From contig NZ_JAUNTJ010000005.1 in NCBI RefSeq assembly GCF_030538755.1, forward strand, positions 62,001 through 126,000: DNA of 64,000 nucleotides, in the 5' to 3' direction. The notes beneath the pieces are model-generated. The model was not told the origin of the DNA. It saw only the letters and a list, made by a program, of their open reading frames with translations, and did no database searches. Below, one piece after another: positions 1-64,000 of this stretch; positions within the stretch are counted from its first letter, which is position 1, and every line of letters starts with the position of its first letter. This stretch comes from Paracoccus sp. (in: a-proteobacteria) (GTDB taxonomy: Bacteria; Pseudomonadota; Alphaproteobacteria; Rhodobacterales; Rhodobacteraceae). The position numbers and the translations under genes were made by a program.

Positions 1-919
1 GCGCGGCGTCCACCTCGTCCGTGGTGGCGGCCAGCGGCACAAGGCCCTGACGCTCCAGCGCGGACCAGGCGCGGTCGCGGGCCGCCGGGTCGGACAGATC
101 GGCCAAGGGCACGCCCCCCACCATACCGTCGCGGATCTGCGCCGCCAGCGCCGCCTTTTGATCCGCGCCGCTCAGCGGGGCCTGCGCCAGACCGCCACGC
201 ACCAGCAGCGCATAGGCTTCATCGCGCGCAAGATCGTCGCCCGGCGTCAGGCTGCGGGCGATATTGGCCCCCTGCGGCAAGGTCAGCCCGGCAAAGCGGG
301 TGGTGGCCAGCAGCGGATTCAGCGCCCCCTGAAAATCAGCCCCGGTCGAGCCGGACAGATCCCCGATGGCCGCCACCCGCGCGGCGCTGTCGGGGTCAAA
401 GCGGATGGTCAGCAGCCGTTCCAGCCGCAGCTTGCGGGCGGCCAGTTCCGGGTCGGGGTCGGGCGGGGCCGCGCGCAGCGCCGCCAGATGATCGGCATTG
501 CCGTCGCGGGCGATGGCATCCAGCGCAGCCGCGCGGCGGGCCGGGTCGGGATCGGCGATCTGCCCGGCCACCAGCGCCCCGGCGATCAGCCCCCGCACGC
601 CTGAATTGGGCCGCAGCGCACGGGCCTGCCCCGGCACCTCTGCCCCGGTCACGGCATCGCGCAGCACATCGCCCTGAATAATGACCAGCCGCCCGTCATC
701 GGCCTGCCCCAGCCGCCGGTCGGCCCATGCCGCCAGCAGAGCCGCCCCCTGCGGCCCGGTCTCGGCCAGCGCCTCGATCACCGGGGCGATGGTCTGGCGC
801 GAGGGATTGGCGATCTGGTCGCGGTGCCGGTCGATCACCGCGCCCAGATCCTGTGACTGAGCAGGGGCAGCAGACCACGCTGCGATCATCACCAGAAAAC
901 AGAACAGAACATGTCGCAT
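1..919 (-). CDS. urtB: Urea ABC transporter permease UrtB, N-terminal part (cut by window edge)
   Basis: From an ATG at 919 the leftward frame stays open to the window edge, about 306 residues. It starts with a signal-peptide-like stretch (MRHVLFCFLVMIAAW) and continues as a soluble Ala/Leu/Arg/Asp-rich region with no membrane helix. This is typical of the long periplasmic extension that precedes the permease domain in many proteobacterial UrtB proteins; the membrane part would lie outside the window. It follows urtA by 57 nt on the same strand, at the 3' end of the urease operon, so urea uptake and hydrolysis are probably co-expressed. The identification rests on position and this extension, since the permease domain itself cannot be seen. 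Confidence 0.82.
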   Translation of the reverse strand, partial: MRHVLFCFLVMIAAWSAAPAQSQDLGAVIDRHRDQIANPSRQTIAPVIEALAETGPQGAALLAAWADRRLGQADDGRLVIIQGDVLRDAVTGAEVPGQARALRPNSGVRGLIAGALVAGQIADPDPARRAAALDAIARDGNADHLAALRAAPPDPDPELAARKLRLERLLTIRFDPDSAARVAAIGDLSGSTGADFQGALNPLLATTRFAGLTLPQGANIARSLTPGDDLARDEAYALLVRGGLAQAPLSGADQKAALAAQIRDGMVGGVPLADLSDPAARDRAWSALERQGLVPLAATTDEVDAA

Positions 920-976
920 AGGTTTCGCCCCCGTCCAGCCATTCATCGGGGCGGCGCAGGGCCGCCCCGCATCGCG

Positions 977-2260
977 TCAATAATTCGACTGAATCTGCAC
1001 GCAGCTTTCGGTCTGGCTGTTCCACATGCCACAGCCCTTGCCCGGCCAGTCCGAGGTCAGCACGGCCGAGGCAGGCAGGTAATCGGTCCAGGCATCGCCC
1101 GGAACCGGGTCGGTCTGGCTGACGATATCGAACTGGCCGTCCTCGCGGATTTCACCGATCAGCACCGGCTTGGTCAGGTGGTGGTTGGGCAGCACGGTGG
1201 CGGTGCCGCCGGTCAGGTTGGGCACCTCGACCCCGACGATGGCATCCAGCACCGCATCGGTGTCGGTGGTGCCGGCCTTTTCCACCGCCGCGACCCACGC
1301 CTGAAAGCCGATCATCGTCGCCTCCATCGGGTCGTTGGTCACGCGGCTTGCATCGCCGGTAAACTGCTGCCAGCCCTGAATGAAGGCGGCGTTTTCGGGC
1401 GTGTCGGCGCTTTCGAAATAGTTCCACGCCGCCAGATGGCCGACAAGATTGGCGGTATCCAGCCCCGACAGTTCCTCTTCGCCGACGGAAAAGGCCATGA
1501 CGGGGATGTCATCGGCGCTGATACCCGCCGCCGCCAGTTCCTTGTAAAAGCCGACATTCGCATCGCCGTTGATGGTGGACACCACGCCCACCCGCTTGCC
1601 GTCGCGCCCCAGCGCAACCACATCCGCCACGATCCGCGACCAGTCAGAATGCCCAAAGGGGGTATAGTTCACGAAAATATCGCCGCCAGCGACGCCCTTG
1701 CCCGCCAGATAGCTTTCCAGAATCGTGTTCGTGGTGCGCGGATAGACATAATCGGTGCCCAGCAGCGCCCATTTTTCCACGCCCAGCTCATCGGCCATGT
1801 AATCCACCGCCGGGATCGCCTGCTGGTTCGGGGCCGCGCCGGTATAGATGACGTTTTTCGACGATTCCTCGCCCTCGTATTGCACGGGATAGAACAGCAG
1901 GCCGTTCAGTTCCTCGACCACCGGCAGCACCGCCTTGCGGCTGACGCTGGTCCAGCAGCCAAAGATGGCATCCACGCCCTGATCGGAAATCAGCTCGCGC
2001 GCTTTTTCGGCGAACAGCGGCCAGTCCGAGGCGGGATCGACGACCACCGCCTCGATCTGCCTGCCCAGAACGCCGCCTTTGGCGTTTTGCTGTTCCACCA
2101 GCATCAGGACGGTATCCTTCAGCGTGGTTTCGGAAATCGCCATCGTGCCGGACAGCGAATGCAGCACGCCGATCTTGATGGTGCCGTCATCGGCCAGTGC
2201 CGCGCCCGCCAGCACCAGCGCCATGGCCGAGCCGCCCAGAATTGCCCTTGCTTTCCGCAT
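977..2260 (-). CDS. urtA: Urea ABC transporter substrate-binding protein UrtA
   Basis: Periplasmic urea-binding protein of 427 residues. The start is the ATG at 2260 (MRKARAILGG), preceded by an AAAGGGAAC ribosome-binding site; a longer frame upstream lacks one. The signal peptide ends near residue 25 at ALADDG. Motifs typical of UrtA/FmdD are visible: KIGVLHSLSGTMAISE, VEQQNAKGGVLGRQIEAVV, GCWTSVSRKAVLPV, the loop PVQYEGEESSKNV and the Cys-containing end of the protein. It lies 233 nt downstream of ureG and just upstream of urtB on the same strand, linking transport to the urease genes. The family is in the type I periplasmic binding fold, usually 420-430 residues, so this one looks complete. 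Confidence 0.95.
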   Translation of the reverse strand: MRKARAILGGSAMALVLAGAALADDGTIKIGVLHSLSGTMAISETTLKDTVLMLVEQQNAKGGVLGRQIEAVVVDPASDWPLFAEKARELISDQGVDAIFGCWTSVSRKAVLPVVEELNGLLFYPVQYEGEESSKNVIYTGAAPNQQAIPAVDYMADELGVEKWALLGTDYVYPRTTNTILESYLAGKGVAGGDIFVNYTPFGHSDWSRIVADVVALGRDGKRVGVVSTINGDANVGFYKELAAAGISADDIPVMAFSVGEEELSGLDTANLVGHLAAWNYFESADTPENAAFIQGWQQFTGDASRVTNDPMEATMIGFQAWVAAVEKAGTTDTDAVLDAIVGVEVPNLTGGTATVLPNHHLTKPVLIGEIREDGQFDIVSQTDPVPGDAWTDYLPASAVLTSDWPGKGCGMWNSQTESCVQIQSNY

Positions 2261-2451
2261 CTTGTTCCCTTTCAGGCCGCATGGGTCCACCCGCTGCCGG
2301 AACCGGCGCGGCGCAGTCTGTGCGCGGCGTTTTGTTTAACCGTGGCAGCCGCCTGTCGCGGCCTTCGCATATGCAGAAAAACCGGGGCGGGCAGCGGCGG
2401 CAATGCTGCGCGGGCGTTTCGGCCCCGCCGGACGCCGGCTGCCCGTTTGCG

Positions 2452-2478
2452 GGGCGGCAGCGGGCCGCGCTGCCCTGC
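2452..2478 (-). other. GC-rich hairpin between ureG and urtA
   Basis: In the 233-nt gap between ureG and urtA, GGCAGC at 2456-2461 pairs with GCTGCC at 2469-2474 with a 7-nt loop. There is no clear run of T after it on the minus strand, so it is more likely an mRNA-stabilising or attenuating structure than a full terminator. The rest of the gap shows only the urtA ribosome-binding site. Confidence 0.3.
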
Positions 2479-2493
2479 GATTAAGCAAAACCG

Positions 2494-3114
2494 TCACGCC
2501 GGGGCCAGCACCAGCCCGCCCTGAACGGCGATGAAATCCGCAATCGCGGCCACGCCCTGCCCGTGGCGCAGCGCCGCCATGACCACCGCCCGCCCCGCGC
2601 GCGATTCGCGGGCATCCGATTCCAGCAGTGCGGCATCCACGCCGACATGCGGCGCCAGATCGGTCTTGTTCACCACCAGCAGATCGGATCGCGCCAGACC
2701 GGGGCCGCGTTTGCGCGGAATATCCTGCCCGGCGGCGGTGTCGATCACATAGATCGTCAGATCGGCCAGTTCCGGCGAAAAGGTCGCGGCCAGATTGTCG
2801 CCGCCCGATTCGATCAGGATCAGGTCAAGATCAGGATGCGCCGCGCTCAGATCGGCGACGGCGGCAAGGTTGATACTGGCGTCCTCGCGGATGGCGGTAT
2901 GCGGACAGCCGCCGGTTTCAACCCCGCGCACCCGGTCCGAGGGCAGAACCTGCGCGCGGGTGACGGCCTCGGCGTCTTCGCGGGTGTAGATGTCGTTGGT
3001 GATGACCGCCATCGACAGGCGCGGGGCCAGCAGGCGGGCCAGTTCGATGGTCAGCGTCGTCTTGCCCGCACCGACGGGGCCGCCGATGCCGACACGCAAG
3101 GGGCCATTGCTCAT
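2494..3114 (-). CDS. ureG: Urease accessory GTPase UreG
   Basis: SIMIBI-class GTPase of 206 residues that powers nickel insertion into apo-urease together with UreD and UreF. The P-loop [10 protein letters not shown] is at residues 12-21. Further motifs are [15 protein letters not shown], the metal-binding CPH of [16 protein letters not shown], the Walker-B-like [19 protein letters not shown], and the guanine-specificity motif [12 protein letters not shown]. Length is typical (about 205). Its ATG overlaps the ureF stop by four bases (ATGA), so translation is coupled to ureF. Confidence 0.97.
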
Positions 3115-3797
3115 GTCCGAAAGATCCTTGTTTGCATGGTTTCATGGCGCATCTGCGCAATTTCGGCACCAATGGCGCAGGTGCCCAGATCGGATTCGCC
3201 CGCATCCGCCGCGCGGGCGGACAGGTGCAGGATCGCCGGGCCAAGCCCGTGCAGCAGCGCCTGCCCCTGATCCGCCCCCAGCGGCAGGTATCGCACCGCC
3301 GCCAGCGTCAGGTTCAGCGCCTGCCCGTGCAGATACAGCGCGATCACCTCGGCCCGCGGCAGCGGCTGGCCCGACAGCGCGCGCCCCACCGCCACCGGCA
3401 GCGCAGCGGCAGAGGCGGGCGCGCCGGTCAGAGCCGCCGCAGTGCGGGCAAAGGCCGCGCCTTGTTCCAGCGTATCCGTCAGCCGTTCCGACGACAGGCA
3501 CAGCGCGCGGGCCAGATCGTCCAGCGCGGCATGATCGGCCCCGGGGCGCAGCGCCAGCGACAGGATCACCGCATCCGACCAGCCCGCCCCATGGGCCAGC
3601 ACATCGCCCAGCCAGCACGCCAGCCCGTCCGCATCCCGGATCATGCCCTGATCCATCGCCCATTCCAGCCCCTGCGCATAGGCGAACGCCCCGGTCGGAA
3701 AGGCAGGCGACAGCAGTTGCACCGCCAGCAGCCGGGCCGACCCGGCGGCGTCAGTGGCGGCGTCAGTGGCTGTGGCCAAAGGTGCGGCCATGGCCAT
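3111..3797 (-). CDS. ureF: Urease accessory protein UreF
   Basis: Helical scaffold protein, 228 residues from the ATG at 3797, that binds UreD and UreG during nickel incorporation. Family landmarks are [20 protein letters not shown] near the N-terminus, followed by [22 protein letters not shown] start at 3797 is chosen because GAGGGCGGGG stands about nine bases ahead; an in-frame ATG at 3791 is an alternative and a further one lies at 3827 deep in ureE. The first roughly 20 residues are low-complexity Ala/Thr and overlap the His-rich 3' end of ureE by 35 nt. The gene ends in an ATGA overlap with ureG. Confidence 0.93.
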
Positions 3798-4248
3798 AGG
3801 CCCCGCCCTCGGGGCAAAACGGCGCAAAGCTGCGCGTGACGCTGCCCCCCAGTTGCAGCACCATCTGTTCCAGCACCGGATCGGCGCGGATCACCAGATG
3901 ATCTGTTCCGATCTGGCACGGGCAATGGCGGTTGCCGATATGCCATGCCAGCCGCAACAGATCGCCGGTGATGTGCAAAACCGGCTCGTAAGCCTCGGCC
4001 ACCTCGATGGCGCGGCCATCGGTCAGGGCCAGCGCCATACCGCCCGACAGGCTGACCGTCTGCGGCAGATCGACCATAAAGGCCGCGCCGCTGTCGGTGG
4101 TCAGGCGTTTGCGGCGCAGGCAGCGGGCGTCGTAATCCAGCACCACCCGGCCCGCCACCTCGCGGCCATGATCCGGGGGCAGCACGCTGTCGGCCACCCC
4201 CAGATCGACGGGGTTCGTTACAGTTTTCGCGGTCTGGGTCATCACCAC
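3763..4248 (-). CDS. ureE: Urease accessory nickel chaperone UreE
   Basis: Metallochaperone of 161 residues delivering Ni(II) to the urease activation complex. It shows the two-domain pattern of UreE: an N-terminal peptide-binding-like half, then a metal-binding half with LRLAWHIGNRHCPCQI and DPVLEQMVLQLGGSVT. The C-terminal tail is short and moderately His-rich ([13 protein letters not shown]), unlike the long poly-His tail of Klebsiella UreE. The start lies one base after the ureC stop, and the tail overlaps ureF. A second in-frame ATG at 4242 (MTQTAKT) is an equally possible start. Confidence 0.94.
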   Translation of the reverse strand: MVMTQTAKTVTNPVDLGVADSVLPPDHGREVAGRVVLDYDARCLRRKRLTTDSGAAFMVDLPQTVSLSGGMALALTDGRAIEVAEAYEPVLHITGDLLRLAWHIGNRHCPCQIGTDHLVIRADPVLEQMVLQLGGSVTRSFAPFCPEGGAYGHGRTFGHSH

Positions 4249-4249
4249 C

Positions 4250-5953
4250 TCAATACAGGAAATAGCGTTGCGCCAGCGGCAGTTCGCCCGCCGGTTCGCA
4301 GGTCAGCAGCTCGCCATCGGCGCGCACCTGATAGGTTTCCGGGTCCACCTCGATGGCGGGTGTGGCATCGTTCAGCCGCATGTCGGATTTGCCGATGCCA
4401 CGGGTGTCGCTGACGGCAAGAGCGGCCTTGCCCAGCCCGTCGCAGCACCCCGCATCCGCCCCGGCGCGCGACACGAAATGCACCGCCGCCGACTGGCAGG
4501 CACGCCCCAATGCGCCGAACATGGGCCGCATCGCCATCGGCTGCGGCGTCGGGATCGAGGCATTCGCATCCCCCATCTGCGCCGCCACGATCTGCCCGCC
4601 GATCAGCACCATATCCGGCTTGGCCCCGAAAAACGCCGGGTGCCAGATGACCAGATCGGCGCGCTTGCCCGGCTCGACGCTGCCCACATGGGCGGAAATC
4701 CCGTGCGCCACCGCCGGATTGATGGTGTATTTCGCCACATAGCGGCGGGCGCGCAGATTGTCGTTTTCGCCCGTCTCGCCCGACAGACGCCCGCGCTGCA
4801 CCTTCATCTTGTGCGCGGTCTGCCATGTCCGCGTGACGACCTCGCCCACCCGGCCCATGGCCTGACTGTCGGACGAGATGATCGAGAACGCACCCAGATC
4901 GTGCAGAATATCCTCGGCCGCGATGGTTTCGCGCCGGATGCGGGATTCGGCAAAGGCCACATCCTCGGGGATGGCGCGGTCGAGGTGGTGGCAGACCATC
5001 AGCATATCGAGATGTTCCTCGATCGTGTTGACGGTATAGGGCCGCGTCGGGTTGGTCGAGGACGGGATCACGTTCTGCGACCCCACCACGCGGATGATGT
5101 CGGGGGCATGGCCGCCGCCCGCGCCTTCGGTGTGATAGGCGTGGATCGTGCGCCCGCCGATGGCCGCCAGCGTGTTTTCGACAAAGCCGGATTCGTTCAG
5201 CGTGTCGGTGTGGATCATCACCTGAATGTCGTGGCGGTCGGCAACGGTCAGGCAACAGTCGATGGCGGCGGGGGTGGTGCCCCAGTCCTCGTGCAGTTTC
5301 AGCGCCATGGCCCCGGCGCGGATCTGTTCGACCAGCGCATCCGGGCGCGAGGCATTGCCCTTGCCCGACAGGCCGATGTTCATCGGCAGGCTGTCGGCCG
5401 CCTCGAACATGCGGCGCAGGTGCCAGGGGCCGGGGGTGCAGGTGGTGGCCAGCGTGCCATGCGCCGGGCCGGTGCCGCCGCCGATCATGGTGGTGGTGCC
5501 CGCCGCTAATGCCTCGTCCACCTGCTGCGGGCAGATAAAGTGGATATGGCAGTCGATGGCCCCCGCCGTGATGATCCGCCCTTCGCCCGCGATGATTTCG
5601 GTGCCCGGCCCGATGATGATGGTCACACCGGGCTGAGTGTCGGGGTTGCCCGCCTTGCCGATGGCGTGAATGCGCCCGTCGCGCAGCGCAATATCGGCCT
5701 TGTAGATGCCGGAATGGTCAAGGATCAGCGCATTGGTGATGACCGTATCGGCGGCCCCGTCCGCGCGGGTGATCTGGCTTTGGCCCATACCGTCGCGGAT
5801 CACCTTGCCGCCGCCGAACTTGACCTCTTGGCCATAGGTGGTCAGGTCGCGTTCGACCTGTATCACCAGATCGGTATCGCCAAGGCGCACGCGGTCGCCG
5901 GTGGTCGGGCCGTAATGCGCCGCGTAATCGGCACGGGTGATTTCAACCGGCAT
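4250..5953 (-). CDS. ureC: Urease alpha subunit UreC
   Basis: Catalytic subunit of urease (EC 3.5.1.5), 567 residues from the ATG at 5953 ([20 protein letters not shown]), matching the usual 566-573. All nickel-centre elements are visible: HIHFICPQ, the lysine to be carbamylated in [11 protein letters not shown] near residue 217, [26 protein letters not shown], the mobile-flap MVCHHLD and the aspartate in [13 protein letters not shown]. The C-terminal [10 protein letters not shown] is canonical. Its start overlaps the ureB stop by 11 nt. A longer frame reaching 6007 lies inside ureB and was rejected as start. Confidence 0.98.
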
Positions 5954-6257
5954 CCAGCGCCCCCATGACATGACCGTTAAAGCCCCAGACCGCCCGCGCC
6001 CCCGCAAAGGGGATCAGCCGCACCTCGCGCTGCTGACCGGGTTCAAAGCGGATCGCGGTGCCTGCGGGGATGTCCAGCCGCATCCCGCGCGCGGCGGCGC
6101 GGTCGAATGTCAGCCCGGCGTTGGTTTCGGCAAAGTGGTAATGGCTGCCGACCTGCACCGGGCGGTCGCCGGTATTGGCGACCATCAGCGCGATGGCCGT
6201 CTGCCCGGCGTTCAGGGTGATGGTGCCGGGGGCGGGGATGATTTCTCCGGGGATCAT
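5943..6257 (-). CDS. ureB: Urease beta subunit UreB
   Basis: Structural beta subunit, 104 residues, part of the (alpha beta gamma)3 urease. Motifs [39 protein letters not shown] and [25 protein letters not shown] (quoted in part) are classic for the family. It follows the ureJ/hupE gene by three bases and overlaps ureC, so the three are read as one message. Its length agrees with the non-fused bacterial form (100-110). Confidence 0.97.
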
Positions 6258-6260
6258 TGC

Positions 6261-6818
6261 TTAGCCCGCCATTGCCAGCGCGGCCCCGGCCAGCCCGGTC
6301 GCCGCCCCCGCCAGACGCAGCACCAGCGCCGGGGCCAGACGCGCCGCCGCAATGCCCGCGCCATGCAGCAGCGCCGTGGCCAGCGCAAAGCCCGCCGCAT
6401 AGGCCAGCAGCCCGGTGGCCGGGCCTTCGGCCCCATGCGCCCAGCCATGCGCGGCCCCGAACACCGCCACTGCCGCCAGCAGCACCGCCATCGGCAGGCG
6501 CAGCGCCAGTGCCACCAGCACCCCCAGCACGATGACCGAAGCAAGGATCACCGGCTCGACCCCGGCAAAGGGCAGGCCCGCCGCCCCGGCAACCCCGCCC
6601 GCCAGCATCGCGCCGACAAAGGTGGCGGGCAGTTGCCAGACCGCGCGCCCGCCAAGCTGCGCCGCCAGCACACCCAGCGCGACCATGGCCAGAACGTGAT
6701 CCGCCCCGCCCAGAGGGTGCGCTATCCCCGCGGCCAGCGTGCCCGCATCATGGCCGGGATGGGCCAGCGCCACCTGCGGCAGCATCAAAAAGGCAGCGGA
6801 TGTGAAAAGCCGTTTCAT
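6261..6818 (-). CDS. ureJ: HupE/UreJ family membrane protein (probable nickel permease)
   Basis: Integral membrane protein of 185 residues with a signal-like first helix (MKRLFTSAAFLMLPQVALA) followed by the HupE/UreJ metal-binding segment AHPGHDAGTLAAGIAHPLGG-ADH, where the His and Asp residues line the proposed Ni(II) path. About six further hydrophobic helices rich in Ala/Leu/Val follow. HupE/UreJ members are secondary nickel/cobalt carriers, and position between ureA and ureB inside a urease operon supports nickel supply for the enzyme. Stop and start distances to its neighbours are 3 and 9 nt. Confidence 0.9.
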   Translation of the reverse strand: MKRLFTSAAFLMLPQVALAHPGHDAGTLAAGIAHPLGGADHVLAMVALGVLAAQLGGRAVWQLPATFVGAMLAGGVAGAAGLPFAGVEPVILASVIVLGVLVALALRLPMAVLLAAVAVFGAAHGWAHGAEGPATGLLAYAAGFALATALLHGAGIAAARLAPALVLRLAGAATGLAGAALAMAG

Positions 6819-6827
6819 TGCAATCTC

Positions 6828-7130
6828 CTATCGGATGGGATGGTGGACCGTGACCAGCTTGGTCCCGTCGGGGAAGGTGGCCTCGACCTGCACGGTCTCG
6901 ATCATGGCGGCGATGCCGGGCATACATTGATCGGCGGTAATCACCTGCCCGCCCGCCGCCATCAGATCGGCGACGCTGCGCCCCTCGCGCGCGCCCTCGA
7001 CCACGAAATCGGTAATCAGGGCGATCGCCTCGGGGTGGTTCAGCCTGACGCCGCGTTGCAGGCGTCCGCGCGCGACCATGGCGGCAAGGCTGACCAGCAG
7101 CTTGTCTTTTTCACGAGGTGTCAGGTTCAT
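6828..7130 (-). CDS. ureA: Urease gamma subunit UreA
   Basis: Structural gamma subunit of exactly 100 residues from the ATG at 7130 ([20 protein letters not shown]), the standard length. Motifs [33 protein letters not shown] and the ending [12 protein letters not shown] are diagnostic. The frame continues upstream to 7187 but those residues lie within the ureD tail and have no ribosome-binding site. It is separated from ureD by 10 nt and from ureJ by 9 nt. Confidence 0.97.
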
Positions 7131-7140
7131 CGGGGGCCTT

Positions 7141-7932
7141 TCATAGCTGCCAGACGCGCGGCACGCCGCCGGGGCGCAGGGTTTCAATCAGCCGGATCAT
7201 CTGCCGCCGCAGCGGCCAGCCATCGGCGGCAACCGCCCGCACGACCAGCCGCCCGTCCCAGGCAGAGGCGGCGGCGCTGACGCCGGGTTCGCTCAGCACG
7301 GCGCGCACCGGGGCCAGCGCATCGGCGGCGCCGTCCTGCACCAGCATCAGCACCGCCATCGCCCGCGCCCCGCCCAGCAGGGCACCAGTCGCGCGGTCCA
7401 GCGCCGCATCGGTCAGCCGCAGCGGATCGACCAGCAGCGGGCGGCCATTGCGGCGGATCACCCGCCGGTCGGTCAGATCAAGGCAGCGCACGGTTTCGCC
7501 CATGGCGGCGCGGCCCAGAATGATCGTCTCCAGCCCCAGAAAGGCCGCATCCGGGGCCAGATCGACCGTAGTCTGCCGGTGCAGCCGCGCATCATTGAAC
7601 AGGATGGTTTCCTGCGGCAGCCAGCTCAGCCGCGCGCCCGGCCCCGCCGTCAGGCTGACGGTGACGCGCGCCGGGGGGCCGCTGGCGCGATAGGCGCGCT
7701 CGGCCGTTTGGGTGGTGGCGGTTGCGGTGCCCTGCGCCAGTGTCAGCGACAGATCCAGCCGGTCGCCATCGGTCAGCCCGCCGGATGTGTTCAGAAACAC
7801 CACCTCGGGCTGGCCGTGCAGCCGCAGCATCGCCTTGGCCGAGCCGGCCTGATGCAGCGCCGCCAGCCGCCCCCCCGACAGGGCAACACGGGCCTGACCA
7901 AAACTGCGCTGCATCGGGGCGGTGTCCAACAT
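7141..7932 (-). CDS. ureD: Urease accessory protein UreD
   Basis: First gene of the urease operon. UreD binds apo-urease and recruits UreF and UreG for nickel insertion. Family signatures are [45 protein letters not shown] and [19 protein letters not shown] (about residues 110-130). From the ATG at 7932 the protein has 263 residues, close to the 260-290 usual. In-frame ATGs at 8004 and 8103 would add 24 or 57 residues without family resemblance, so the start is uncertain. The operon promoter should lie between about 7950 and 8130, shared with the divergent aldolase gene. Confidence 0.92.
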
Positions 7933-8136
7933 GCCCCCAGCAATAGCGGCGGCGGTGCCGACCAAAAGCCGGGCACGCGCCTTATCACTGCGGGAAATGC
8001 GCATCCGCCCGGCAAAAGGCTGCAAAACAGGCAGATTGCCCGTCTGACAGGCAGAAATGAGACGCCCGGCCCCCTGCGCCCCCTCTTGCACCCTCTGCGC
8101 CACGGCCTAAGCTGCCCCTGTCACCAGAGGTTTCCC

Positions 8137-8904
8137 ATGCCCGCACCGCTTAACATCCTGAAACAACGTCTGGCGCGGGGCGAGGTGCTGCACGGCATCT
8201 GGCTGGGCCTTGCCGATCCCTATGCGGCGGAAATCGCGGCGACGGCGGATTTCGACTGGCTGCTGATCGACGGCGAACATGCGCCCAATGATCTGCGCAG
8301 CCTGTCGGCACAGGTGGCGGTGCTGGCCGGTAAAGCGCCTGCGCCAGTGCTGCGCCTGCCCGACGACGACCCGGCCCGGATCAAGCAGGCACTGGACATC
8401 GGGGTGCAGTCGCTGCTGATCCCGATGGTGGACAGCGCCGAACAGGCCGCACGCGCCCTGCGCGCCACCCGCTATGCGCCGCAGGGCATCCGTGGCGTGG
8501 GGGCGGGGCTGGCGCGGGCCTCGGGCTGGGGGGCGGTGCCGGATTATGTGGCCACGGCGAATGACCAGATCTGCCTGATCGTGCAGGTGGAATCGGTGGC
8601 CGGGCTGGCGGCGCTGGACGATATTCTGGCCGTGCCCGGCCTTGACGGCGTATTCATCGGCCCCGCCGATCTGGCCGCCGACATGGGCCACGCCGGGCAA
8701 TCATCCCACCCAAAGGTGCGTGCGGCGGTCACGGATGCGCTGCGCCGTATCCGCGCCGCAGGGCGTTCGGCGGGGATGCTGTCCACCGACCCCGGCTTTG
8801 TCGCCGAATGCGTCGAGGCGGGGGCGAATTTCGTCGGCGTCGGCATCGACGTAACCACGCTGGCGCAGGGTCTGCGCGATCTGGCGCGGCGCTATCGGGG
8901 CTGA
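8137..8904 (+). CDS. HpcH/HpaI family class II aldolase (2-oxo-acid aldolase)
   Basis: Cytoplasmic TIM-barrel aldolase of 255 residues, divergent from ureD. The ATG at 8137 has AGAGG six bases ahead. Motifs of the HpaI/GarL type: GIWLGLADPYAAEIAA, DWLLIDGEHAPND (Asp, Glu and His near the metal site), PVLRLPDDDPARIKQALDIG, QSLLIPMVDSAEQA, the glycine-rich RGVGAGLARASGWG, VQVESVAGL with the metal-binding Glu, and FIGPADLAADMGHAG with the metal-binding Asp. Such enzymes cleave 4-hydroxy-2-oxo acids to pyruvate plus an aldehyde. The exact substrate cannot be read from sequence, and no pathway neighbours are adjacent. Confidence 0.88.
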   Translation: MPAPLNILKQRLARGEVLHGIWLGLADPYAAEIAATADFDWLLIDGEHAPNDLRSLSAQVAVLAGKAPAPVLRLPDDDPARIKQALDIGVQSLLIPMVDSAEQAARALRATRYAPQGIRGVGAGLARASGWGAVPDYVATANDQICLIVQVESVAGLAALDDILAVPGLDGVFIGPADLAADMGHAGQSSHPKVRAAVTDALRRIRAAGRSAGMLSTDPGFVAECVEAGANFVGVGIDVTTLAQGLRDLARRYRG

Positions 8905-9481
8905 ACAGAACGGTCTTCGATCAGGATAACGCATCTTGGTTGCCCACGGCACCGCCTGAGGTTCCGTCGCGGTGCGGATTGTGCTTTCCTTCTGGCTGGA
9001 AGGCCGGACTATGTCAGCGCCATGACGGTCGGGACCAGAGGCCATGGAAGGCTTGCCCCGCACCGAACCTTTTTCGAGAAACTGCCTGAGCAGAAGATCC
9101 CGACATCACGCTGCCCAAACTCAAAGACGCGCTGCCGCAGCCAAAGGCGTTTTCGCCCATCACTCACCCATTGCCAGCCTGAACTCACCGGAAAAGTCGC
9201 TGGTGGCTGCCGAACACGGCGGTGCCAAGGCAAGACAGCGGCGAACCGGGCGGTCCGTGCATCGCCTGCCAGCCGTCGCGGATCGACCGGAACGCGCGGC
9301 GGTCATCAACGAACCGCAGGTCCGCACAGAAAAACCTTGCTGAAGCCATGCTTACCCGCCTGCGTGGCACAGGGCCGGGTATAGATACGCCCCTCGGTGT
9401 TTCAGGGGTGCGATGGATGCCGCATTCGCAACCTGTGTGCGCAAGGTCCCTGCCCCGCCACCCAAGACCTTCATAGCTTTG
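8905..9481. other. About 580 bp without a recognisable gene
   Basis: Short open frames exist on both strands (for example 9009-9233 and 9185-9370 on minus) but none has a ribosome-binding site, family motifs or the codon pattern of the neighbours. The stretch is slightly less GC-biased and looks like decayed coding DNA, possibly of a mobile element, but I cannot name a source. Confidence 0.4.
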
Positions 9482-9509
9482 GGGAAAGTGGCCGCCCTTG
9501 GGCGGCCAC
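9482..9509 (-). terminator. Intrinsic terminator of the sugar-acid operon
   Basis: GTGGCCGCCC (9488-9497) and GGGCGGCCAC (9500-9509) form a perfect 10-bp stem with a two-base spacer. Read on the minus strand it is followed by TTTCCCC and lies six bases past the stop of the semialdehyde dehydrogenase gene. Confidence 0.75.
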
Positions 9510-9514
9510 CCGTA

Positions 9515-11032
9515 TCAGCCCTGCAAGTCGTCGGGCATCACGCCCTTGGGGATGTTCTGATAGCTGACCGGCCGCAGGAAACGGCGGATCGACAGGGTGC
9601 CGACCGAGGTTGCGCCGAAATTGGTGCTGGCGGGATAGGGGCCGCCGTGGACCATGGCATCGGCGACCTCGACCCCGGTGGGGAAGCCGTTGAACAGCAC
9701 CCGGCCCGCCTTGCGTTCCAGCACGGGCAGCAGGGCGCGGGCCAGATCGGTGTCGCCTGCATCCATATGGACGGTAGCGGTCAACTGGCCCTCGAACCCG
9801 CGCGCCAGTGCCAGCATCTCGGACGCATCCGCCACCCGGACCACAAGGCCAAGCGGGCCGAACACCTCTTCGCCCAGGGCGTGATCCTGCAAATAGCTGG
9901 CAGCGTCGGTCTCATAAAGGTTCGGGTTCGCCTCGCGCCCCTCGCTTTGGGTGGACAGCAAGGGGGTGACGCTGTTGCGGGTCTCGAACCGCTGCTGGCC
10001 ATCGCGATACGCCTGCGCGATGCCGTCGGTCAGCATGACCTGCGGGCCAACCTTGGCCAGCGCGGCCTTGGCGGCGGCGACAAAGGCATCGCCATCGGCG
10101 CCGGTGCCGACCACCGCAATGCCGGGATTGGTGCAGAACTGCCCCGCGCCCATGGTCAGCGACGCGGCCCAGCCGGTGCCGATGTCGGCCCCGCGCGCGG
10201 CGGTGGCGGCAGGCAGGACGAACATCGGGTTGACCGAGCCAAGCTCGCCAAAGAACGGGATCGGCTCGGGGCGGGCGGCGCACAGATCGAACAGCGCCCG
10301 GCCCCCGGCCAGCGACCCGGTAAAACCGACCGCCTTTATCAGCGGATGCTGAACCAGCGCCTGCCCGACATCGCGGCGTCCGCCCTGAATCAGGCTGAAC
10401 ACGCCCGCGGGCATATCGCAGCGGGCAATGGCGGCATGGATCGCCTCGGCCACGATCTCGCCGGTGCCGGGATGGGCGGAATGGCCCTTGACCACGACCG
10501 GGCAACCGGCCGCCAGCGCCGCCGCCGTATCACCGCCCGCCACCGAAAAGGCCAGCGGAAAGTTCGAGGCGCCGAACACCGCCACCGGGCCGATCGGGCG
10601 CTGGATCATCCGCAGATCGGGGCGCGGCAGCGGCTGGCGGTCGGGCAGCGCCGGGTCGTGGCGCAGGTCCAGATAGTCGCCCTTGCGGATATGGTCGGCG
10701 AACAGGCGCAACTGGCCCGTCGTGCGCCCGCGTTCGCCGTTCAGCCGCGCTTGGGGCAGGCCGGTTTCCTGCGTGCCGATCTGGGTGATCGCCTCGGCGC
10801 GGGCCTCGATTTCATCGGCGATGGCGTCAAGGAAATCGGCACGGGCCGCGCGCGGGGCATAGCCATAGGACCAAAAGGCATCCTCGGCGGCACGGGCCGC
10901 GCGATCCACCAGTTCCACCGTCCCGACCGAGAAATCATGCGCCGGGCCGTGGGCCGGTTCGGATGCAAAGCTCTGGTCGCCGCCAACCCATTCGCCCGCG
11001 ATCAGATGTTTTCCATGCGGTGTAAAGCTCAT
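9515..11032 (-). CDS. 2-oxoglutarate semialdehyde (2,5-dioxovalerate) dehydrogenase
   Basis: NAD(P)-dependent aldehyde dehydrogenase of 505 residues from the ATG at 11032 (MSFTPHGKHLIAGEWV). It converts 2-oxoglutarate semialdehyde to 2-oxoglutarate (EC 1.2.1.26), the last step of non-phosphorylating pentonate and aldarate breakdown. Visible are the cofactor region PIGPVAVFGASNFPLAFSVAGG, FTGSLAGGRALFD, the active-site glutamate in FFGELGSVNP and the catalytic cysteine in GAGQFCTNPG. The subtype with FGASNFPLAFS and C-T-N-P is that of KGSA dehydrogenases rather than betaine-aldehyde enzymes. It is the last gene of a minus-strand operon whose preceding genes make its substrate. Confidence 0.93.
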   Translation of the reverse strand: MSFTPHGKHLIAGEWVGGDQSFASEPAHGPAHDFSVGTVELVDRAARAAEDAFWSYGYAPRAARADFLDAIADEIEARAEAITQIGTQETGLPQARLNGERGRTTGQLRLFADHIRKGDYLDLRHDPALPDRQPLPRPDLRMIQRPIGPVAVFGASNFPLAFSVAGGDTAAALAAGCPVVVKGHSAHPGTGEIVAEAIHAAIARCDMPAGVFSLIQGGRRDVGQALVQHPLIKAVGFTGSLAGGRALFDLCAARPEPIPFFGELGSVNPMFVLPAATAARGADIGTGWAASLTMGAGQFCTNPGIAVVGTGADGDAFVAAAKAALAKVGPQVMLTDGIAQAYRDGQQRFETRNSVTPLLSTQSEGREANPNLYETDAASYLQDHALGEEVFGPLGLVVRVADASEMLALARGFEGQLTATVHMDAGDTDLARALLPVLERKAGRVLFNGFPTGVEVADAMVHGGPYPASTNFGATSVGTLSIRRFLRPVSYQNIPKGVMPDDLQG

Positions 11033-11033
11033 C

Positions 11034-11759
11034 TCAGCGCCCCGTTTTCTGCCGCCATTCGGCGTATTTCTGTTGGTTTTCGTCCTTGGTCGAGGGATAC
11101 AGCCCGATGATCCCGGCACCGGCCTGAACCTGTTCCAGCACGAAATCCTCATAGCTTTCCATGCCGGTGCATTCCTCGGCGATCTCGTCGGCCAGATCGG
11201 CGGGGATGACCATCACGCCATCACCGTCACCGACCAGCACATCGCCGGGGAACACCGCAACATCGCCGCAGGCGACGGGGATGTTGATGTCCAGCGCCTC
11301 GTGCAGGGTCAGGTTGGTGGGGGCAGAGGGGCGGGCGCAATAGGCGGGCATGTCCAGCGCGCCGATCCCCTCGGCATCGCGAAAGCCGCCGTCAGACACG
11401 ACACCCGCCGCACCACGCAGCGCCAGCCGGGTTATCAGGATCGAACCGGCAGTGGCGGCGCGGGCATCCTTGCGGGCGTCCATCACCAGAACATGACCGG
11501 GCGGGCAGGTTTCCACCGCGACCCGCTGCGGATGGTCGGCATTGCGGAATACGGTGATCGGGTTCCGATCCTCGCGCGCGGGGATATAGCGCAGGGTGAA
11601 GGCCTGCCCGACCATGTTTTCGGGCTTGCGGGCGACGGGCACCACGCCCTGAATGAACTGGTTGCGCAGGCCGCGCTTATACAGCGCCGTGGCAACCGAG
11701 GCGGTCGAGACCTTTTTCAGCCGGTCGCGGGTTTCATCGGAAAGGGTGTAATCACTCAT
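11034..11759 (-). CDS. RraA-like (HMG/CHA aldolase-fold) protein
   Basis: Protein of 241 residues of the RraA/demethylmenaquinone-methyltransferase-like family. Motifs: VSTASVATALYKRGLRNQF, MVGQAFTLRYIP, the core GSILITRLALRGAAGVVSDGGFRD with the Arg-Asp pair of the divalent-metal aldolase members, and PGDVLVGDGDGVMVIP. Members of the family include RNase E inhibitors and oxaloacetate/4-hydroxy-4-methyl-2-oxoglutarate aldolases. The G-x-R-D signature and location between two enzymes of a sugar-acid pathway favour an enzymatic role here, but the reaction is unknown. Its stop lies one base from the next gene's ATG. Confidence 0.85.
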   Translation of the reverse strand: MSDYTLSDETRDRLKKVSTASVATALYKRGLRNQFIQGVVPVARKPENMVGQAFTLRYIPAREDRNPITVFRNADHPQRVAVETCPPGHVLVMDARKDARAATAGSILITRLALRGAAGVVSDGGFRDAEGIGALDMPAYCARPSAPTNLTLHEALDINIPVACGDVAVFPGDVLVGDGDGVMVIPADLADEIAEECTGMESYEDFVLEQVQAGAGIIGLYPSTKDENQQKYAEWRQKTGR

Positions 11760-11762
11760 CGC

Positions 11763-12662
11763 TTATCCTCGGGTAAGGCCGTTCGCGGCCATGAAGGTTG
11801 TCAGCCTGGCTTGCTGCGCATCGGTCAGCGGCCAGGCAGAAGGCGCGCGGGTGGGGCCGCAATCCAGCCCCTGCGCGATCAGGGCCGCCTTGACCCCGGT
11901 GACATTCGTGCCGTTCATTTCCTCGGCGCGGATGTCCTCGAACGCGCGCATATCGGCGATCAGGGCATTTGCGTCGGCATAGTTGCCCGCTTCCAGCGCG
12001 GCATGAATCGCCAGCGAGCGTTCAGGCCAGACGTTAATCAGCCCCGAGGTGAACCCCCGCGCGCCCACGGCATAGAATGTCGGTGCCCAGACCTCGGCCA
12101 GACCACCGACCCAGACGATAGACGGATCGCAGGCGGCCCTGGCCTCGGCCAGACGCATCGGGTTGGGGGTGGCCCATTTCACCCCCTTGACCCCCGGCAC
12201 GGCGCACAGATCGGCAATGGCCCCGGTGCCGATGGCGTCATTGCGCAGATACAGCATCATCGGCACCCCCCCCGAGGCATCCGCCACCGCCTTCAGGTAA
12301 TCGACGATCCCGCGCGGCGCGACGAAAGGGTCTGGCGGCTGATGCACCATCAGCGCCGCCGCCCCGGCATCGGCGGATGCCCGCGCCAGCCGCTGCGCAT
12401 CGCGCAAGCCGCGCCCGACGCCGGCCAACAGCGGCGCACGGCCCGCGATCAGCCCGGCGACCTCGGCCACCATGGTGCAGGCCTCGTCCGTGGTCAGGGC
12501 ATAGAATTCACCCGTGTTGCCGTTCACCACCGGCATATGCAGCCCCGCCGTCAGGGCGCGGTCAATGATCGGGGCCAGCCGCACGGGCGCGACCTCGCCC
12601 GCATCGTCATAAGGCGTCACAAGGATGCCCGAAATGCCCGTCAGGGCTTGATCGAGTGTCAT
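11763..12662 (-). CDS. DHDPS-family dehydratase (2-keto-3-deoxy-pentonate type)
   Basis: Class I Schiff-base enzyme of the DHDPS/NAL family, 299 residues from the ATG at 12662 (MTLDQALTGISGILVTPYDD). The binding-loop counterpart is VNGNTGEFYAL and the Schiff-base lysine is in VKGVKWATPN. The usual YN(x)P motif is MLYLRND instead. With a pentonate dehydratase before it and KGSA dehydrogenase after it, the likely reaction is 2-keto-3-deoxy-pentonate to 2-oxoglutarate semialdehyde. A 5-keto-4-deoxyglucarate dehydratase is the alternative. GGGGGAT stands just before 12662; an ATG at 12674 overlapping the previous stop (TGATG) could instead add four residues. Confidence 0.85.
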   Translation of the reverse strand: MTLDQALTGISGILVTPYDDAGEVAPVRLAPIIDRALTAGLHMPVVNGNTGEFYALTTDEACTMVAEVAGLIAGRAPLLAGVGRGLRDAQRLARASADAGAAALMVHQPPDPFVAPRGIVDYLKAVADASGGVPMMLYLRNDAIGTGAIADLCAVPGVKGVKWATPNPMRLAEARAACDPSIVWVGGLAEVWAPTFYAVGARGFTSGLINVWPERSLAIHAALEAGNYADANALIADMRAFEDIRAEEMNGTNVTGVKAALIAQGLDCGPTRAPSAWPLTDAQQARLTTFMAANGLTRG

Positions 12663-12673
12663 TTTATCCCCCA

Positions 12674-14410
12674 TCAGAAAATCTCCGGCTCGCCTGCGGC
12701 CTTGCCAAAACCGCGTTCCAGAAAATCGAAATCACAGCCCTTGTCGGCCTGCGTCACATGGCGCGAGAACATCCAGCCATAGCCACGGTCGAATTTCGGC
12801 TGTGGCGGGGTCCATGCGGCCTGACGGCGCTTCAGCTCGTCCTCGTCCACCAGCATGTCCAGCCGCCGCGCGGGCAGATCCAGCCGCACGATGTCGCCGG
12901 TGCGCAACAGCGCCAGCGGCCCGCCGACATAGCTTTCCGGCGCGACATGCAGCACGCAGGCCCCGTAAGAGGTGCCCGACATACGCGCATCGGAAATCCG
13001 CAGCATATCGCGATGGCCCTGTTTAATCAGCGCCTTGGGGATCGGCAGCATCCCCCATTCGGGAAAGCCCGGCCCACCCTGCGGCCCCGCATTGCGCAGC
13101 ACCAGCACCGTGTCGGGCGTCACATCCAGATTTTCATCGTCGATGGCGGCCTTCATTTCGGGATAGCTGTCGAACACCAGCGCCGGGCCTTGGTGGACGT
13201 GATATTTCGGATCGCAGGCGGCAGGTTTGATAACCGCACCATCGGGGCAAAGATTGCCGCGCAGCACCGCCAGCGAGCCTTCGTGATAGACCGGATTGCT
13301 TAACGGGCGGATCACATCATCATTATAGACCTGCGCGCCTGTCAGGTTTTCGCCCATGGTCTTGCCGGTGACAGTCAGCGCGGACAGATCCAGCCGGTCC
13401 CTGATCTGCGCCATCAGGGCGCGCAGACCGCCTGCATAGAAGAAATCCTCCATCAGATAGTCTTTACCCGAGGGGCGGACATTCGCGATCAGCGGCGTTT
13501 CGCGGCCAAGCGCGTCCAGATCGTCCAGCGTCAGATCGACGCCCGCGCGTCGGGCCATGGCGATCAGGTGAACGACGGCATTGGTGGAACAGCCCGTCGC
13601 CATCGCCACGATGGCCGCGTTACGCACCGATGCCGGGGTGACGATCTGATCCGGGGTCAAATCCTCCCACACCATATCGACGATCCGCCGCCCGCAGTCA
13701 GAGGCCATGCGCTGATGCCCGCTGTCCACCGCCGGCACCGAGGATGCGCCCGGCAGGGTCAGCCCCATCGCATCGGTGATCGCGGTCATGGTGCTGGCGG
13801 TGCCCATGGTCATGCAGACGCCGGGCGAACGCGCGATACCGCCCTGAAGCCCCTGCCATTCGGCGTCCGAGATATTGCCGGCCCGCCGCTCGTCCCAGTA
13901 TTTCCACGCATCCGACCCGGACCCCAGCGCGCGGCCCGCATAATTCCCGCGCAGCATCGGCCCGGCGGGCAGATAGATCATCGGCACGCCCGCCGTCAGC
14001 GCCCCCATGACCAGCCCCGGCGTGGTCTTGTCGCAACCGCCCATCAGCACCACACCATCCAGCGGGTGCGAACGGATCTGTTCCTCGGTCTCGATCGCCA
14101 GCAGGTTGCGATACAGCATCGAGGTCGGCTTGGTGAAACTTTCGTCCACCGACAGCGAAGGCAGTTCCACCGGAAAGCCGCCCGCCGCCAGAACGCCGCG
14201 CTTCACATCCGCCGCGCGTTCGCGGAAATGGGCGTGACAACTGTTCAGTTCGGACCATGTGTTCAGGATGCCGATGATCGGCTTGCCCATGAAATCGGCC
14301 TCGGAATAGCCAAGCTGCATCATCCGCGACCGATGGCCAAAGCTGCGCAGATCGTCGGGCGCGAACCAGCGGGCGGACCGCAGATCCTGCGGGGTTTTTC
14401 TGTGTGTCAT
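12674..14410 (-). CDS. IlvD/Edd family sugar-acid dehydratase (L-arabinonate type)
   Basis: Iron-sulfur dehydratase of 578 residues from the ATG at 14410 (MTHRKTPQDLRSARWFAPDD), preceded by AAAGGAAAAG. It resembles L-arabinonate dehydratase (EC 4.2.1.25) in length and in motifs: NTWSELNSCHAHFRERA, VLMGGCDKTTPGLVMG, RSPGVCMTMGTASTM, where the three cysteines ligate the cluster, then GPQGGPGFPEWGMLPIP and ISDARMSGTSYG. It makes 2-keto-3-deoxy sugar acids, feeding the DHDPS-family enzyme that follows with a TGATG overlap. Xylonate or another aldonate is possible; arabinonate is the closest guess from overall pattern. Confidence 0.9.
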   Translation of the reverse strand: MTHRKTPQDLRSARWFAPDDLRSFGHRSRMMQLGYSEADFMGKPIIGILNTWSELNSCHAHFRERAADVKRGVLAAGGFPVELPSLSVDESFTKPTSMLYRNLLAIETEEQIRSHPLDGVVLMGGCDKTTPGLVMGALTAGVPMIYLPAGPMLRGNYAGRALGSGSDAWKYWDERRAGNISDAEWQGLQGGIARSPGVCMTMGTASTMTAITDAMGLTLPGASSVPAVDSGHQRMASDCGRRIVDMVWEDLTPDQIVTPASVRNAAIVAMATGCSTNAVVHLIAMARRAGVDLTLDDLDALGRETPLIANVRPSGKDYLMEDFFYAGGLRALMAQIRDRLDLSALTVTGKTMGENLTGAQVYNDDVIRPLSNPVYHEGSLAVLRGNLCPDGAVIKPAACDPKYHVHQGPALVFDSYPEMKAAIDDENLDVTPDTVLVLRNAGPQGGPGFPEWGMLPIPKALIKQGHRDMLRISDARMSGTSYGACVLHVAPESYVGGPLALLRTGDIVRLDLPARRLDMLVDEDELKRRQAAWTPPQPKFDRGYGWMFSRHVTQADKGCDFDFLERGFGKAAGEPEIF

Positions 14411-14433
14411 GGTCTTTTCCTTTGCGGCGGCAG

Positions 14434-15957
14434 TCATTCCTCGCCCCCGGCTTTCATCAGATTGTTGGCCTGGCGGGGCCGGAACTCGACCCACAGCTGC
14501 CAGATGATCGACAGCGCGGCCAAGGTCAGGAAGGTGCCGGAAATCGGGTTGGTCAGGAATCCGGTCCAATCCCCGCGCGACAGTTGCAGCCCGCGGCGGA
14601 AACTGGTTTCCGCCATCGGCCCAAGGATAAAGCCGATGATAAAGGGCGCGGTCGGCATTCCCGCCTTGACGAAGGCAAAGCCCAGCACGCCAAAGGCAAG
14701 GATCGTCCAGATGTCAAAGACCCGGCTGGCCAGACCAAAGGCCCCGACGGCGCACAGCACCAGAATGATCGGCAGCAGGATATGTTTCGGGATCGCCAGC
14801 AGGCGAATGAAAATCCGCAGCCCCCAGAACTCCAGCACCAGCATCACGACAGCGGACACGATCAGCGCCGCAAAGATCGTATAGACCAGCGGGCCTTGCG
14901 TCAGAAACAGCATCGGGCCGGGCTGGATACCGTGGATCATCAGCCCGCCCAGCAGGATCGCCGTCACCGCATCGCCCGGAATGCCCAGCGTCAGCAGCGG
15001 CACCATGGCGCCGCCGATCCCGGCATTATTGGCGGATTCCGACGCGACCACGCCTTCGATGGTGCCTTTGCCGAATTGTTCGGGCGTTTTGGACCGCTTT
15101 TTGGCCGCGATATAGGAAATGATGTTCGAGGTTCCCGCCCCGACCCCCGGCAAAATGCCGATGCCCAGACCGATCAGCGCAGACCGGATGGCATTGGGGA
15201 TCTGCCCGATGAATTCGGCCAGCGAAAAGCCAAAGCCCTTGATGCGCACCATCCGCGCCCGGCCGTCATTGGGATCGGCGGTCCTGGCGCCTTCGGCAAC
15301 CTTGATGATCTCGGCCACGGCGAACATGCCGACCAGCACGGTCAGGATGGAAAAGCCCGCGTTCAGCTCGACCCGGCCAAAGGTAAAGCGCGTGGTCGCA
15401 TCCACCGGCGCGATGCCGACCGTGGACACGGCAAAGCCCAGCACCCCGGCGAACACGCCCTTGGCCATGGAACCCGACGACAGCGTGGCGATCAGCGTCA
15501 GCGAAAACACTGCGATGGCAAAATATTCATGCGGGCCAAAAGACAGCGCCACCTGCGCCAGCCACGGCGCAATGAACATCAGCGCGGCAATGGAAATCAG
15601 CGTGCCGATAAAGGAAAACACGATGCCCACGCCCAAAGCCTTGGCACCCTCGCCCTTTTCCATCATCGGGGCGCCGTCGAAGGTGGTGGCGATAGAAGAC
15701 GGTGTGCCGGGGATTTTCAGCAGGATTGCCGAAATCAACCCGCCCGAGGTCGCCCCCACGAACAGCGCGATCAACAGCGCCATGCCCGCGCCGGGCGACA
15801 GGCCATAGGTCATCGGCAGGCACAGCGCGATGGCCATGACGGCGGTCAGGCCGGGCACCGCGCCAAACACGATGCCAACGCCGACGCCGATCACGATCAG
15901 CATGAACACCTGCGGCGACAGGACGTTCAGAAATCCGGTTGCAAGAAGATCAAGCAT
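14434..15957 (-). CDS. tctA: Tripartite tricarboxylate transporter large membrane subunit TctA
   Basis: Large membrane component of a TTT-family carrier, 507 residues from the ATG at 15957 (MLDLLATGFLNVLSPQVFML), with GGGGGGGG just ahead. Family elements: GVGVGIVFGAVPGLTAVMAIAL, PLTYGL-like LPMTYGLSPG, ATSGGLISAILLKIPGTPSS, GILPGVGAGTSN and NAGIGGAMVPLLTLGIPGD, with 10-12 hydrophobic segments. It drives Na+/H+-coupled uptake with TctB and the periplasmic TctC. The operon's downstream enzymes suggest the substrate is an aldonic or related sugar acid rather than citrate. Confidence 0.95.
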   Translation of the reverse strand: MLDLLATGFLNVLSPQVFMLIVIGVGVGIVFGAVPGLTAVMAIALCLPMTYGLSPGAGMALLIALFVGATSGGLISAILLKIPGTPSSIATTFDGAPMMEKGEGAKALGVGIVFSFIGTLISIAALMFIAPWLAQVALSFGPHEYFAIAVFSLTLIATLSSGSMAKGVFAGVLGFAVSTVGIAPVDATTRFTFGRVELNAGFSILTVLVGMFAVAEIIKVAEGARTADPNDGRARMVRIKGFGFSLAEFIGQIPNAIRSALIGLGIGILPGVGAGTSNIISYIAAKKRSKTPEQFGKGTIEGVVASESANNAGIGGAMVPLLTLGIPGDAVTAILLGGLMIHGIQPGPMLFLTQGPLVYTIFAALIVSAVVMLVLEFWGLRIFIRLLAIPKHILLPIILVLCAVGAFGLASRVFDIWTILAFGVLGFAFVKAGMPTAPFIIGFILGPMAETSFRRGLQLSRGDWTGFLTNPISGTFLTLAALSIIWQLWVEFRPRQANNLMKAGGEE

Positions 15958-15968
15958 TGTCCCCCCCC

Positions 15969-16541
15969 TTACGGCAGCAGCGCGGTCAGCGGACCAGCCG
16001 GCAGCATCAGCCCGAAGCCATAGCGAAAGGTGGCGAAAATCACCGCAGATGCCGCCAGCGCAATGACGGCATAAACGGCATAGGGCGTGCGAATGCCGCG
16101 CGGGGTCAGCACGATGAACTGCGCAAACAGATAAAGCGGCGTCGCCAGCGGAAATCCGATCCGCCCCAATGCCGCGACATAAGCCGCAATCAGCACCAGC
16201 GTCAGCCCGACCGTCATCATGTCCGAACCGGGACGCGATGCGGTTTCCGTCTCGGCCCGGTGTTCGGCCGCAACCACCGCATCGCCAATCGGGCCGTGCC
16301 CCGCTGCGACAGCCTCGGCCGGGTCGCCCATCACGGTGGTGGTGTTTTGCAGCGGTGCCCACCACTTGCGCAGCACGGCGAACAGTTCGATCAGCCCCAG
16401 CCCGATCATCATCATGGCCAGCAGCGTCGGCACGGTCGAGGCGTCAACCCCGTCCCGGTTCGGCACGCCCATCGACATGCCCATATACACAACCCCCGCC
16501 CCCAGCATGGCGAGCGCGACAATCATATCCTTGTGGCGCAT
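15969..16541 (-). CDS. tctB: Tripartite tricarboxylate transporter small membrane subunit TctB
   Basis: Small four-helix subunit, 190 residues. It opens with a hydrophobic helix (MIVALAMLGAGVVYMGMSMG) followed by the ASTVPTLLAMMMIGLGLIEL segment found in TctB proteins, a polar middle loop of about 45 residues, and two C-terminal helices. It is placed between tctC and tctA, 11 nt from tctA, as is usual for this transporter family. Confidence 0.9.
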   Translation of the reverse strand: MRHKDMIVALAMLGAGVVYMGMSMGVPNRDGVDASTVPTLLAMMMIGLGLIELFAVLRKWWAPLQNTTTVMGDPAEAVAAGHGPIGDAVVAAEHRAETETASRPGSDMMTVGLTLVLIAAYVAALGRIGFPLATPLYLFAQFIVLTPRGIRTPYAVYAVIALAASAVIFATFRYGFGLMLPAGPLTALLP

Positions 16542-16600
16542 GGCTCCCCTCCCCCTTGTGCCGGTTGGAACGGCGGCGCGGATACGCCGCCGTTTCGCGA

Positions 16601-17554
16601 TCAGCGGCTTGCCTGCAAGGCGTCGCGATAGGGCATGTAGGTGTCGCGGATCTGGTTCAGACGGGTCAGCGCCTCGTCATGCGGCAGGAAGGAAACGGGC
16701 TGTTTGAAACCCTGCTCCAGATCGGCGGCATATTCGGGAGTTTCGGCGATTTGCTGCATCACCTCGTTCATCCTGGCAACGATTGCCGGATCGGTGCCTT
16801 TGGGAAAGGCAATGATATAGGGATTGGGCATCACCATATCGACGCCCTGTTCGGCAAAGGTCGGGATGTCGCCCAGAAACGGGTTCCGCTCGGCATTGGG
16901 CTGGCCCAGCACATGCATCTGCCCCGAGGTCGCATAATCCTGAATCGCCCCGTAAGAGATCCCCGCAATGTCGATCCGCCCGCCCAGCAGGCTGGCGACT
17001 TTTTCCGAAGCCGATCCGGTATCGACGATGTTCAGTTCAGTGCCCGTCGCGGCCTGAAACACCAGCCCTTGCAGATGCGAATAACCGCCCAGTTCCGTGC
17101 CAAAGGTGATGCTGCCGGGTTCCGCTGCCTGAACATCGGCCACGGTTTCCAGCCCCGACCGCTGGCTGGTCACGAATACCGCGCCCTGATCTATGGCCGG
17201 AATGCAGCAGATATCGAAATCCGCGATACCGTAATTGGCCAGACCGGATACTTCGGTCACGATCAGATGACCGGTATGGCCGAACAGCATGGTATAGCCA
17301 TCCGGCTCGGCATCCTTGACCGCCGAGGTGGCGATGGTCGCCCCGCCGCCCGGCATATTGGTGATGACCATCGTGCGGCCGGTGATCTGTTCGAAATACT
17401 TGGCCATGGTGCGGGCGTTGAAATCGGTGTCACCGCCGGGGCTGGCCCCGATAATCACGTTGATCGTGCGCTCGGGCCAAGCGGTCTCGGCCAGCGCATG
17501 GGCCGGGATCAGCGTCAAAGCGCCCATCAGCGCGGCTAGCAGCGGGTGTTTCAT
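16601..17554 (-). CDS. tctC: Tripartite tricarboxylate transporter substrate-binding protein TctC
   Basis: Periplasmic binding protein of the Bug/TctC family, 317 residues from the ATG at 17554 (MKHPLLAALMGALTLIPAHA), preceded by AGGAGGAGGA. The signal peptide ends around ALAETA. Family features: WPERTINVIIGASPGGDTDFNARTM (quoted in part), TNMPGGGATIATSAV, EPDGYTMLF, and FGTELGGYSHL near the middle. It is first in the operon and would capture the sugar acid for TctAB. A 20-bp palindrome lies 46 nt upstream, before the divergent GntR gene. Confidence 0.94.
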   Translation of the reverse strand: MKHPLLAALMGALTLIPAHALAETAWPERTINVIIGASPGGDTDFNARTMAKYFEQITGRTMVITNMPGGGATIATSAVKDAEPDGYTMLFGHTGHLIVTEVSGLANYGIADFDICCIPAIDQGAVFVTSQRSGLETVADVQAAEPGSITFGTELGGYSHLQGLVFQAATGTELNIVDTGSASEKVASLLGGRIDIAGISYGAIQDYATSGQMHVLGQPNAERNPFLGDIPTFAEQGVDMVMPNPYIIAFPKGTDPAIVARMNEVMQQIAETPEYAADLEQGFKQPVSFLPHDEALTRLNQIRDTYMPYRDALQASR

Positions 17555-17599
17555 GAAATCCTCCTCCTGTTTGCGGCCATGTGGCCACCCTCCATCTGG

Positions 17600-17619
17600 T
17601 GCGCTAATATATTTGCGCA
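17600..17619. promoter_or_regulatory. Near-perfect 20-bp palindrome, probable GntR operator
   Basis: TGCGCTAATATATTTGCGCA is a 20-bp palindrome with one mismatched pair, centred at 17609.5 between divergent tctC and the GntR gene. AT-rich core with GC arms is typical of a repressor site. Binding by the adjacent GntR protein is inferred. Confidence 0.65.
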
Positions 17620-17704
17620 TCAAAGGCAAGAGGTTTATCCTTGTTGTCCGGTCCGCCATCGTGGCAGATGACAGGCAAAGGATCGTGCAAATACTGGCAA
17701 GGCA

Positions 17705-18367
17705 ATGAAAACCGGACCCAAAAGACGACCGCTGCGCAGCGCCGTTCTGCATGATGCCCTGCGTCAGATGATCGTTACTGCCGTATTGCCGCCCGGCGCC
17801 CCCCTGAACGAACGCGACCTGTGCGCGCAATTCGGTGTCAGCCGCACCCCATTGCGCGAAGCGATTCTGCGGCTGGCCGAACATGGTCTTGTCGAAGTCG
17901 CGCCCCAGCACGGCACCTTTGTATCGCATATATCGCCGCGCGCGGTCCGGCTGGGCCATTTCCTGCGCGAAAACCTGGAACTGCCGGTGATCCGCCGACT
18001 GGCCTCGGATGCGATGCCTGACCTCACTGCGGCGCGCGCAGCGGTTCTGGAACAAAAGCTGGCCGAGACCCGCAACGACCACGCTGCCTTCATTCTGGCC
18101 GATGACGCCTTCCATCAGGCACTGTTCGAGGCGGCCTGCCTGCCCGAGATATGGGAGGTCATCCACGCGAAAAAGGCCCATCTGGACCGCAGCCGCTTTC
18201 AAAGCGGGATGCTGCGTGGCGGTCTGGCGCGGCCTATCGCCCAGCATGAGGCGATCCTGCAAGCCATTGGCGATCGCCTGCCCGACCGTGCCGTGGCCCT
18301 TGCACGGGAACATATCGACAGCGGCCTGATCGCGCTGGACTATCTGACCGATGAGGCAGCCCGATGA
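17705..18367 (+). CDS. GntR family (FadR subfamily) transcriptional regulator
   Basis: DNA-binding regulator of 220 residues. The N-terminal winged helix-turn-helix spans residues 10-75 (PPGAPLNERDLCAQFGVSR, TPLREAILRLAEHGLVEV, PQHGTFVSHIS). An all-helical FCD effector domain follows, with its metal/ligand-type residues in LADDAFHQALFEAA and PIAQHEAIL. FadR-subfamily members commonly sense sugar acids or carboxylates. Its divergent position to tctC and the palindrome between them point to control of the sugar-acid operon. The stop overlaps the next GntR gene by four bases. Confidence 0.92.
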   Translation: MKTGPKRRPLRSAVLHDALRQMIVTAVLPPGAPLNERDLCAQFGVSRTPLREAILRLAEHGLVEVAPQHGTFVSHISPRAVRLGHFLRENLELPVIRRLASDAMPDLTAARAAVLEQKLAETRNDHAAFILADDAFHQALFEAACLPEIWEVIHAKKAHLDRSRFQSGMLRGGLARPIAQHEAILQAIGDRLPDRAVALAREHIDSGLIALDYLTDEAAR

Positions 18368-19047
18368 CCCTTTACCAGAACGAGATGGAGGCCGATCTGC
18401 GCCGCCGCATCCTGTCGCTGGAACTGCCGCCGGGCAGGCCCTTGTCCCGGCCCGAGTTGCTGCGCGAATATGGTGTCAGCTCGACCCCGCTGCGCGATGC
18501 GCTGATCCAGTTGCAATCCGATGGTCTGGTGGTCGTGCAACCGCAATCGGGCACGATGGTCAGCCTGATCGACCTTGAACAGGCCCGGCAGGCGCATTTT
18601 CTGCGCAGCGCAACGGAACGGGCCATCGTGGCTGAACTGGCCGTTTCGGCCCCCTCGGGGCTGATCGCCTGCCTTGACGGCATCATCAGCCTGCAAGAAC
18701 AGCACGCAGCCGCTGATCTGGCGATCTTCGCGGCACTGGACAGCCGCTTTCACGAGGAACTGTTCAAGGCGGCCAACATGATGGCGGTTCATGCCGTGAT
18801 CCGCCGCGAAAGCATGCACATCGACCGCATCCGCGCCCTGCATCTGCCGGTGGGTGACAAGACCATGCAGATCCTGTCGGATCACCGGCAGATCGTGGAC
18901 CGGATCAAGGCGCAGGATGTGGCAGGCGCGGTTGCGGCCATGGCCCGGCATCTGTCGCAGTCGATTGCCATCGCCCCCGAACTGCGCAGCAGAATGCCGG
19001 AATATTTCAGTCAGGCGCCGAAATCAGCACCGCACGGAAGTCATTGA
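18364..19047 (+). CDS. GntR family (FadR subfamily) transcriptional regulator, second of a tandem pair
   Basis: Regulator of 227 residues with the GntR winged helix (PPGRPLSRPELLREYGVSS, TPLRDALIQLQSDGLVVV, PQSGTMVSLID) and a C-terminal FCD domain (ALDSRFHEELFKAAN, ILSDHRQIVDRI). It is translationally coupled to the preceding GntR gene through ATGA, which is unusual: two regulators of the same subfamily from one message may heterodimerise or answer to two ligands. Its 3' end overlaps the convergent glycerate kinase gene by 41 nt. Confidence 0.9.
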   Translation: MTLYQNEMEADLRRRILSLELPPGRPLSRPELLREYGVSSTPLRDALIQLQSDGLVVVQPQSGTMVSLIDLEQARQAHFLRSATERAIVAELAVSAPSGLIACLDGIISLQEQHAAADLAIFAALDSRFHEELFKAANMMAVHAVIRRESMHIDRIRALHLPVGDKTMQILSDHRQIVDRIKAQDVAGAVAAMARHLSQSIAIAPELRSRMPEYFSQAPKSAPHGSH

Positions 19048-20260
19048 CATTGGTCAGCGTCGGCCCGGTTTTCACCAGATCACCGATCCCGTCGAACAGG
19101 GAATAGCTGTCATGCGCGGCCAGAACCGCGCGCGGGTCCAGCCCGGCAAGGCGGGCACGGGCCAGCGTGTCGGGGGTGATGATCGCGCCCGCCGCATCCT
19201 CGGTCCCGTCGATGCCGTCGGTGTCACCGGCCAGCGCGTGAATACCGGGGCGGCCATCCAGCGCCAAGGCCATGGCCAGCAGAAATTCGGTATTGCGGCC
19301 GCCCTTGCCGGGCTTGACCGCGCCAATGGTCACGGTGGTTTCACCCCCCGACAGCAGCACCGCCGGGCCTGCCACCGGCACCCCATGCGCCGCTGCCGAC
19401 AGGGCGATCCCGGCCATGACCTGACCGGCGGCACTGGCCTCGCCCTCGATGGCATCGCCAAGGATCAGGGGCGTGACGCCAGCCGCCCGCGCCGCATCCG
19501 CCGCCGCCTGCAACGCCATCAGCGGCGTGGCGATCAGGCGGTAATCGGCCTTGAACAGCGGCTGCGCCTTGGGCGGGGTCAGCAGCAATTGCCGGGCGGC
19601 ATCGGGCAGGTCTGGGCCAAGCATCGCCGCCACATCGGACAGATCGGCGTCATCCGCATCGTAAACCGTGGGACCAGAGGCAATCGCCAGCGGATCATCC
19701 CCCGGCACATCGGAAATCGCCAGCGTCACCACCTGCGCGGGTGCAGCGGCCCGCGCCAGCCGCCCGCCCTTGACCGCCGACAGCCGCCGCCTGACCCGGT
19801 TCATCACCGAAATCGGCGCGCCCGAGGCCAGCAGCAGCCGGTTGACCTGCATCTTGTCCGCCAGCGTCAGCCCCGGCGCCGGTGCGCTCATCAAGGCCGA
19901 GCCGCCGCCCGAGATCAGCGCCAGCACCAGATCATCCGGGCCAAGCCCCCGCACCGCATCCAGTATCCGTGCCGCCGCCTTTGCCCCGTTGTCGTCGGGG
20001 ACGGGATGGGCCGCCTCGATCACCTGAATCCGGCGGGTCGGCACGGCATGGCCATAGCGGGTCACGACAACGCCGGTCACATCGGGCCAGACCGCCTCGA
20101 CCGCGCGGGCCATGGCGGCAGCCGATTTTCCCGCCCCCACCACCACGACACGCCCCCGAGGGCGCGGCGGCAGATGCGCCGCCAGCACTCTGGCCGGATC
20201 GGCGCTGTCCACGGCGGCGCGGAACAGATGCAGCAGCAAGTCCCCGGAGTTGCGCATCAT
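19007..20260 (-). CDS. ttuD: Glycerate 2-kinase, MOFRL family (TtuD-like)
   Basis: Cytosolic kinase of 417 residues phosphorylating D-glycerate. The DUF4147 N-terminal domain shows VVVGAGKSAAAMARAVE, and LISGGGSALMSAPAPGLTL with the phosphate-binding GGGSA. The C-terminal MOFRL domain shows VLLSGGETTVTIGAVKPGKGGRNTEFLL (quoted in part) and GDTDGIDG. It lies six bases after the TtuC-like gene on the same strand; in tartrate utilisation loci TtuC yields D-glycerate from meso-tartrate and TtuD consumes it. Length is typical (410-430). Confidence 0.9.
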   Translation of the reverse strand: MMRNSGDLLLHLFRAAVDSADPARVLAAHLPPRPRGRVVVVGAGKSAAAMARAVEAVWPDVTGVVVTRYGHAVPTRRIQVIEAAHPVPDDNGAKAAARILDAVRGLGPDDLVLALISGGGSALMSAPAPGLTLADKMQVNRLLLASGAPISVMNRVRRRLSAVKGGRLARAAAPAQVVTLAISDVPGDDPLAIASGPTVYDADDADLSDVAAMLGPDLPDAARQLLLTPPKAQPLFKADYRLIATPLMALQAAADAARAAGVTPLILGDAIEGEASAAGQVMAGIALSAAAHGVPVAGPAVLLSGGETTVTIGAVKPGKGGRNTEFLLAMALALDGRPGIHALAGDTDGIDGTEDAAGAIITPDTLARARLAGLDPRAVLAAHDSYSLFDGIGDLVKTGPTLTNVNDFRAVLISAPD

Positions 20261-20266
20261 GGCCTC

Positions 20267-21340
20267 TCAGATGTTTTCACCGCGGATGGCATCGCAGACC
20301 GCATCCGTGACCTGCTGCGTGGTGGCGCGGCCGCCCACATCCGGGGTCAGGATACCATCGGCGCATACCTTGTCCACCGCGCGCATCAACCGTTCGGCGG
20401 CGGCGGCCTCGCCCAGATGATCCAGCATCATAGCTGCGGTCCAGAAGGTCGCGACGGGGTTAGCGATACCCTTGCCGGTGATGTCAAAGGCGGAACCGTG
20501 GATCGGTTCAAACATCGACGGATGGCGGCGTTCCGGGTCGATATTGCCGGTCGGGGCCACGCCAAGGCTGCCCGCCAGCGCACCGGCCAGATCGGACAGG
20601 ATATCGGCATGCAGGTTGGTGGCGACAATGGTATCAAGGCTTTGCGGCTGTTTGACCATGCGCACGGTCATCGCATCGACCAGCATCTTGTCCCATGTCA
20701 CATCGGGAAATTCCTGCGCAACCTCGGCTGCGATTTCGTCCCACATCACCATGCCGAACCGCTGCGCGTTGGATTTCGTCACCACCGTCAGCAGCTTGCG
20801 CGGGCGCGATTGCGCCAGCTTAAAGGCATAGCGCATGATCCGCGTCACACCCACGCGGGTAAAGATTGCCACCTCGGTGCCGACTTCTTCGGGCATCCCC
20901 TTATGCGTGCGCCCGCCATTGCCGGCATATTCGCCCTCGGAGTTTTCGCGCACGATCACCCAATCCAGATCGCCCGGCCCGACATCGGCCAAGGGTGACT
21001 GGATGCCCGGCAGGATTTTCGTCGGGCGGACATTGGCATATTGGTCAAAGCCCTGACAGATCGGCAGGCGCAGCCCCCACAGCGTGATGTGATCGGGCAC
21101 ATCCGGCGCGCCGACCGCGCCGAAAAAGATCGCGTCAAAAGGCTGCAACTGATCGCGCCCGTCATCCGGCATCAGCGCGCCGGTTTTCTTGTAGCGGTCC
21201 GACCCCCAGTCGAAATGCGTCACGTCCAGTTCGAACCCGCCGTCACGACGGGCCAGCGCCTCCAACGCCTGCAAACCGGCGGCGATGACCTCGGGGCCGA
21301 TACCATCGGCGGGAATAGCGGCGATCTTGTAGGTTTTCAT
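20267..21340 (-). CDS. ttuC: Tartrate dehydrogenase/decarboxylase or D-malate dehydrogenase
   Basis: NAD-dependent beta-decarboxylating dehydrogenase of 357 residues, related to isopropylmalate dehydrogenase. Motifs: IPADGIGPEVIAAGL, GAVGAPDVPDHITLWGLRLP, IVRENSEGEYAGNGGR specific for the TtuC/DmlA branch, VTKSNAQRFGM, the metal-binding Asp of VDAMTVRMV, NLHADILSDLAG and FEPIHGSAFDITGKGIANP. Acts on tartrate, D-malate or related 2-hydroxydicarboxylates. Coupling to a glycerate kinase favours tartrate. It is transcribed divergently from a LysR gene. Confidence 0.92.
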   Translation of the reverse strand: MKTYKIAAIPADGIGPEVIAAGLQALEALARRDGGFELDVTHFDWGSDRYKKTGALMPDDGRDQLQPFDAIFFGAVGAPDVPDHITLWGLRLPICQGFDQYANVRPTKILPGIQSPLADVGPGDLDWVIVRENSEGEYAGNGGRTHKGMPEEVGTEVAIFTRVGVTRIMRYAFKLAQSRPRKLLTVVTKSNAQRFGMVMWDEIAAEVAQEFPDVTWDKMLVDAMTVRMVKQPQSLDTIVATNLHADILSDLAGALAGSLGVAPTGNIDPERRHPSMFEPIHGSAFDITGKGIANPVATFWTAAMMLDHLGEAAAAERLMRAVDKVCADGILTPDVGGRATTQQVTDAVCDAIRGENI

Positions 21341-21389
21341 GACTGATCCTCCTGATTTCGCTCAGGCTAGCGGCTTGGGGCTGGCGCGC

Positions 21390-21403
21390 TCAATCCGCAT
21401 TGA
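21390..21403. promoter_or_regulatory. Candidate LysR-type binding site between ttuC and its LysR gene
   Basis: TCAATCCGCATTGA is an interrupted 5+4+5 inverted repeat in the 94-nt divergent gap, fitting the loose LysR box with dyad symmetry. Function is inferred from position. Confidence 0.4.
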
Positions 21404-21434
21404 ATTATATACAGATGCGCAATAATAAACCGAT

Positions 21435-22349
21435 ATGGACATCCAGCAGATCAGATGCTTTCTGGCCGTCGCCGACACGCTGCATTTCGGGCGCGCGGCG
21501 CAGGCGCTGGATATGCTGCCTGCCTCGCTTGGGCGTCAGATCAAACTGTTAGAGGATCGCTTTGGCGCGCGCCTGTTCCTGCGCACCACGCGCAGCGTGG
21601 CGCTGACGGCGGCGGGGGCGGCGATCCTGCCCGATGCCCGCGCATTGCTGGCGCAGGCCGATCTGCTGGATCAGCGCATCCGCGACGTGCGGCAGAGCGA
21701 AAGCCCGGCGCTGCGCATCGGGGCCATCGACAGCGCCGCCAACGGGCTGATGCCGCAACTGCTGCAACTGCTGCGCCAGCACCACCCCGAAATCGAGGTG
21801 CAGCTGATCGAGCAGAAAACCATCCACCTGCTGCCCAAGATCCTCAGCGGCGGGATCGACCTTGCCTTTTGCCGCCCGCCCGACATCCGCGACCCCAGGA
21901 TCCGGTTCCAGACGCTGTTCTTTGAAACCGCCGTTGTCGCGCTGCCCCAAGGGCATCCGCTGGCAGACCGCGCCGGTCTGACCATCGACGATCTGGCCGA
22001 TGCGCCGCTGATCGTGCCCGACCGCCGCTCGCGCCCGCATTCGCATGATCTGACCATCCGGCTGTTCACCGATGCCGGGCTGACCGCGCGGATCGCGCAG
22101 GTGGCCGAGGAAAAACACACCATCGTCAGCCTTGTCGCCACCGGCGCGGGGCTGGCCATCGTGCCGCGTTGGGTATCGCGCATCGCCGTGCCGGGGGTGG
22201 TGTTCGTGCCGCTGTCCCTGCCCGAGGGCAGCACCCGGCAAAAGCTGATCCTTGCCGCCGCATGGGCGCAAGGCACCCGCGACCCGCGCCGCGATACCGT
22301 GCTGGCGGCTCTGAACGCCAATCTGGCCCGGATCGAATCCAGCGCCTGA
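21435..22349 (+). CDS. LysR family regulator (tartrate/malate module)
   Basis: LysR-type activator of 304 residues. The N-terminal helix-turn-helix (residues 1-60) reads MDIQQIRCFLAVADTLHFGR then LDMLPASLGRQIKLLEDRFGA, followed by the linker helix and a periplasmic-binding-like effector domain starting around LRIGAIDSAANGLMPQLL. Near the C-terminus is LVATGAGLAIVPRWV. Divergent from the ttuC-ttuD pair and followed by an SLC13 carrier in the same direction, it probably controls both. Confidence 0.92.
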   Translation: MDIQQIRCFLAVADTLHFGRAAQALDMLPASLGRQIKLLEDRFGARLFLRTTRSVALTAAGAAILPDARALLAQADLLDQRIRDVRQSESPALRIGAIDSAANGLMPQLLQLLRQHHPEIEVQLIEQKTIHLLPKILSGGIDLAFCRPPDIRDPRIRFQTLFFETAVVALPQGHPLADRAGLTIDDLADAPLIVPDRRSRPHSHDLTIRLFTDAGLTARIAQVAEEKHTIVSLVATGAGLAIVPRWVSRIAVPGVVFVPLSLPEGSTRQKLILAAAWAQGTRDPRRDTVLAALNANLARIESSA

Positions 22350-22448
22350 TTGCGGCAAATATTTATATAATCCTGCGCGAATTGATCCGATGACCCCGCC
22401 CCGGTCACGCTTGCCCCGTGGTCCCGATCCGGGCCGCCGGGAACGCCT

Positions 22449-22459
22449 GAGGAGGAGGA
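22449..22459 (+). other. Strong ribosome-binding site with no start codon behind it
   Basis: GAGGAGGAGGA is a near-ideal Shine-Dalgarno sequence but no ATG, GTG or TTG follows within the next 15 bases; the next gene begins 74 nt later with its own site. It may be the leftover of a deleted gene. Confidence 0.35.
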
Positions 22460-22533
22460 TTTCCCAATCATCGCGCCTGCAAGGCGCTGGCTGGCCATGG
22501 CTCCGATGGCATCGTCGATAAGGGAAGAGGTCG

Positions 22534-23796
22534 ATGGAACCCGCCACAATTACCCTGCTGTTACTGCTGTTCGCCATCATCATGTTCGTGTGGGAACGCA
22601 TCCCGCTGGCGCTGACCGCAATGATCGTCTGCGTCGCCCTTGCCCTGACCGGGGTTCTGGATGCGCGCACGGCATTCGCCGGTTTCGTCAACAACAACGT
22701 CATCCTGTTCGTGGATATGTTCATCATCGGCGGCGCGCTGTTTCAGACCGGAATGGCCGCGCAAATTGGCGGGCTGGTGACGCGCTTTGCCCGGACCGAG
22801 CGGCAGCTGGTGGTGGCGATCATGCTGATTACCGGGGCAATGTCGGGTTTTCTGTCAAACACCGGCACCGCTGCCGTGCTGATCCCGGTGGTGATCGGCA
22901 TTGCCGCGAAATCTGGCTTTGCCCGGTCGCGTCTGCTGCTGCCCATCGTGTTCGCGGCCGCCATGGGCGGCAATCTCAGCCTGATCGGCGCGCCCGGCAA
23001 CATGATCGCGCAAGCCGCGCTGGAACCGATGGGCCTGCGCTTTGGCTTTTTCGAATATGGCTATATCGGGCTGCCGATGCTGCTGACGGGGGTGCTGTTC
23101 ATGGCCACCATCGGCTATCGCCTGCTGCCCGACCATCACATCCAAGAGGCTCAGGCCGACGCCCGCATCGACCACACCGACAGCCCGCCATGGAAGGGCA
23201 TCGCCGCGCTGGTCGTGCTGCTGGCGACAGTTGTCGGTATGATGTTCGAACGCCAGATCGGTATTCCGCTGCATATTACCGGGGCCATCGGGGCGATTAC
23301 GCTGATCCTGCTGCGGGTCATCACCGAAACGCAGGCCTATCAATCCATCGACGCCCGGACGATCTTTCTGTTTGGCGGCATCCTGTCGCTGGCGACCGCG
23401 ATGGACCAGACCGGCGCGGGCACCATCGTCGCGGAAACCGTACTGCATCTGATCGGGCCGGATACGCCGATGTTCGTCATCATGCTGGTGATTTTCCTGA
23501 TCGCCGTGGCGCTGACGAACTTTATGTCCAACACCGCCACAACCGCGCTGCTGGTGCCCATCGGGTTGTCGCTGTCGAACAGCATCGGTGCCGATCCAAG
23601 GGCGGTGCTGATGGCCATCGTCATTGGCGGCTCGCTGGCTTATGCCACCCCCATCGGGATGCCTGCCAATGTCATGGTTCTGGGACCGGGGCAGTATTCG
23701 TTCAAGGACTATGCCCGCGCGGGCCTGCCGCTGATCGCGGTGTCCACCATCGTCGCCATGATTCTGCTGCCGATATTGTTCCCGTTCTTTCCGTAA
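22534..23796 (+). CDS. SLC13/DASS family anion permease
   Basis: Polytopic carrier of 420 residues with about 11 hydrophobic segments. The two symmetry-related substrate/Na+ motifs SNT are present as GFLSNTGTAAVL and NFMSNTATTALL, together with GGNLSLIGAPGNMIAQ and YATPIGMPANVMV. These define the divalent anion:Na+ symporters that import C4-dicarboxylates, tartrate or citrate. GGAAGAGG precedes the start. Downstream of the LysR gene of the tartrate module, it is the likely uptake system for that module's substrate. Confidence 0.9.
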   Translation: MEPATITLLLLLFAIIMFVWERIPLALTAMIVCVALALTGVLDARTAFAGFVNNNVILFVDMFIIGGALFQTGMAAQIGGLVTRFARTERQLVVAIMLITGAMSGFLSNTGTAAVLIPVVIGIAAKSGFARSRLLLPIVFAAAMGGNLSLIGAPGNMIAQAALEPMGLRFGFFEYGYIGLPMLLTGVLFMATIGYRLLPDHHIQEAQADARIDHTDSPPWKGIAALVVLLATVVGMMFERQIGIPLHITGAIGAITLILLRVITETQAYQSIDARTIFLFGGILSLATAMDQTGAGTIVAETVLHLIGPDTPMFVIMLVIFLIAVALTNFMSNTATTALLVPIGLSLSNSIGADPRAVLMAIVIGGSLAYATPIGMPANVMVLGPGQYSFKDYARAGLPLIAVSTIVAMILLPILFPFFP

Positions 23797-23856
23797 CGCC
23801 GGGCTGTCCCCCGTCACGCAAAGGGCTTTATCGGCCGCATCACGGCCGGTATATCG

Positions 23857-23889
23857 GGCAGGGCTGTCCAGAATGGGATCAGCCCTGCC
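23857..23889. terminator. Stable hairpin between SLC13 gene and LysR gene
   Basis: GGCAGGGCTG (23857-23866) pairs perfectly with CAGCCCTGCC (23880-23889) over 10 bp with a 13-nt loop. No T-run follows, so it is either a weak terminator of the SLC13 transcript or a leader structure 12 nt before the LysR start. Confidence 0.45.
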
Positions 23890-23901
23890 AGGGAACCCCG
23901 G

Positions 23902-24786
23902 ATGTTCGGTTTTCGCGACATTGAGATCATCCGTGCAATCGTGCGTCACGGCGGCTTTCGCGCCGCGTCCGAGGCGACGGGGCTGGCGCAATCCGCCATC
24001 TCGCGCCGGGTGCGGCATCTGGAAGACCGGATGAAGATCACCATCTTTGAACGCGACGGGCGCGGGGTGCGCCTGACCGCCGTCGGGCGGCGGCTATGCG
24101 ACGAGGCCGAACTGCTGGTCACGCAGCGCGACCGTATTCTGGATGAGCTGACCCAAGGCGTGATGGCGGGCGTCGTCCGTCTTGGCGTCGTCGAAACCAT
24201 CACCCACACGATCCTGGCCCGGATGCTGACGGATCTGCGCGGCCGCCATCCGCTGCTGCGCTTTGATATATCCGTCGATACCTCGGAACAGCTTGCCGCA
24301 GAGCTGGCGCGGGATGAACTGGATGTCGTCATCCTGATGCGCGACCTTGCCCCGCGCGGCACTCATCTGACGCCTCTGCCGCCAGTCACATTGGGCTGGT
24401 TCGTGTCACCGCAGCATTTCACCCTGCCGCACCCCGCCGGAATCGACGATCTGGCAGCCCTGCCCATCGTGTCCTTTCCCAAGGCCACGATCCCCTATCG
24501 CCGGGTCGTGCAGCTTTTGTCGCCGGGCCGCAGACAGGTTGCGGCGGCGGTGCATGGTTCGGCCTCGCTGGCGACGATGCTGCATCTGGTTGGACAGGGA
24601 TTCGGCATCGGCACGATTCCGCATGATATTGTCAGGACATGGCCCCATACCGGGCTGACCGAAATCCCCGTCACCCCCGAGGCCCGGCTGCCGGATCTGG
24701 AATTCGTGATCTGCCATATGCCCGAAAGGAATGAGGAAATCGGGCGCGAAGTCACCGCAGCCGCCATAAGAAACGCATACGACTGA
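23902..24786 (+). CDS. LysR family regulator of the DUF1445/TRAP/amidase operon
   Basis: LysR-type protein of 294 residues. The helix-turn-helix covers IEIIRAIVRHGGFRAASEA, TGLAQSAISRRVRHLEDRM, then LTAVGRRLCDEAELL. The effector domain contains LGVVETITHTILARMLTDL and LHLVGQGFGIGTIPHDIV. It precedes the catabolic genes on the same strand by 95 nt; a perfect T-N11-A dyad lies in that gap. Confidence 0.92.
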   Translation: MFGFRDIEIIRAIVRHGGFRAASEATGLAQSAISRRVRHLEDRMKITIFERDGRGVRLTAVGRRLCDEAELLVTQRDRILDELTQGVMAGVVRLGVVETITHTILARMLTDLRGRHPLLRFDISVDTSEQLAAELARDELDVVILMRDLAPRGTHLTPLPPVTLGWFVSPQHFTLPHPAGIDDLAALPIVSFPKATIPYRRVVQLLSPGRRQVAAAVHGSASLATMLHLVGQGFGIGTIPHDIVRTWPHTGLTEIPVTPEARLPDLEFVICHMPERNEEIGREVTAAAIRNAYD

Positions 24787-24802
24787 TCGCAAAATCAGAT
24801 CA

Positions 24803-24815
24803 TTATCGGCGATAA
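24803..24815. promoter_or_regulatory. LysR-box-like dyad TTATCGGCGATAA
   Basis: A perfect 5+3+5 inverted repeat that fits the T-N11-A consensus for LysR binding, 66 nt before the DUF1445 start codon. Recognition by the upstream LysR protein is inferred. Confidence 0.6.
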
Positions 24816-24881
24816 CTGAACTATTGATCCGCGAAAATCCCGCCAGCAGACTGTTTGTTGTCACAAAGGGGGATACTGGCG

Positions 24882-25700
24882 TTGCAACAATCCGTCGATC
24901 TGTCCGATCCGCAAGCTGTGCGTGCCATGATCCGTCAGGGCGGGTTTTCCGGGCCAACCACTGGTCTGGGCGGCGATGCGTTGCAGGCCAATCTGGTGAT
25001 CCTGCCTGCGGCTGACGCCACCGACTTCCTGCGCTTTTGCCAGCAGAACCCACGTTCCTGCCCGCTGCTGGCGGTGGGTGCGCCGGGCGATCCGTCGCTG
25101 CCAACCTTGGGCGAGAGGATCGACCTGCGCCACGATCTGCCACGCTATCGGGTGTGGCAGGATGGCAGGCTGGCGGATGAACCGACCGATGTTGCCGCCA
25201 TCTGGCGCGATGATCTGGTGTCTTTTGCTTTGGGCTGTTCGTTCAGCTTTGAAGATGCGCTGATGCGCGCGGGTATTCCGCTGCGCCATCAGGCGGCGGG
25301 GCGCAATGTGCCGATGTATCGCACCACTATCCAGACCCGTGCCGCCGGACGCTTTTCCGGGCCGCTGGTCGTCAGCCTGCGCCCCATGCCCGCCGCCGAC
25401 GCGATCGAGGCCGCAATTATCTGCAACGGCTTTCCGCTGGCGCATGGGGCGCCGGTGCATCTGGGCGATCCGGCGCAGATCGGCATCACCGATCTGACAC
25501 GCCCCGATTATGGCGACGCGCCGGATATTCACCCCGGTGACATGCCGGTCTTCTGGGCCTGCGGCGTGACCCCGCAGGCTGTGCTAGAGGCCGCCAGGCT
25601 GCCCTTTGCCATCACCCATGCCCCCGGACATATGCTTGTCACCGATATTCCGGCGGGGCGTGCCACACGCGCCCTGACCGCCCCCGGACACCCCCGATAA
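24882..25700 (+). CDS. DUF1445 family putative hydro-lyase / D-glutamate-cyclase-like protein
   Basis: Protein of 272 residues if read from the TTG at 24882, chosen because AAAGGGGG lies nine bases ahead; a TTG at 24855 would add nine residues. DUF1445 features: MIRQGGFSGPTTGLGGDALQ, QANLVILPA, FALGCSFSFEDALMRAGIPLRHQ, CNGFPLAHGAPVHLGD and ITHAPGHMLVTDIP, with FWACGVTPQAV near the end. The family shares its fold with the N-terminal part of mammalian D-glutamate cyclase, but the bacterial reactions are mostly undetermined. It heads an operon with a TRAP transporter, a DUF2848 protein and an amidase. Confidence 0.87.
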   Translation: MQQSVDLSDPQAVRAMIRQGGFSGPTTGLGGDALQANLVILPAADATDFLRFCQQNPRSCPLLAVGAPGDPSLPTLGERIDLRHDLPRYRVWQDGRLADEPTDVAAIWRDDLVSFALGCSFSFEDALMRAGIPLRHQAAGRNVPMYRTTIQTRAAGRFSGPLVVSLRPMPAADAIEAAIICNGFPLAHGAPVHLGDPAQIGITDLTRPDYGDAPDIHPGDMPVFWACGVTPQAVLEAARLPFAITHAPGHMLVTDIPAGRATRALTAPGHPR

Positions 25701-25721
25701 AAACCAACCAACAGGAGAGAT

Positions 25722-26759
25722 ATGATGAAAAAGGCCCTTGCCACATTGATGACCGGAACGCTGCTGGCCCTGCCCGCCGCAGCCGAGGAATTCGCCGTCG
25801 TCGGCAGTTGGAGCAACCTGCCGCTGTATCAGCAGTTCGAAACTCCGTTCTGGACCGAACGCCTGCCCGAACTGACCGGCGGCGACATGAGCGCGCAACT
25901 GACCAGCTTTGACCAGATGGGCATCGCGGGCGCGGATGTGTTCCGTATGCTGGGCGATGGGGTGTTCGACATCGGCTCGACCGTGGCCGATTACACCGTC
26001 GGCGACGCGCCCGAGCTGGAAGGGCTGGATGTCCCGCTGGTCGCCAATTCCGCCAATGAGGCCAGGGCAATGGTCGATGCGGCCCGCCCGATGGTTGCCG
26101 ACATCATGCGCGACCGCTTTGACGCGCAACTGCTGGGCATCGCCCCCTATCCGCCGCAGATCGTCTTTTGCCGGGGCGACGTGCAATCGCTGGCCGACCT
26201 GCGTGGCAAGAAGGTGCGCGGTTCGGGCCGGATGACCACCAAATTCCTTGAAGCCCTGGGGGCCGAAGGCATCAATATCGCCTTTTCCGAGGTTCCCGGA
26301 TCACTGGAACGCGGGGTGATCGACTGCGCGGTGACGGGGGCCGGTTCGGGCTATTCGGCAGGCTGGTGGGAAGTGTCGGACCATCTGCTGACCCTGCCTC
26401 TGGGCGGTTGGGACCCGGTGGTGATCGCCATGAACGCGGATCGTTTCGACGGCTTGAGCGCGGATCAGCAGGCAGCCTTGCAAGCGGCTGTGACCGAGGG
26501 TCTGGAAGCCCCGGCATGGGCCGCAGCCGAAGGCGGGCTGCAAGGCGATCTGGCCTGCCTGACCGGCAGCGGCGAATGCGCGCGGGGTCAGGCCGCCTCG
26601 ATGGTGCTGGTCGAAGCCAGCGAGGATGACATCGCGACCGCCCGCGGCATCCTGACCACCGAGGTTCTGCCCGACTGGGCGCGGCGCGCGGGCGATGACT
26701 GGGCGGCTCGCTGGAACGAAACGGTCGGCCAGACTGTCGGCCTGAGCGTCGGCCAATAA
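25722..26759 (+). CDS. TRAP transporter substrate-binding protein (DctP family)
   Basis: Secreted binding protein of 345 residues with a clear signal peptide ending near LPAAAEE. DctP-fold landmarks are GRAMTTKF-like RGSGRMTTKFLEALGA around residue 165, where the Arg normally contacts a carboxylate ligand, and YSAGWWEVSDHLLTLPLGGWDP. Two Cys pairs (VFCRGD and LACLTGSGECARG) are unusual. AGGAGAG precedes the start. Substrate not deducible, but likely an organic acid processed by the flanking enzymes. Confidence 0.9.
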   Translation: MMKKALATLMTGTLLALPAAAEEFAVVGSWSNLPLYQQFETPFWTERLPELTGGDMSAQLTSFDQMGIAGADVFRMLGDGVFDIGSTVADYTVGDAPELEGLDVPLVANSANEARAMVDAARPMVADIMRDRFDAQLLGIAPYPPQIVFCRGDVQSLADLRGKKVRGSGRMTTKFLEALGAEGINIAFSEVPGSLERGVIDCAVTGAGSGYSAGWWEVSDHLLTLPLGGWDPVVIAMNADRFDGLSADQQAALQAAVTEGLEAPAWAAAEGGLQGDLACLTGSGECARGQAASMVLVEASEDDIATARGILTTEVLPDWARRAGDDWAARWNETVGQTVGLSVGQ

Positions 26760-26774
26760 GGAAAGACCGCCGCC

Positions 26775-27320
26775 ATGATGACAAGATTGCACGCCCTGTT
26801 GCGGCGCATGAATCGCTGTGTCGCGCTGATCCTTGGGGTGGTTCTGATCGCGACGATCCTGTTCATCCTGACCGATGTGCTGATGCGTGCCCTGAACATG
26901 GGATCGCTGGGTGGCTCGGACGAGATTTCGGGCTATGTCGTGGCGGCGGTCGCCAGTTGGGGGCTGTCCTTTGCGCTGCTGGAACGCGCCCATGTCCGCA
27001 TTGATTTCCTGCGCCACAAGCTGGCGCAGGGTGGGCAGATCACGATGGATCTGTTCGCCATGATCGTCACCAATGCGGTTGTGGTGCTGATTGCCGTTCA
27101 CTGCTGGCCGGTGCTGGAAAAGACGCTGCAACGCGGGGCGCGCGCCAACACGCCGCTGGAAACCCCGCTGTGGATTCCGCAAGGGATCTGGTTCGCGGGC
27201 TGGGTCTGGTTCGCCATAACCGCAACGCTGCTGACGCTGATTGCGCTGTCTTACATGATTGCCGGTCAACGCACAGCCTTTGACGCCGCCATCGGCATCG
27301 GATCAGAGGTGGAACAATGA
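26775..27320 (+). CDS. TRAP transporter small membrane subunit (DctQ family)
   Basis: Four-helix membrane protein of 181 residues. The DctQ pattern is visible: VLIATILFILTDVLMRALNM, SLGGSDEISGYVVAAVASWGLS, RAHVRIDFLRHKL and a final amphipathic helix. It overlaps the DctM start by four bases and lies 15 nt after the binding-protein gene. Confidence 0.92.
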   Translation: MMTRLHALLRRMNRCVALILGVVLIATILFILTDVLMRALNMGSLGGSDEISGYVVAAVASWGLSFALLERAHVRIDFLRHKLAQGGQITMDLFAMIVTNAVVVLIAVHCWPVLEKTLQRGARANTPLETPLWIPQGIWFAGWVWFAITATLLTLIALSYMIAGQRTAFDAAIGIGSEVEQ

Positions 27321-28597
27321 TCTGGACCGTTGGCATTGCCCTGCTGGGGCTGATGGCGCTGTCGATCCCTGTCGGTATCGTCATGTTCCTGCTGGGCATC
27401 GGCGTGGCCGAGTTCTATTCCTCATTCCCGCTGCTGCGCGGGCTGGGGCAGATGGTGTGGTCGTCTTCGGCTTCGTCCACGCTGATCGCCATCCCGCTGT
27501 TCGTCCTGCTGGGCGAAGTGCTGGTTCGCGGCGGCGTGGCCGAACGCACCTATGCCGCGCTGGATAAATGGCTGTCATGGCTGCCCGGCGGGCTGATCCA
27601 TGCCAATATCGCCACCGCAACGATGTTTTCCGCCACCTCGGGATCATCGGTGGCCACCGCCGCAACCGTGGCAACCGTCGCCATGCCGCAGGCCGAGCGG
27701 CTGAACTATGACCCAAGGCTGTTTTCGGGTGCTATTGCGGCAGGTGGCACATTGGGCATCATGATCCCGCCGTCGATCAACCTGATCGTTTACGGCTTTC
27801 TGACCGAAACCTCGATCCCGCAACTGTTCCTTGCCGGGCTGATCCCCGGTCTGGCGATGGCGCTGGCCTTTGTCATCGTGACCGTGCTGCTGTGCATGGC
27901 ACGCCCGAACCTTGGCGGTCCGTCGCGCCGTTTCACCTGGACCGACCGTCTGAGCAGCCTTGCCCAATTGCTGCCGATCCTGTTCCTGTTCGCGGTGGTC
28001 ATCGGCTCGATCTATGCGGGATGGGCAACGCCCACCGAATCCGCGGCAATCGGCGTTGTGATGGCGGTGCTGATCGCGATGTTCGGCGGCGGGTTGAGCC
28101 TTGCCGCCATATCCGAAGCCCTGCAAGGCACGATCCGCATTTCAGCCATGATTATGCTGGTAATCGTCGGGGCCTATTTCCTGAACTTTGCCATGACCTC
28201 TGCCGGGCTTGGGCGGCAATTGTCGGCGCTGATCCAAGGCTCGGGGCTGACGCCGTTCGGCACGCTGCTGCTGGTGATCGCGCTGTATATCGTGCTGGGC
28301 TTTTTCATCGAAACCCTGTCACTGATGGTCGCCACGATTCCCATTGTCGTGCCGATCATGGCGGGCCTTGGCTATGACAAGGTGTGGTTCGGTATCCTGC
28401 TGATCGTGCTGATTGAAATGGCGCTGATTACCCCGCCCGTCGGTCTGAACCTGTTCGTCGTGCAAGGCGCCCGCAAGCGTGGCCCGATCAGCGACGTGAT
28501 TACGGGGGTGATCCCCTATGTGCTGGTCATGGTGCTGATGATCGCGGCGCTGATCGCGCTGCCCGGTCTGGCGCTTTGGCTGCCCTCGGCTTTCTGA
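27317..28597 (+). CDS. TRAP transporter large membrane subunit (DctM family)
   Basis: Large membrane component of 426 residues with about 12 helices, catalysing Na+-coupled transport. DctM signatures: IPLFVLLGEVLVRGGVAER, MFSATSGSSVATAATVATV, GGTLGIMIPPSINLIVYG, YAGWATPTESAAIGVV and ALITPPVGLNLFVVQG. Complete and typical in length; its start is translationally coupled to DctQ. Confidence 0.95.
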   Translation: MIWTVGIALLGLMALSIPVGIVMFLLGIGVAEFYSSFPLLRGLGQMVWSSSASSTLIAIPLFVLLGEVLVRGGVAERTYAALDKWLSWLPGGLIHANIATATMFSATSGSSVATAATVATVAMPQAERLNYDPRLFSGAIAAGGTLGIMIPPSINLIVYGFLTETSIPQLFLAGLIPGLAMALAFVIVTVLLCMARPNLGGPSRRFTWTDRLSSLAQLLPILFLFAVVIGSIYAGWATPTESAAIGVVMAVLIAMFGGGLSLAAISEALQGTIRISAMIMLVIVGAYFLNFAMTSAGLGRQLSALIQGSGLTPFGTLLLVIALYIVLGFFIETLSLMVATIPIVVPIMAGLGYDKVWFGILLIVLIEMALITPPVGLNLFVVQGARKRGPISDVITGVIPYVLVMVLMIAALIALPGLALWLPSAF

Positions 28598-28608
28598 AAG
28601 GATAACAC

Positions 28609-29277
28609 ATGCAATTCATCGTTAACGGCACGCCGCTGGCGCTTGCCCCTGCCCATCTGGTTGTCGCTGGCTGGACCGGGCGCGACGCCGCCGCCATCGC
28701 CCATCATATCGAGGAACTGGCCGCGCTTGGGGTCAAGCCGCCCTCGGTCACGCCGCTGTTCTATCGCGCCTCGGCCACGCTGCTGACCCATGATGCGCGG
28801 ATTCAGGTGGTGGGCAACGCATCCTCGGGCGAGGTCGAGCCGCTGATCGTGCAGGCAGACGGGCAGCGCTATCTGGGGCTTGGCTCGGACCATACCGACC
28901 GCGCGCTTGAGGCATATTCGGTTGCCATGTCGAAACAGGTCTGCCCCAAGCCCTGCGCCGCAGAATTATGGCCGTGGGACGAGATCAGCGACCGGCTGGA
29001 CGATATCCGGCTGGAAAGCTGGATCAAGGAAGGCGGCGAATGGGTGGCCTATCAATCCGGCACGCTGGCAGCGATCCGCCCCCTGGCCAACCTGATCGCA
29101 GGTGCTGCGCTGGATGATCTGGCGCAGGACGGCCCCGTGCTGATGATGTGCGGCACCCTTGGCGCAAAGGGCGGTGTGCGCCCTGCAACGCGGTTCCGCA
29201 TGACCATGACAGATCCGGTAACAGGACGGCAGATCAGCCATGAATACGAAACCACAGCCCTGCCGGACATCGCATGA
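28609..29277 (+). CDS. DUF2848 family protein
   Basis: Protein of 222 residues matching the DUF2848 pattern, with HIEELAALGVKPPSVTPLFY, GEVEPLIVQADGQRYLGLGSDHTDR, MSKQVCPKP and a C-terminal MMCGTLGAKGGVRPATRF-like segment. The fold resembles fumarylacetoacetate hydrolase-type proteins, but no activity is established. It overlaps the amidase start by four bases and follows DctM by 11 nt, so it very probably acts on the imported compound. Confidence 0.85.
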   Translation: MQFIVNGTPLALAPAHLVVAGWTGRDAAAIAHHIEELAALGVKPPSVTPLFYRASATLLTHDARIQVVGNASSGEVEPLIVQADGQRYLGLGSDHTDRALEAYSVAMSKQVCPKPCAAELWPWDEISDRLDDIRLESWIKEGGEWVAYQSGTLAAIRPLANLIAGAALDDLAQDGPVLMMCGTLGAKGGVRPATRFRMTMTDPVTGRQISHEYETTALPDIA

Positions 29278-30539
29278 CCCGCTTTCTTGACAAGGTTCAG
29301 GCAGCCATCACCCGCACCGAGGCTTTGCCCGCCGACACCCGCCGCAGTCTTTTCACCGAGTTTTCGCCCGAACGTATCAACGCCGAGGCTGCGCATCTGT
29401 CAGCACGCCATGATGCGGGCGAGGATATGCCCCTGTTCGGCACGCTGATTTCCGTCAAGGATCTGTTCGACGAGGCAGGACAGATCACCAGTGCCGCATC
29501 CCGACTGTTGCTGGAAAACCCGCCCGCACAAACGGATGCCGTCGCGGTTGCCCGGCTGCGCAAGGCCGGGGCGCTGATGTTCGGTCGCACCACCATGTCC
29601 GAATTTGCCTATTCCGGTGTCGGCCTGAACCCGCATTACGGCACCCCCTCCAGCGTGCTGGTGCCGGGGGTGATGCCGGGCGGTTCGACCTCGGGCGGTG
29701 CGGTGACGGTGGCGATGGGGTTGGTTGACGCGGCGATCGGCACCGACACAGGCGGCTCGCTGCGGATACCGGCGGCGGCGAACGGGTTGTGGGGAATGAA
29801 GCCCGGTCAGGGGTTGATTGACGGGGCGGGCGTGCATCCGCTGGCACCGACTTATGACACGCCCGGCCCGATTGCCCGCGATCCGGGCCTGCTGCGGCAG
29901 ATTCTGGAGATCATGGCGGATCGCCCCTTGCAGGCCGACCCGCCGCAAAAGCTGACGCTGGCCGTGCCCGAGGGCGCATTCACCGACGCCCTGACGCCCG
30001 AGGTTCACGCCCTGTTCGACGCCGAACAGGCCCGGCTTGTCCGTCTGGGCCATCGCCTTGAACCGCTCGATCTTGGCTGGCTGGGCGCGGAAATCGGGCT
30101 GAACCGCATCATCGTCTCGGTCGAGGCGCATCGGATCTATGCCGACCATCTGGACCGGCTGGCCGATCTTGGCGATCCTCGCGTGCTGGCCCGTATCCGC
30201 TTTGCCGAAACCCTGACCCAAGCGCAGATCGACGACGCCTATGCCTTGCGGGCCAAAATCGTTGAGCGATTTGACACCGCAATGACAGGCTTTGATGCGC
30301 TGCTGACACCAACCCTGATGGCGCTGCCGCCACTGATTGCCGACATCGAAAACGACTTCGACCGCCTGAACGCCGCCATGCTGCGCAACCCGTCGCTGGT
30401 CAATCTGGCTGATGGTTGTGCGATTGCCTTACCAACCCCCGGCCTGAACCCGCCCTGGTCCATGACCATGCTGGTCGGCCGCAAAGGGCAGGACGCCGCC
30501 TTGCTGGCGGCTGCGGGGCGGATTGGTTTTGTGGATTAA
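29274..30539 (+). CDS. Amidase-signature family hydrolase
   Basis: Hydrolase of 421 residues with the Ser-cisSer-Lys triad: the lysine in TLISVKDLFDEAG, the cis-serine in MPGGSTSGGAVTVA and the nucleophile in GTDTGGSLRIPAA. It acts on a carboxamide or similar C-N bond. As last gene of the LysR-DUF1445-TRAP-DUF2848 group, coupled to DUF2848 by ATGA, it suggests the imported substrate or a ring-opened product is an amide. Confidence 0.9.
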   Translation: MTRFLDKVQAAITRTEALPADTRRSLFTEFSPERINAEAAHLSARHDAGEDMPLFGTLISVKDLFDEAGQITSAASRLLLENPPAQTDAVAVARLRKAGALMFGRTTMSEFAYSGVGLNPHYGTPSSVLVPGVMPGGSTSGGAVTVAMGLVDAAIGTDTGGSLRIPAAANGLWGMKPGQGLIDGAGVHPLAPTYDTPGPIARDPGLLRQILEIMADRPLQADPPQKLTLAVPEGAFTDALTPEVHALFDAEQARLVRLGHRLEPLDLGWLGAEIGLNRIIVSVEAHRIYADHLDRLADLGDPRVLARIRFAETLTQAQIDDAYALRAKIVERFDTAMTGFDALLTPTLMALPPLIADIENDFDRLNAAMLRNPSLVNLADGCAIALPTPGLNPPWSMTMLVGRKGQDAALLAAAGRIGFVD

Positions 30540-30553
30540 GCATGAAAGAGAGA

Positions 30554-30581
30554 GGATTTGCCGGATAAATGCGGCAAATCC
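30554..30581 (+). terminator. Hairpin terminator after the amidase gene
   Basis: GGATTTGCCG and CGGCAAATCC form a perfect 10-bp stem with an 8-nt loop, starting 14 nt after the amidase stop. There is no poly-T tail, so efficiency is uncertain. Confidence 0.6.
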
Positions 30582-30776
30582 CAGATCGGATAGCGCCTGC
30601 GGACGTGGTGTCATCCGGGGTGGAGTTTCAACGCTTCAACCACGCAGCATACGGAGAGCGCGGCCATGTTCTCGCCGATAGCACACTGGTCAGGATCGTC
30701 GGTCGGGGAAATATCGATGCCAAAATTCCGGCGGGCGCGGCGGATCAGCGTCAGTTAAGCGGGACCAAGCTGCCGG

Positions 30777-31493
30777 TCAGGGATAGACCTGTTTGACAGC
30801 ATCAGACGAGACGATCATCTCTGGCGTTACGATGGCAAGATTTCTCATCCAGCCCCAGCACATCTCATCATCCGTGGCTTCAATGCAGGGGTAATGCCCT
30901 ATCCTGCCCTTCAAAAGGGCTTGTCCAAGCGGCGTTTCCATCGTTGCCAAATCTCGGAGAGGCTTTGGTGATGCAAGCACTACGCCAGCATTCATCGCCG
31001 CTGCAAATGGTAACTCCGCGTTATAGAACTTACCATTTTCAAGCATCATATCAGCATCATACGGCATTTCCATCGCCACAATTCCGGCAAATGTCGCCAT
31101 TGGCCCGGAATCGTAGCTGTTCGTCAGCGAAGCATCCATGCCGGTGACACGAAAGACCGCATACGGCACCCCGTTGATGAAATAATCCAGAGGCGTTTCC
31201 GTCACGCCGATCTGCTCATCAACGTAGATCGCGACCGGGCCGCCACTGGAAGGGCGAAGCACAGCCACTGATGCCCATTCCCCGGATTCAGCATCCCGGA
31301 CGAGGTCGTCAAAGCTATTGAGGCCGTTGCGGAAAACCAAATCTCCCGGCAGCCAGTCCCATGCGGCTTCCTCGACACCTGCGGAATAGTCCGACGACCC
31401 AGGCTCTGGCCCAGCCAAGGAATTGTCATCTTGCGCCAACGCTGGCGCATACCATGCAATGACCACGCAAGCGGCCAAGAGCGTGCGTTTCAT
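30777..31493 (-). CDS. YiiX/NlpC-P60-like secreted protein, apparently catalytically inactive
   Basis: Exported protein of 238 residues with a signal peptide (MKRTLLAACVVIAWYAPALA). The entry motif WLPGDLVFRNG and the order of later segments resemble the permuted NlpC/P60 (YiiX/YebB-like) papain-fold enzymes. In that family a His follows in a S-H-x-G motif and a Cys in a Y-C-S-E-L motif. Here the equivalents read ASVAVL and FYNAEL, so both catalytic residues seem to be missing. It also carries one late Cys pair (YPCIEA, EMCWGW) that may form a disulfide. It is isolated, without operon partners. The family call is moderate, the loss of residues is visible if the alignment is right. Confidence 0.65.
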   Translation of the reverse strand: MKRTLLAACVVIAWYAPALAQDDNSLAGPEPGSSDYSAGVEEAAWDWLPGDLVFRNGLNSFDDLVRDAESGEWASVAVLRPSSGGPVAIYVDEQIGVTETPLDYFINGVPYAVFRVTGMDASLTNSYDSGPMATFAGIVAMEMPYDADMMLENGKFYNAELPFAAAMNAGVVLASPKPLRDLATMETPLGQALLKGRIGHYPCIEATDDEMCWGWMRNLAIVTPEMIVSSDAVKQVYP

Positions 31494-31887
31494 TCAGTTC
31501 CCTGTCGTTCATGTTCGTCGCGCAAACCCTAGCTTGGGACCAAGTGAACGCAAAGGGCTTAAGGCGGCATGGCAGCCGAACGTCATAATTCTCTGCTTCA
31601 CGCTGCTGCTGAACCGTAAAGCGGTCTCGTGGTCTGGAACGAAGTCTTCGAGGAAAACGCCCTCGTCCACAACACCCTTTCCAAGCGCGTCGGCCTGCCC
31701 GAAAGCAATATCCTGTTTACCCCGTTGCCCCATCGTTCGCAAAGCGCGTTGGCAGGCATAGCATCTGGGCACCTCGCCAGTGTCATCCTTTGCCTTTGAC
31801 GACGCCGCCTGAAATGCGCAGATCATCAACTCGTGGTTTGTGCTGGCTCGTGGAAAAGCGGCAGCCGCCGCTTTGTATTCTCATCGG
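31494..31887. other. About 390 bp without a recognised gene
   Basis: Open frames exist on both strands (minus 31509-31829, plus 31423-31761) but neither matches a family I know. The 12-mer GCTGAACCGTAA occurs at 31608-31619 and again at 31905-31916, the second inside the unusual C-terminal tail of the adjacent permease. The stretch has lower GC than its neighbours and may be a decayed insertion. Confidence 0.35.
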
Positions 31888-32781
31888 TCAGGCTCTTTGC
31901 GGGGGCTGAACCGTAAGGAACGGGTAAACCCGTTGGAGCCTGATCCTGAATGCGCGATTTCTTGACGGGCGCTGCAAGGCAGAGCGTGATACGCGATCAA
32001 ACAGCAGGGCAATGGCAACGATGGCCAGGCCGGCGCGCAGGCCAAGGCCCATTTCCATACGCGTCAGGCCGCGCGTGACCTCGGCACCCAGCCCTCCTGC
32101 GCCGACCAGCCCGGCCAGCACCACCATTGCCAGCGACAAAAGGATACATTGGTTCAGGCCGACGACCAGCGTCGGCAAGGCAGCCGGAAATTCAATCCGG
32201 GTCAGAATCATGCTGCGCGGCGCACCGATGGCCTGCCCCAGTTCCAGCAAGTCCTTGGGCACCTGCCGAAAGGCCAGTGTGGTCAGCCGCAGCATGGGCG
32301 GGATGCCATAGACGACCGTTGCCAGCAACGCCGGCACCTGACCCAGACTGAACAGGATCACCGCCGGAATCAGATAGACCCATGGCGGCACGGTCTGCAT
32401 GATATCGAGGATCGGGCGCAGCGCCGCCTCAAGACGCGGCCGACGCGACGCCATGATCCCCAACGGCACGGCAATCACCACCGCCGCCGTGACCGCGGTA
32501 AAGACCAGCGCGACCGTCTGCATGGATTGCGACCACAGGTTCATCAGCCAGCAGAAGCCCAGGCACAAAAAGGCCAGCAACGCCGTCCGCAGGCCGGGAA
32601 GCAGGGCGACCGTGACCAGCACGATCACCACGATGGCGAGCGGATAAAGCAGCAGCGACTGAAACGCGCCGAGAACGGCCTCGACGGTGCGTCCGATGAT
32701 ATCAAACAGCCAGTGCATATTGGTATTCAGCCAGTCCACCAGGGGCGCAAGCCAAATGCCGACGGAAAACGGCACGCTCAT
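31888..32781 (-). CDS. Betaine/proline-type ABC transporter permease (second ProW-like subunit)
   Basis: Inner-membrane permease of 297 residues with six or more helices and the ProW/OpuAB EAA loop (LELGQAIGAPRSMILTRIEFP) after IMQTVPPWVYLIPAVILF. Typical of importers of quaternary amines such as glycine betaine or proline betaine. It overlaps the previous permease by four bases. The last 25 residues (basic, ending LTVQPPQRA) extend beyond the usual end and run into DNA of unknown origin, so the C-terminus may have been replaced. Confidence 0.9.
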   Translation of the reverse strand: MSVPFSVGIWLAPLVDWLNTNMHWLFDIIGRTVEAVLGAFQSLLLYPLAIVVIVLVTVALLPGLRTALLAFLCLGFCWLMNLWSQSMQTVALVFTAVTAAVVIAVPLGIMASRRPRLEAALRPILDIMQTVPPWVYLIPAVILFSLGQVPALLATVVYGIPPMLRLTTLAFRQVPKDLLELGQAIGAPRSMILTRIEFPAALPTLVVGLNQCILLSLAMVVLAGLVGAGGLGAEVTRGLTRMEMGLGLRAGLAIVAIALLFDRVSRSALQRPSRNRAFRIRLQRVYPFLTVQPPQRA

Positions 32782-33632
32782 GCGCGGCTCCTTTTCTGTT
32801 GCGCCATGCTTTGGGTCAGCCGGTCGATGACCATGGTCAGGATCACGATCGCAATGGCGGCGTCGATGGATTTGGCGATGTCCAGCGTGCGGATCGCGTC
32901 ATAGATCGTCTGCCCCAGCCCGCCAGATCCGACGATACCCGCGATGACCACCATGCCGAAAGCCATCATCAGGGTTTGGTTGATGCCGGCCATGATGCTT
33001 GGAACGGCAAAGGGCAGACGGATCTTGAAGAACATCTGGCTGCGTTTCATACCCAGAGACTGGCCCAGTTCCAGAAACTCGGCCGGGGTGCGGGAAATAC
33101 CTAGCGCCGTCAGCCGGATCGCCGGCGGCATCGCAACGATCAGCGTCGCGGCCAGTGCCGTCGCCGGACCAAAACCCAAAGGCGCGATGGCGGGCAGCAG
33201 ATAGATATAGGGCGGCATGGTCTGGATCAGGTCCAGCACCGGCTCGACAGCGCGATTGAGCCGTGGATTGAACCCGGCAAGGATGCCGATGGGCAATGCG
33301 GCCAACAGGGCCAGGCAGGTCGCGCTGAGCACCAGGGCGAATGTGCTCATGGTTTCGGACCAAAGCCCCATGGACACGCAGACCGCAAGGCCCGCCGCGA
33401 TGGCAAGCCCGGCACCGGCACCGATCAGGCGCCATCCGGCAAGGCCCAGAAGAACCATGGTGACATACCACGGCGCCCCCCCGAGTGCCCAGAATACCGC
33501 GCCGTAAGAAATCTCGAAGGCAAGCCGCAACCCGTCGAACAGGAAGGCGGCATGGTCAGTGACCCAGAACAGCGCATCATCGACGATGCGGTCGAAGTTG
33601 CTGGCGATCGTTGCGGGATTCATGCCGATCAA
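32778..33632 (-). CDS. Betaine/proline-type ABC transporter permease (ProW-like)
   Basis: Permease of 284 residues of the same type as its downstream neighbour, with LIQTMPPYIYLLPAIAPLGFG, then the coupling loop LELGQSLGMKRSQMFFKIRLP and VIAGIVGSGGLGQTIYDAI. Two different permeases probably form a heterodimer with one ATPase. ATGA overlaps link it to the ATPase gene before it and the permease gene after it. Confidence 0.92.
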   Translation of the reverse strand: MIGMNPATIASNFDRIVDDALFWVTDHAAFLFDGLRLAFEISYGAVFWALGGAPWYVTMVLLGLAGWRLIGAGAGLAIAAGLAVCVSMGLWSETMSTFALVLSATCLALLAALPIGILAGFNPRLNRAVEPVLDLIQTMPPYIYLLPAIAPLGFGPATALAATLIVAMPPAIRLTALGISRTPAEFLELGQSLGMKRSQMFFKIRLPFAVPSIMAGINQTLMMAFGMVVIAGIVGSGGLGQTIYDAIRTLDIAKSIDAAIAIVILTMVIDRLTQSMAQQKRSRA

Positions 33633-34720
33633 TGCCTCCCGGTGTCAGGGACTTGCGATCCCTTGACCCCCAGCAACAGGCTGGTCGGCGTCACCACGCC
33701 CACTGTCCCGCCCGCCTCAAGCACGGCCAGCCCGGCACCGCGGTGGCTGGTCATCAGGTCGATCAGGCCGTCGATGTCTGTTTCAGGCGAGGTGGTGGGA
33801 AGGCTCTCGATCCCGATGCCCGGATGCTCCCGCCGGAAATCGGCGGGCGGGACCATGACCGAATGCGCCTTGATCAGATGCAGCTTCGAGATGCCGGCGA
33901 CAAATTCGGCAACATAGTCGTCCACCGGGTTCAGGATCAGTTCTTCGGCGGTGCCGGTCTGGATGATAACGCCGTCTTTCATGATGGCAATGCGGTCACC
34001 GATGCGGATCGCCTCGTCCAGATCATGAGTGATAAAAATCGCAGACTTGCCCAGTTCTTTGGTCAACTGGCGGAATTCGTCCTGCAACTGCCGCCGGATC
34101 AGCGGGTCCAGCGCGGAAAACGGCTCGTCCATCAGGATGATCTCGGGGTCAGAGGTCAGCGCACGCGCCAGACCGACCCGTTGCTGCATACCGCCCGACA
34201 GTTCCGAGGGGTAACGCTCGATCCAATCGGCCAGCCCCACCTTGGTCAATGCAGCCTTGGCGGCCTGATTACGCTCGGCCTTGGGAATACCGCGCACTTC
34301 CAGACCGAAGGCGGCATTTTCCAGAACGGTGCGGTTGGGCAGCAAGGCCACGCTCTGGAAAACCATGGCGATATGCCTGGCGCGCAAGTCACGCAGGTCA
34401 GGATCGCTCATGGCACCAATGTCGTGGCCTTTGACCTTGATCTGCCCGCTGGTCGGCTCGATCAGCCGGTTCAGCATACGGACCAAGGTGGATTTGCCGC
34501 TGCCCGACAGACCCATGATGCAAAAGATTTCGCCGCGTCTGACCTGAAAGCTGGCGTCGGCCACACCGACGACACAGTTAAATTCCTGAAGAATTTCGCG
34601 CTTGCCGAGGTTGCGGCGCTGAACCGCGTCCATCGCGGCCGATGCCCGTTCGCCAAAGATCTTCCATGCCGACTGGCAGTCGAGCAGGATTTCCCCGGCA
34701 TTCATGCTCCCTGTGGTCAC
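33629..34720 (-). CDS. Betaine/proline-type ABC transporter ATP-binding protein (ProV-like)
   Basis: ATPase of 363 residues. Walker A GLSGSGKST, the Q-loop in AMVFQSVALLPNRTVLEN, signature LSGGMQQRVGLARAL, Walker B IILMDEPFSALDP and H-loop FITHDLDEA are all intact; an extended N-terminus (KIFGERASAAMDAVQRRNLG) and a C-terminal CBS-like tail are as in ProV/OpuAA. A GTG at 34720 is taken as start because GGAG lies nine bases ahead; the ATG at 34705 is possible. It belongs to the transporter that divergently faces the hydroxyproline genes. Confidence 0.93.
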   Translation of the reverse strand: MTTGSMNAGEILLDCQSAWKIFGERASAAMDAVQRRNLGKREILQEFNCVVGVADASFQVRRGEIFCIMGLSGSGKSTLVRMLNRLIEPTSGQIKVKGHDIGAMSDPDLRDLRARHIAMVFQSVALLPNRTVLENAAFGLEVRGIPKAERNQAAKAALTKVGLADWIERYPSELSGGMQQRVGLARALTSDPEIILMDEPFSALDPLIRRQLQDEFRQLTKELGKSAIFITHDLDEAIRIGDRIAIMKDGVIIQTGTAEELILNPVDDYVAEFVAGISKLHLIKAHSVMVPPADFRREHPGIGIESLPTTSPETDIDGLIDLMTSHRGAGLAVLEAGGTVGVVTPTSLLLGVKGSQVPDTGRH

Positions 34721-34749
34721 TGTCCGTTTCTCCGAGATGACAGATGGCC

Positions 34750-34775
34750 GGGCCGCCAGAGATCACCGGCGGCCC
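34750..34775 (-). other. Hairpin between binding-protein and ATPase genes
   Basis: GGGCCGCC and GGCGGCCC pair perfectly over 8 bp with a 10-nt loop in the gap after the binding-protein gene. Such structures often protect the upstream message or partly stop transcription, giving more binding protein than membrane parts. Confidence 0.5.
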
Positions 34776-34785
34776 AAGCGTGGCT

Positions 34786-35637
34786 TCAATAGCTTTTGAT
34801 GTTCGACCAGCGTTCGAGCAGCAGACCGTGGCTGTCGATCCAGGACTGGATCGCTGCATCCATGGTCTGCCCCCCTGCAACGGCCGAGTTGATGGCCGCG
34901 ATGTCGGCAATCGGCAGAAAGATCCCGGACAGGATTTCGCGCGCCTCGGGGTTGGCTTCGGAAAAGCCCCTTTGCGCGATCAGGTTATAGGACTGGGGCG
35001 GCGCGAAGACGCCCTGGGGATCAGCCAGGAACTTCATCCCGAATTGCTCGGCCATCCAGGTCGGCGTCCACAGCGTGACGACAATCGGTTCTTGCCGGTC
35101 CACCGCCGATTTCAGCGCCGCTGTCATGCCGGCGGTCGAACCCTCGACCAACTGCAATCTCAGGCCATATTTTTCGATGGCATCAGTCGTTTCACGCATC
35201 AACCCTGCGCCGGGTTCGATGCCGACGATCCTGCCGCCCAACCTGTCGGCATTGTCGTTCAGTTCTTCGAGGGAGTCGATGTCGACATAATCAGGAACCG
35301 CCAGGCCCTGATAAAGGCCATGCGACGCGACCGAAAGCTTTTCCAGCCGGTTCTTGTTCCTTTCCCAATAATCATGGGTAACAAAGTCAACCTGAGAGGC
35401 CATGACCTGCACATCGCCGCGGGTCAGCGCGGCATAGGCGATGCCCCATTCGGAAAACTCGGTCAGTTCAACCGTGTAGCCTTTGTCTTCAAGAACTTTC
35501 TTGGTCACAACCGCGATCGGCACCATGTCTTCCCAGGCCATCGTGCCCAGTTTGATCGTCTTGTCCTGCGCCTGCGCGGCAAAGGCGCCCATCCCAAGCA
35601 TGGCTGCCGCAGCAACAGCCTTTATCAGTCGTTTCAT
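34786..35637 (-). CDS. Betaine/proline-type ABC transporter substrate-binding protein (ProX/OpuAC-like)
   Basis: Periplasmic protein of 283 residues from the ATG at 35637 (MKRLIKAVAAAAMLGMGAFA), preceded by AAAGGGGAG. The OpuAC-type fold is indicated by IKLGTMAWEDMVPIAVVTKK, TELTEFSEWGIAYAALTRGD-like text and the aromatic box candidates DYWERNKNR, TLWTPTWMAEQF and the terminal W residues. Trp/Tyr boxes bind quaternary ammonium groups, which fits uptake of hydroxyproline betaine, proline betaine or similar. First gene of the transporter operon, divergent from a GntR gene. Confidence 0.9.
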   Translation of the reverse strand: MKRLIKAVAAAAMLGMGAFAAQAQDKTIKLGTMAWEDMVPIAVVTKKVLEDKGYTVELTEFSEWGIAYAALTRGDVQVMASQVDFVTHDYWERNKNRLEKLSVASHGLYQGLAVPDYVDIDSLEELNDNADRLGGRIVGIEPGAGLMRETTDAIEKYGLRLQLVEGSTAGMTAALKSAVDRQEPIVVTLWTPTWMAEQFGMKFLADPQGVFAPPQSYNLIAQRGFSEANPEAREILSGIFLPIADIAAINSAVAGGQTMDAAIQSWIDSHGLLLERWSNIKSY

Positions 35638-35758
35638 ATACACTCCCCTTTGATTGCCTGACCGGGCTTCGTTTCTGGCCCGATCCATGAAGAAACCGCG
35701 TGGCCGGACTGAGCCTTTGCTCTGCCTTCGAAGATTATATTGACACGCTATCTTTCAT

Positions 35759-35773
35759 TAGACATTCTGTCTA
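35759..35773. promoter_or_regulatory. Inverted repeat TAGACA-ttc-TGTCTA in divergent promoter
   Basis: A perfect 6+3+6 dyad between the transporter and GntR genes, just after TTGACA at 35740-35745 and overlapping TATAAA at 35772-35777. It is a strong candidate operator for the adjacent GntR protein; binding is inferred. Confidence 0.6.
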
Positions 35774-35846
35774 TAAATAATTCAAGAAGGACGATATCCG
35801 ACGAATGGCGTACAGGTTGTCTACAGGTGATAATGGAGGTCTTGTC

Positions 35847-36563
35847 ATGCCGATGCGGAAACCCGACGCAGCCGAACCCAACGTGATTAATCTTGATAAG
35901 AAACAGGTTCTTGCCCTGGAATTGCGGCGACGGATCCTGCTGATGGAAATCGCCCCCGGCGCCGTGATCGACGAACAGGAACTGGCCGATGAGTTCGGCC
36001 TTTCACGCCCCCCTGTTCGCGAACTGATGCGGCAGATGGCGGGTGAAGGCTATATCCAGCTGGAGACGAATCGCCCCGCCCGCGCCACGTCGATGAGCTA
36101 TCACGCCCTGCGCGACTTTTATCTTGTCGCACCAATGATCTACATTGCCTCGACCCGGCTGGCGGCCGAAAATGCCCGGCCTGCCGAAATCGCCACGCTG
36201 CGCCGGATCCAGCAGGAATTTCGCGCCGCGATCCTGGGGCGCGATCTGGATGCCCGTATCTTTGCCAATGACGCCTTCCATCTCGAAATCGGCAAGATTG
36301 CCCGAAACGCCTATCTGCTGCCCAGCCTGCGGCGGCTGCTGATCGACCATGCGCGGGTCGGCCGGACCTATTATCGCGACGATGTTTCCGAACGCAGCGA
36401 AATCGAGATTGCAGCCGCCCAGCACGACCAGATCATCGACGCCATCGAGCGCCGCGATCCCGAAGCTGCGGGGCGTGTCGTGCAGGCGCATCTCGAATTG
36501 TCGCGGCGCAACATGGCCGCTTACGCCGTCCCGGAGGGGATGGAGATACCCTCGACAAGTTGA
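35847..36563 (+). CDS. GntR family regulator of the hydroxyproline-betaine locus
   Basis: FadR-subfamily regulator of 238 residues from the ATG at 35847, preceded by GGAGG. The winged helix contains LELRRRILLMEIAPGAVID, EQELADEFGLSRPPVRELM, and a helical effector domain follows (NDAFHLEIGKIA, AAQHDQIIDAI). It lies 21 nt before the aldehyde dehydrogenase gene in the same direction and divergent from the betaine transporter, so it is well placed to control uptake and breakdown together. Confidence 0.9.
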   Translation: MPMRKPDAAEPNVINLDKKQVLALELRRRILLMEIAPGAVIDEQELADEFGLSRPPVRELMRQMAGEGYIQLETNRPARATSMSYHALRDFYLVAPMIYIASTRLAAENARPAEIATLRRIQQEFRAAILGRDLDARIFANDAFHLEIGKIARNAYLLPSLRRLLIDHARVGRTYYRDDVSERSEIEIAAAQHDQIIDAIERRDPEAAGRVVQAHLELSRRNMAAYAVPEGMEIPSTS

Positions 36564-36584
36564 CTTCGTCATCAGGGAGAAATC

Positions 36585-38065
36585 ATGACCGATCTGCTGA
36601 CCACCCAGGAATATCACGCCATCGCAGCCGGGCTGCACCTGCCGGCGCTGGCCTTTATCGACGGCGAATTCCGGCCCGCGCTGTCGGGCAAGACCTTCAC
36701 CACCACCAACCCGGCAACGGGCAAGCCGCTGGCCGAAATCGCCGCCTGCGCCGCCGCAGATGTCGATGTCGCCGTGGCCGCCGCCCGCACCGCCTTTGAC
36801 GACGGCCGCTGGTCGCGTCTCCATCCCGGCGAACGCAAGGCAATCCTGCTGCGCCTTGCCGCGCTGATGGAGGAAAACGCCCGCGAACTGGCGGTGCTGG
36901 AAAGCCTGGATGCCGGCAAGACCATCTATGACTGCGAAACGGTCGATGTGCCCGAAACCATCCACGTCATCCGCTGGCACGCCGAACTGATCGACAAGAT
37001 CTATGACCAGGTGTCGCCCGCGTCCGACAGTCACATCGCCATGATCCTGCGCGAGCCGGTAGGCGTGGTCGGGCTGGTGCTGCCGTGGAACTTTCCGCTG
37101 CTGATGCTGGCCTGGAAGATCGGCCCGGCACTGGCCGCTGGCTGCACTGTGGTGCTGAAACCCGCCGGAGAAACCACGCTGACCACGCTGCGGGTGGCCG
37201 AACTGGCGGCCGAAGCCGGGTTGCCGGCGGGCGTCCTGAACATCGTTACCGGTTCGGGTTCGGACGTGGGCGAGCCGCTGGGCCGGCACCCGGACGTGGA
37301 TATGGTCAGCTTTACCGGATCGACCGTGACCGGGCGGCGGTTCCTGCATTATTCCGCCGACAGCAACCTGAAAGAGGTGGTGCTGGAACTGGGCGGCAAG
37401 AACCCCTGCGTGGTGCTGGACGATGCCGAGGATCTGGACGCGGTGGCGGCCCATGTCGTCAACGGCGCCTTCTGGAACATGGGGCAGAACTGTTCCGCAG
37501 GGTCGCGGCTGATCGTGCAGCGCGGCATCAGGGACAAGCTGCTGGAAAAGGTCCGCGCCGAGGCCGCGACCTGGCTGGTGGGCGACCCGCTGGATCCCGG
37601 CACCCGCATCGGCGCACTTGTCAGCCCGGCGCATTTCGCCAAGGTCAGCAACTATCTGTCCCTGCGCAATCGGAAAACATCCTGACCGGCGGAAAGATCG
37701 TCAAGCCGGGCTTCATCGAACCGACCGTGGTTGAAACCGCCCGCGATTCCAGACTGGCGGTCGAGGAAATCTTTGGCCCGATCCTGACCGTGATCGTCGT
37801 GGACAGCTTTGACGAGGCCATCGCGGTGGCCAACGATACCGAATACGGGCTGGCCGCGTCCATCTTCAGCGCCAACGGCAAGCGGGCGCTGCGCGGGGCG
37901 CGGATGCTGCGTGCCGGCACGGTCACAGTCAACAGCTTTGGCGAAGGCGACATCACCACGCCCTTTGGCGGCTACAAGCAGTCGGGTTTCGGCGGGCGCG
38001 ACAATTCGATCCATGCCCATGACCAGTATACCCAGCTGAAAACCATCTGGCTCGACCTGAACTAA
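36585..38065 (+). pseudogene. Aldehyde dehydrogenase (probable KGSA dehydrogenase of Hyp pathway), single-base frameshift
   Basis: The first 363 or so codons read as a normal aldehyde dehydrogenase: FIDGEFRPALSGKTF, VLPWNFPLLMLAWKIGPAL, SFTGSTVTG, the active-site Glu in LELGGKNP and the nucleophile in NMGQNCSAGSR. At about 37664 the frame is lost and ends at 37685, while the neighbouring frame carries the rest (ENILTGGKIVKPGFIEPTVV, FGPILTVIV, FGGYKQSGFGG) to 38065. Adding one G after 37664 restores an uninterrupted protein of about 494 residues. In this locus it should oxidise 2-oxoglutarate semialdehyde. Either a real inactivating deletion or a sequencing error. Confidence 0.88.
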
Positions 38066-38076
38066 GGATCACCGAC

Positions 38077-38967
38077 ATGACCGATTTTGCCTTTCCCGGC
38101 CTCAACCTGGCCGTCACGACTCCTTTTGACCGGGACGGTCGCGTCGCTTTCGACCGGCTTGAGGACCATCTTGAACGCTATATCGCCGCCGGCGTGTCAG
38201 GCTTTGTGCTGAGTTCCGGCACCGGGCTGCATGCCTATCTCTCGCGCGAGGAATCCGACGAGCTGGTGGCCCGTGGCACCAGAATCATCAACGGCCGTGC
38301 CAAGGTCATCGTGCAGACCTCGGCGCTGATGATCGAGGATGTCATTGCCCGCACCCGCCACGCCGCCGGGCACGGTGCCGACGGCGTGATGCTGTTGCCG
38401 CCGTTCTTCGAAGGTCCGACCAGCGACGACGATGTTTTCGCCTTTTATGAAACCGCGTCGCAGGGCGGATTGCCGATCATCGGCTACAACGTGCCTCATG
38501 TCGTGGGCGTTGCCATCACGCCAGACCTGTTCCGCCGGCTGGCCGAGATCCCGAATTTCGTCACCATCAAGGACAGCAGCGGCGATCTGGTGCAACAGAC
38601 CGATCTGATCCGCACCGGCCTGCCGATGATGAACGGTGCCGATCCGCTGATGCCCTATGCGCTGCTGGCCGGGGTGCCGGGCCTGATCTGGGGCGGGGCG
38701 AATTTTGCGCCAAAGGCTTGCGTCGCCGTGGTCAGGGCCGCCGCGGCAGGGGACTGGAACAAGGTGCGAGAGCTGTGGCGCCCGCTCGAACCGGCGATGA
38801 ACCTGATCTGGCAGGGCGACTATGGGCAATCGGTCTATGCCGCAGCCGAGATGACCGGCTATGGCGCGGGCAACCCGCGCCGTCCGTTCAGCCCGCTTTC
38901 CGCCGAAAAGCGCGAGGTGCTGCGGGCTGCGCTTGGCGGGCTGATCGAATACGAGGCGCAATCGTGA
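38077..38967 (+). CDS. DHDPS-family protein, probable pyrroline-4-hydroxy-2-carboxylate deaminase
   Basis: Class I aldolase-fold enzyme of 296 residues. The Schiff-base lysine is in FVTIKDSSGDL and the catalytic tyrosine in IIGYNVPHVVG; the binding loop is LSSGTGLHAYLS. In hydroxyproline catabolism a DHDPS-family deaminase turns 1-pyrroline-4-hydroxy-2-carboxylate into 2-oxoglutarate semialdehyde. The flanking aldehyde dehydrogenase and FAD oxidoreductase, and the remnant of a 4-hydroxyproline epimerase just after them, support that role. No defect is visible. Its end overlaps the next gene's GTG by four bases. Confidence 0.83.
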   Translation: MTDFAFPGLNLAVTTPFDRDGRVAFDRLEDHLERYIAAGVSGFVLSSGTGLHAYLSREESDELVARGTRIINGRAKVIVQTSALMIEDVIARTRHAAGHGADGVMLLPPFFEGPTSDDDVFAFYETASQGGLPIIGYNVPHVVGVAITPDLFRRLAEIPNFVTIKDSSGDLVQQTDLIRTGLPMMNGADPLMPYALLAGVPGLIWGGANFAPKACVAVVRAAAAGDWNKVRELWRPLEPAMNLIWQGDYGQSVYAAAEMTGYGAGNPRRPFSPLSAEKREVLRAALGGLIEYEAQS

Positions 38968-40103
38968 CCGCGCACAGCATCACCGAAGGCCAACTGCCCC
39001 GGCATCCGGGCCTGTCGGGCTGGGTGGCCATGCTGCCGCCCCGCAGGCCAAATCCGGCGCTGAAACAGGCGATCACTGCGGACATCGCGGTGATCGGCGC
39101 CGGTTTCGCCGGCCTTTCGGCAGCGCGGCGGCTGGCGCAGGAAAAGGCCTGGCCGCGCGAGGTTCTGGAGATGTGCGGGCGCTACAACGTCGCCATGTCG
39201 CCCCAAGGCGATCACCACATTCTCGACTATGCCAGACAACTGGACCAACTGGGCGAGGCCTATCGCCTGCTGGACCGTTCCGAGATCGCGGATGTGACCG
39301 GCTCGCAGGCCTTCAGCTCGGCGATCTTCATGCCGGGAACCGTCATAGTGCAGCCCGCCGCCTATATCCGCAATCTGGCCGATGCCCTGACGGGCAATGT
39401 CACGCTCTATGAACAGTCACCCGCCATGACCTTCGAGCCAAATGGCGCAGGCTGGCTGGTAAAAACCCCTGTCGGCTCGGTTCAGGCGGGGCGGATCGTG
39501 CTGGCCAATAATGGCTATGCCGAGCGTTTCGGCTTTTTCCGAGGCCGGTTGCTGCACGTCTATACCTATGCCTCGATGACCGGGCCTTTCTCTCCGAACC
39601 GCCTTGGCGGGTTCCGGGACTGGGCGGCGACGCCATCCTCGCCCATGGGAACGACTCTGCGCCGCGTCTCGGGGACCGATGGCGACCGGCTGCTGGTGCG
39701 CGCACGCTATACTTACAACCCCGGCATGAATGTCGGCGAAAACACGCTGCGCCGCGCCGGACATGTGCATGACACAAAGTTCGCCCACCGCTTCCCGGAA
39801 CTGGCGGATGTAAAGATGCAATACCGCTGGGGCGGCGTGATGGCGGTGACGCTCAACAGCGTCCCGGCCTGGGGTGAGGTTGAAAAGGGCATCTTTGCCG
39901 CCTGTGGCTGCAATGGGCTGGGCGCATCGAATGCGACCGCCTCGGGCCTTGCCGCCGCAGAAGAAATCATGGGCATCCCGACCGACCTGACCCGCATCTA
40001 TCGCAACTTTCCGGCCCCGAAAAAGCTGCCCCCGCAGCCTTTTCTGACGATTGGCGCCAAGGCGACGCTGGCGATTCGCGAACACAGGGCCGGCATCGAA
40101 TAA
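38964..40103 (+). CDS. FAD-dependent amino-acid oxidoreductase with internal deletion
   Basis: DAO-family protein of 379 residues from a GTG at 38964 that overlaps the deaminase stop. The FAD Rossmann motif IAVIGAGFAGLSAARRLAQ is present. Normally the second beta strand with the ribose-binding acidic residue and the conserved G-R-N-S-G region follow; here the text passes from AQEKAWPREVLE directly to a segment that in relatives lies about 70 residues later (GRYNVAMSPQGDHHILDYAR). The rest (SSAIFMPGTVIVQPAAYI, QYRWGGVMAVTLN, GCNGLGASNATASG) is intact. It was probably the cis-4-hydroxy-D-proline or N-methyl amino acid oxidase of the pathway. The in-frame deletion should abolish FAD binding. Confidence 0.72.
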   Translation: MTAHSITEGQLPRHPGLSGWVAMLPPRRPNPALKQAITADIAVIGAGFAGLSAARRLAQEKAWPREVLEMCGRYNVAMSPQGDHHILDYARQLDQLGEAYRLLDRSEIADVTGSQAFSSAIFMPGTVIVQPAAYIRNLADALTGNVTLYEQSPAMTFEPNGAGWLVKTPVGSVQAGRIVLANNGYAERFGFFRGRLLHVYTYASMTGPFSPNRLGGFRDWAATPSSPMGTTLRRVSGTDGDRLLVRARYTYNPGMNVGENTLRRAGHVHDTKFAHRFPELADVKMQYRWGGVMAVTLNSVPAWGEVEKGIFAACGCNGLGASNATASGLAAAEEIMGIPTDLTRIYRNFPAPKKLPPQPFLTIGAKATLAIREHRAGIE

Positions 40104-40113
40104 GATCAGGGTC

Positions 40114-40533
40114 ATGCGTCACCGCTTTTTCTCTATCGACAACCACACCACCGGCAACCCACCCGGTCCGGGTCACTGCCGGTGGCCGCAGTTGCCGCAT
40201 CTGCCGATCTTCAGGCACCGCGGCCTGTTCCTGCGCGACCACGACTGGATACGCACCGCCCTGATGTTCAAGGCGCGCGGATTACCGGCCACAGCACCAT
40301 CCTGCTGGCAGGAAAGCCAGATACGTCCCGATCGCATGATTGCGTCGTCAGCACCCATGCAAGGGTGATATGGGTCGCATCCCCGCCCCCGTAACAGCGC
40401 GCAGATCGCTGGCGGTCGTGGCCGAGGTGCCGGGGCGCCTCTGGATGGCCGGGGTTCTTGTTGTGGGGTGGAGCCGGACAATCCGTTTCCGCCGGGCTAT
40501 CGCCTGAACGATATCTGGTTTTCCCGCGTCTGA
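40114..40533 (+). pseudogene. Remnant of 4-hydroxyproline 2-epimerase (proline racemase family)
   Basis: The ATG at 40114 opens a reading frame resembling the start of 4-hydroxyproline 2-epimerases: MRHRFFSIDNHTTGNP, then LFLRDHDWIRTALMF. A frame change follows (ITGHSTILL, compare the MSGSILY region), and near the end VVAEVPGRLWMAG and VEPDNPFPPGYRLNDIWF resemble the C-terminal GRAWITG...DPF...GF.L.D.W region of the family. About 200 central residues including both catalytic cysteines are absent. It sits 10 nt after the oxidoreductase gene, where the intact gene would complete the hydroxyproline pathway. Recognition is from memory of the family pattern. Confidence 0.72.
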
Positions 40534-40665
40534 GACGTCGCATCCTTGCCACGGGATCAAGGGCGCGCAGCCCGGTCGGAGATAACCTCAGGGTCAATTT
40601 TCTTCACCCATCGCACAAAAGACGGTAACGCTGCGGGGTCGGCGGCGTCTTTGATGCCGTAGATA

Positions 40666-41541
40666 TTATGAGTTCGCCACAAGCCAATCCGCAAACAAGC
40701 GGGCCTTGGCCGAGGCCCGGTCATTGATCCTCAGCGCGAAGGCCACTGGTGACGGGATGCTTTCCGGCACCAGATTGACAAGTTTGCCGTCTGCAAGGGC
40801 ACGATCCATAAGCCCTTCCCAGCCAAGCACCGCACCAACATCGTCTGCCGCCGCCTGCAAGGCGATCATGTGGTTGTTGACGAACAGGCCGCGCCCGGAT
40901 GGCGAAGGCTGCCCCAATTCGTGGAACCAGTCGGTCCAGCTGGTCCAGGAGCTTTCGTCATGGTTCATGTGGATCAGCGGCGCATGCAGCAGATCTTCAA
41001 CGCGGGTGATGCCGTGTTCCGCAGCAAAGCGCGGGGTGCCATAGGCAAGAATCCTGTCGCGGAAAATCTCTCGCGATGTGCCAATGTCTGCGGACACGGC
41101 ATAGCCGATGTGCAGATCGTGCCGGCTTGTGGCCTTGGCAACATCGGTGATGATCTGCGAAACCGTGATGCCGGGATGGGTCTTCCAGAACGCCGTGATC
41201 TTGGGCGTCAGCCATAATGCGCTGACCGCCGTGGTCGTGCGGATGGTGACGTCCACGGTGTCGCGACGGTCGCGCAATTGGCCGATGGTATCCGAGATCG
41301 TCTCGAAGCCACGTTGCAGCGCGATCAGCAGGAAGGCGCCTTTCTCGGTCAGTTCCACTCCGCGATGCCGACGGATGAACAGCGCGCAGTCCAGATCCTG
41401 CTCAAGCGCCTTGATCTGATGGCTGATGGCAGCCGGGGTGACGTTCATTTCTTGTGCAGCCGCCTTGAAGCCAGCGTTGCGCGCGGCGGCCTCAAAACAG
41501 ATCAGCGCGGTCATCGACGAAAAGTCATAGGGTCTGGGCAT
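40666..41541 (-). CDS. LysR family regulator (GcvA-like) divergent from Rieske genes
   Basis: LysR-type regulator of 291 residues of the GcvA-like branch. Helix-turn-helix: MTALICFEAAARNAGFKAAA, QEMNVTPAAISHQIKALEQD, followed by FIRRHRGVELTEKG. The effector domain shows TTAVSALWLTPKITAFWKTH and FVNNHMIALQAAADDVGAVLGW. Divergence from the Rieske oxygenase gene across 117 nt suggests it controls the demethylase pair. Confidence 0.92.
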   Translation of the reverse strand: MPRPYDFSSMTALICFEAAARNAGFKAAAQEMNVTPAAISHQIKALEQDLDCALFIRRHRGVELTEKGAFLLIALQRGFETISDTIGQLRDRRDTVDVTIRTTTAVSALWLTPKITAFWKTHPGITVSQIITDVAKATSRHDLHIGYAVSADIGTSREIFRDRILAYGTPRFAAEHGITRVEDLLHAPLIHMNHDESSWTSWTDWFHELGQPSPSGRGLFVNNHMIALQAAADDVGAVLGWEGLMDRALADGKLVNLVPESIPSPVAFALRINDRASAKARLFADWLVANS

Positions 41542-41574
41542 GATCGTCAGCCAGTTATGGATTATCTGAAATAA

Positions 41575-43958
<2,384 letters not shown>

Positions 43959-44016
43959 CGCGTTAGGGGCACACGGTCCCTGAAGCCCGCCCCCCTTCGC
44001 ATCACAGGTCCAAAAC

Positions 44017-44350
44017 ATGAAGATTGCCGGGGTCCACCTTCATGCGCTGCACCTGCCGGTCAAGAGCGGGCAGATTCGCCAGTTCGACTGGTCTGGTCCT
44101 TGCAGACCACGCTGGTCAAGATCATCGCCCGCAGCGGCTTGGCGGGCTGGGCGAGGCCTGCCCGGTCGGCCCGACCTATACGCCCAGCCATGCGCTTGGC
44201 GCCCGCGCGGCGCTGGCCGAAATGGCGCCGGGCCTGATCGGCGCGAACCCGTTGCAGCCGCCGGATGGACGGGCTGCTCTTGCAAGCACAACCACACCAA
44301 ACCCATGACCCGATGGGCAGACATTACGGGACGTCTTTGCCGGGGCCTAT
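44017..44350 (+). pseudogene. hpbD: Remnant of 4-hydroxyproline betaine 2-epimerase HpbD (enolase superfamily)
   Basis: The frame from 44017 begins [18 protein letters not shown], as in HpbD-type epimerases. From 44088 the match moves to a second frame ([19 protein letters not shown]), then to a third ([20 protein letters not shown] and [15 protein letters not shown]), and near 44265 to another (RMDGLL ... MGRHYG). At least three indels break it, and the whole catalytic barrel of this normally 370-residue protein is missing. It lies 58 nt after the reductase gene. The enzyme would epimerise trans-4-hydroxy-L-proline betaine to the cis-D form before demethylation. Confidence 0.82.
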
Positions 44351-44480
44351 AATACCGATGCGCAAGAACCGAAATCTGCGCAAACCTGTCAGCATCACCT
44401 GGCATTCAAAGCATAAAGTTCAAATATCGCTTGATATATTCCGTGCTTCATTACCCTTGCCGCGACCAGAGTAGAATATT

Positions 44481-45503
44481 TCAGGTCGATTGTAATCCGC
44501 CGAGAAAGCTCTCTAGATTATCACCAAGGCTGGGCTGCATATAGCCGCCCTCCTGGACACAGAGAACGGGAATACCAAGGCTGCCCAGCAACTCGGCGAT
44601 CCTTGCAAATCCCTCCGTAGTGATCTTAAGCCCTTGGAATGGATCGCCTTCATGCGCATCCAACCCAAGCGCCACCACGATGACTGACGCCCCGAAAGCA
44701 GAAACCTGTTCCAGCGCGCGATCCAGAGTGGCCATGTAAGTCGCGTCTCCGGTGCCGCGCGGCAAGATCAAGTTCAGGTTGTAACCCGTCCCGCGCCCTG
44801 TTCCACATTCCTGTGTGCCCCCCGCATAGAAGGGATAAAATTCGGCCGGATCAACATGGATGGAAACGGTCAGAACTTCGTCACTGTCATAGAAGATGCC
44901 TTGCGTCCCATTGCCGTGATGCACGTCGATATCCACAATCGCAACACGATGGCCGTGGGCATGCAGATATTCGGCAGCGATGGCGGAATTGTTCAGAAAA
45001 CAGAACCCACCCGCAACCTCTCGATAGGCATGATGGCCCGAGGGGCGCGACAGCGCATAAGCTGCGCGCTGATCTCCAAGGATCAGGTCTGCTCCGCTCA
45101 ATGCCGTCTGTGCGGACCAGTAGATCGCCTCCCAGCTATACGCCGAGATCGGGCAGGAGGTGTCGCTGTTATGGAACCCGATCTGCGCCTCAGGGTCGTA
45201 GGAATAGTGAACGGACCGATCCGGGCTGATGCGACCGGGAACGACCTCTGCCAGATCGGGAACCGTTTTGCTGCGCTGATCGAATATCCGCCTCAGGAAT
45301 GACAGATAGCGTGGCGTATGGATCGCCGCCAACGGGGCCATACCGTGATCTGTAGGTTTGGTCAGTTCCAGTCCTGCCAGCTTGACCCCGCGCAACAATT
45401 CTTCGACCCGCTCGGGCCGGTCGGGATTCAGGATGACCTTGCCGTCCGACAAACGAAACTGTGGGTCATGCAATCGCTGGCGGTCGTCAAAAATTGCCTT
45501 CAC
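44481..45503 (-). CDS. Histone-deacetylase family amidohydrolase (acetylpolyamine amidohydrolase-like)
   Basis: Zinc deacetylase of 340 residues of the arginase/HDAC fold. Active-site elements: RPSGHHAY with the two catalytic His, IVDIDVHHGNGTQ with metal-binding Asp and His, VALGLDAHEGDPF with the second metal Asp, and QEGGY with the catalytic Tyr. Bacterial relatives hydrolyse acetylated polyamines or other N-acyl amines. It is the last gene of a peptide-transporter operon and its ATG overlaps the stop of the FAD-linked dehydrogenase gene by four bases, so its substrate probably enters through that transporter. Confidence 0.92.
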   Translation of the reverse strand: MKAIFDDRQRLHDPQFRLSDGKVILNPDRPERVEELLRGVKLAGLELTKPTDHGMAPLAAIHTPRYLSFLRRIFDQRSKTVPDLAEVVPGRISPDRSVHYSYDPEAQIGFHNSDTSCPISAYSWEAIYWSAQTALSGADLILGDQRAAYALSRPSGHHAYREVAGGFCFLNNSAIAAEYLHAHGHRVAIVDIDVHHGNGTQGIFYDSDEVLTVSIHVDPAEFYPFYAGGTQECGTGRGTGYNLNLILPRGTGDATYMATLDRALEQVSAFGASVIVVALGLDAHEGDPFQGLKITTEGFARIAELLGSLGIPVLCVQEGGYMQPSLGDNLESFLGGLQST

Positions 45504-46891
45504 GCGTCCTCCGCTGGAATGGTTTTTCCCTGATTAAGAATATCTCGCGGATCAAGCGCCGCCTTTATAGCGCGCATCGTCTGAAGCGCCGCCGGATCCT
45601 TATAACGCGCCATCGGCAGCAGCTTGGACAGCCCCACGCCGTGCTCTGCCGAAAACGTTCCGTTCATCTCTATTGCCAGCGCGTCGATTTCGGCCCGCAA
45701 TTCGGTCATCAACACAACGTCATCCCTGGAAGGCCAGCAGGTATAGTGAATGTTGCCGTCGCCCAAATGCGAAACCGACAGAACCTCGCAACCGGGGTCA
45801 ATGTCCCGCAAACGAGGTTCAATCCTGTGCAGATAATCCGCCACGCCGTCGATGGGCACGGCAATATCGGTATCCAGCACCGGATGGCGTGCGAACGCGA
45901 TTTCTGCGGCAGCCTCGCGCCGTGCCCACATCTCGCGCCGCTGTGCCTCGTTCTGGGCGATAACGGCATCCGAGACCTCGTCCGCCTCCATCCGTTCAGC
46001 CAGGACTTTTTCCAGCACCTCTCTCAATCCGCCGGTATAGGTCGCAGTAAGCTCTACCAGCAGGTTTACCGGATGCGGCGCATCAAACGGTTCCCGAGCG
46101 CCGGATTTCAGCGCCAAATGGCCCTCGATGAAACTGCGGGGCATGAATTCAAAGGCGACGACCGCCCCGCCCGAGGCATCTTGAAGCAGGTTCAGCAGCG
46201 CAGGTGCAGGTTCCAGCGCAGGCATTGCGACCATCGCCGTCACACGCTCGACCGGGCGGGGATATAGCTTCATCACAGCAGCGGTGATGATGCCCAATTG
46301 CCCTTCGGCCCCAATCAGCAGGTTACGCAGATCAAAGCCGGAATTATTCTTGTGCAGCGCCTGCATCAGATCCAGTATCTGCCCGTCAGGCAAAACCGCC
46401 TCAAGCCCAAGGCACAGGTCACGGGTGTTGCCATAGCGCAGGACATTCGCGCCCCCGGCATTGGTAGACAAGACCCCGCCGATCATCGCCGAGCCGCTGG
46501 CACCAAACGCCAGCGGAAAGATCAGCCCATGTTCCTCGGCAGCAGCGTTCAGGCTGTCGACAATTACCCCGGCCTCGACCACCGCCATGCGGGCGTTCGG
46601 GCGGATTTCACGGATGCGGTTCAACCGGGCCAGCGAAATGACAATGGCCCCCGTCCCCAAAGCGCCGCCGTTCAGCCCGGTGTTCCCCGAAACCGGCACA
46701 ACCGGCAGGTTACGATCATTCGCCAGCCGCAGCAGCGCCGCGACCTGATCGCGATCAGCGGGACGCACAACCGCCAGCGGCTTGCCTTGATACTGCCCGG
46801 TCCAGTCGCGATCCCAAGGGGCGGTATCGGCGCCGGTCAGCACATGCGACGCACCAACGATCGCAGCCAGTGACTGGATCAGGTCACTCAT
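45500..46891 (-). CDS. FAD-linked oxidase, D-2-hydroxyacid dehydrogenase type (GlcD/D2HGDH-like)
   Basis: Flavoenzyme of 463 residues of the VAO family. The PP-loop and FAD region read PVVPVSGNTGLNGGALG, FGASGSAMIGGVLSTNAGG and RYGNTRDLCLGLEAVLPDG; metal/substrate His residues appear in HLGDGNIHY and FSAEHGVGLSK, as in D-lactate and D-2-hydroxyglutarate dehydrogenases. It oxidises a 2-hydroxyacid to a 2-oxoacid. Four-base overlaps on both sides couple it to the ABC ATPase and the deacetylase genes. Confidence 0.92.
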   Translation of the reverse strand: MSDLIQSLAAIVGASHVLTGADTAPWDRDWTGQYQGKPLAVVRPADRDQVAALLRLANDRNLPVVPVSGNTGLNGGALGTGAIVISLARLNRIREIRPNARMAVVEAGVIVDSLNAAAEEHGLIFPLAFGASGSAMIGGVLSTNAGGANVLRYGNTRDLCLGLEAVLPDGQILDLMQALHKNNSGFDLRNLLIGAEGQLGIITAAVMKLYPRPVERVTAMVAMPALEPAPALLNLLQDASGGAVVAFEFMPRSFIEGHLALKSGAREPFDAPHPVNLLVELTATYTGGLREVLEKVLAERMEADEVSDAVIAQNEAQRREMWARREAAAEIAFARHPVLDTDIAVPIDGVADYLHRIEPRLRDIDPGCEVLSVSHLGDGNIHYTCWPSRDDVVLMTELRAEIDALAIEMNGTFSAEHGVGLSKLLPMARYKDPAALQTMRAIKAALDPRDILNQGKTIPAEDA

Positions 46892-48477
46892 ACCAGCCGT
46901 TCCAGTTGCAATCCCGGCGCAGCGTCCAGAAGGCTGCGGGTATAGTCCTCCTGCGGATGCAGGAAAACCTGATCGACCGACCCCAGTTCAACGATCCTGC
47001 CCTTTTGCATCACCGCGATGCGGTCACAGATCTTGCCCGCCACGCGCAGGTCATGCGTGACGAAGATCATCGTCAATCCCAGACACTGCTTCAGTTCATC
47101 AAGCAGGTCCAGCACCTGCGCCTGAACCGACACGTCCAGCGCGGAAACCGCCTCGTCGGCGACGATGATTTCTGGTTCCAGCGCCAATGCCCGTGCGATA
47201 CCGATCCGCTGACGCTGCCCCCCCGAGAATTCATGCGGGAAGCGATCCATCGCACTTTCCTTCAGCCCCACCAGCAGCAGCAATTGCCGGGCACGGGCAA
47301 TCGCATCGGCACGGGTCTTGCCATGCGCCATCGGCCCCTCGGTCAGGATGCGGCCGATTCTGGCACGCGGATTCAGCGAGGCATAAGGGTCCTGAAAGAT
47401 CATCTGGATCCGCTTGCGATGTGCCCTCAATGCCGCCCCGCGCAATTTGGATATGTCCTTTCCGTCCATCTGAATGCTGCCGCTGTCAGGCTGCATCAAC
47501 TGCACGATAGCCCGGCCCAGCGTGGACTTGCCCGAACCGGATTCGCCTACGATGCCCAATGTCTCGCCCCGCATCAGATCGACCGAGACATTGTCACTGG
47601 CCCTGACCACCCGGTCGCCGGTGCGGAACTCCTTGACCAGATCAAGCACCCGCAAGATGGGTTGTTCTTGCGTCTGGGCCGCGTTCAATTCGACCGACGG
47701 AATAGCGTCGATCAGGCGGCGGGTATAAGGATGATCGGGATCGCTCAGAACCTTCGAGGCCGGGCCCTGTTCAACCAGTTCCCCAAGCTCGATAACCGCC
47801 ACATCATCGGCGATTTCCGCAACCACACCAAAATCATGGGTGACGAACATCACTGCCATGCCGTGCCGGTCCTGCAATTCCCTGATAAGCTTGAGGATCT
47901 GCGCCTGGGTGGTGACATCCAGCGCAGTCGTCGGCTCGTCCGCAATCAGCACCTTTGGTTCCAGCGCCAGTGCCATGGCGATCACCACGCGCTGTCTTTG
48001 GCCGCCCGAAAGCTGGAACGGATAGGCATATTGCGCCTTTTCGGGATCGGGAATGCCCACCTCGCGCAGCAGGTGCAGCGCGCGGGCAGCACGCTCGGGC
48101 GGCGTCAGCTTGCCATGCGCCTCGAACACTTCAGCAATCTGGGCACCGATGCGCATCAACGGGTTCAGCGCGGTCATCGGCTCCTGAAAGATCATTGCGA
48201 TGGCCTGCCCGCGCAGTTCCTGGAATTGCTCTTCGGTCAGGTCGGTGATGTCACGGCCCTGAAAGACAATACGCCCGCCGCCAATAATGATCCCCTTGGG
48301 CAAAAGTCCCATCACGGCATTGGCAGACATCGATTTTCCCGACCCGGATTCACCCACGACACACAATGTGCGCCCGGCATAGAGATTCAGCGAGACATCA
48401 CGGATCGCATACGGACGATCCGCGCCTTTCGGCAGGTCGATCGTCAGCTCTTCGATGCAAAGTGTCGGTTCCATCAT
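46888..48477 (-). CDS. Peptide/nickel-type ABC transporter, fused double ATP-binding protein (DppD-DppF)
   Basis: Single polypeptide of 529 residues with two complete ATPase modules. First: Walker A GESGSGKSMSAN, signature LSGGQRQRVVIAMAL, Walker B VLIADEPTTALDV. Second, from about residue 270: GESGSGKSTLGRA, FSGGQRQRIGIARAL, IIVADEAVSALDV. Each is followed by the oligopeptide-transporter tail (HPYTRRLIDAIPS and EDYTRSLLDAAPG). Fused DppDF-type proteins are common in alphaproteobacteria. It energises uptake through the two permeases encoded upstream. Confidence 0.95.
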   Translation of the reverse strand: MMEPTLCIEELTIDLPKGADRPYAIRDVSLNLYAGRTLCVVGESGSGKSMSANAVMGLLPKGIIIGGGRIVFQGRDITDLTEEQFQELRGQAIAMIFQEPMTALNPLMRIGAQIAEVFEAHGKLTPPERAARALHLLREVGIPDPEKAQYAYPFQLSGGQRQRVVIAMALALEPKVLIADEPTTALDVTTQAQILKLIRELQDRHGMAVMFVTHDFGVVAEIADDVAVIELGELVEQGPASKVLSDPDHPYTRRLIDAIPSVELNAAQTQEQPILRVLDLVKEFRTGDRVVRASDNVSVDLMRGETLGIVGESGSGKSTLGRAIVQLMQPDSGSIQMDGKDISKLRGAALRAHRKRIQMIFQDPYASLNPRARIGRILTEGPMAHGKTRADAIARARQLLLLVGLKESAMDRFPHEFSGGQRQRIGIARALALEPEIIVADEAVSALDVSVQAQVLDLLDELKQCLGLTMIFVTHDLRVAGKICDRIAVMQKGRIVELGSVDQVFLHPQEDYTRSLLDAAPGLQLERLV

Positions 48478-48487
48478 CCCCTTCCCG

Positions 48488-49327
48488 TCAAGAGCGGCGG
48501 CGCGACAGGCGCGGATTGAGGGCGTCGTTCAGGCTTTCCCCGATCAGGTTCAGGGCCAGCACGGTGATGAGGATGGCAACGCCGGGAAAGAAGGACAGCC
48601 ACCACGCCTGCCGGATCACTGTCCGAGCAGCCCCGATCATGTAACCCCAGCTCATCATGTTCGGATCGCCCAACCCAAGAAAGGACAGCGAGCTTTCCAG
48701 AAGGATCGCCGAGGCCACCATCAGCGAGGCCATCACGATTATCGGGGAAACCGCATTGGGCAGCACCTGCCGCGTAATAATCTGGCTGGCGGGAAGGCCC
48801 TGAAGAATTGCCGCCTCGACATATTCGCGCTTGCGCAGTGACATCACCTCGCTTCGGACCAGCCGCGCGACAGGCGGCCAGGATACAACGGCGATGGCAA
48901 GAGTGATGGACACGACCGAAGGCTGAAAGATCGCCACGATGACAATGGCCAGCGCAAAGCTGGGAACAGTCTGAAAGAATTCGGTAATGCGCATCAGCGC
49001 GTCATCTATCCATCCGCCAAAATAGCCCGCCAAAGCACCGATTGGAATACCCATCAGCAATGCGGCAAGGGTAGAAACAAGCCCGACCAGCAGCGATACC
49101 CGTGCGCCATACGCAAGCCCGGCGGCCACATTGCGTCCCACAGTATCGGTGCCGAGCGGGAAATCGGTGTTCTCAAACGGCGGCAGAAACGGCCGTTGCG
49201 CCATTTGCCAGGGACTGCCAGGAAACAGCAGCGGCGCGGTCAGCGCCACGATGACGACCACAGCCAGCAACACCAGCCCGATAACTCCGCCGCGATTGCT
49301 TGCAAAGCGATGCCAGAAGTCCTTCAT
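48488..49327 (-). CDS. Peptide-type ABC transporter permease (DppC family)
   Basis: Permease of 279 residues with the DppC layout: short cytoplasmic N-terminus, helix GVIGLVLLAVVVIVALTAPL, periplasmic loop ending FPLGTDTVGRNVAAGLAYGAR, and the coupling motif EAAILQGLPASQIITRQVLP. The end shows GAARTVIRQAWWLSFFPG. It lies 10 nt from the ATPase gene and 12 nt from the DppB-like gene. Confidence 0.95.
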   Translation of the reverse strand: MKDFWHRFASNRGGVIGLVLLAVVVIVALTAPLLFPGSPWQMAQRPFLPPFENTDFPLGTDTVGRNVAAGLAYGARVSLLVGLVSTLAALLMGIPIGALAGYFGGWIDDALMRITEFFQTVPSFALAIVIVAIFQPSVVSITLAIAVVSWPPVARLVRSEVMSLRKREYVEAAILQGLPASQIITRQVLPNAVSPIIVMASLMVASAILLESSLSFLGLGDPNMMSWGYMIGAARTVIRQAWWLSFFPGVAILITVLALNLIGESLNDALNPRLSRRRS

Positions 49328-49339
49328 CGTCGTCTCCCT

Positions 49340-50314
49340 TCACTGTGCGCGGATGCGGGGATCGACGACCCCGTAGATGAGGTCGGTAATCATGTTGAAG
49401 ACGATCACCATCGCAGCCGATACGAAGAAGACCCCCAGCAGCACATTGTAATCGCGTTGGGTCAGCGCCTCGAACATCAGCCGACCGATGCCGGGCCAGG
49501 CGAATACAGTTTCGGTCAGCACCGCGCCGCCAACAAGCTGGCCCGCCTGAAGCCCGGCCAGCGTGACGATGGGCAGCAGTGCATTGCGCAGGACGTGACG
49601 GCGCTGGATCACCCCCGGCGCAAGCCCCTTGGCGCGGGCCGTCTTGACAAAATCCATCTGGCTGACTTCCAGCATTGAGGCCCGCGTCATCCGCGAATAG
49701 ACGGCAGTGAAGAACAACCCCAGCGACAACGCCGGCAAGATCAGGTGGCGGGCAATGTCCAGTGCCCGCGCCATCCCGGTATAGCCCGAGCCAACGGTCT
49801 CGAACCCGAAGGGCGGCAGCCAGCCCAGCGTAACCGAAAACAGCAACACCCCCATCAGCGCCGCCCAGAACAGTGGCGTCGCGTAAAACAGCAACGCCAG
49901 TGCCGAAATGACCGTATCCGACCAGTGCCCGACACGGCTGGCGGCCAGCACTCCGGCGAAAATGCCAAAGACCAAAGAGATTACGAAAGCTGCCACAGTC
50001 AACAGCAGTGTCGCCGGAAGCCGGTCGAGGATCAGGTCCAGCACCGGCATTTGCTGCCGATAGGAATAGCCCAGATCGAGCCGCACGACATCGCTGACAT
50101 AACGCCATAACTGCACATAGAGTGGCTGATCCAGACCAAACTTCTCGCGCAATTGCTGTAAGAACAGTTCATCGGTTGCGCCCGCCTCTCCTGCCATGAC
50201 TGTCGCGGGATCACCGGGGGCGGCATGAATAAGAAGGAAATTCAAAACGAGAATGGCCAGCAGCACAATGGCTGCCTTGACCAATCGTCCGACGATACGG
50301 GTGACGATTTTCAT
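49340..50314 (-). CDS. Peptide-type ABC transporter permease (DppB family)
   Basis: Permease of 324 residues typical of DppB: first helix IVLLAILVLNFLLIHAAPGD, the segment REKFGLDQPLYVQLWRY, SYRQQMPVLDLILDRLPATL and the coupling loop DFVKTARAKGLAPGVIQRRH. Together with the DppC-like subunit it forms the transmembrane channel. A hairpin with a T-run separates it from the binding-protein gene upstream. Confidence 0.95.
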   Translation of the reverse strand: MKIVTRIVGRLVKAAIVLLAILVLNFLLIHAAPGDPATVMAGEAGATDELFLQQLREKFGLDQPLYVQLWRYVSDVVRLDLGYSYRQQMPVLDLILDRLPATLLLTVAAFVISLVFGIFAGVLAASRVGHWSDTVISALALLFYATPLFWAALMGVLLFSVTLGWLPPFGFETVGSGYTGMARALDIARHLILPALSLGLFFTAVYSRMTRASMLEVSQMDFVKTARAKGLAPGVIQRRHVLRNALLPIVTLAGLQAGQLVGGAVLTETVFAWPGIGRLMFEALTQRDYNVLLGVFFVSAAMVIVFNMITDLIYGVVDPRIRAQ

Positions 50315-50336
50315 CGGAAAGCCTCTTTACCAGAAT

Positions 50337-50366
50337 TGAAAAGCCCGACGCGATGACCGCCGGGCC
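50337..50366 (-). terminator. Hairpin with T-run between binding-protein and permease genes
   Basis: On the minus strand GCCCGGCGG and a downstream CGTCGGGC pair around a short loop and TTTTC follows. It lies 8 nt past the binding-protein stop and is probably a partial terminator that lowers permease expression relative to the binding protein. Confidence 0.5.
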
Positions 50367-50373
50367 TGTCCAA

Positions 50374-51924
50374 TCACCTTTCGATATAGGCGTTCTTGAA
50401 ACCGTCATTGAGACCTATTCCGGTGGTCACCAACCCTTTGACATTGCAGCGAGTGATGGTCGGGAAGGACATATCCATCAGCCAGGCGACGGGCACATCC
50501 TCGGAAAGCACCTTCTGCACTTCGGTATAGGCGGCTGTGCGTTCGTCCTGATCAATCGTATTCGCGCCCTGCCCGAACAGCTTATCCACTTCGGGGTTCG
50601 CATAGCCCTCGACATTGTTGAAGGGCGACCCTTTGGCGATATTGCTGGAAACGTAAACGCGTGAAACCCCCAGCGCCGGGTCGCCATACTGGTACAGATA
50701 GGTGGGCGAGATGTCGAAATCCCACTCGGACAAACGCTGGTTCCAGCCCGCGACATCGGTCGCAGCGATGCTCACATTGATGCCGACATCGGACAGGTTC
50801 TGCCGGATCACCTCGGACAGCCGCATCCAGGACTCGCCATAGGGCATCGGCACCAGATCCAGCGCCTCACCGCCATAACCCGAGGCCGCGACCAATTCCC
50901 TCGCCTTTTCAGGATCATAGGCATATGGCTCAAGAGAGTCATCACGATACCTGGTCGAAGCGGCAAAAGGACCGTTTGGAACGCTGCCCATGCCGTTCCA
51001 CAGGGCGTCGATGATGAACTGCCGATCAATGGCATACATAACCGCCTGTCGCAATTCCTTGCTGGCAAGGGGCGAATCCTCGCGATTGTTCAGCCACAGC
51101 CAGGACTGGACGCTGAAAAATTCCCACCCCGATTCGGTGACACAGGTATTGTCCAGCGCGGCGATGCGCGGCACGTCGAAATTCTCGATCGAGCCGCCGG
51201 GAAGAATGTCAACACGACCCGTCTCGAACGCCACGGCGCGCGAGGCTGCATCGGGGATCACATGCCAGTATATCTCATCCAGATAAGGCTTACCCTCGTC
51301 CCAGTAGTCCGCATTTTTTACCAGCTTGATGTAGGATCCCTTGACCCATTCATCCAGCTTGAACGGCCCGGTGCCGATGGGCGTGTTATTGGCCGGGTTG
51401 GTCTGGAAATTGGTGCCTTTGTAGATATGTTCGGGAATGATCGGCATCGTGCCGACCTCGAAGGCGTTCAGGAACGGTCCGAACGGCGACTTGAGGGTAA
51501 AGACGACGGTATTGTCATCCGGCGCCTCGATCGAAGCCAGATGTTCAAGGATGGCGCGGAAACGCGGGTGGTTTTCGCGCAGGAACACATCTGCGCTGAA
51601 CACAACATCCGCTGACGAAAAAGGCGCGCCGTCATGCCATTTGACATCGTCTTCCAGATTGAACGTATAGGTCAGCCCGTCGTCCGAAACGGTCCAGCTC
51701 TTGGCCAGCGATGGCATTGGCTGAAGATCCGTGTCGTAGCGCAGCAACCCTTCGTAGATATTGCCGGCCACCATTTGCGTCGGTGCGTTCTGGACCAAAC
51801 CCAACATCAGGCTGGGCGGCTCGGGCTGCACCACGACATTGGCGCGCCCACCCTGCACCGGCTCGGCCGAGGCTGATGCCCATGGCAGGATGGCAGTGAC
51901 CGCTGCAAGTAGGAATCGGTTCAT
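50374..51924 (-). CDS. Peptide-type ABC transporter substrate-binding protein (SBP family 5)
   Basis: Periplasmic binding protein of 516 residues with a signal peptide (MNRFLLAAVTAILPWASA) cleaved near ASAEP. SBP_bac_5 features: IYEGLLRYDTDLQPMPSLA, AKSWTVSDDGLTYTFNLED, VKWHDGAPFSSADVVFS, and NTPIGTGPFKLDEWVKGSY. Cluster C proteins carry peptides, opines or other substrates. First gene of the operon that ends with a hydroxyacid dehydrogenase and a deacetylase, which hints at an N-acylated compound rather than a plain peptide. Confidence 0.94.
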   Translation of the reverse strand: MNRFLLAAVTAILPWASASAEPVQGGRANVVVQPEPPSLMLGLVQNAPTQMVAGNIYEGLLRYDTDLQPMPSLAKSWTVSDDGLTYTFNLEDDVKWHDGAPFSSADVVFSADVFLRENHPRFRAILEHLASIEAPDDNTVVFTLKSPFGPFLNAFEVGTMPIIPEHIYKGTNFQTNPANNTPIGTGPFKLDEWVKGSYIKLVKNADYWDEGKPYLDEIYWHVIPDAASRAVAFETGRVDILPGGSIENFDVPRIAALDNTCVTESGWEFFSVQSWLWLNNREDSPLASKELRQAVMYAIDRQFIIDALWNGMGSVPNGPFAASTRYRDDSLEPYAYDPEKARELVAASGYGGEALDLVPMPYGESWMRLSEVIRQNLSDVGINVSIAATDVAGWNQRLSEWDFDISPTYLYQYGDPALGVSRVYVSSNIAKGSPFNNVEGYANPEVDKLFGQGANTIDQDERTAAYTEVQKVLSEDVPVAWLMDMSFPTITRCNVKGLVTTGIGLNDGFKNAYIER

Positions 51925-52042
51925 TATCGTCTTTCCCTGTCTGAAATTTTACGCGCTTCCTGTCTGCGATGAAGACGGCAACCACAGAATTTCGGTAAAA
52001 CAGCATACGAAGAACTCAACTTTCCGACAAATAGGCCAAAGC

Positions 52043-52055
52043 TATCGCTATGATA
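52043..52055. promoter_or_regulatory. LysR-box-like site TATCGCTATGATA upstream of the peptide-type operon
   Basis: A 4+5+4 inverted repeat fitting T-N11-A, 119 nt before the binding-protein start. The divergently oriented LysR gene at 52509 is the natural candidate to bind it; this is inference. Confidence 0.45.
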
Positions 52056-52154
52056 AGCGGAGATCCGGCCCTTGCGGAGCTGCCCAATTTTAGTGCACGG
52101 CTCGATCCACATGTCCGGGGGGCTGCCCCATACCATCATCTGCCTGACGCAGCG

Positions 52155-52290
52155 CGACGCTGACCGCGCTGGACGATCTGTCACTGGCGACGGGACACCT
52201 GATCTGGTCACAGAAAACGGTCGCGGCAAAAGCACGGCTGTCAAAATCATGCCGGGCCTGTTGCCGCCGGATAATGGCGCGGCAGGGCCG
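52155..52290 (+). pseudogene. Fragment of a sugar-type ABC transporter ATPase gene
   Basis: One frame reads TLTALDDLSLATG, the start typical of RbsA-like ATPases, and after a frame change another reads VTENGRGKSTAVKIMPGLLP with the Walker A lysine. Nothing else of the roughly 500-residue protein is present. It lies in the 584-nt gap between the peptide-type operon and the LysR gene, whose remaining sequence shows no other gene. Confidence 0.6.
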
Positions 52291-52508
52291 CCGGGATGGC
52301 TGCGCCTTCGCGCCTTGTTGCGGTTTTGGGTGACCCAAATTCATCAAGATGCCAATCCCGCCCCATCAAGCCATCAATCATTTCGTATGTTGCACGTTTC
52401 CAGCCGGGCCATGACAGCCCATACGACCGTTATCCGGTGTTTCGCGGATAACGGCCTTTTCTCGTCGCCCGTGTCAGTGCAAGCTGCCATGGCACGACCT
52501 CATCCAAT

Positions 52509-53456
52509 ATGGCCAAAACCATGCCGACCCGGCCCGCCCTCGCCGATCTGAACTGGAACCTGCTGCGCAACTTCTGCGTCATCGCCGAAGAGAAAGGGAT
52601 CACCCGCGCCGCCAAAAAGCTGAACATGAGCCAGCCCTCCGTAAGCCTTGCCTTGCAGAAGCTGGAAGAACAACTGGGTTGCCAGCTTGTCTTTCGCGGC
52701 AGCCGGCATTTCGCCCTGACCCTGCGCGGCGAAAAGATCTATCAAGAATGCGCCGAAATGCTGCGCAGCGTGGATCGGATCGGTATCCTTTCCAAAGGAC
52801 GCAACGATGAAGAGTTCGGAGAGCTTCACCTTGGCATTATCAGCCATCTGCGCTCACCGCTGGTGGACGAGGCGCTGCGGCTGTATCATCAGCGCCACCC
52901 CTCGATCACCTGGCGGATCGAAGTGCAGAACTCTCTGGAAATCGTGCGCCGGATTACCCAGGAAAAGACCGGGATCGGCATTTGTCTGCTGACCAAACCG
53001 ATGATAAATCTGGAATGCCGCCATCTGTTTCGTGAAGAATTCGGCGTGTTTTGCGGCGCCGAACACCCGCTGTTCGGCCGAACCGAGGTCTCGGCGCGCG
53101 AGCTGGTGCAGGAGCCGTTCGTCACCTTCACCTGTGCCGCCGAGGGCATGGGGCTGGAACCGATGGTCATGCTGAGGGATGGCCTGGGGCTAGGTCGCAG
53201 GATCAGCGGATCAAGCCATGACACGGAAGAAATCCGGCGCATGATCGTTGTGGGCCTGGGCATCGGCATCCTGCCAGTAGACTCGATCACCAAAGAGGTC
53301 GAAAGCGGTCAGCTCTGGCCCCTCCGGCTTGTCGAGCAGCCGCTGGGCGCGGATGTCTATCTGGTCTGCAACACCTTCAGCCAGCTTACCGCGCCGGAAC
53401 AGAAATTCGTGGATCTGCTGGATGAGTTGCTGAAACTCTATCCTGAAATGATCTAG
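52509..53456 (+). CDS. LysR family regulator
   Basis: LysR-type protein of 315 residues. DNA-binding part: LLRNFCVIAEEKGITRAAKK, LNMSQPSVSLALQKLEEQLG, FALTLRGEKIYQECAEML. The effector domain opens with GELHLGIISHLRSPLVDEAL and includes IVVGLGIGILPVDSIT. Oriented away from the transporter operon; the intervening DNA contains a LysR-box-like dyad and a decayed ATPase fragment, so the original neighbour may have been lost. Confidence 0.9.
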   Translation: MAKTMPTRPALADLNWNLLRNFCVIAEEKGITRAAKKLNMSQPSVSLALQKLEEQLGCQLVFRGSRHFALTLRGEKIYQECAEMLRSVDRIGILSKGRNDEEFGELHLGIISHLRSPLVDEALRLYHQRHPSITWRIEVQNSLEIVRRITQEKTGIGICLLTKPMINLECRHLFREEFGVFCGAEHPLFGRTEVSARELVQEPFVTFTCAAEGMGLEPMVMLRDGLGLGRRISGSSHDTEEIRRMIVVGLGIGILPVDSITKEVESGQLWPLRLVEQPLGADVYLVCNTFSQLTAPEQKFVDLLDELLKLYPEMI

Positions 53457-53813
53457 AAGGCGTTTTCATATAAAGGTTTTCCGTTTCGTCCAGGTTCTGC
53501 TTGAGAGTCGAAAACAAGATGATCTTGAACAGGCGAACGTTGACAAGCAGACAACGGAGGCGGATCAGGCCGCTTCTTCCGGGCCGGATCGACGGTCGAT
53601 ATTCACAGGCGCTGTGCCGTGGCGGCGCGCCATGTCGATCAATTCCGTGGCGGGCTGGCGGCCAGAATACATCGTGGGCTGCATCTGGTTCGCCGTCACA
53701 TCCGGTCGATGCGCCAACTGCCCCGGCCCGCCGGAGATGACGTCAGCAGGGCGGGCACTCTGGCAAGTTTCGTGCAAATGCTCTATGCGGCGATCAAAGT
53801 CAGAAGGTGTGTC
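53457..53813. other. About 350 bp without a recognised gene
   Basis: The plus-strand frame of ugd stays open back to 53619 and a minus-strand frame spans 53565-53777, but neither has a ribosome-binding site or a family match. The AGAAGG before the ugd ATG is the only clear signal. Possibly the end of a decayed gene. Confidence 0.35.
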
Positions 53814-54980
53814 ATGAAGATTTGTGTAGCAGGTTTGGGTTATGTCGGGCTGTCAATGGCTGTGCTGCTGGCGCAGCGGCATCAGGTCAGCGCGCTGGAA
53901 ATCGACGCGGATCGCGCCGCGCAGGTGAACGAGGGCGTCTCGCCCATCGAGGATGCCGACATCAGTGCCTTTCTGGCCGGGCGCGATCTGGACCTGACCG
54001 CGACCACCGATCCGGCGCAGGCGATGGCGGGGGCCGATTTTATCGTCATCGCCACGCCCACCAATTACGACAGCAAGACCAACCGTTTTGACACCTCCAG
54101 CGTTGAAGCCGTGATTGCGCTGGCTCGCCGGCACGCGCCCGAGGCCATGTCGGTGGTGAAATCGACCATCCCGGTGGGCTTTGTGTCCCGCGTGCGCGAG
54201 GAATTCGGCACCGACCGCATCATCTTTTCGCCCGAGTTCCTGCGCGAAGGTCAGGCGCTGCATGACAACCTGCACCCCTCGCGCATCGTGGTGGGCGATC
54301 ACGGACCCGAGGCACATCGCTTTGCCGAACTGCTGGTCGAGGGCGCCGAGAAAAAGGACATGCCGGTGCTGTTCACCGGCCCGGTCGAGGCCGAGGCGAT
54401 CAAGCTGTTTTCCAACACCTTTCTGGCGATGCGCGTGGCCTTTTTCAACGAACTGGACAGTTTCGCCGTGGCGCGCGGGCTGGACACGCGCGAAATCATC
54501 ACCGGCGTCAGCCTGGACCCGCGTGTGGGCACGCATTACAACAACCCCTCATTCGGTTATGGCGGCTATTGTCTGCCCAAGGACACCAAGCAATTGCTGG
54601 CCAATTACGCCGATGTGCCGCAGAACCTGATTGCGGCGGTGGTGGAATCCAACCGCACCCGCAAGGATTTCATCGCCGAACAGATCATCGCCCGCAAACC
54701 GCGCGTGGTCGGCATTCACCGGCTGGTGATGAAGGCCGGGTCCGACAATTTCCGCGACAGTTCGATTCAGGGCATCATGAAGCGGATCAAGGCGCGCGGC
54801 ATCGAATGTGTCGTTTATGAACCCGTGCTGGAGGACGATCATTTCTTCCATTCCCGCGTCGAACGCGATCTGGATGCGTTCAAGCGCGACTGCGATCTGA
54901 TTATCGCCAACCGCCTGTCGCCGGAACTGGAAGACGTGGCCGACAAGCTGTTCACCCGCGATCTGTTCGGGGTCAGCTGA
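53814..54980 (+). CDS. ugd: UDP-glucose 6-dehydrogenase
   Basis: Cytosolic enzyme of 388 residues converting UDP-glucose to UDP-glucuronate (EC 1.1.1.22) for surface polysaccharides. NAD-binding Rossmann motif [10 protein letters not shown] at the N-terminus, [47 protein letters not shown] and the catalytic cysteine in [12 protein letters not shown]. Length equals the short E. coli-type Ugd. AGAAGG precedes the ATG at 53814. Followed by glycosyltransferases. Confidence 0.96.
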
Positions 54981-54992
54981 ACAAGGGCGGGA

Positions 54993-55039
54993 ATCGGGGC
55001 ACTGGAAACAGCCGCTGTGTCGGTTTACAAGGCCCCGAT
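54993..55039. other. Long-range inverted repeat after ugd
   Basis: ATCGGGGC (54993-55000) is complementary to GCCCCGAT (55032-55039) across 31 bases, between ugd and the first glycosyltransferase. It could form an mRNA stem; there is no T-run. Confidence 0.3.
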
Positions 55040-55089
55040 CAGGCGGGCCTGCCGGGCCTTGCATTGCCGCCGCTGACAAGGAGCGAGTC

Positions 55090-56094
55090 TTGACCAACAG
55101 CCCCGATGGCGCAGGTGCCGCGCCGGACATCAGCTTTGTCGTGCCCGTGTTCAACGCCGCGCCGCATCTGGAAAAGCTGACGGCCGAGATCCTGTCGCTG
55201 CACGATCACGGCCTGACGGTCGAGGTGATCTTTGTCGATGACGGATCGACCGATGACAGCCCCGGTATTCTGGCGGCTTTGGCGCAGCGGCACGATAACG
55301 TGACCGCCCTGACCAGCCCCGGCAACCGGGGTGCCGGTCTGGCCCGCAATCAGGGCTGGGATCATGTGCGCGGGCGCTATACCCTCTTTTTCGACGCCGA
55401 CGACGACCTGATGCCCGAGGTGATCGCCCCCGCGCTGGCCCGCATGGACGCCCTGCCTCAGGTGGACACCGCCATGTTCGCCTATCGCTATGAACGCGAG
55501 GAAACCGCCACCTTCACCGCCATGGGCCATGACGACGAAGCGATCCTGCGCGAAGCCCTGAACGGCACCGACGAGGCGGTTATCACGCTGGAACAGGCGC
55601 CGCGCCTGCTGCGGTTCACGAATTATCCGTGGAACAAGATCATCCGCACCGCGCATTTCCGCGAAACCGGCATCCGCTTTGGCTGCACCAAGGTGCATAA
55701 TGACGTGCTGGGCCATTGGTATTCGCTGATGTTCGCGCGCCAGATCATGGTAGTGAACCGGGTGATCTGCACCCATATCGTGCATCCCTCGGGCGGGAAC
55801 CTGACCAACCGCTTTGACCGCCAGCGGCTTCAGGTCTTTACCGCGATGAACGAATTGCTGGACCTGCTGGAACAGCATCCGCACCTGCGGCGGCGTTACG
55901 CGCATCACTTCTGGGGGCTGGCGCACCGGCTGGTCGTCTGGGCGCGCCCACGCCTGACCGGCGATCTGCGGCTGGAACTGGAAGACGGGTTCGCCGATCT
56001 GATCGCCCGCATCAGCCTGGACGATCTGGCCCGGATGCGCACGAAACACGCGCCGGGCCTTGCCCGTGCGCTGGTCAGCCAGATGATTGCCTGA
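55090..56094 (+). CDS. Glycosyltransferase family 2
   Basis: GT-A fold transferase of 334 residues starting at a TTG with AAGGAGCGA before it. Motifs: ISFVVPVFNAAPHLEKL, VEVIFVDDGSTDDSPGIL with the nucleotide-binding Asp, GNRGAGLARNQGWDHVRG and the DXD-type FFDADDDL. The C-terminal half (YPWNKIIRTAHF, HNDVLGHWYSLMFA) is typical of GT2 proteins of capsule and teichoic-acid-like clusters. Follows ugd, so UDP-glucuronate may be a donor in the same polysaccharide pathway. Confidence 0.92.
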   Translation: MTNSPDGAGAAPDISFVVPVFNAAPHLEKLTAEILSLHDHGLTVEVIFVDDGSTDDSPGILAALAQRHDNVTALTSPGNRGAGLARNQGWDHVRGRYTLFFDADDDLMPEVIAPALARMDALPQVDTAMFAYRYEREETATFTAMGHDDEAILREALNGTDEAVITLEQAPRLLRFTNYPWNKIIRTAHFRETGIRFGCTKVHNDVLGHWYSLMFARQIMVVNRVICTHIVHPSGGNLTNRFDRQRLQVFTAMNELLDLLEQHPHLRRRYAHHFWGLAHRLVVWARPRLTGDLRLELEDGFADLIARISLDDLARMRTKHAPGLARALVSQMIA

Positions 56095-56112
56095 GGGGAA
56101 ACGGAAACCGCC

Positions 56113-57411
56113 ATGCCCAAAGTTTCGGTCATCGTTACCGCCTATAATATCGAAAAATACATCCGCCAAAGTCTGGACAGCGTGATCGGCCAGACGCTGG
56201 ATGACATCGAAATCATCGTCGTGGATGACGGGTCATCCGACGCCACCCCCGACATCATCCGCGAATATGCCGCCCGCGACAGCCGCATCCGCCCGATCCT
56301 GTTCGACCGCAACACCATCGGCGGCGTCGCCTCGGCCGCCAATGCGGGGATGGACGTGGCGACGGGCGATTATATCGGTTTTGCCGATGGCGATGATCTG
56401 TATGATCCGACCATGTTCGAAAAGCTGTGGCAGGCGGCGGAATCGACCGGCAGCGATCTGGCGATGTGCCGCTATACCCTGCTGGACGAATCCGACGGCA
56501 GCGAACATGAACCGGCGGAAACCGACCGCTGGCAGCCCTTTCCCCGGCGGACCGCGCTTGATCTGACCGACGCCACGCGCAAACAGATGCTGCGCTTTAT
56601 TTCCGTGCCATGGCGCAAGATCTATCGCCGCGATCTGGTCGAGCGGATCAACCTGCGCTTTCCGGTCGGCGATTTCTTTTTCGAGGACAACCCCTTCCAC
56701 TGGGCCTCGGTCATCGGCGGCGAACGGATCGTGCTGCTGCCGGAACGGCTGTGCAAGCATCGTGTCGCCCGCGCGGGTCAGACCATGGCCACGGTGGACG
56801 AACGCTTGCTGCGGATCTTTTATCACCACGACATCATCCACGACTGGCTGCGCCAGAACGATGCCCATGACGGCTACAAGGACGAATTGCTGCGCTGGAC
56901 GGCAGCGCAACTGTCATGGGTCAGCCAGCGTGCTGAAGGCGAGATGCAGAAACTGCTGTTCGACCGGCTGGTGCCGATCGCCGCGCAATACAGCACCGAC
57001 GATATTGCCGCCTTTGGCCACGCAAACGGGCGCGGGCGCAGCGTGCAGATGCTGGAACAGCTTGGGCGCAAGGATTTTGCCGGGTTTTCCAGGGCCGCAG
57101 GCTGGACCGGCGGTCAGACCCCGGCCCGATTGCCGGGTGCTGCACCCGGCGGCACGCTGTTGTCGCGCGGCTGGTATCACCTGCGCGCCTCGGGGCCACG
57201 GCAAACGGCGGCGATGACGGGCCGCTATCTGTCGGAACGCTTCGGGCTGAGGTCGAACACCCGCGATGCCGCGCCGCGCGACAGTGCCGACAAGATTGAC
57301 AACACCGACCTGATGGCCGCCATGGTCATCTTGCAAAAAGAGCTGCGGCTGCTGCGCGCCGAAGTCGCCGAATTGCGGCGGCGCACGCCGTCTGACGACG
57401 ATTTGTCCTGA
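56113..57411 (+). CDS. Glycosyltransferase family 2
   Basis: GT2 protein of 432 residues, paralogous in layout to the preceding one: VSVIVTAYNIEKYIRQSLDS, IEIIVVDDGSSDATPDII, AANAGMDVATGDYIGFADGDD, with the DXD motif, and SVPWRKIYRRDL plus FFFEDNPFHWAS in the acceptor region. It adds a C-terminal tail of about 100 residues ending in a probable coiled coil (ILQKELRLLRAEVAELRRR). Coupled by 18 nt to the gene before it. Confidence 0.92.
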   Translation: MPKVSVIVTAYNIEKYIRQSLDSVIGQTLDDIEIIVVDDGSSDATPDIIREYAARDSRIRPILFDRNTIGGVASAANAGMDVATGDYIGFADGDDLYDPTMFEKLWQAAESTGSDLAMCRYTLLDESDGSEHEPAETDRWQPFPRRTALDLTDATRKQMLRFISVPWRKIYRRDLVERINLRFPVGDFFFEDNPFHWASVIGGERIVLLPERLCKHRVARAGQTMATVDERLLRIFYHHDIIHDWLRQNDAHDGYKDELLRWTAAQLSWVSQRAEGEMQKLLFDRLVPIAAQYSTDDIAAFGHANGRGRSVQMLEQLGRKDFAGFSRAAGWTGGQTPARLPGAAPGGTLLSRGWYHLRASGPRQTAAMTGRYLSERFGLRSNTRDAAPRDSADKIDNTDLMAAMVILQKELRLLRAEVAELRRRTPSDDDLS

Positions 57412-57450
57412 ATTTTATTGCTGCCGCACAAGGCCGCGCCCGAAAGCACG

Positions 57451-58299
57451 ATGACCCAAGAAACGACGAAAAAACCGATCCTCTGGCTGGGTGCCCACAA
57501 GACCGGAACCACCTTTCTGCAAAATGCGCTGGAACATTCGAATGATGTTCTGAAAAAGGCCGGCTATTGCTATATGCCGCTGACAAAGTTCCGCGCGCGA
57601 TACACCCGCCCGCTGGTCTATGACGGCGACCACGGCCAGCCACATGCGCCGGTGCCGGGGATGAACCTGATCTTTGATGAAAACATCCCGGGTCTGGTTC
57701 AGGGCGCGCTCAGCCCCAGCGGGCTTTACCCGCAGGCGGCCCAGCGCAGCCAGAAGGTCGCGCAGTATTTCGGGCTGAACGCGCCGGACATCTGGTTCGG
57801 GCTGCGCGACTATGTGTCGTTTCTGCCCTCGCTGTTTTGCGAAACGCTGAAATCCATATCGTATCAGCCCTTCGTGCGGTTCTACGATCCCCAGAACCAC
57901 CCGGTGAACTGGGTCGATCTGATCGGGCGGCTGCGTCTGGCCTTTCCGGCGTCGCGCATCTGCGTCTATCAGAACGAGGCGTTGCGCGGGCGCGAAGCGG
58001 CGCTGCTGTCGGCGGCGACGGGTATTCCGGCGGCGGATTTCACCATTCCTGACGGCTCTGAGCGCCCCGGCTTTTCGCACAGGGCGGTGCGGTCGCTGTA
58101 TGACCTCAGCAAGACCCGCACGGTTGAACGGCGCGATGTGTTTGCCGCCGTGCGGCAATATCCCAAAGGGCCGAAATGGCCCGCCTTTGATCCGTTCAAT
58201 GCCGCGCGCAAGCAGGAATTATCAGCGGCTTATCAGGCGCATCTGCACGAATTGCGCAACCTCGCCGATGTCGATTTCATCGACCTCGCGGCGGGCTGA
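57451..58299 (+). CDS. Sulfotransferase-like P-loop protein
   Basis: Protein of 282 residues from the ATG at 57451. The N-terminal motif ILWLGAHKTGTTFLQNAL is the 5'-phosphosulfate-binding loop of the sulfotransferase superfamily seen in polysaccharide loci. The 3'-phosphate region would be around SRICVYQNEALRGREA. Its job may be sulfation of the glycan built by the neighbouring glycosyltransferases, but overall similarity is weak and the acceptor is unknown. A TTG at 57418 is an alternative start. Confidence 0.7.
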   Translation: MTQETTKKPILWLGAHKTGTTFLQNALEHSNDVLKKAGYCYMPLTKFRARYTRPLVYDGDHGQPHAPVPGMNLIFDENIPGLVQGALSPSGLYPQAAQRSQKVAQYFGLNAPDIWFGLRDYVSFLPSLFCETLKSISYQPFVRFYDPQNHPVNWVDLIGRLRLAFPASRICVYQNEALRGREAALLSAATGIPAADFTIPDGSERPGFSHRAVRSLYDLSKTRTVERRDVFAAVRQYPKGPKWPAFDPFNAARKQELSAAYQAHLHELRNLADVDFIDLAAG

Positions 58300-58310
58300 G
58301 CGGGGCCAGA

Positions 58311-59747
58311 TCAGGCCGCGGGCGGCAGGCGCAACGAATAATCCTCGATCCGGTTCCATCGCTGGCCAAGGCTCAGCACGCGGGCATCGGCCCCGACCGG
58401 GCCGGCGATCTGCATCCCCATCGGCAGGCGGTTCGCAGGCCCGCCGAAACCCACCGGCACCGACAGCGTGGGCAGACCAGCCAGCGAGGCGGGGACGACA
58501 ACCTCCATCCAGCGGTGATATGTGTCCATCGGCCGGTCGCCGATCTGCTGCGGCCAGCGCCAGTCCGCCGGGAACGGCCAGACCTGCGCCGAGGGCAGCG
58601 CGATCAGGTCAACCTGCGTAAACAGCCGCGCAAGGCGCTGATACCATTGCGTGCGGATCAGGCTGGCCTGATGCAGCGCCTCCAGCGTCAGGTGACGGCC
58701 CTGTTCGATTTCCCACTGCATTTCCGGTTTCAGTTGCGCCCATAGGGCCGGGTCATCGGCCAGCGCGCGGCGGCCCGTGGCGTTCAGAAAGGCGCGCAGT
58801 CCGGTCCAGCTTTGCCACAGTTGCGCGGCGGGAAAGGGTGGCGGCAGAGGGATGATCTCGGCCCCCAGTTCATCCTGCATCCGGGTCAGCGCCGCCTGAC
58901 ACAAGGGCAGGATGCCGGGTTCGGTGGCATAGGCGCCGCCCCAGTCACCCAGCCAGCCAATGCGCAGCACCCTCGGCGGGGCGGCGTCCGGCGCGGCGCG
59001 GAAATCATCGGCGGGGCGGCCAAAGGGCGTGGCCGGGTCAGGCCCGGCGATCACATCCAGCAACAGCGCCAGATCGCGCAGGCTGCGCCCCATCGGCCCG
59101 TTGGTGGCCAGCGTCGCCATAAAGCGGTCGCCCGGCCCGTCGGTGGGCACCAGCCCCCAGCTGGGCCGGAACCCATAGACCGCATTCCACGCCGCCGGGT
59201 TGCGCAGGCTGCCCATCATGTCACTGCCATCGGCCAGCGGCAGCATCCGCGCCGACAGCGCCACCGCCGCCCCACCCGACGATCCGCCCGCGCTGCGCGC
59301 GCGGTCCCACGGGTTCAGGGTGGTGCCATACACCTCGTTGAAACTATGCGAGCCAAGGCCGAATTCGGGGGTGTTGGTCTTGCCGATGATGATCGCCCCC
59401 GCCGCCCTGATCCGCGCCACCATCAGATCGTCGCGGGCAGGAATATGGTCGCGATAGATCGGGCTGCCCCAGGTCGTCACCAGCCCGCGCGTGGCCGCCA
59501 GATCCTTGATCGCCATGGGCAGGCCGTGCAGCGCACCCAGCGGACCGCCTGCGGCGCGGGCAGCATCGGCGGCGCGGGCCTCGGCCATGATCTGATCGCG
59601 CGGGCGCAACGCGACGATGGCGTTCAGCACCGGGTTCAGCGCCGCGATCCGGTCAAGGCAGGCGGCGGCCAGATCCTGCGCGCTGAACCGGCCCGCGGCC
59701 ATTCCGGCCATCGCCTGAGTGGCGGATAGCAGCGCGGGGTCAGTCAT
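58311..59747 (-). CDS. Amidase-signature family protein
   Basis: Hydrolase of 478 residues. Ser-cisSer-Lys triad: lysine in GLPMAIKDLAATRG, cis-serine in SAGGSSGGAAVALSA and nucleophile in GSDMMGSLRNPAAW. The C-terminal part shows SLAGLPTLSVPVGFGG and LPMGMQIAGP. It is close to the aryl/aliphatic amidases; the substrate cannot be told. Convergent to the sulfotransferase-like gene, 36 nt upstream of a hypothetical gene of the next cluster on the same strand. Confidence 0.92.
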   Translation of the reverse strand: MTDPALLSATQAMAGMAAGRFSAQDLAAACLDRIAALNPVLNAIVALRPRDQIMAEARAADAARAAGGPLGALHGLPMAIKDLAATRGLVTTWGSPIYRDHIPARDDLMVARIRAAGAIIIGKTNTPEFGLGSHSFNEVYGTTLNPWDRARSAGGSSGGAAVALSARMLPLADGSDMMGSLRNPAAWNAVYGFRPSWGLVPTDGPGDRFMATLATNGPMGRSLRDLALLLDVIAGPDPATPFGRPADDFRAAPDAAPPRVLRIGWLGDWGGAYATEPGILPLCQAALTRMQDELGAEIIPLPPPFPAAQLWQSWTGLRAFLNATGRRALADDPALWAQLKPEMQWEIEQGRHLTLEALHQASLIRTQWYQRLARLFTQVDLIALPSAQVWPFPADWRWPQQIGDRPMDTYHRWMEVVVPASLAGLPTLSVPVGFGGPANRLPMGMQIAGPVGADARVLSLGQRWNRIEDYSLRLPPAA

Positions 59748-59782
59748 CGGACGCGCCCCGAACCCTTGCGCCCCGAACCGGC

Positions 59783-60418
59783 TCAGCCATCGCTGCCTGC
59801 CGCCGCGCCTTGCGCCGGCTGATCCAGATGCCCGGCAATCGCACGGCCAAGAGCAAAGGCGCGCTGCTCCATGATGACCGGCGTTTCGCAGACATAGGTC
59901 AGCGACTGGCAGCGTTCGTTGAAGATCCGCTCGTCCCAGTCCAGCGCCTTTTTCTCGGCGTCAATGGCGTCGAAATCGGGCGGATCGGCGGATTCCAGTG
60001 CAGCCATGGCGGCGCGGCGGTCGTTGATCTTTTGTGTCAGCTCGACCAGCCTGACGCCATAGCGGGCGATGCCCTCGATCATGGCGGCGCGTTCGGGCTG
60101 GATCAGGTCGAACACAGCCTGCACCAGCGCGGTCAGGCGGGTGGCATCGGTTCCGGCATCCGCCGCAAAACCGGCGATCATGGTTTCCGCCTGTTCGATC
60201 GGAATGCGGCGCAGCACCCGTTGCGCGGCAAGCGCGCGGATCGCCGGATCGCGGGCCAGTTCCTGCGCCGCCTGATCCAGCACGGGGCCGGTCCAGTCCT
60301 GCGCCAGCGACAGCGACGGTTGCTTGCGCTGGATACAGGGCCATGCGGCGTCATGCGCCGGTTGCGCCTGCGCGCTGCTGGCCACCATCACAGCGGCGGC
60401 AATCACCAGATATTTCAT
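59783..60418 (-). CDS. Hypothetical secreted protein of the PQQ-associated ABC cluster
   Basis: Exported protein of 211 residues from the ATG at 60418, chosen because it overlaps the permease stop in ATGA. Signal peptide MKYLVIAAAVMVASSAQAQ. The mature part is helical and rich in Ala, Arg, Glu and Asp, with four Cys in WPCIQRK, NERCQSL and YVCETP. I recognise no family. Genomic position after an ABC permease and ATPase suggests a periplasmic role in the quinoprotein-linked system. Confidence 0.75.
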   Translation of the reverse strand: MKYLVIAAAVMVASSAQAQPAHDAAWPCIQRKQPSLSLAQDWTGPVLDQAAQELARDPAIRALAAQRVLRRIPIEQAETMIAGFAADAGTDATRLTALVQAVFDLIQPERAAMIEGIARYGVRLVELTQKINDRRAAMAALESADPPDFDAIDAEKKALDWDERIFNERCQSLTYVCETPVIMEQRAFALGRAIAGHLDQPAQGAAAGSDG

Positions 60419-61110
60419 CTTCCCCTCTTGCGGCGCATCCACAGCCCCTTGGCCGGATCATACATGAACACCGCGCCGTCGAAAAAGACCACCAAACAGC
60501 CTGGAACCACCGCCAGCGGCAGCCAGTTGACTTGAAGGTAAAGCGCAAAGCGGATCAGTTCGACCGCATGGGTGAACGGGTTCAGCGCGCAGATGTCATG
60601 CAGCAGCATCGAGGATTCCCACATCCGCCCCGACAGGATCAGCGCCAACAGCACCGCAACATAGCCCCACAGCGGCGGTTCGACCCGCCACAGCCAGGCG
60701 ATGGCCAGAAAGACATAGGCCTGCATGATCGACACCAGCACCCCCGCCGACAGCTTGGACCCCAGCAGGAACCAACGCGGAAACGGGCTGACCAGCAGCG
60801 TCCGCATGGCGCCTGTTTCGCGGTCATAGACCATGCTCAACGAGGATTGCATCCTGTTGAACAACTGGATCATCGCGACAAGGCCGGGGGTCACATAGAC
60901 TTGGTACAGCACATAGGTCTGATAGGGGGGCGTGATCGACAGGCCCAGAACGGCGCGGACCCCGGCGGCAAAGATGAACAGCCAGACCAGCGGCCGCACC
61001 AGCGCCGCCAGAAACCGCCCGCGCTGCTGGACAAAGCGCAGCATCTCGCGCCGGGTGATCCCGGCAAAGGCGGTAGCCCATGCGCGCGGCGGAAACGGCG
61101 CGGGCGTCAT
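60415..61110 (-). CDS. ABC-2 type permease of PQQ-alcohol-dehydrogenase-associated system, shortened
   Basis: Membrane protein of 231 residues: RREMLRFVQQRGRFLAALVRPLVWLF, YDRETGAMRTLLVSPFPRWF and LNPFTHAVELIRFALY are strongly conserved motifs of this permease (PedC-like). In relatives about 40 residues containing a helix pair lie between the LILSG and the WESSMLL region; here LILSG runs straight into RMWESSMLLHDIC. The protein therefore looks internally deleted in frame and may not fold as a transporter. ATGA overlaps connect it to its ATPase and the downstream hypothetical gene. The deletion is judged from memory of relatives. Confidence 0.8.
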   Translation of the reverse strand: MTPAPFPPRAWATAFAGITRREMLRFVQQRGRFLAALVRPLVWLFIFAAGVRAVLGLSITPPYQTYVLYQVYVTPGLVAMIQLFNRMQSSLSMVYDRETGAMRTLLVSPFPRWFLLGSKLSAGVLVSIMQAYVFLAIAWLWRVEPPLWGYVAVLLALILSGRMWESSMLLHDICALNPFTHAVELIRFALYLQVNWLPLAVVPGCLVVFFDGAVFMYDPAKGLWMRRKRGR

Positions 61111-61784
61111 GCGGCCACCCCGGTCAGGTCAAGAAAGGCGCGGGTCAGGCCCTGATCCCCGGCAATATCCGCCGCCCGGCCCTGTGTCAGCAGGCGGCCC
61201 CGGTGCAGGATGAACAGGTCATCCTCGGGCTGGATTTCGTCCATGACATGCGTGGCCCACAGCGCCGGAACACCCTGATCGGCGATCAGCATGCGGGTCA
61301 GGGCCAGCACCTCGGCCCGCGATTTCACATCCAGCCCCACGGTCGCTTCGTCCAGCAACAGCAGGGCGGGGCGGTGGATCAGGGCGCGGGCTATTTCCGC
61401 CCGGCGCTGCTGGCCGCCCGACAGCGCGCCGACCCTTTCGCCCGTGCGGTCGCTTAGCCCGACCTGATCCAGCACTTCGGCAATACCGTGCAGATTGGCG
61501 TGATAGGTCAGGTTCTGCGCCACGGTCAGATCGGCATCCAGCGCCCGCGACTGAAACACCACCCCCAGCCGGGCCAAAGCCTGCGCGGGCTGGCGGCGCA
61601 GATCGAACCCCGCCACCTGAATGCGGCCCGAGGTATTGTCGTAAAGCCGGGTAATCAGCGAAAACAGCGTCGTCTTGCCCGCGCCGTTCACCCCCAGAAG
61701 CGCGGCAAAGCGGCCGGGCATCATGATCCGTTCACATGCAATGGCGCGGGCGGCAATGGTGGGCCGCAACCGCGCCGGTTTCAA
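61107..61784 (-). CDS. ABC transporter ATPase of PQQ-alcohol-dehydrogenase-associated system
   Basis: ATPase of 225 residues. Walker A GVNGAGKTTLF, Q-loop VVFQSRALDADLTV, signature LSGGQQRRAEIARALI, Walker B LLLLDEATVGLD and H-loop WATHVMDE are intact. The start appears to be a TTG at 61784 directly after the previous stop. The N-terminal region before PGRFAALLG is about 12 residues shorter than usual and the segment after YHANLHG also seems short, suggesting small in-frame losses. It works with the permease encoded next. Confidence 0.82.
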   Translation of the reverse strand: MKPARLRPTIAARAIACERIMMPGRFAALLGVNGAGKTTLFSLITRLYDNTSGRIQVAGFDLRRQPAQALARLGVVFQSRALDADLTVAQNLTYHANLHGIAEVLDQVGLSDRTGERVGALSGGQQRRAEIARALIHRPALLLLDEATVGLDVKSRAEVLALTRMLIADQGVPALWATHVMDEIQPEDDLFILHRGRLLTQGRAADIAGDQGLTRAFLDLTGVAA

Positions 61785-62164
61785 TCACTGAATATGGAAC
61801 ACCGCCTGCATCGTGTCGCCCGACGATCCGGGGATCGACAGCACATGACGGCCCGGCAGAATGGCGACAAAGCTGATCCGCGCCTCGCCCGCAGCGTCGA
61901 ATTCAAGGCTGTGGATGCCCATGGGACGGATTTCGATGTCGTTGATGACCACCTCGTTCACCCAGATGGCGCGAAAGAAATCACCGCCCGACAGCGACAG
62001 CTCCTGCGTGCCGTCGGCCTGAATGGCAAGGCGGTAATAGCCGCCCGATTTCAGCTTGTATTCGCCGCCTGCCACCGGCTGGCCCGATGACAGGATCAGC
62101 GGGGCACGGCCAGCAGAGACGACAGCATCAGCGCGCCAAAGGCACGGGTCAGATTGGTTTTCAT
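61785..62164 (-). pseudogene. Small periplasmic protein with frameshift in signal peptide
   Basis: An ATG at 62164, with AAAGGAAAA ahead, starts a signal peptide (MKTNLTRAFGALMLSSLLA) that stops at 62097-62099. The neighbouring frame then supplies APLILSSGQPVAGGEYKL and the mature domain to 61785 (SLSGGDFFRAIWVNEVVIND, GIHSLEFDAAGEARISFVAI). Adding one base in the C-run (G-run on the plus strand, 62101-62104) restores a continuous protein of about 125 residues. Family unknown; conserved association with PQQ-type clusters is likely from position only. Confidence 0.72.
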
Positions 62165-62177
62165 TTTGATTTTCCTT

Positions 62178-63130
62178 TCAGTTGGGCGCGACAACCACAC
62201 CCCAGGGCTGCTGCCCCACGGGGATGGATTTGATGACGCGGTTCGCGGCCACGTCGATCACCGAAATGTCGTTGGAATTGCCGTTGGTGGTATACAGGTA
62301 TTGCTCGTCCGCATCGAAGGCCAGTTGCCAGACGCGCTGGCCGACCAGCAGATAGTCGATGACCGCATCCGTCTGCGCGTCGATCACCGCCACCCGGTTC
62401 GCCGGGCCAAGCGCGACAAACGCCTTGGAGCCGTCGCGGATGACGCGCAGGCCGACGGGCTGGATCGCCTCGGGCAGAACGCCGGGGATGTCGAAGGTGA
62501 TCTTTTTGGTGATTTCCTGCGTGGCCGGGTCGATCACACTGACGGTGCCGCCGATTTCGCTGGTGACATACAGTTTCGACCCGTCGGCGGTAAATTCGGC
62601 AAAGCGGGGGCGGCTGTTCACCAGCACATTGGCGGTGATTTCAAACGTCCCGGTGTCGATGAAATGCGCCATATTGGTGGTTTCCGAGGTGTTCACCAGC
62701 ACCCGGCCATCGGGGGAAACACCCATGCCTTCGGGTTCGACCCCCACCGGAATTTCGGCCAGCACCCGGCGTTCATGCACATCGACCACGGTGACAAGGT
62801 TGTCATCCTCGTTCGCGATATACAGCGGGTTGCCCGAAGGGTGCAGCACGAACAGCTCCGGGTCGGGAGCGGATGGCAGCGTATGGGTTTCCTGCATGGT
62901 TTCGGGATCGAACACCCGCACCAGATCGTCATCGCTGGCGCAGACATACAGTTCCTTGCCGTCCGGGCTGATGGTGATGCCGCGCGGACGGTTGCCGGCG
63001 GGGAAATGGCGATCACCTCATGCGTGGTGCCATCCAGCACGGTCACGTCATTGCCGCGTTCGTTGGTCACAAAGATACGGTTGGCCATGGCGGTGGAGAT
63101 GGTCAGCACAATGGCCTATGGCAGTTTCAT
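62178..63130 (-). pseudogene. PQQ-associated YVTN beta-propeller protein with stop codon and frameshift
   Basis: From the ATG at 63130, behind AAAGGGGAACGC, codon 5 is TAG (63116-63118). The signal-peptide residues (AIVLTISTAMA) and the first propeller strand IFVTNERGNDVTVLDG continue in the same frame. At about 63006 one base is missing, after which the other frame carries the rest: NRPRGITISPDGKELYV, then seven-fold repeats such as PLYIANEDDNLVTVVDVHER and YLYTTNGNSNDISVIDV to 62178. Intact relatives are periplasmic propellers associated with PQQ-dependent dehydrogenases. Two lesions make it inactive unless sequencing is at fault. Confidence 0.85.
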
Positions 63131-63142
63131 GCGTTCCCCTTT

Positions 63143-63676
63143 TCAGAACTGACAGGTGGTTTCGGGGCGGTCGGTGCCCATGGTATCCAGCGCGCTGGTC
63201 TGGTGCAGATACTGATCCTGCGGGCTGACGCCGGTCATCAGCAGCCCCGTGGTCAGCAGGATCGGCTGGCGAACCTGATGATCCCGGTCACGAACCGTCA
63301 GCTTTTGCCCCTTGAAGCCCGCCACGTCGAAACTGTCCGACAGGATATAGTCGCGGATCACCCCCGGATCGGCCCGGCTGGTGCGCGTCGCCGCCTCGCC
63401 GATCATGCGCAGCACCGGCCATGTCTGATAATCGACCTCGCGGATATTGCGGTTGGCCAGACGTTCAAAGCGGTTCTGGAACCGGGTCGCGCCCCATGCC
63501 TCCATCGCGGGGTGCCAACTGCGCGCCTCCATTTCGGCGGCGGCGGTATCGGGGCTGGCCGTCACCTCGACCGCCTCGAAATCCTGCCCCATAAAGCGGC
63601 CGGTGGTGTCGATCGGAAATCTGTGCATCTCTCTACCCTTGCCCGGATGTTCGGCGAAAAAATCCACGCCCGGCAA
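63143..63676 (-). pseudogene. C-terminal part of PQQ-associated ABC substrate-binding protein
   Basis: From about 63517 down to 63143 the frame matches the end of the branched-chain-type binding protein found with this ABC system: RSWHPAMEAWGATRFQNRF, WPVLRMIGEAATRT, FDVAGFKGQKLTVRD, VSPQDQYLHQTSALDTMG and TDRPETTCQ. The N-terminal 250 or more residues and the signal peptide are absent; upstream residues to 63676 do not resemble them and the divergent DUF gene begins 89 nt further. It lies 12 nt from the propeller start. Confidence 0.78.
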
Positions 63677-63765
63677 GCCTGATATTGTTCCCGCCGGTTC
63701 GGGAAGATTTGGATCAGCCCTTTGTCGTATGGACGCGCCGCGCGGCGCTGACGCATGGTTGCATC

Positions 63766-64000
63766 ATGCAAAACCTGATGCGTCTGATCGCTGTGATCGC
63801 CAGCCTGATCCTGACCGCCCTGACTGCCGCAGCGGACCCGTTGCGCGTGCCGGTGGCCGGCTCTGTGCCCGAACCGGGCATTGCCGCCTGGTTCGGCATT
63901 CACCTGATCGACACCTCGACCGAGGGAGCGATCAACGGCGTGCGCGCCGATGAAACCGCCCGCATCGCGGCAACCAGTGCCTATATCGCCCAAAACCTGA
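63766..64000 (+). CDS. DUF3280/DUF2380-like secreted protein, N-terminal part (cut by window edge)
   Basis: An ATG at 63766 starts an open frame that leaves the window after 78 residues. Signal peptide MQNLMRLIAVIASLILTALTAA, then FGIHLIDTSTEGAINGVRAD, which matches the F-x-L-x-D-T-S-x-E-G motif of DUF3280 proteins that accompany PQQ-dependent alcohol oxidation genes. It is divergent from the broken binding-protein gene. An ATG at 63778 is an alternative start. Confidence 0.72.
   Translation, partial: MQNLMRLIAVIASLILTALTAAADPLRVPVAGSVPEPGIAAWFGIHLIDTSTEGAINGVRADETARIAATSAYIAQNL

Follow-up and report, generated by a model that had tools for sequence, protein, structure and literature searches.

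A partly decayed hydroxyproline and betaine catabolic island in Paracoccus sp. that probably still serves betaine uptake and demethylation

The locus and its closest described relatives

A hydroxyproline-betaine pathway that includes the epimerase HpbD has reportedly been worked out in Pelagibaca bermudensis and Paracoccus denitrificans, by Zhao et al. in 2013 and by Kumar et al. in 2014, work to which PMC4113996 refers. An orthologous locus is found in P. versutus on the megaplasmids pTAV4/pBEN (L160, L161), where hypH, hypD, hypO and hypF are intact, and a near-copy is present in genome G171 (L068), where the stretch on C58 matches pBEN at 98% identity; these served as the reference for calling lesions. 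A third relative is the stachydrine demethylase Stc2, which we take to be the protein of PDB entries 3vca, 3vcp and 4qup. Stc2 is described in PMC7948474.

The locus studied here occupies positions 31888..44350 of the window, the 64,000-nucleotide stretch of Paracoccus sp. DNA that was analysed, and its DNA is 86% identical to that of the P. versutus locus. We propose that it represents a catabolic island of which pTAV4/pBEN carry an orthologous copy, and in which two modules would be combined. The first would consist of a betaine-type ABC transporter, a GntR regulator and the Hyp enzymes (HypF/PRS2, HypO, HypD, HypH), leading from hydroxyproline to 2-oxoglutarate, and the second of a LysR regulator, an Stc2-type Rieske demethylase and its reductase, followed by HpbD. 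As a whole, the locus is best explained, with a probability of about 0.7, as an eroded island which still takes up proline-type betaines and demethylates proline betaine. The features, with results of an NCBIfam scan of the encoded proteins, are as follows.

31888..32781, minus strand: permease of a betaine/choline-type ABC transporter, open (TIGR03416 8e-78, below its cut-off; 90% amino acid identity to the P. versutus-type protein)
32778..33632, minus strand: second ABC permease, open (TIGR03416 3e-67, below cut-off; 93% identity to P. versutus type)
33629..34720, minus strand: ABC ATPase, open (TIGR01186 proV 350 bits, above the cut-off of 326.6; 90% identity to P. versutus type)
34786..35688, minus strand: betaine-type substrate-binding protein, open (TIGR03414 4e-28, below cut-off; PDB glycine-betaine-binding proteins from 5e-37)
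35853..36563, plus strand: GntR regulator, open (NCBIfam scan, comparison with P. versutus)
36585..38065, plus strand: hypH (KGSA-type aldehyde dehydrogenase), pseudogene (comparison with P. versutus type, tblastn)
38077..38967, plus strand: hypD, DHDPS-family protein (presumed deaminase), open (91% identity to P. versutus type)
38964..40103, plus strand: hypO (FAD oxidase), pseudogene (comparison with P. versutus type, tblastn)
40114..40310, plus strand: remnant of hypF (4-hydroxyproline-epimerase-like, Cys/Gly clade; tblastn, locus comparison)
40378..40524, plus strand: what remains of a second proline-racemase-family gene, PRS2, namely its final ~50 residues (44% to the G034 protein across its residues 295-346)
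40666..41541, minus strand: LysR regulator, open
41656..42894, plus strand: Rieske oxygenase of the stachydrine-demethylase (Stc2) type, open (residues 2-412 align with PDB 4qup/3vca at 722 bits)
42891..43958, plus strand: GbcB-type flavin/2Fe-2S reductase, open (89% identity to P. versutus; 2Fe-2S motif present)
44017..44335, plus strand: remnant of hpbD (4-hydroxyproline betaine 2-epimerase; 88% over 41 amino acids to P. pantotrophus HpbD)

The gene list of a preliminary description of this DNA is borne out, as every named part is present and belongs to the family stated, and the likeness it drew to the hydroxyproline-betaine pathway is upheld as well. Uptake, regulators, deaminase and demethylase had been said to look intact, and open frames indeed run through the two permeases, the ATPase, the binding protein, GntR, the DHDPS-family protein, LysR, the Rieske oxygenase and the reductase. 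The 147 bp upstream of the GntR gene share 84-86% identity with their P. versutus-type counterpart.

Lesions and the order of decay

Tblastn of the intact genes against the window recovers each damaged gene (E values of 0 for hypO, 0 for hypH, 2e-18 for hypF and 4e-17 for hpbD). A one-base gap near 37657 divides hypH into two frames, the first covering 366 of 493 amino acids. The oxidase gene hypO has lost 198 bp in frame at 39131/39132, between the near-identical 9-bp repeats CTGGCACAG and CTGGCGCAG, which places the gap immediately after the N-terminal glycine motif for FAD binding. What is left of hypF comprises codons 1-56 (67.9% identity to P. versutus HypF) with two 4-bp indels and a C-terminal scrap of 30 bp at 40275-40304, ~770 bp having been lost in between; the remnant scores 8.7e-4 with the Pfam model, below cut-off, and any clade-A (Cys/Gly) sequence outscores all others against it. 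P. versutus HypF itself reaches 547 bits with NF010578 (cut-off 376), which places it in the proline racemase superfamily. The hpbD remnant retains approximately codons 1-117 of 369 and carries six indels, each of which shifts the reading frame; the P. pantotrophus protein used for comparison scores 806 bits with PDB 4e8g/4izg/4j1o, and in G171 hpbD lies directly 3' of the reductase end. Decay of HypF, HpbD, the oxidase and the dehydrogenase, as first described, is real, although the broken epimerase-family genes number three and not two, PRS2 having been missed. The PRS2 remnant is detected at E 3e-7 without composition correction, and the order hypF then PRS2 recurs in G034:C54 and G058:C220.

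The assembly, from one strain, consists of 50 contigs and is 86.8% complete, and absences from the genome are provisional. Within it no intact HpbD was found, the best other match being 35% and partial, in a 386-aa frame on contig C25, and no other HypF of the P. versutus type, the best being a 35%-identical racemase-family protein on C24. It is very improbable that some or all of the lesions are assembly errors and that the locus works. The genome is incomplete and in many contigs, and the hypH lesion, a single base, is the sole one small enough for a simple base-call error; however, base-call errors do not account for the 198-bp deletion at 9-bp repeats, the ~770-bp deletion or the six separate indels in hpbD, where the non-synonymous rate is raised as well. 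We therefore reject assembly error for every lesion except that of hypH, which could be one.

Window-branch dN/dS values, from three-point NG86 distances, are 0.11-0.16 in eight open genes and 0.14 for both hypO and hypH, rising to ~0.48 in the hypF remnant (53 codons) and to 0.87-1.26, depending on the third sequence, in hpbD (101 codons). LysR gives 0.24, a comparison spoiled by the broken P. versutus copy, which is truncated after residue 137, whereas the window gene is open. These rates suggest that the earliest genes to die were hpbD and hypF and that hypO and hypH were broken recently. For hypD (dN.035, dS.273), remaining open and constrained despite broken partners would require that the breakage was very recent or that the gene serves the C25 pathway considered below.

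Such a history could also mean that the whole island is dying, its open genes being simply not yet hit and none functional now. Five genes are broken, and the rate test makes two of these losses recent; 5 of 18 genomes have a broken reductase beside the Rieske gene or none there, and one has a split LysR; an hpbD scrap is present in G052; and LysR is truncated in P. versutus. We consider this unlikely, since the eight open genes are constrained, though most of the branch may predate the decay, and since a complete proline-betaine route can be traced across open genes.

The Cys/Gly clade of racemase-family proteins

According to PMC1964878, 4-hydroxyproline 2-epimerase has both catalytic Cys residues, in MCGH and DRSPCG. 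The second is Gly (DRSPGG) in all 20 intact members of the clade to which the hypF remnant belongs and Cys in all 82 relatives, and the His of MCGH is replaced by Ala in 19 of 19 aligned members. The two-Cys pair of the epimerase is accordingly absent from intact clade members, and the region is deleted in the window remnant. NCBIfam thus names as 4-hydroxyproline epimerase a clade without a residue described as required for that reaction. The accessible portions of PMC1964878, PMC4364671, PMC4113996 and PMC8142540 hold no mention of a Cys/Gly pair; that of PMC4113996 does report proline racemase superfamily clusters lacking one or both Cys, and the clade may be present, unnoticed, in its figures.

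A betaine-type transporter adjoins the Cys/Gly gene in 17 of 20 cases. Among 16 clade-A Paracoccus loci, three (L182, L194, L198) have no transporter within 9 kb; at L182 just an oxidase remnant adjoins the clade-A gene, and L198 has internal stops.

The "4-hydroxyproline epimerase" of this locus type may therefore be a misnamed betaine-acting enzyme. More specifically, and only tentatively, the missing second Cys and MCGH His of this one-Cys clade could leave room for an N,N-dimethylated ring, the substrate being hydroxyproline betaine and the enzyme either a second, unrelated solution to the HpbD reaction or the catalyst of a different one. If so, the window would record the loss of two unrelated betaine epimerases at one locus, a set of Rhizobium and Paracoccus annotations would be wrong, and a new activity would be directly assayable. 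No support emerged for a mutual substitution of HpbD and Cys/Gly HypF across genomes: of 125 genomes, 15 carry the clade and 15 carry HpbD (59% identity or more), and the two occur together in 6, which is above chance (p 0.003, a guide only, as the genomes are related).

Predicted function and comparison with known systems

The Rieske oxygenase resembles Stc2 over its full length and retains the Rieske and mononuclear iron-ligand motifs; it falls below the cut-off of the GbcA model NF058607, as the P. versutus reductase does with NF058606. Both the Rieske betaine demethylase and the reductase of the HpbD pathway are thus represented by open frames with their motifs. Outside the locus, contig C24 carries a 678-aa open frame for HpbA (N-methylproline demethylase; 89% to P. 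pantotrophus HpbA) and C30 an open PutA-type proline dehydrogenase. We propose that proline-type betaines would enter through the locus transporter, that the Rieske enzyme would convert proline betaine (stachydrine) to N-methylproline, and that HpbA, then PutA, would act on N-methylproline and the resulting proline. The substrates of the transporter and the Rieske enzyme are inferred from relatives; the transporter sequence gave no substrate reading. With the Stc2-like enzyme intact and HpbA and PutA open, the strain is predicted to have kept its growth on proline betaine.

The preliminary description had instead suggested that growth on the betaine was lost and that uptake and demethylation were retained, for example for osmolyte use. 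The transporter is indeed open and constrained and hpbD is gone, but with the demethylase intact the osmolyte would be broken down, the frames for HpbA and PutA are open, and paralogous catabolic genes lie on C25; we regard osmolyte retention as improbable and have dropped it as the leading reading. Nor does a general loss of hydroxyproline use follow. Of the catabolic trio, HypD is open and HypO and HypH are broken, and C25 holds an open paralogous cluster that encodes an oxidase (42% identical), an aldehyde dehydrogenase, a DHDPS-family protein, a betaine-type transporter and a LysR regulator, through which hydroxyproline oxidation may still be possible, while C24 has a full-length racemase-family gene of the Ser/Cys type. 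Several of the lost reactions could be carried out by genes elsewhere in the genome.

It is still conceivable that the Rieske enzyme acts in hydroxyproline-betaine breakdown. Of 18 genomes whose Rieske gene is orthologous (72% identity or more), 11 also have HpbD (59% identity or more), against 4 of the 107 that have no such Rieske gene, which is above chance. In favour of proline betaine, the remaining 7 of the 18, our own and six more of the genus, have no HpbD at that level, and among 80 named Rieske loci, an HpbA-like gene is found in the flanks of 22 and HpbD in 3, as far as the flanking sequence reached.

With the P. bermudensis and P. denitrificans HpbD pathway, the locus shares the HpbD remnant, the Rieske and reductase pair, HypO, HypD, HypH and the betaine-type transporter; it differs in that HpbD, HypF, HypO and HypH are broken and HpbA lies on another contig. 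With Stc2 the Rieske enzyme shares full-length similarity and the motifs, its activity and substrate being putative. Rhizobial clusters that pair a betaine transporter with a 4-hydroxyproline epimerase gene, on R. etli p42f and R. leguminosarum pRltTA1D and in A. vitis and S. fredii, likewise contain a Cys/Gly HypF together with GntR, DHDPS-family protein, aldehyde dehydrogenase, FAD oxidase and betaine-type transporter, with Rieske, reductase and LysR also adjoining in R. etli and R. leguminosarum; however, their DHDPS-family protein and oxidase are closer to the C25 type, the Rieske protein is only ~40% identical, and HpbD was not seen in the stretches examined. The P. versutus pTAV4/pBEN locus has the same gene order, the transporter-GntR-hypHDOF run and the Rieske-reductase pair, but in P. 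versutus the Hyp genes are unbroken, LysR is truncated and no hpbD lies between the reductase and fdhA, whereas in the window it is the Hyp genes that are broken and LysR that is open. The two-module island thus erodes differently by lineage, the Hyp module being broken and the regulated demethylase kept here, and the reverse in P. versutus.

Gene content and lesions of the locus

The window (G000:C30:62001-126000) derives from an assembly of 3.0 Mb in 50 contigs that is 86.8% complete. In the plasmid collection, the closest DNA is found on the Paracoccus versutus megaplasmids pTAV4 and pBEN (86% query coverage, 86% identity). The preliminary description had read positions 31888-44350 as a decaying locus for the catabolism of hydroxyproline betaine and hydroxyproline; every gene it named is present, and the pathway assignment is correct as regards the genes. 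The features are as follows.

25722-30539: TRAP transporter genes upstream of the locus, DctP (25722-26759) and DctM (27317-28597), then an amidase
31888-35688, minus strand: betaine-type ABC transporter
Following in series: GntR; hypH (KGSA-type aldehyde dehydrogenase); hypD (DHDPS family); hypO (FAD oxidase); hypF remnant (4-hydroxyproline-epimerase-like); PRS2 remnant (second proline-racemase-family gene); LysR (minus strand); Rieske gene; reductase; hpbD remnant (4-hydroxyproline betaine 2-epimerase)
44481-46891, opposite strand, adjoining the hpbD remnant: a histone-deacetylase-family protein and an FAD-linked oxidase, both matched by Pfam models over almost their entire length

Lesions were scored against the P. 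versutus-type locus. A one-base gap splits hypH into two frames, and a 198-bp stretch of hypO is missing between two 9-bp repeats that are nearly identical. What survives of hypF is codons 1-56 plus 30 bp from the C-terminal end, about 770 bp having disappeared, and hpbD is reduced to codons 1-117 with six indels, none of them a multiple of three. The family assignment of HpbD is secure, because the P. pantotrophus query is annotated as hpbD and matches PDB 4e8g/4izg/4j1o with 806 bits. The C-terminal tail of PRS2 (40378-40524) had been overlooked; in the relatives G034 and G058 this gene comes after hypF. The earlier observation of a decayed locus is confirmed and slightly extended.

The Cys/Gly epimerase clade

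The catalytic positions of the window hypF are deleted; its N-terminus scores at least 62.4 bits against each sequence of the clade in which DRSPGG replaces DRSPCG, and at most 54.7 bits against all others. DRSPGG occurs in all 16 Paracoccus HypF proteins at least 70% identical to that of P. versutus, and DRSPCG in all 46 other matches (55-60%); the first motif of the former is MCGA in 15 of 16 and MCDA in the remaining locus, L193. Members of the clade have Gly at the position of the second catalytic Cys, and Ala where MCGH has its His. Within 9 kb, 13/16 DRSPGG loci have a betaine-type transporter gene versus 0/46 DRSPCG loci, with some stretches shortened by contig ends. The rhizobial members from R. 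etli, R. leguminosarum, A. vitis and S. fredii all combine DRSPGG with the transporter (4/4), so that it adjoins 17 of the 20 loci of the clade (L161:12460-13461 of P. versutus and 19 others). S. meliloti pSymB, PD1222 and four more plasmid loci carry DRSPCG and no betaine-type transporter, and DRSPCG is also found in 30/30 class-level loci, the best from 61 genomes with a match out of 385 searched. All 20 Gly sequences fall into a single group in a 74-row tree (support 100/100), and the link between dyad and transporter therefore represents one evolutionary event rather than 20. In P. versutus numbering, and with row L198 excluded for its internal stops, four residues are fixed in the clade and different elsewhere (A for H 91, V for I 174, C for T 227 and G for C 253), as is I at 332, where the rest mostly have V. 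L198 itself (G131:C1) is a Cys/Gly hypF with two in-frame TGA codons, a further decayed member.

NCBIfam NF010578 names the Cys/Gly protein 4-hydroxyproline epimerase, with a score above its cut-off. Mutation of a catalytic Cys is reported to abolish hydroxyproline epimerase activity, and proteins without the key Cys were suggested to have another function (PMC1964878). Cys-Gly is not among the types given in the portion consulted of PMC4364671 (Cys-Cys, Cys-Thr, Ser-Cys and Ser-Thr), where the motif residues are described as forming bonds with either the carboxylate or the ring nitrogen. Some clusters lack one or both Cys, and one non-Cys-Cys enzyme still epimerises hydroxyproline (PMC4113996), which calls for caution in reading much into the Gly. 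We hypothesise that the joint loss of His and Cys beside a betaine-type transporter would be expected with a methylated ring nitrogen. The decayed locus itself holds modest interest; what merits testing is the Cys/Gly clade that it formerly carried.

The retained Rieske unit

Residues 2-412 of the window Rieske protein align with PDB 4qup/3vca (722 bits), which we take to be the stachydrine demethylase Stc2. Stc2 is described as a group Vb demethylase acting on proline betaine (PMC7948474). Around the best 80 named loci with such Rieske genes, out of a larger number, flanks of up to 10 kb hold an HpbA-like (N-methylproline demethylase) gene in 22/80 and HpbD in 3/80. Among 125 genomes of the genus, 16 have an HpbD match at E 1e-60 or better; 15 remain once a match of 35% identity is left out. 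A Rieske gene of at least 72% identity is present in 18 genomes, the present one included; 11 of these have such an HpbD anywhere and seven do not. The two genes are associated across the genus, so the Rieske enzyme may have a hydroxyproline-betaine role, but it is also common for the Rieske gene to occur where HpbD is lacking. As a present-day function, proline-betaine breakdown would be the simplest assumption; the substrate may pass through the Rieske enzyme, then HpbA, then PutA. The suggested loss of growth is plausible for hydroxyproline betaine via HpbD only; the proposed osmolyte use lacks support, an open demethylase fitting it badly.

Elsewhere in the genome, HpbA (678 aa, 89%) lies on C24, followed by a 350-aa racemase-family protein with a Ser/Cys pair, as reported for one 4HypE (PMC4113996), and a PutA-type proline dehydrogenase is open on C30. 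C27 holds a second Rieske gene (58% identical). C25 has open paralogous genes for a transporter, a LysR regulator, an FAD oxidase (42% identical to P. versutus HypO), an aldehyde dehydrogenase (82% identical to HypH) and a DHDPS-family protein. No further HpbD was found in the 86.8% complete assembly (the best other match is partial, at 35% identity, and falls in a C25 frame of 386 aa), nor a further P. versutus-type HypF; a 352-aa frame on C19 also gives a hit to the Pfam racemase model, with a score under the cut-off. Two loci, L071 (G034:C54) and L072 (G163:C97), each bring together a HypD/HypO-type and a C25-type DHDPS/FAD-oxidase pair in a cluster where one aldehyde dehydrogenase was matched.

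Mapping of the Rieske unit in the other 17 of the 18 genomes showed that G056, G057, G131, G156 and G172 have a broken reductase or none that could be found within 6 kb of the Rieske gene; this makes 5/18 when the window, with its open reductase, is counted. The reductase is split or truncated next to an open Rieske gene in L177 (G172), L174 (G156) and L032 (G056); LysR is also split in L177, and in G052 a scrap of hpbD persists between the reductase and fdhA (L028:8121-8265). The unit is recurrently eroded.

Probable order of loss and comparison with P. versutus

Window-branch dN/dS, computed from three-point NG86 distances, is 0.11-0.16 in eight open genes and 0.14 in both hypO and hypH; the LysR value of 0.24 comes from a comparison that the broken P. 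versutus copy spoils. The remnants give about 0.48 for hypF (53 codons) and, for hpbD (101 codons), 0.87 or 1.26 according to the choice of third sequence, and both hold non-synonymous changes in excess of those predicted at a rate of 0.14. Because dN/dS is raised in these two and stands at 0.14 in hypO and hypH, hpbD and hypF were probably lost first, and hypO and hypH recently. Since the broken hypO and hypH still show 0.14, open frames alone do not establish current use of the remaining genes.

On pTAV4 and pBEN (L160 and L161) all genes from the transporter through hypF are intact. At about 13.5-18.1 kb of these loci, LysR (291 residues) breaks off behind residue 137 against some 4.5 kb of unrelated DNA, whose open frames look IS66-like and recombinase-like by eye, and fdhA directly follows the reductase with no hpbD between. 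A stretch of G171 C58 is 98% identical to pBEN. A separate G171 contig (L173:1-1390, G171:C59) differs from both plasmids, opening with the end of the reductase and, immediately behind it, an intact hpbD (94% identical to the query); the window remnant therefore occupies the hpbD site of its relatives.
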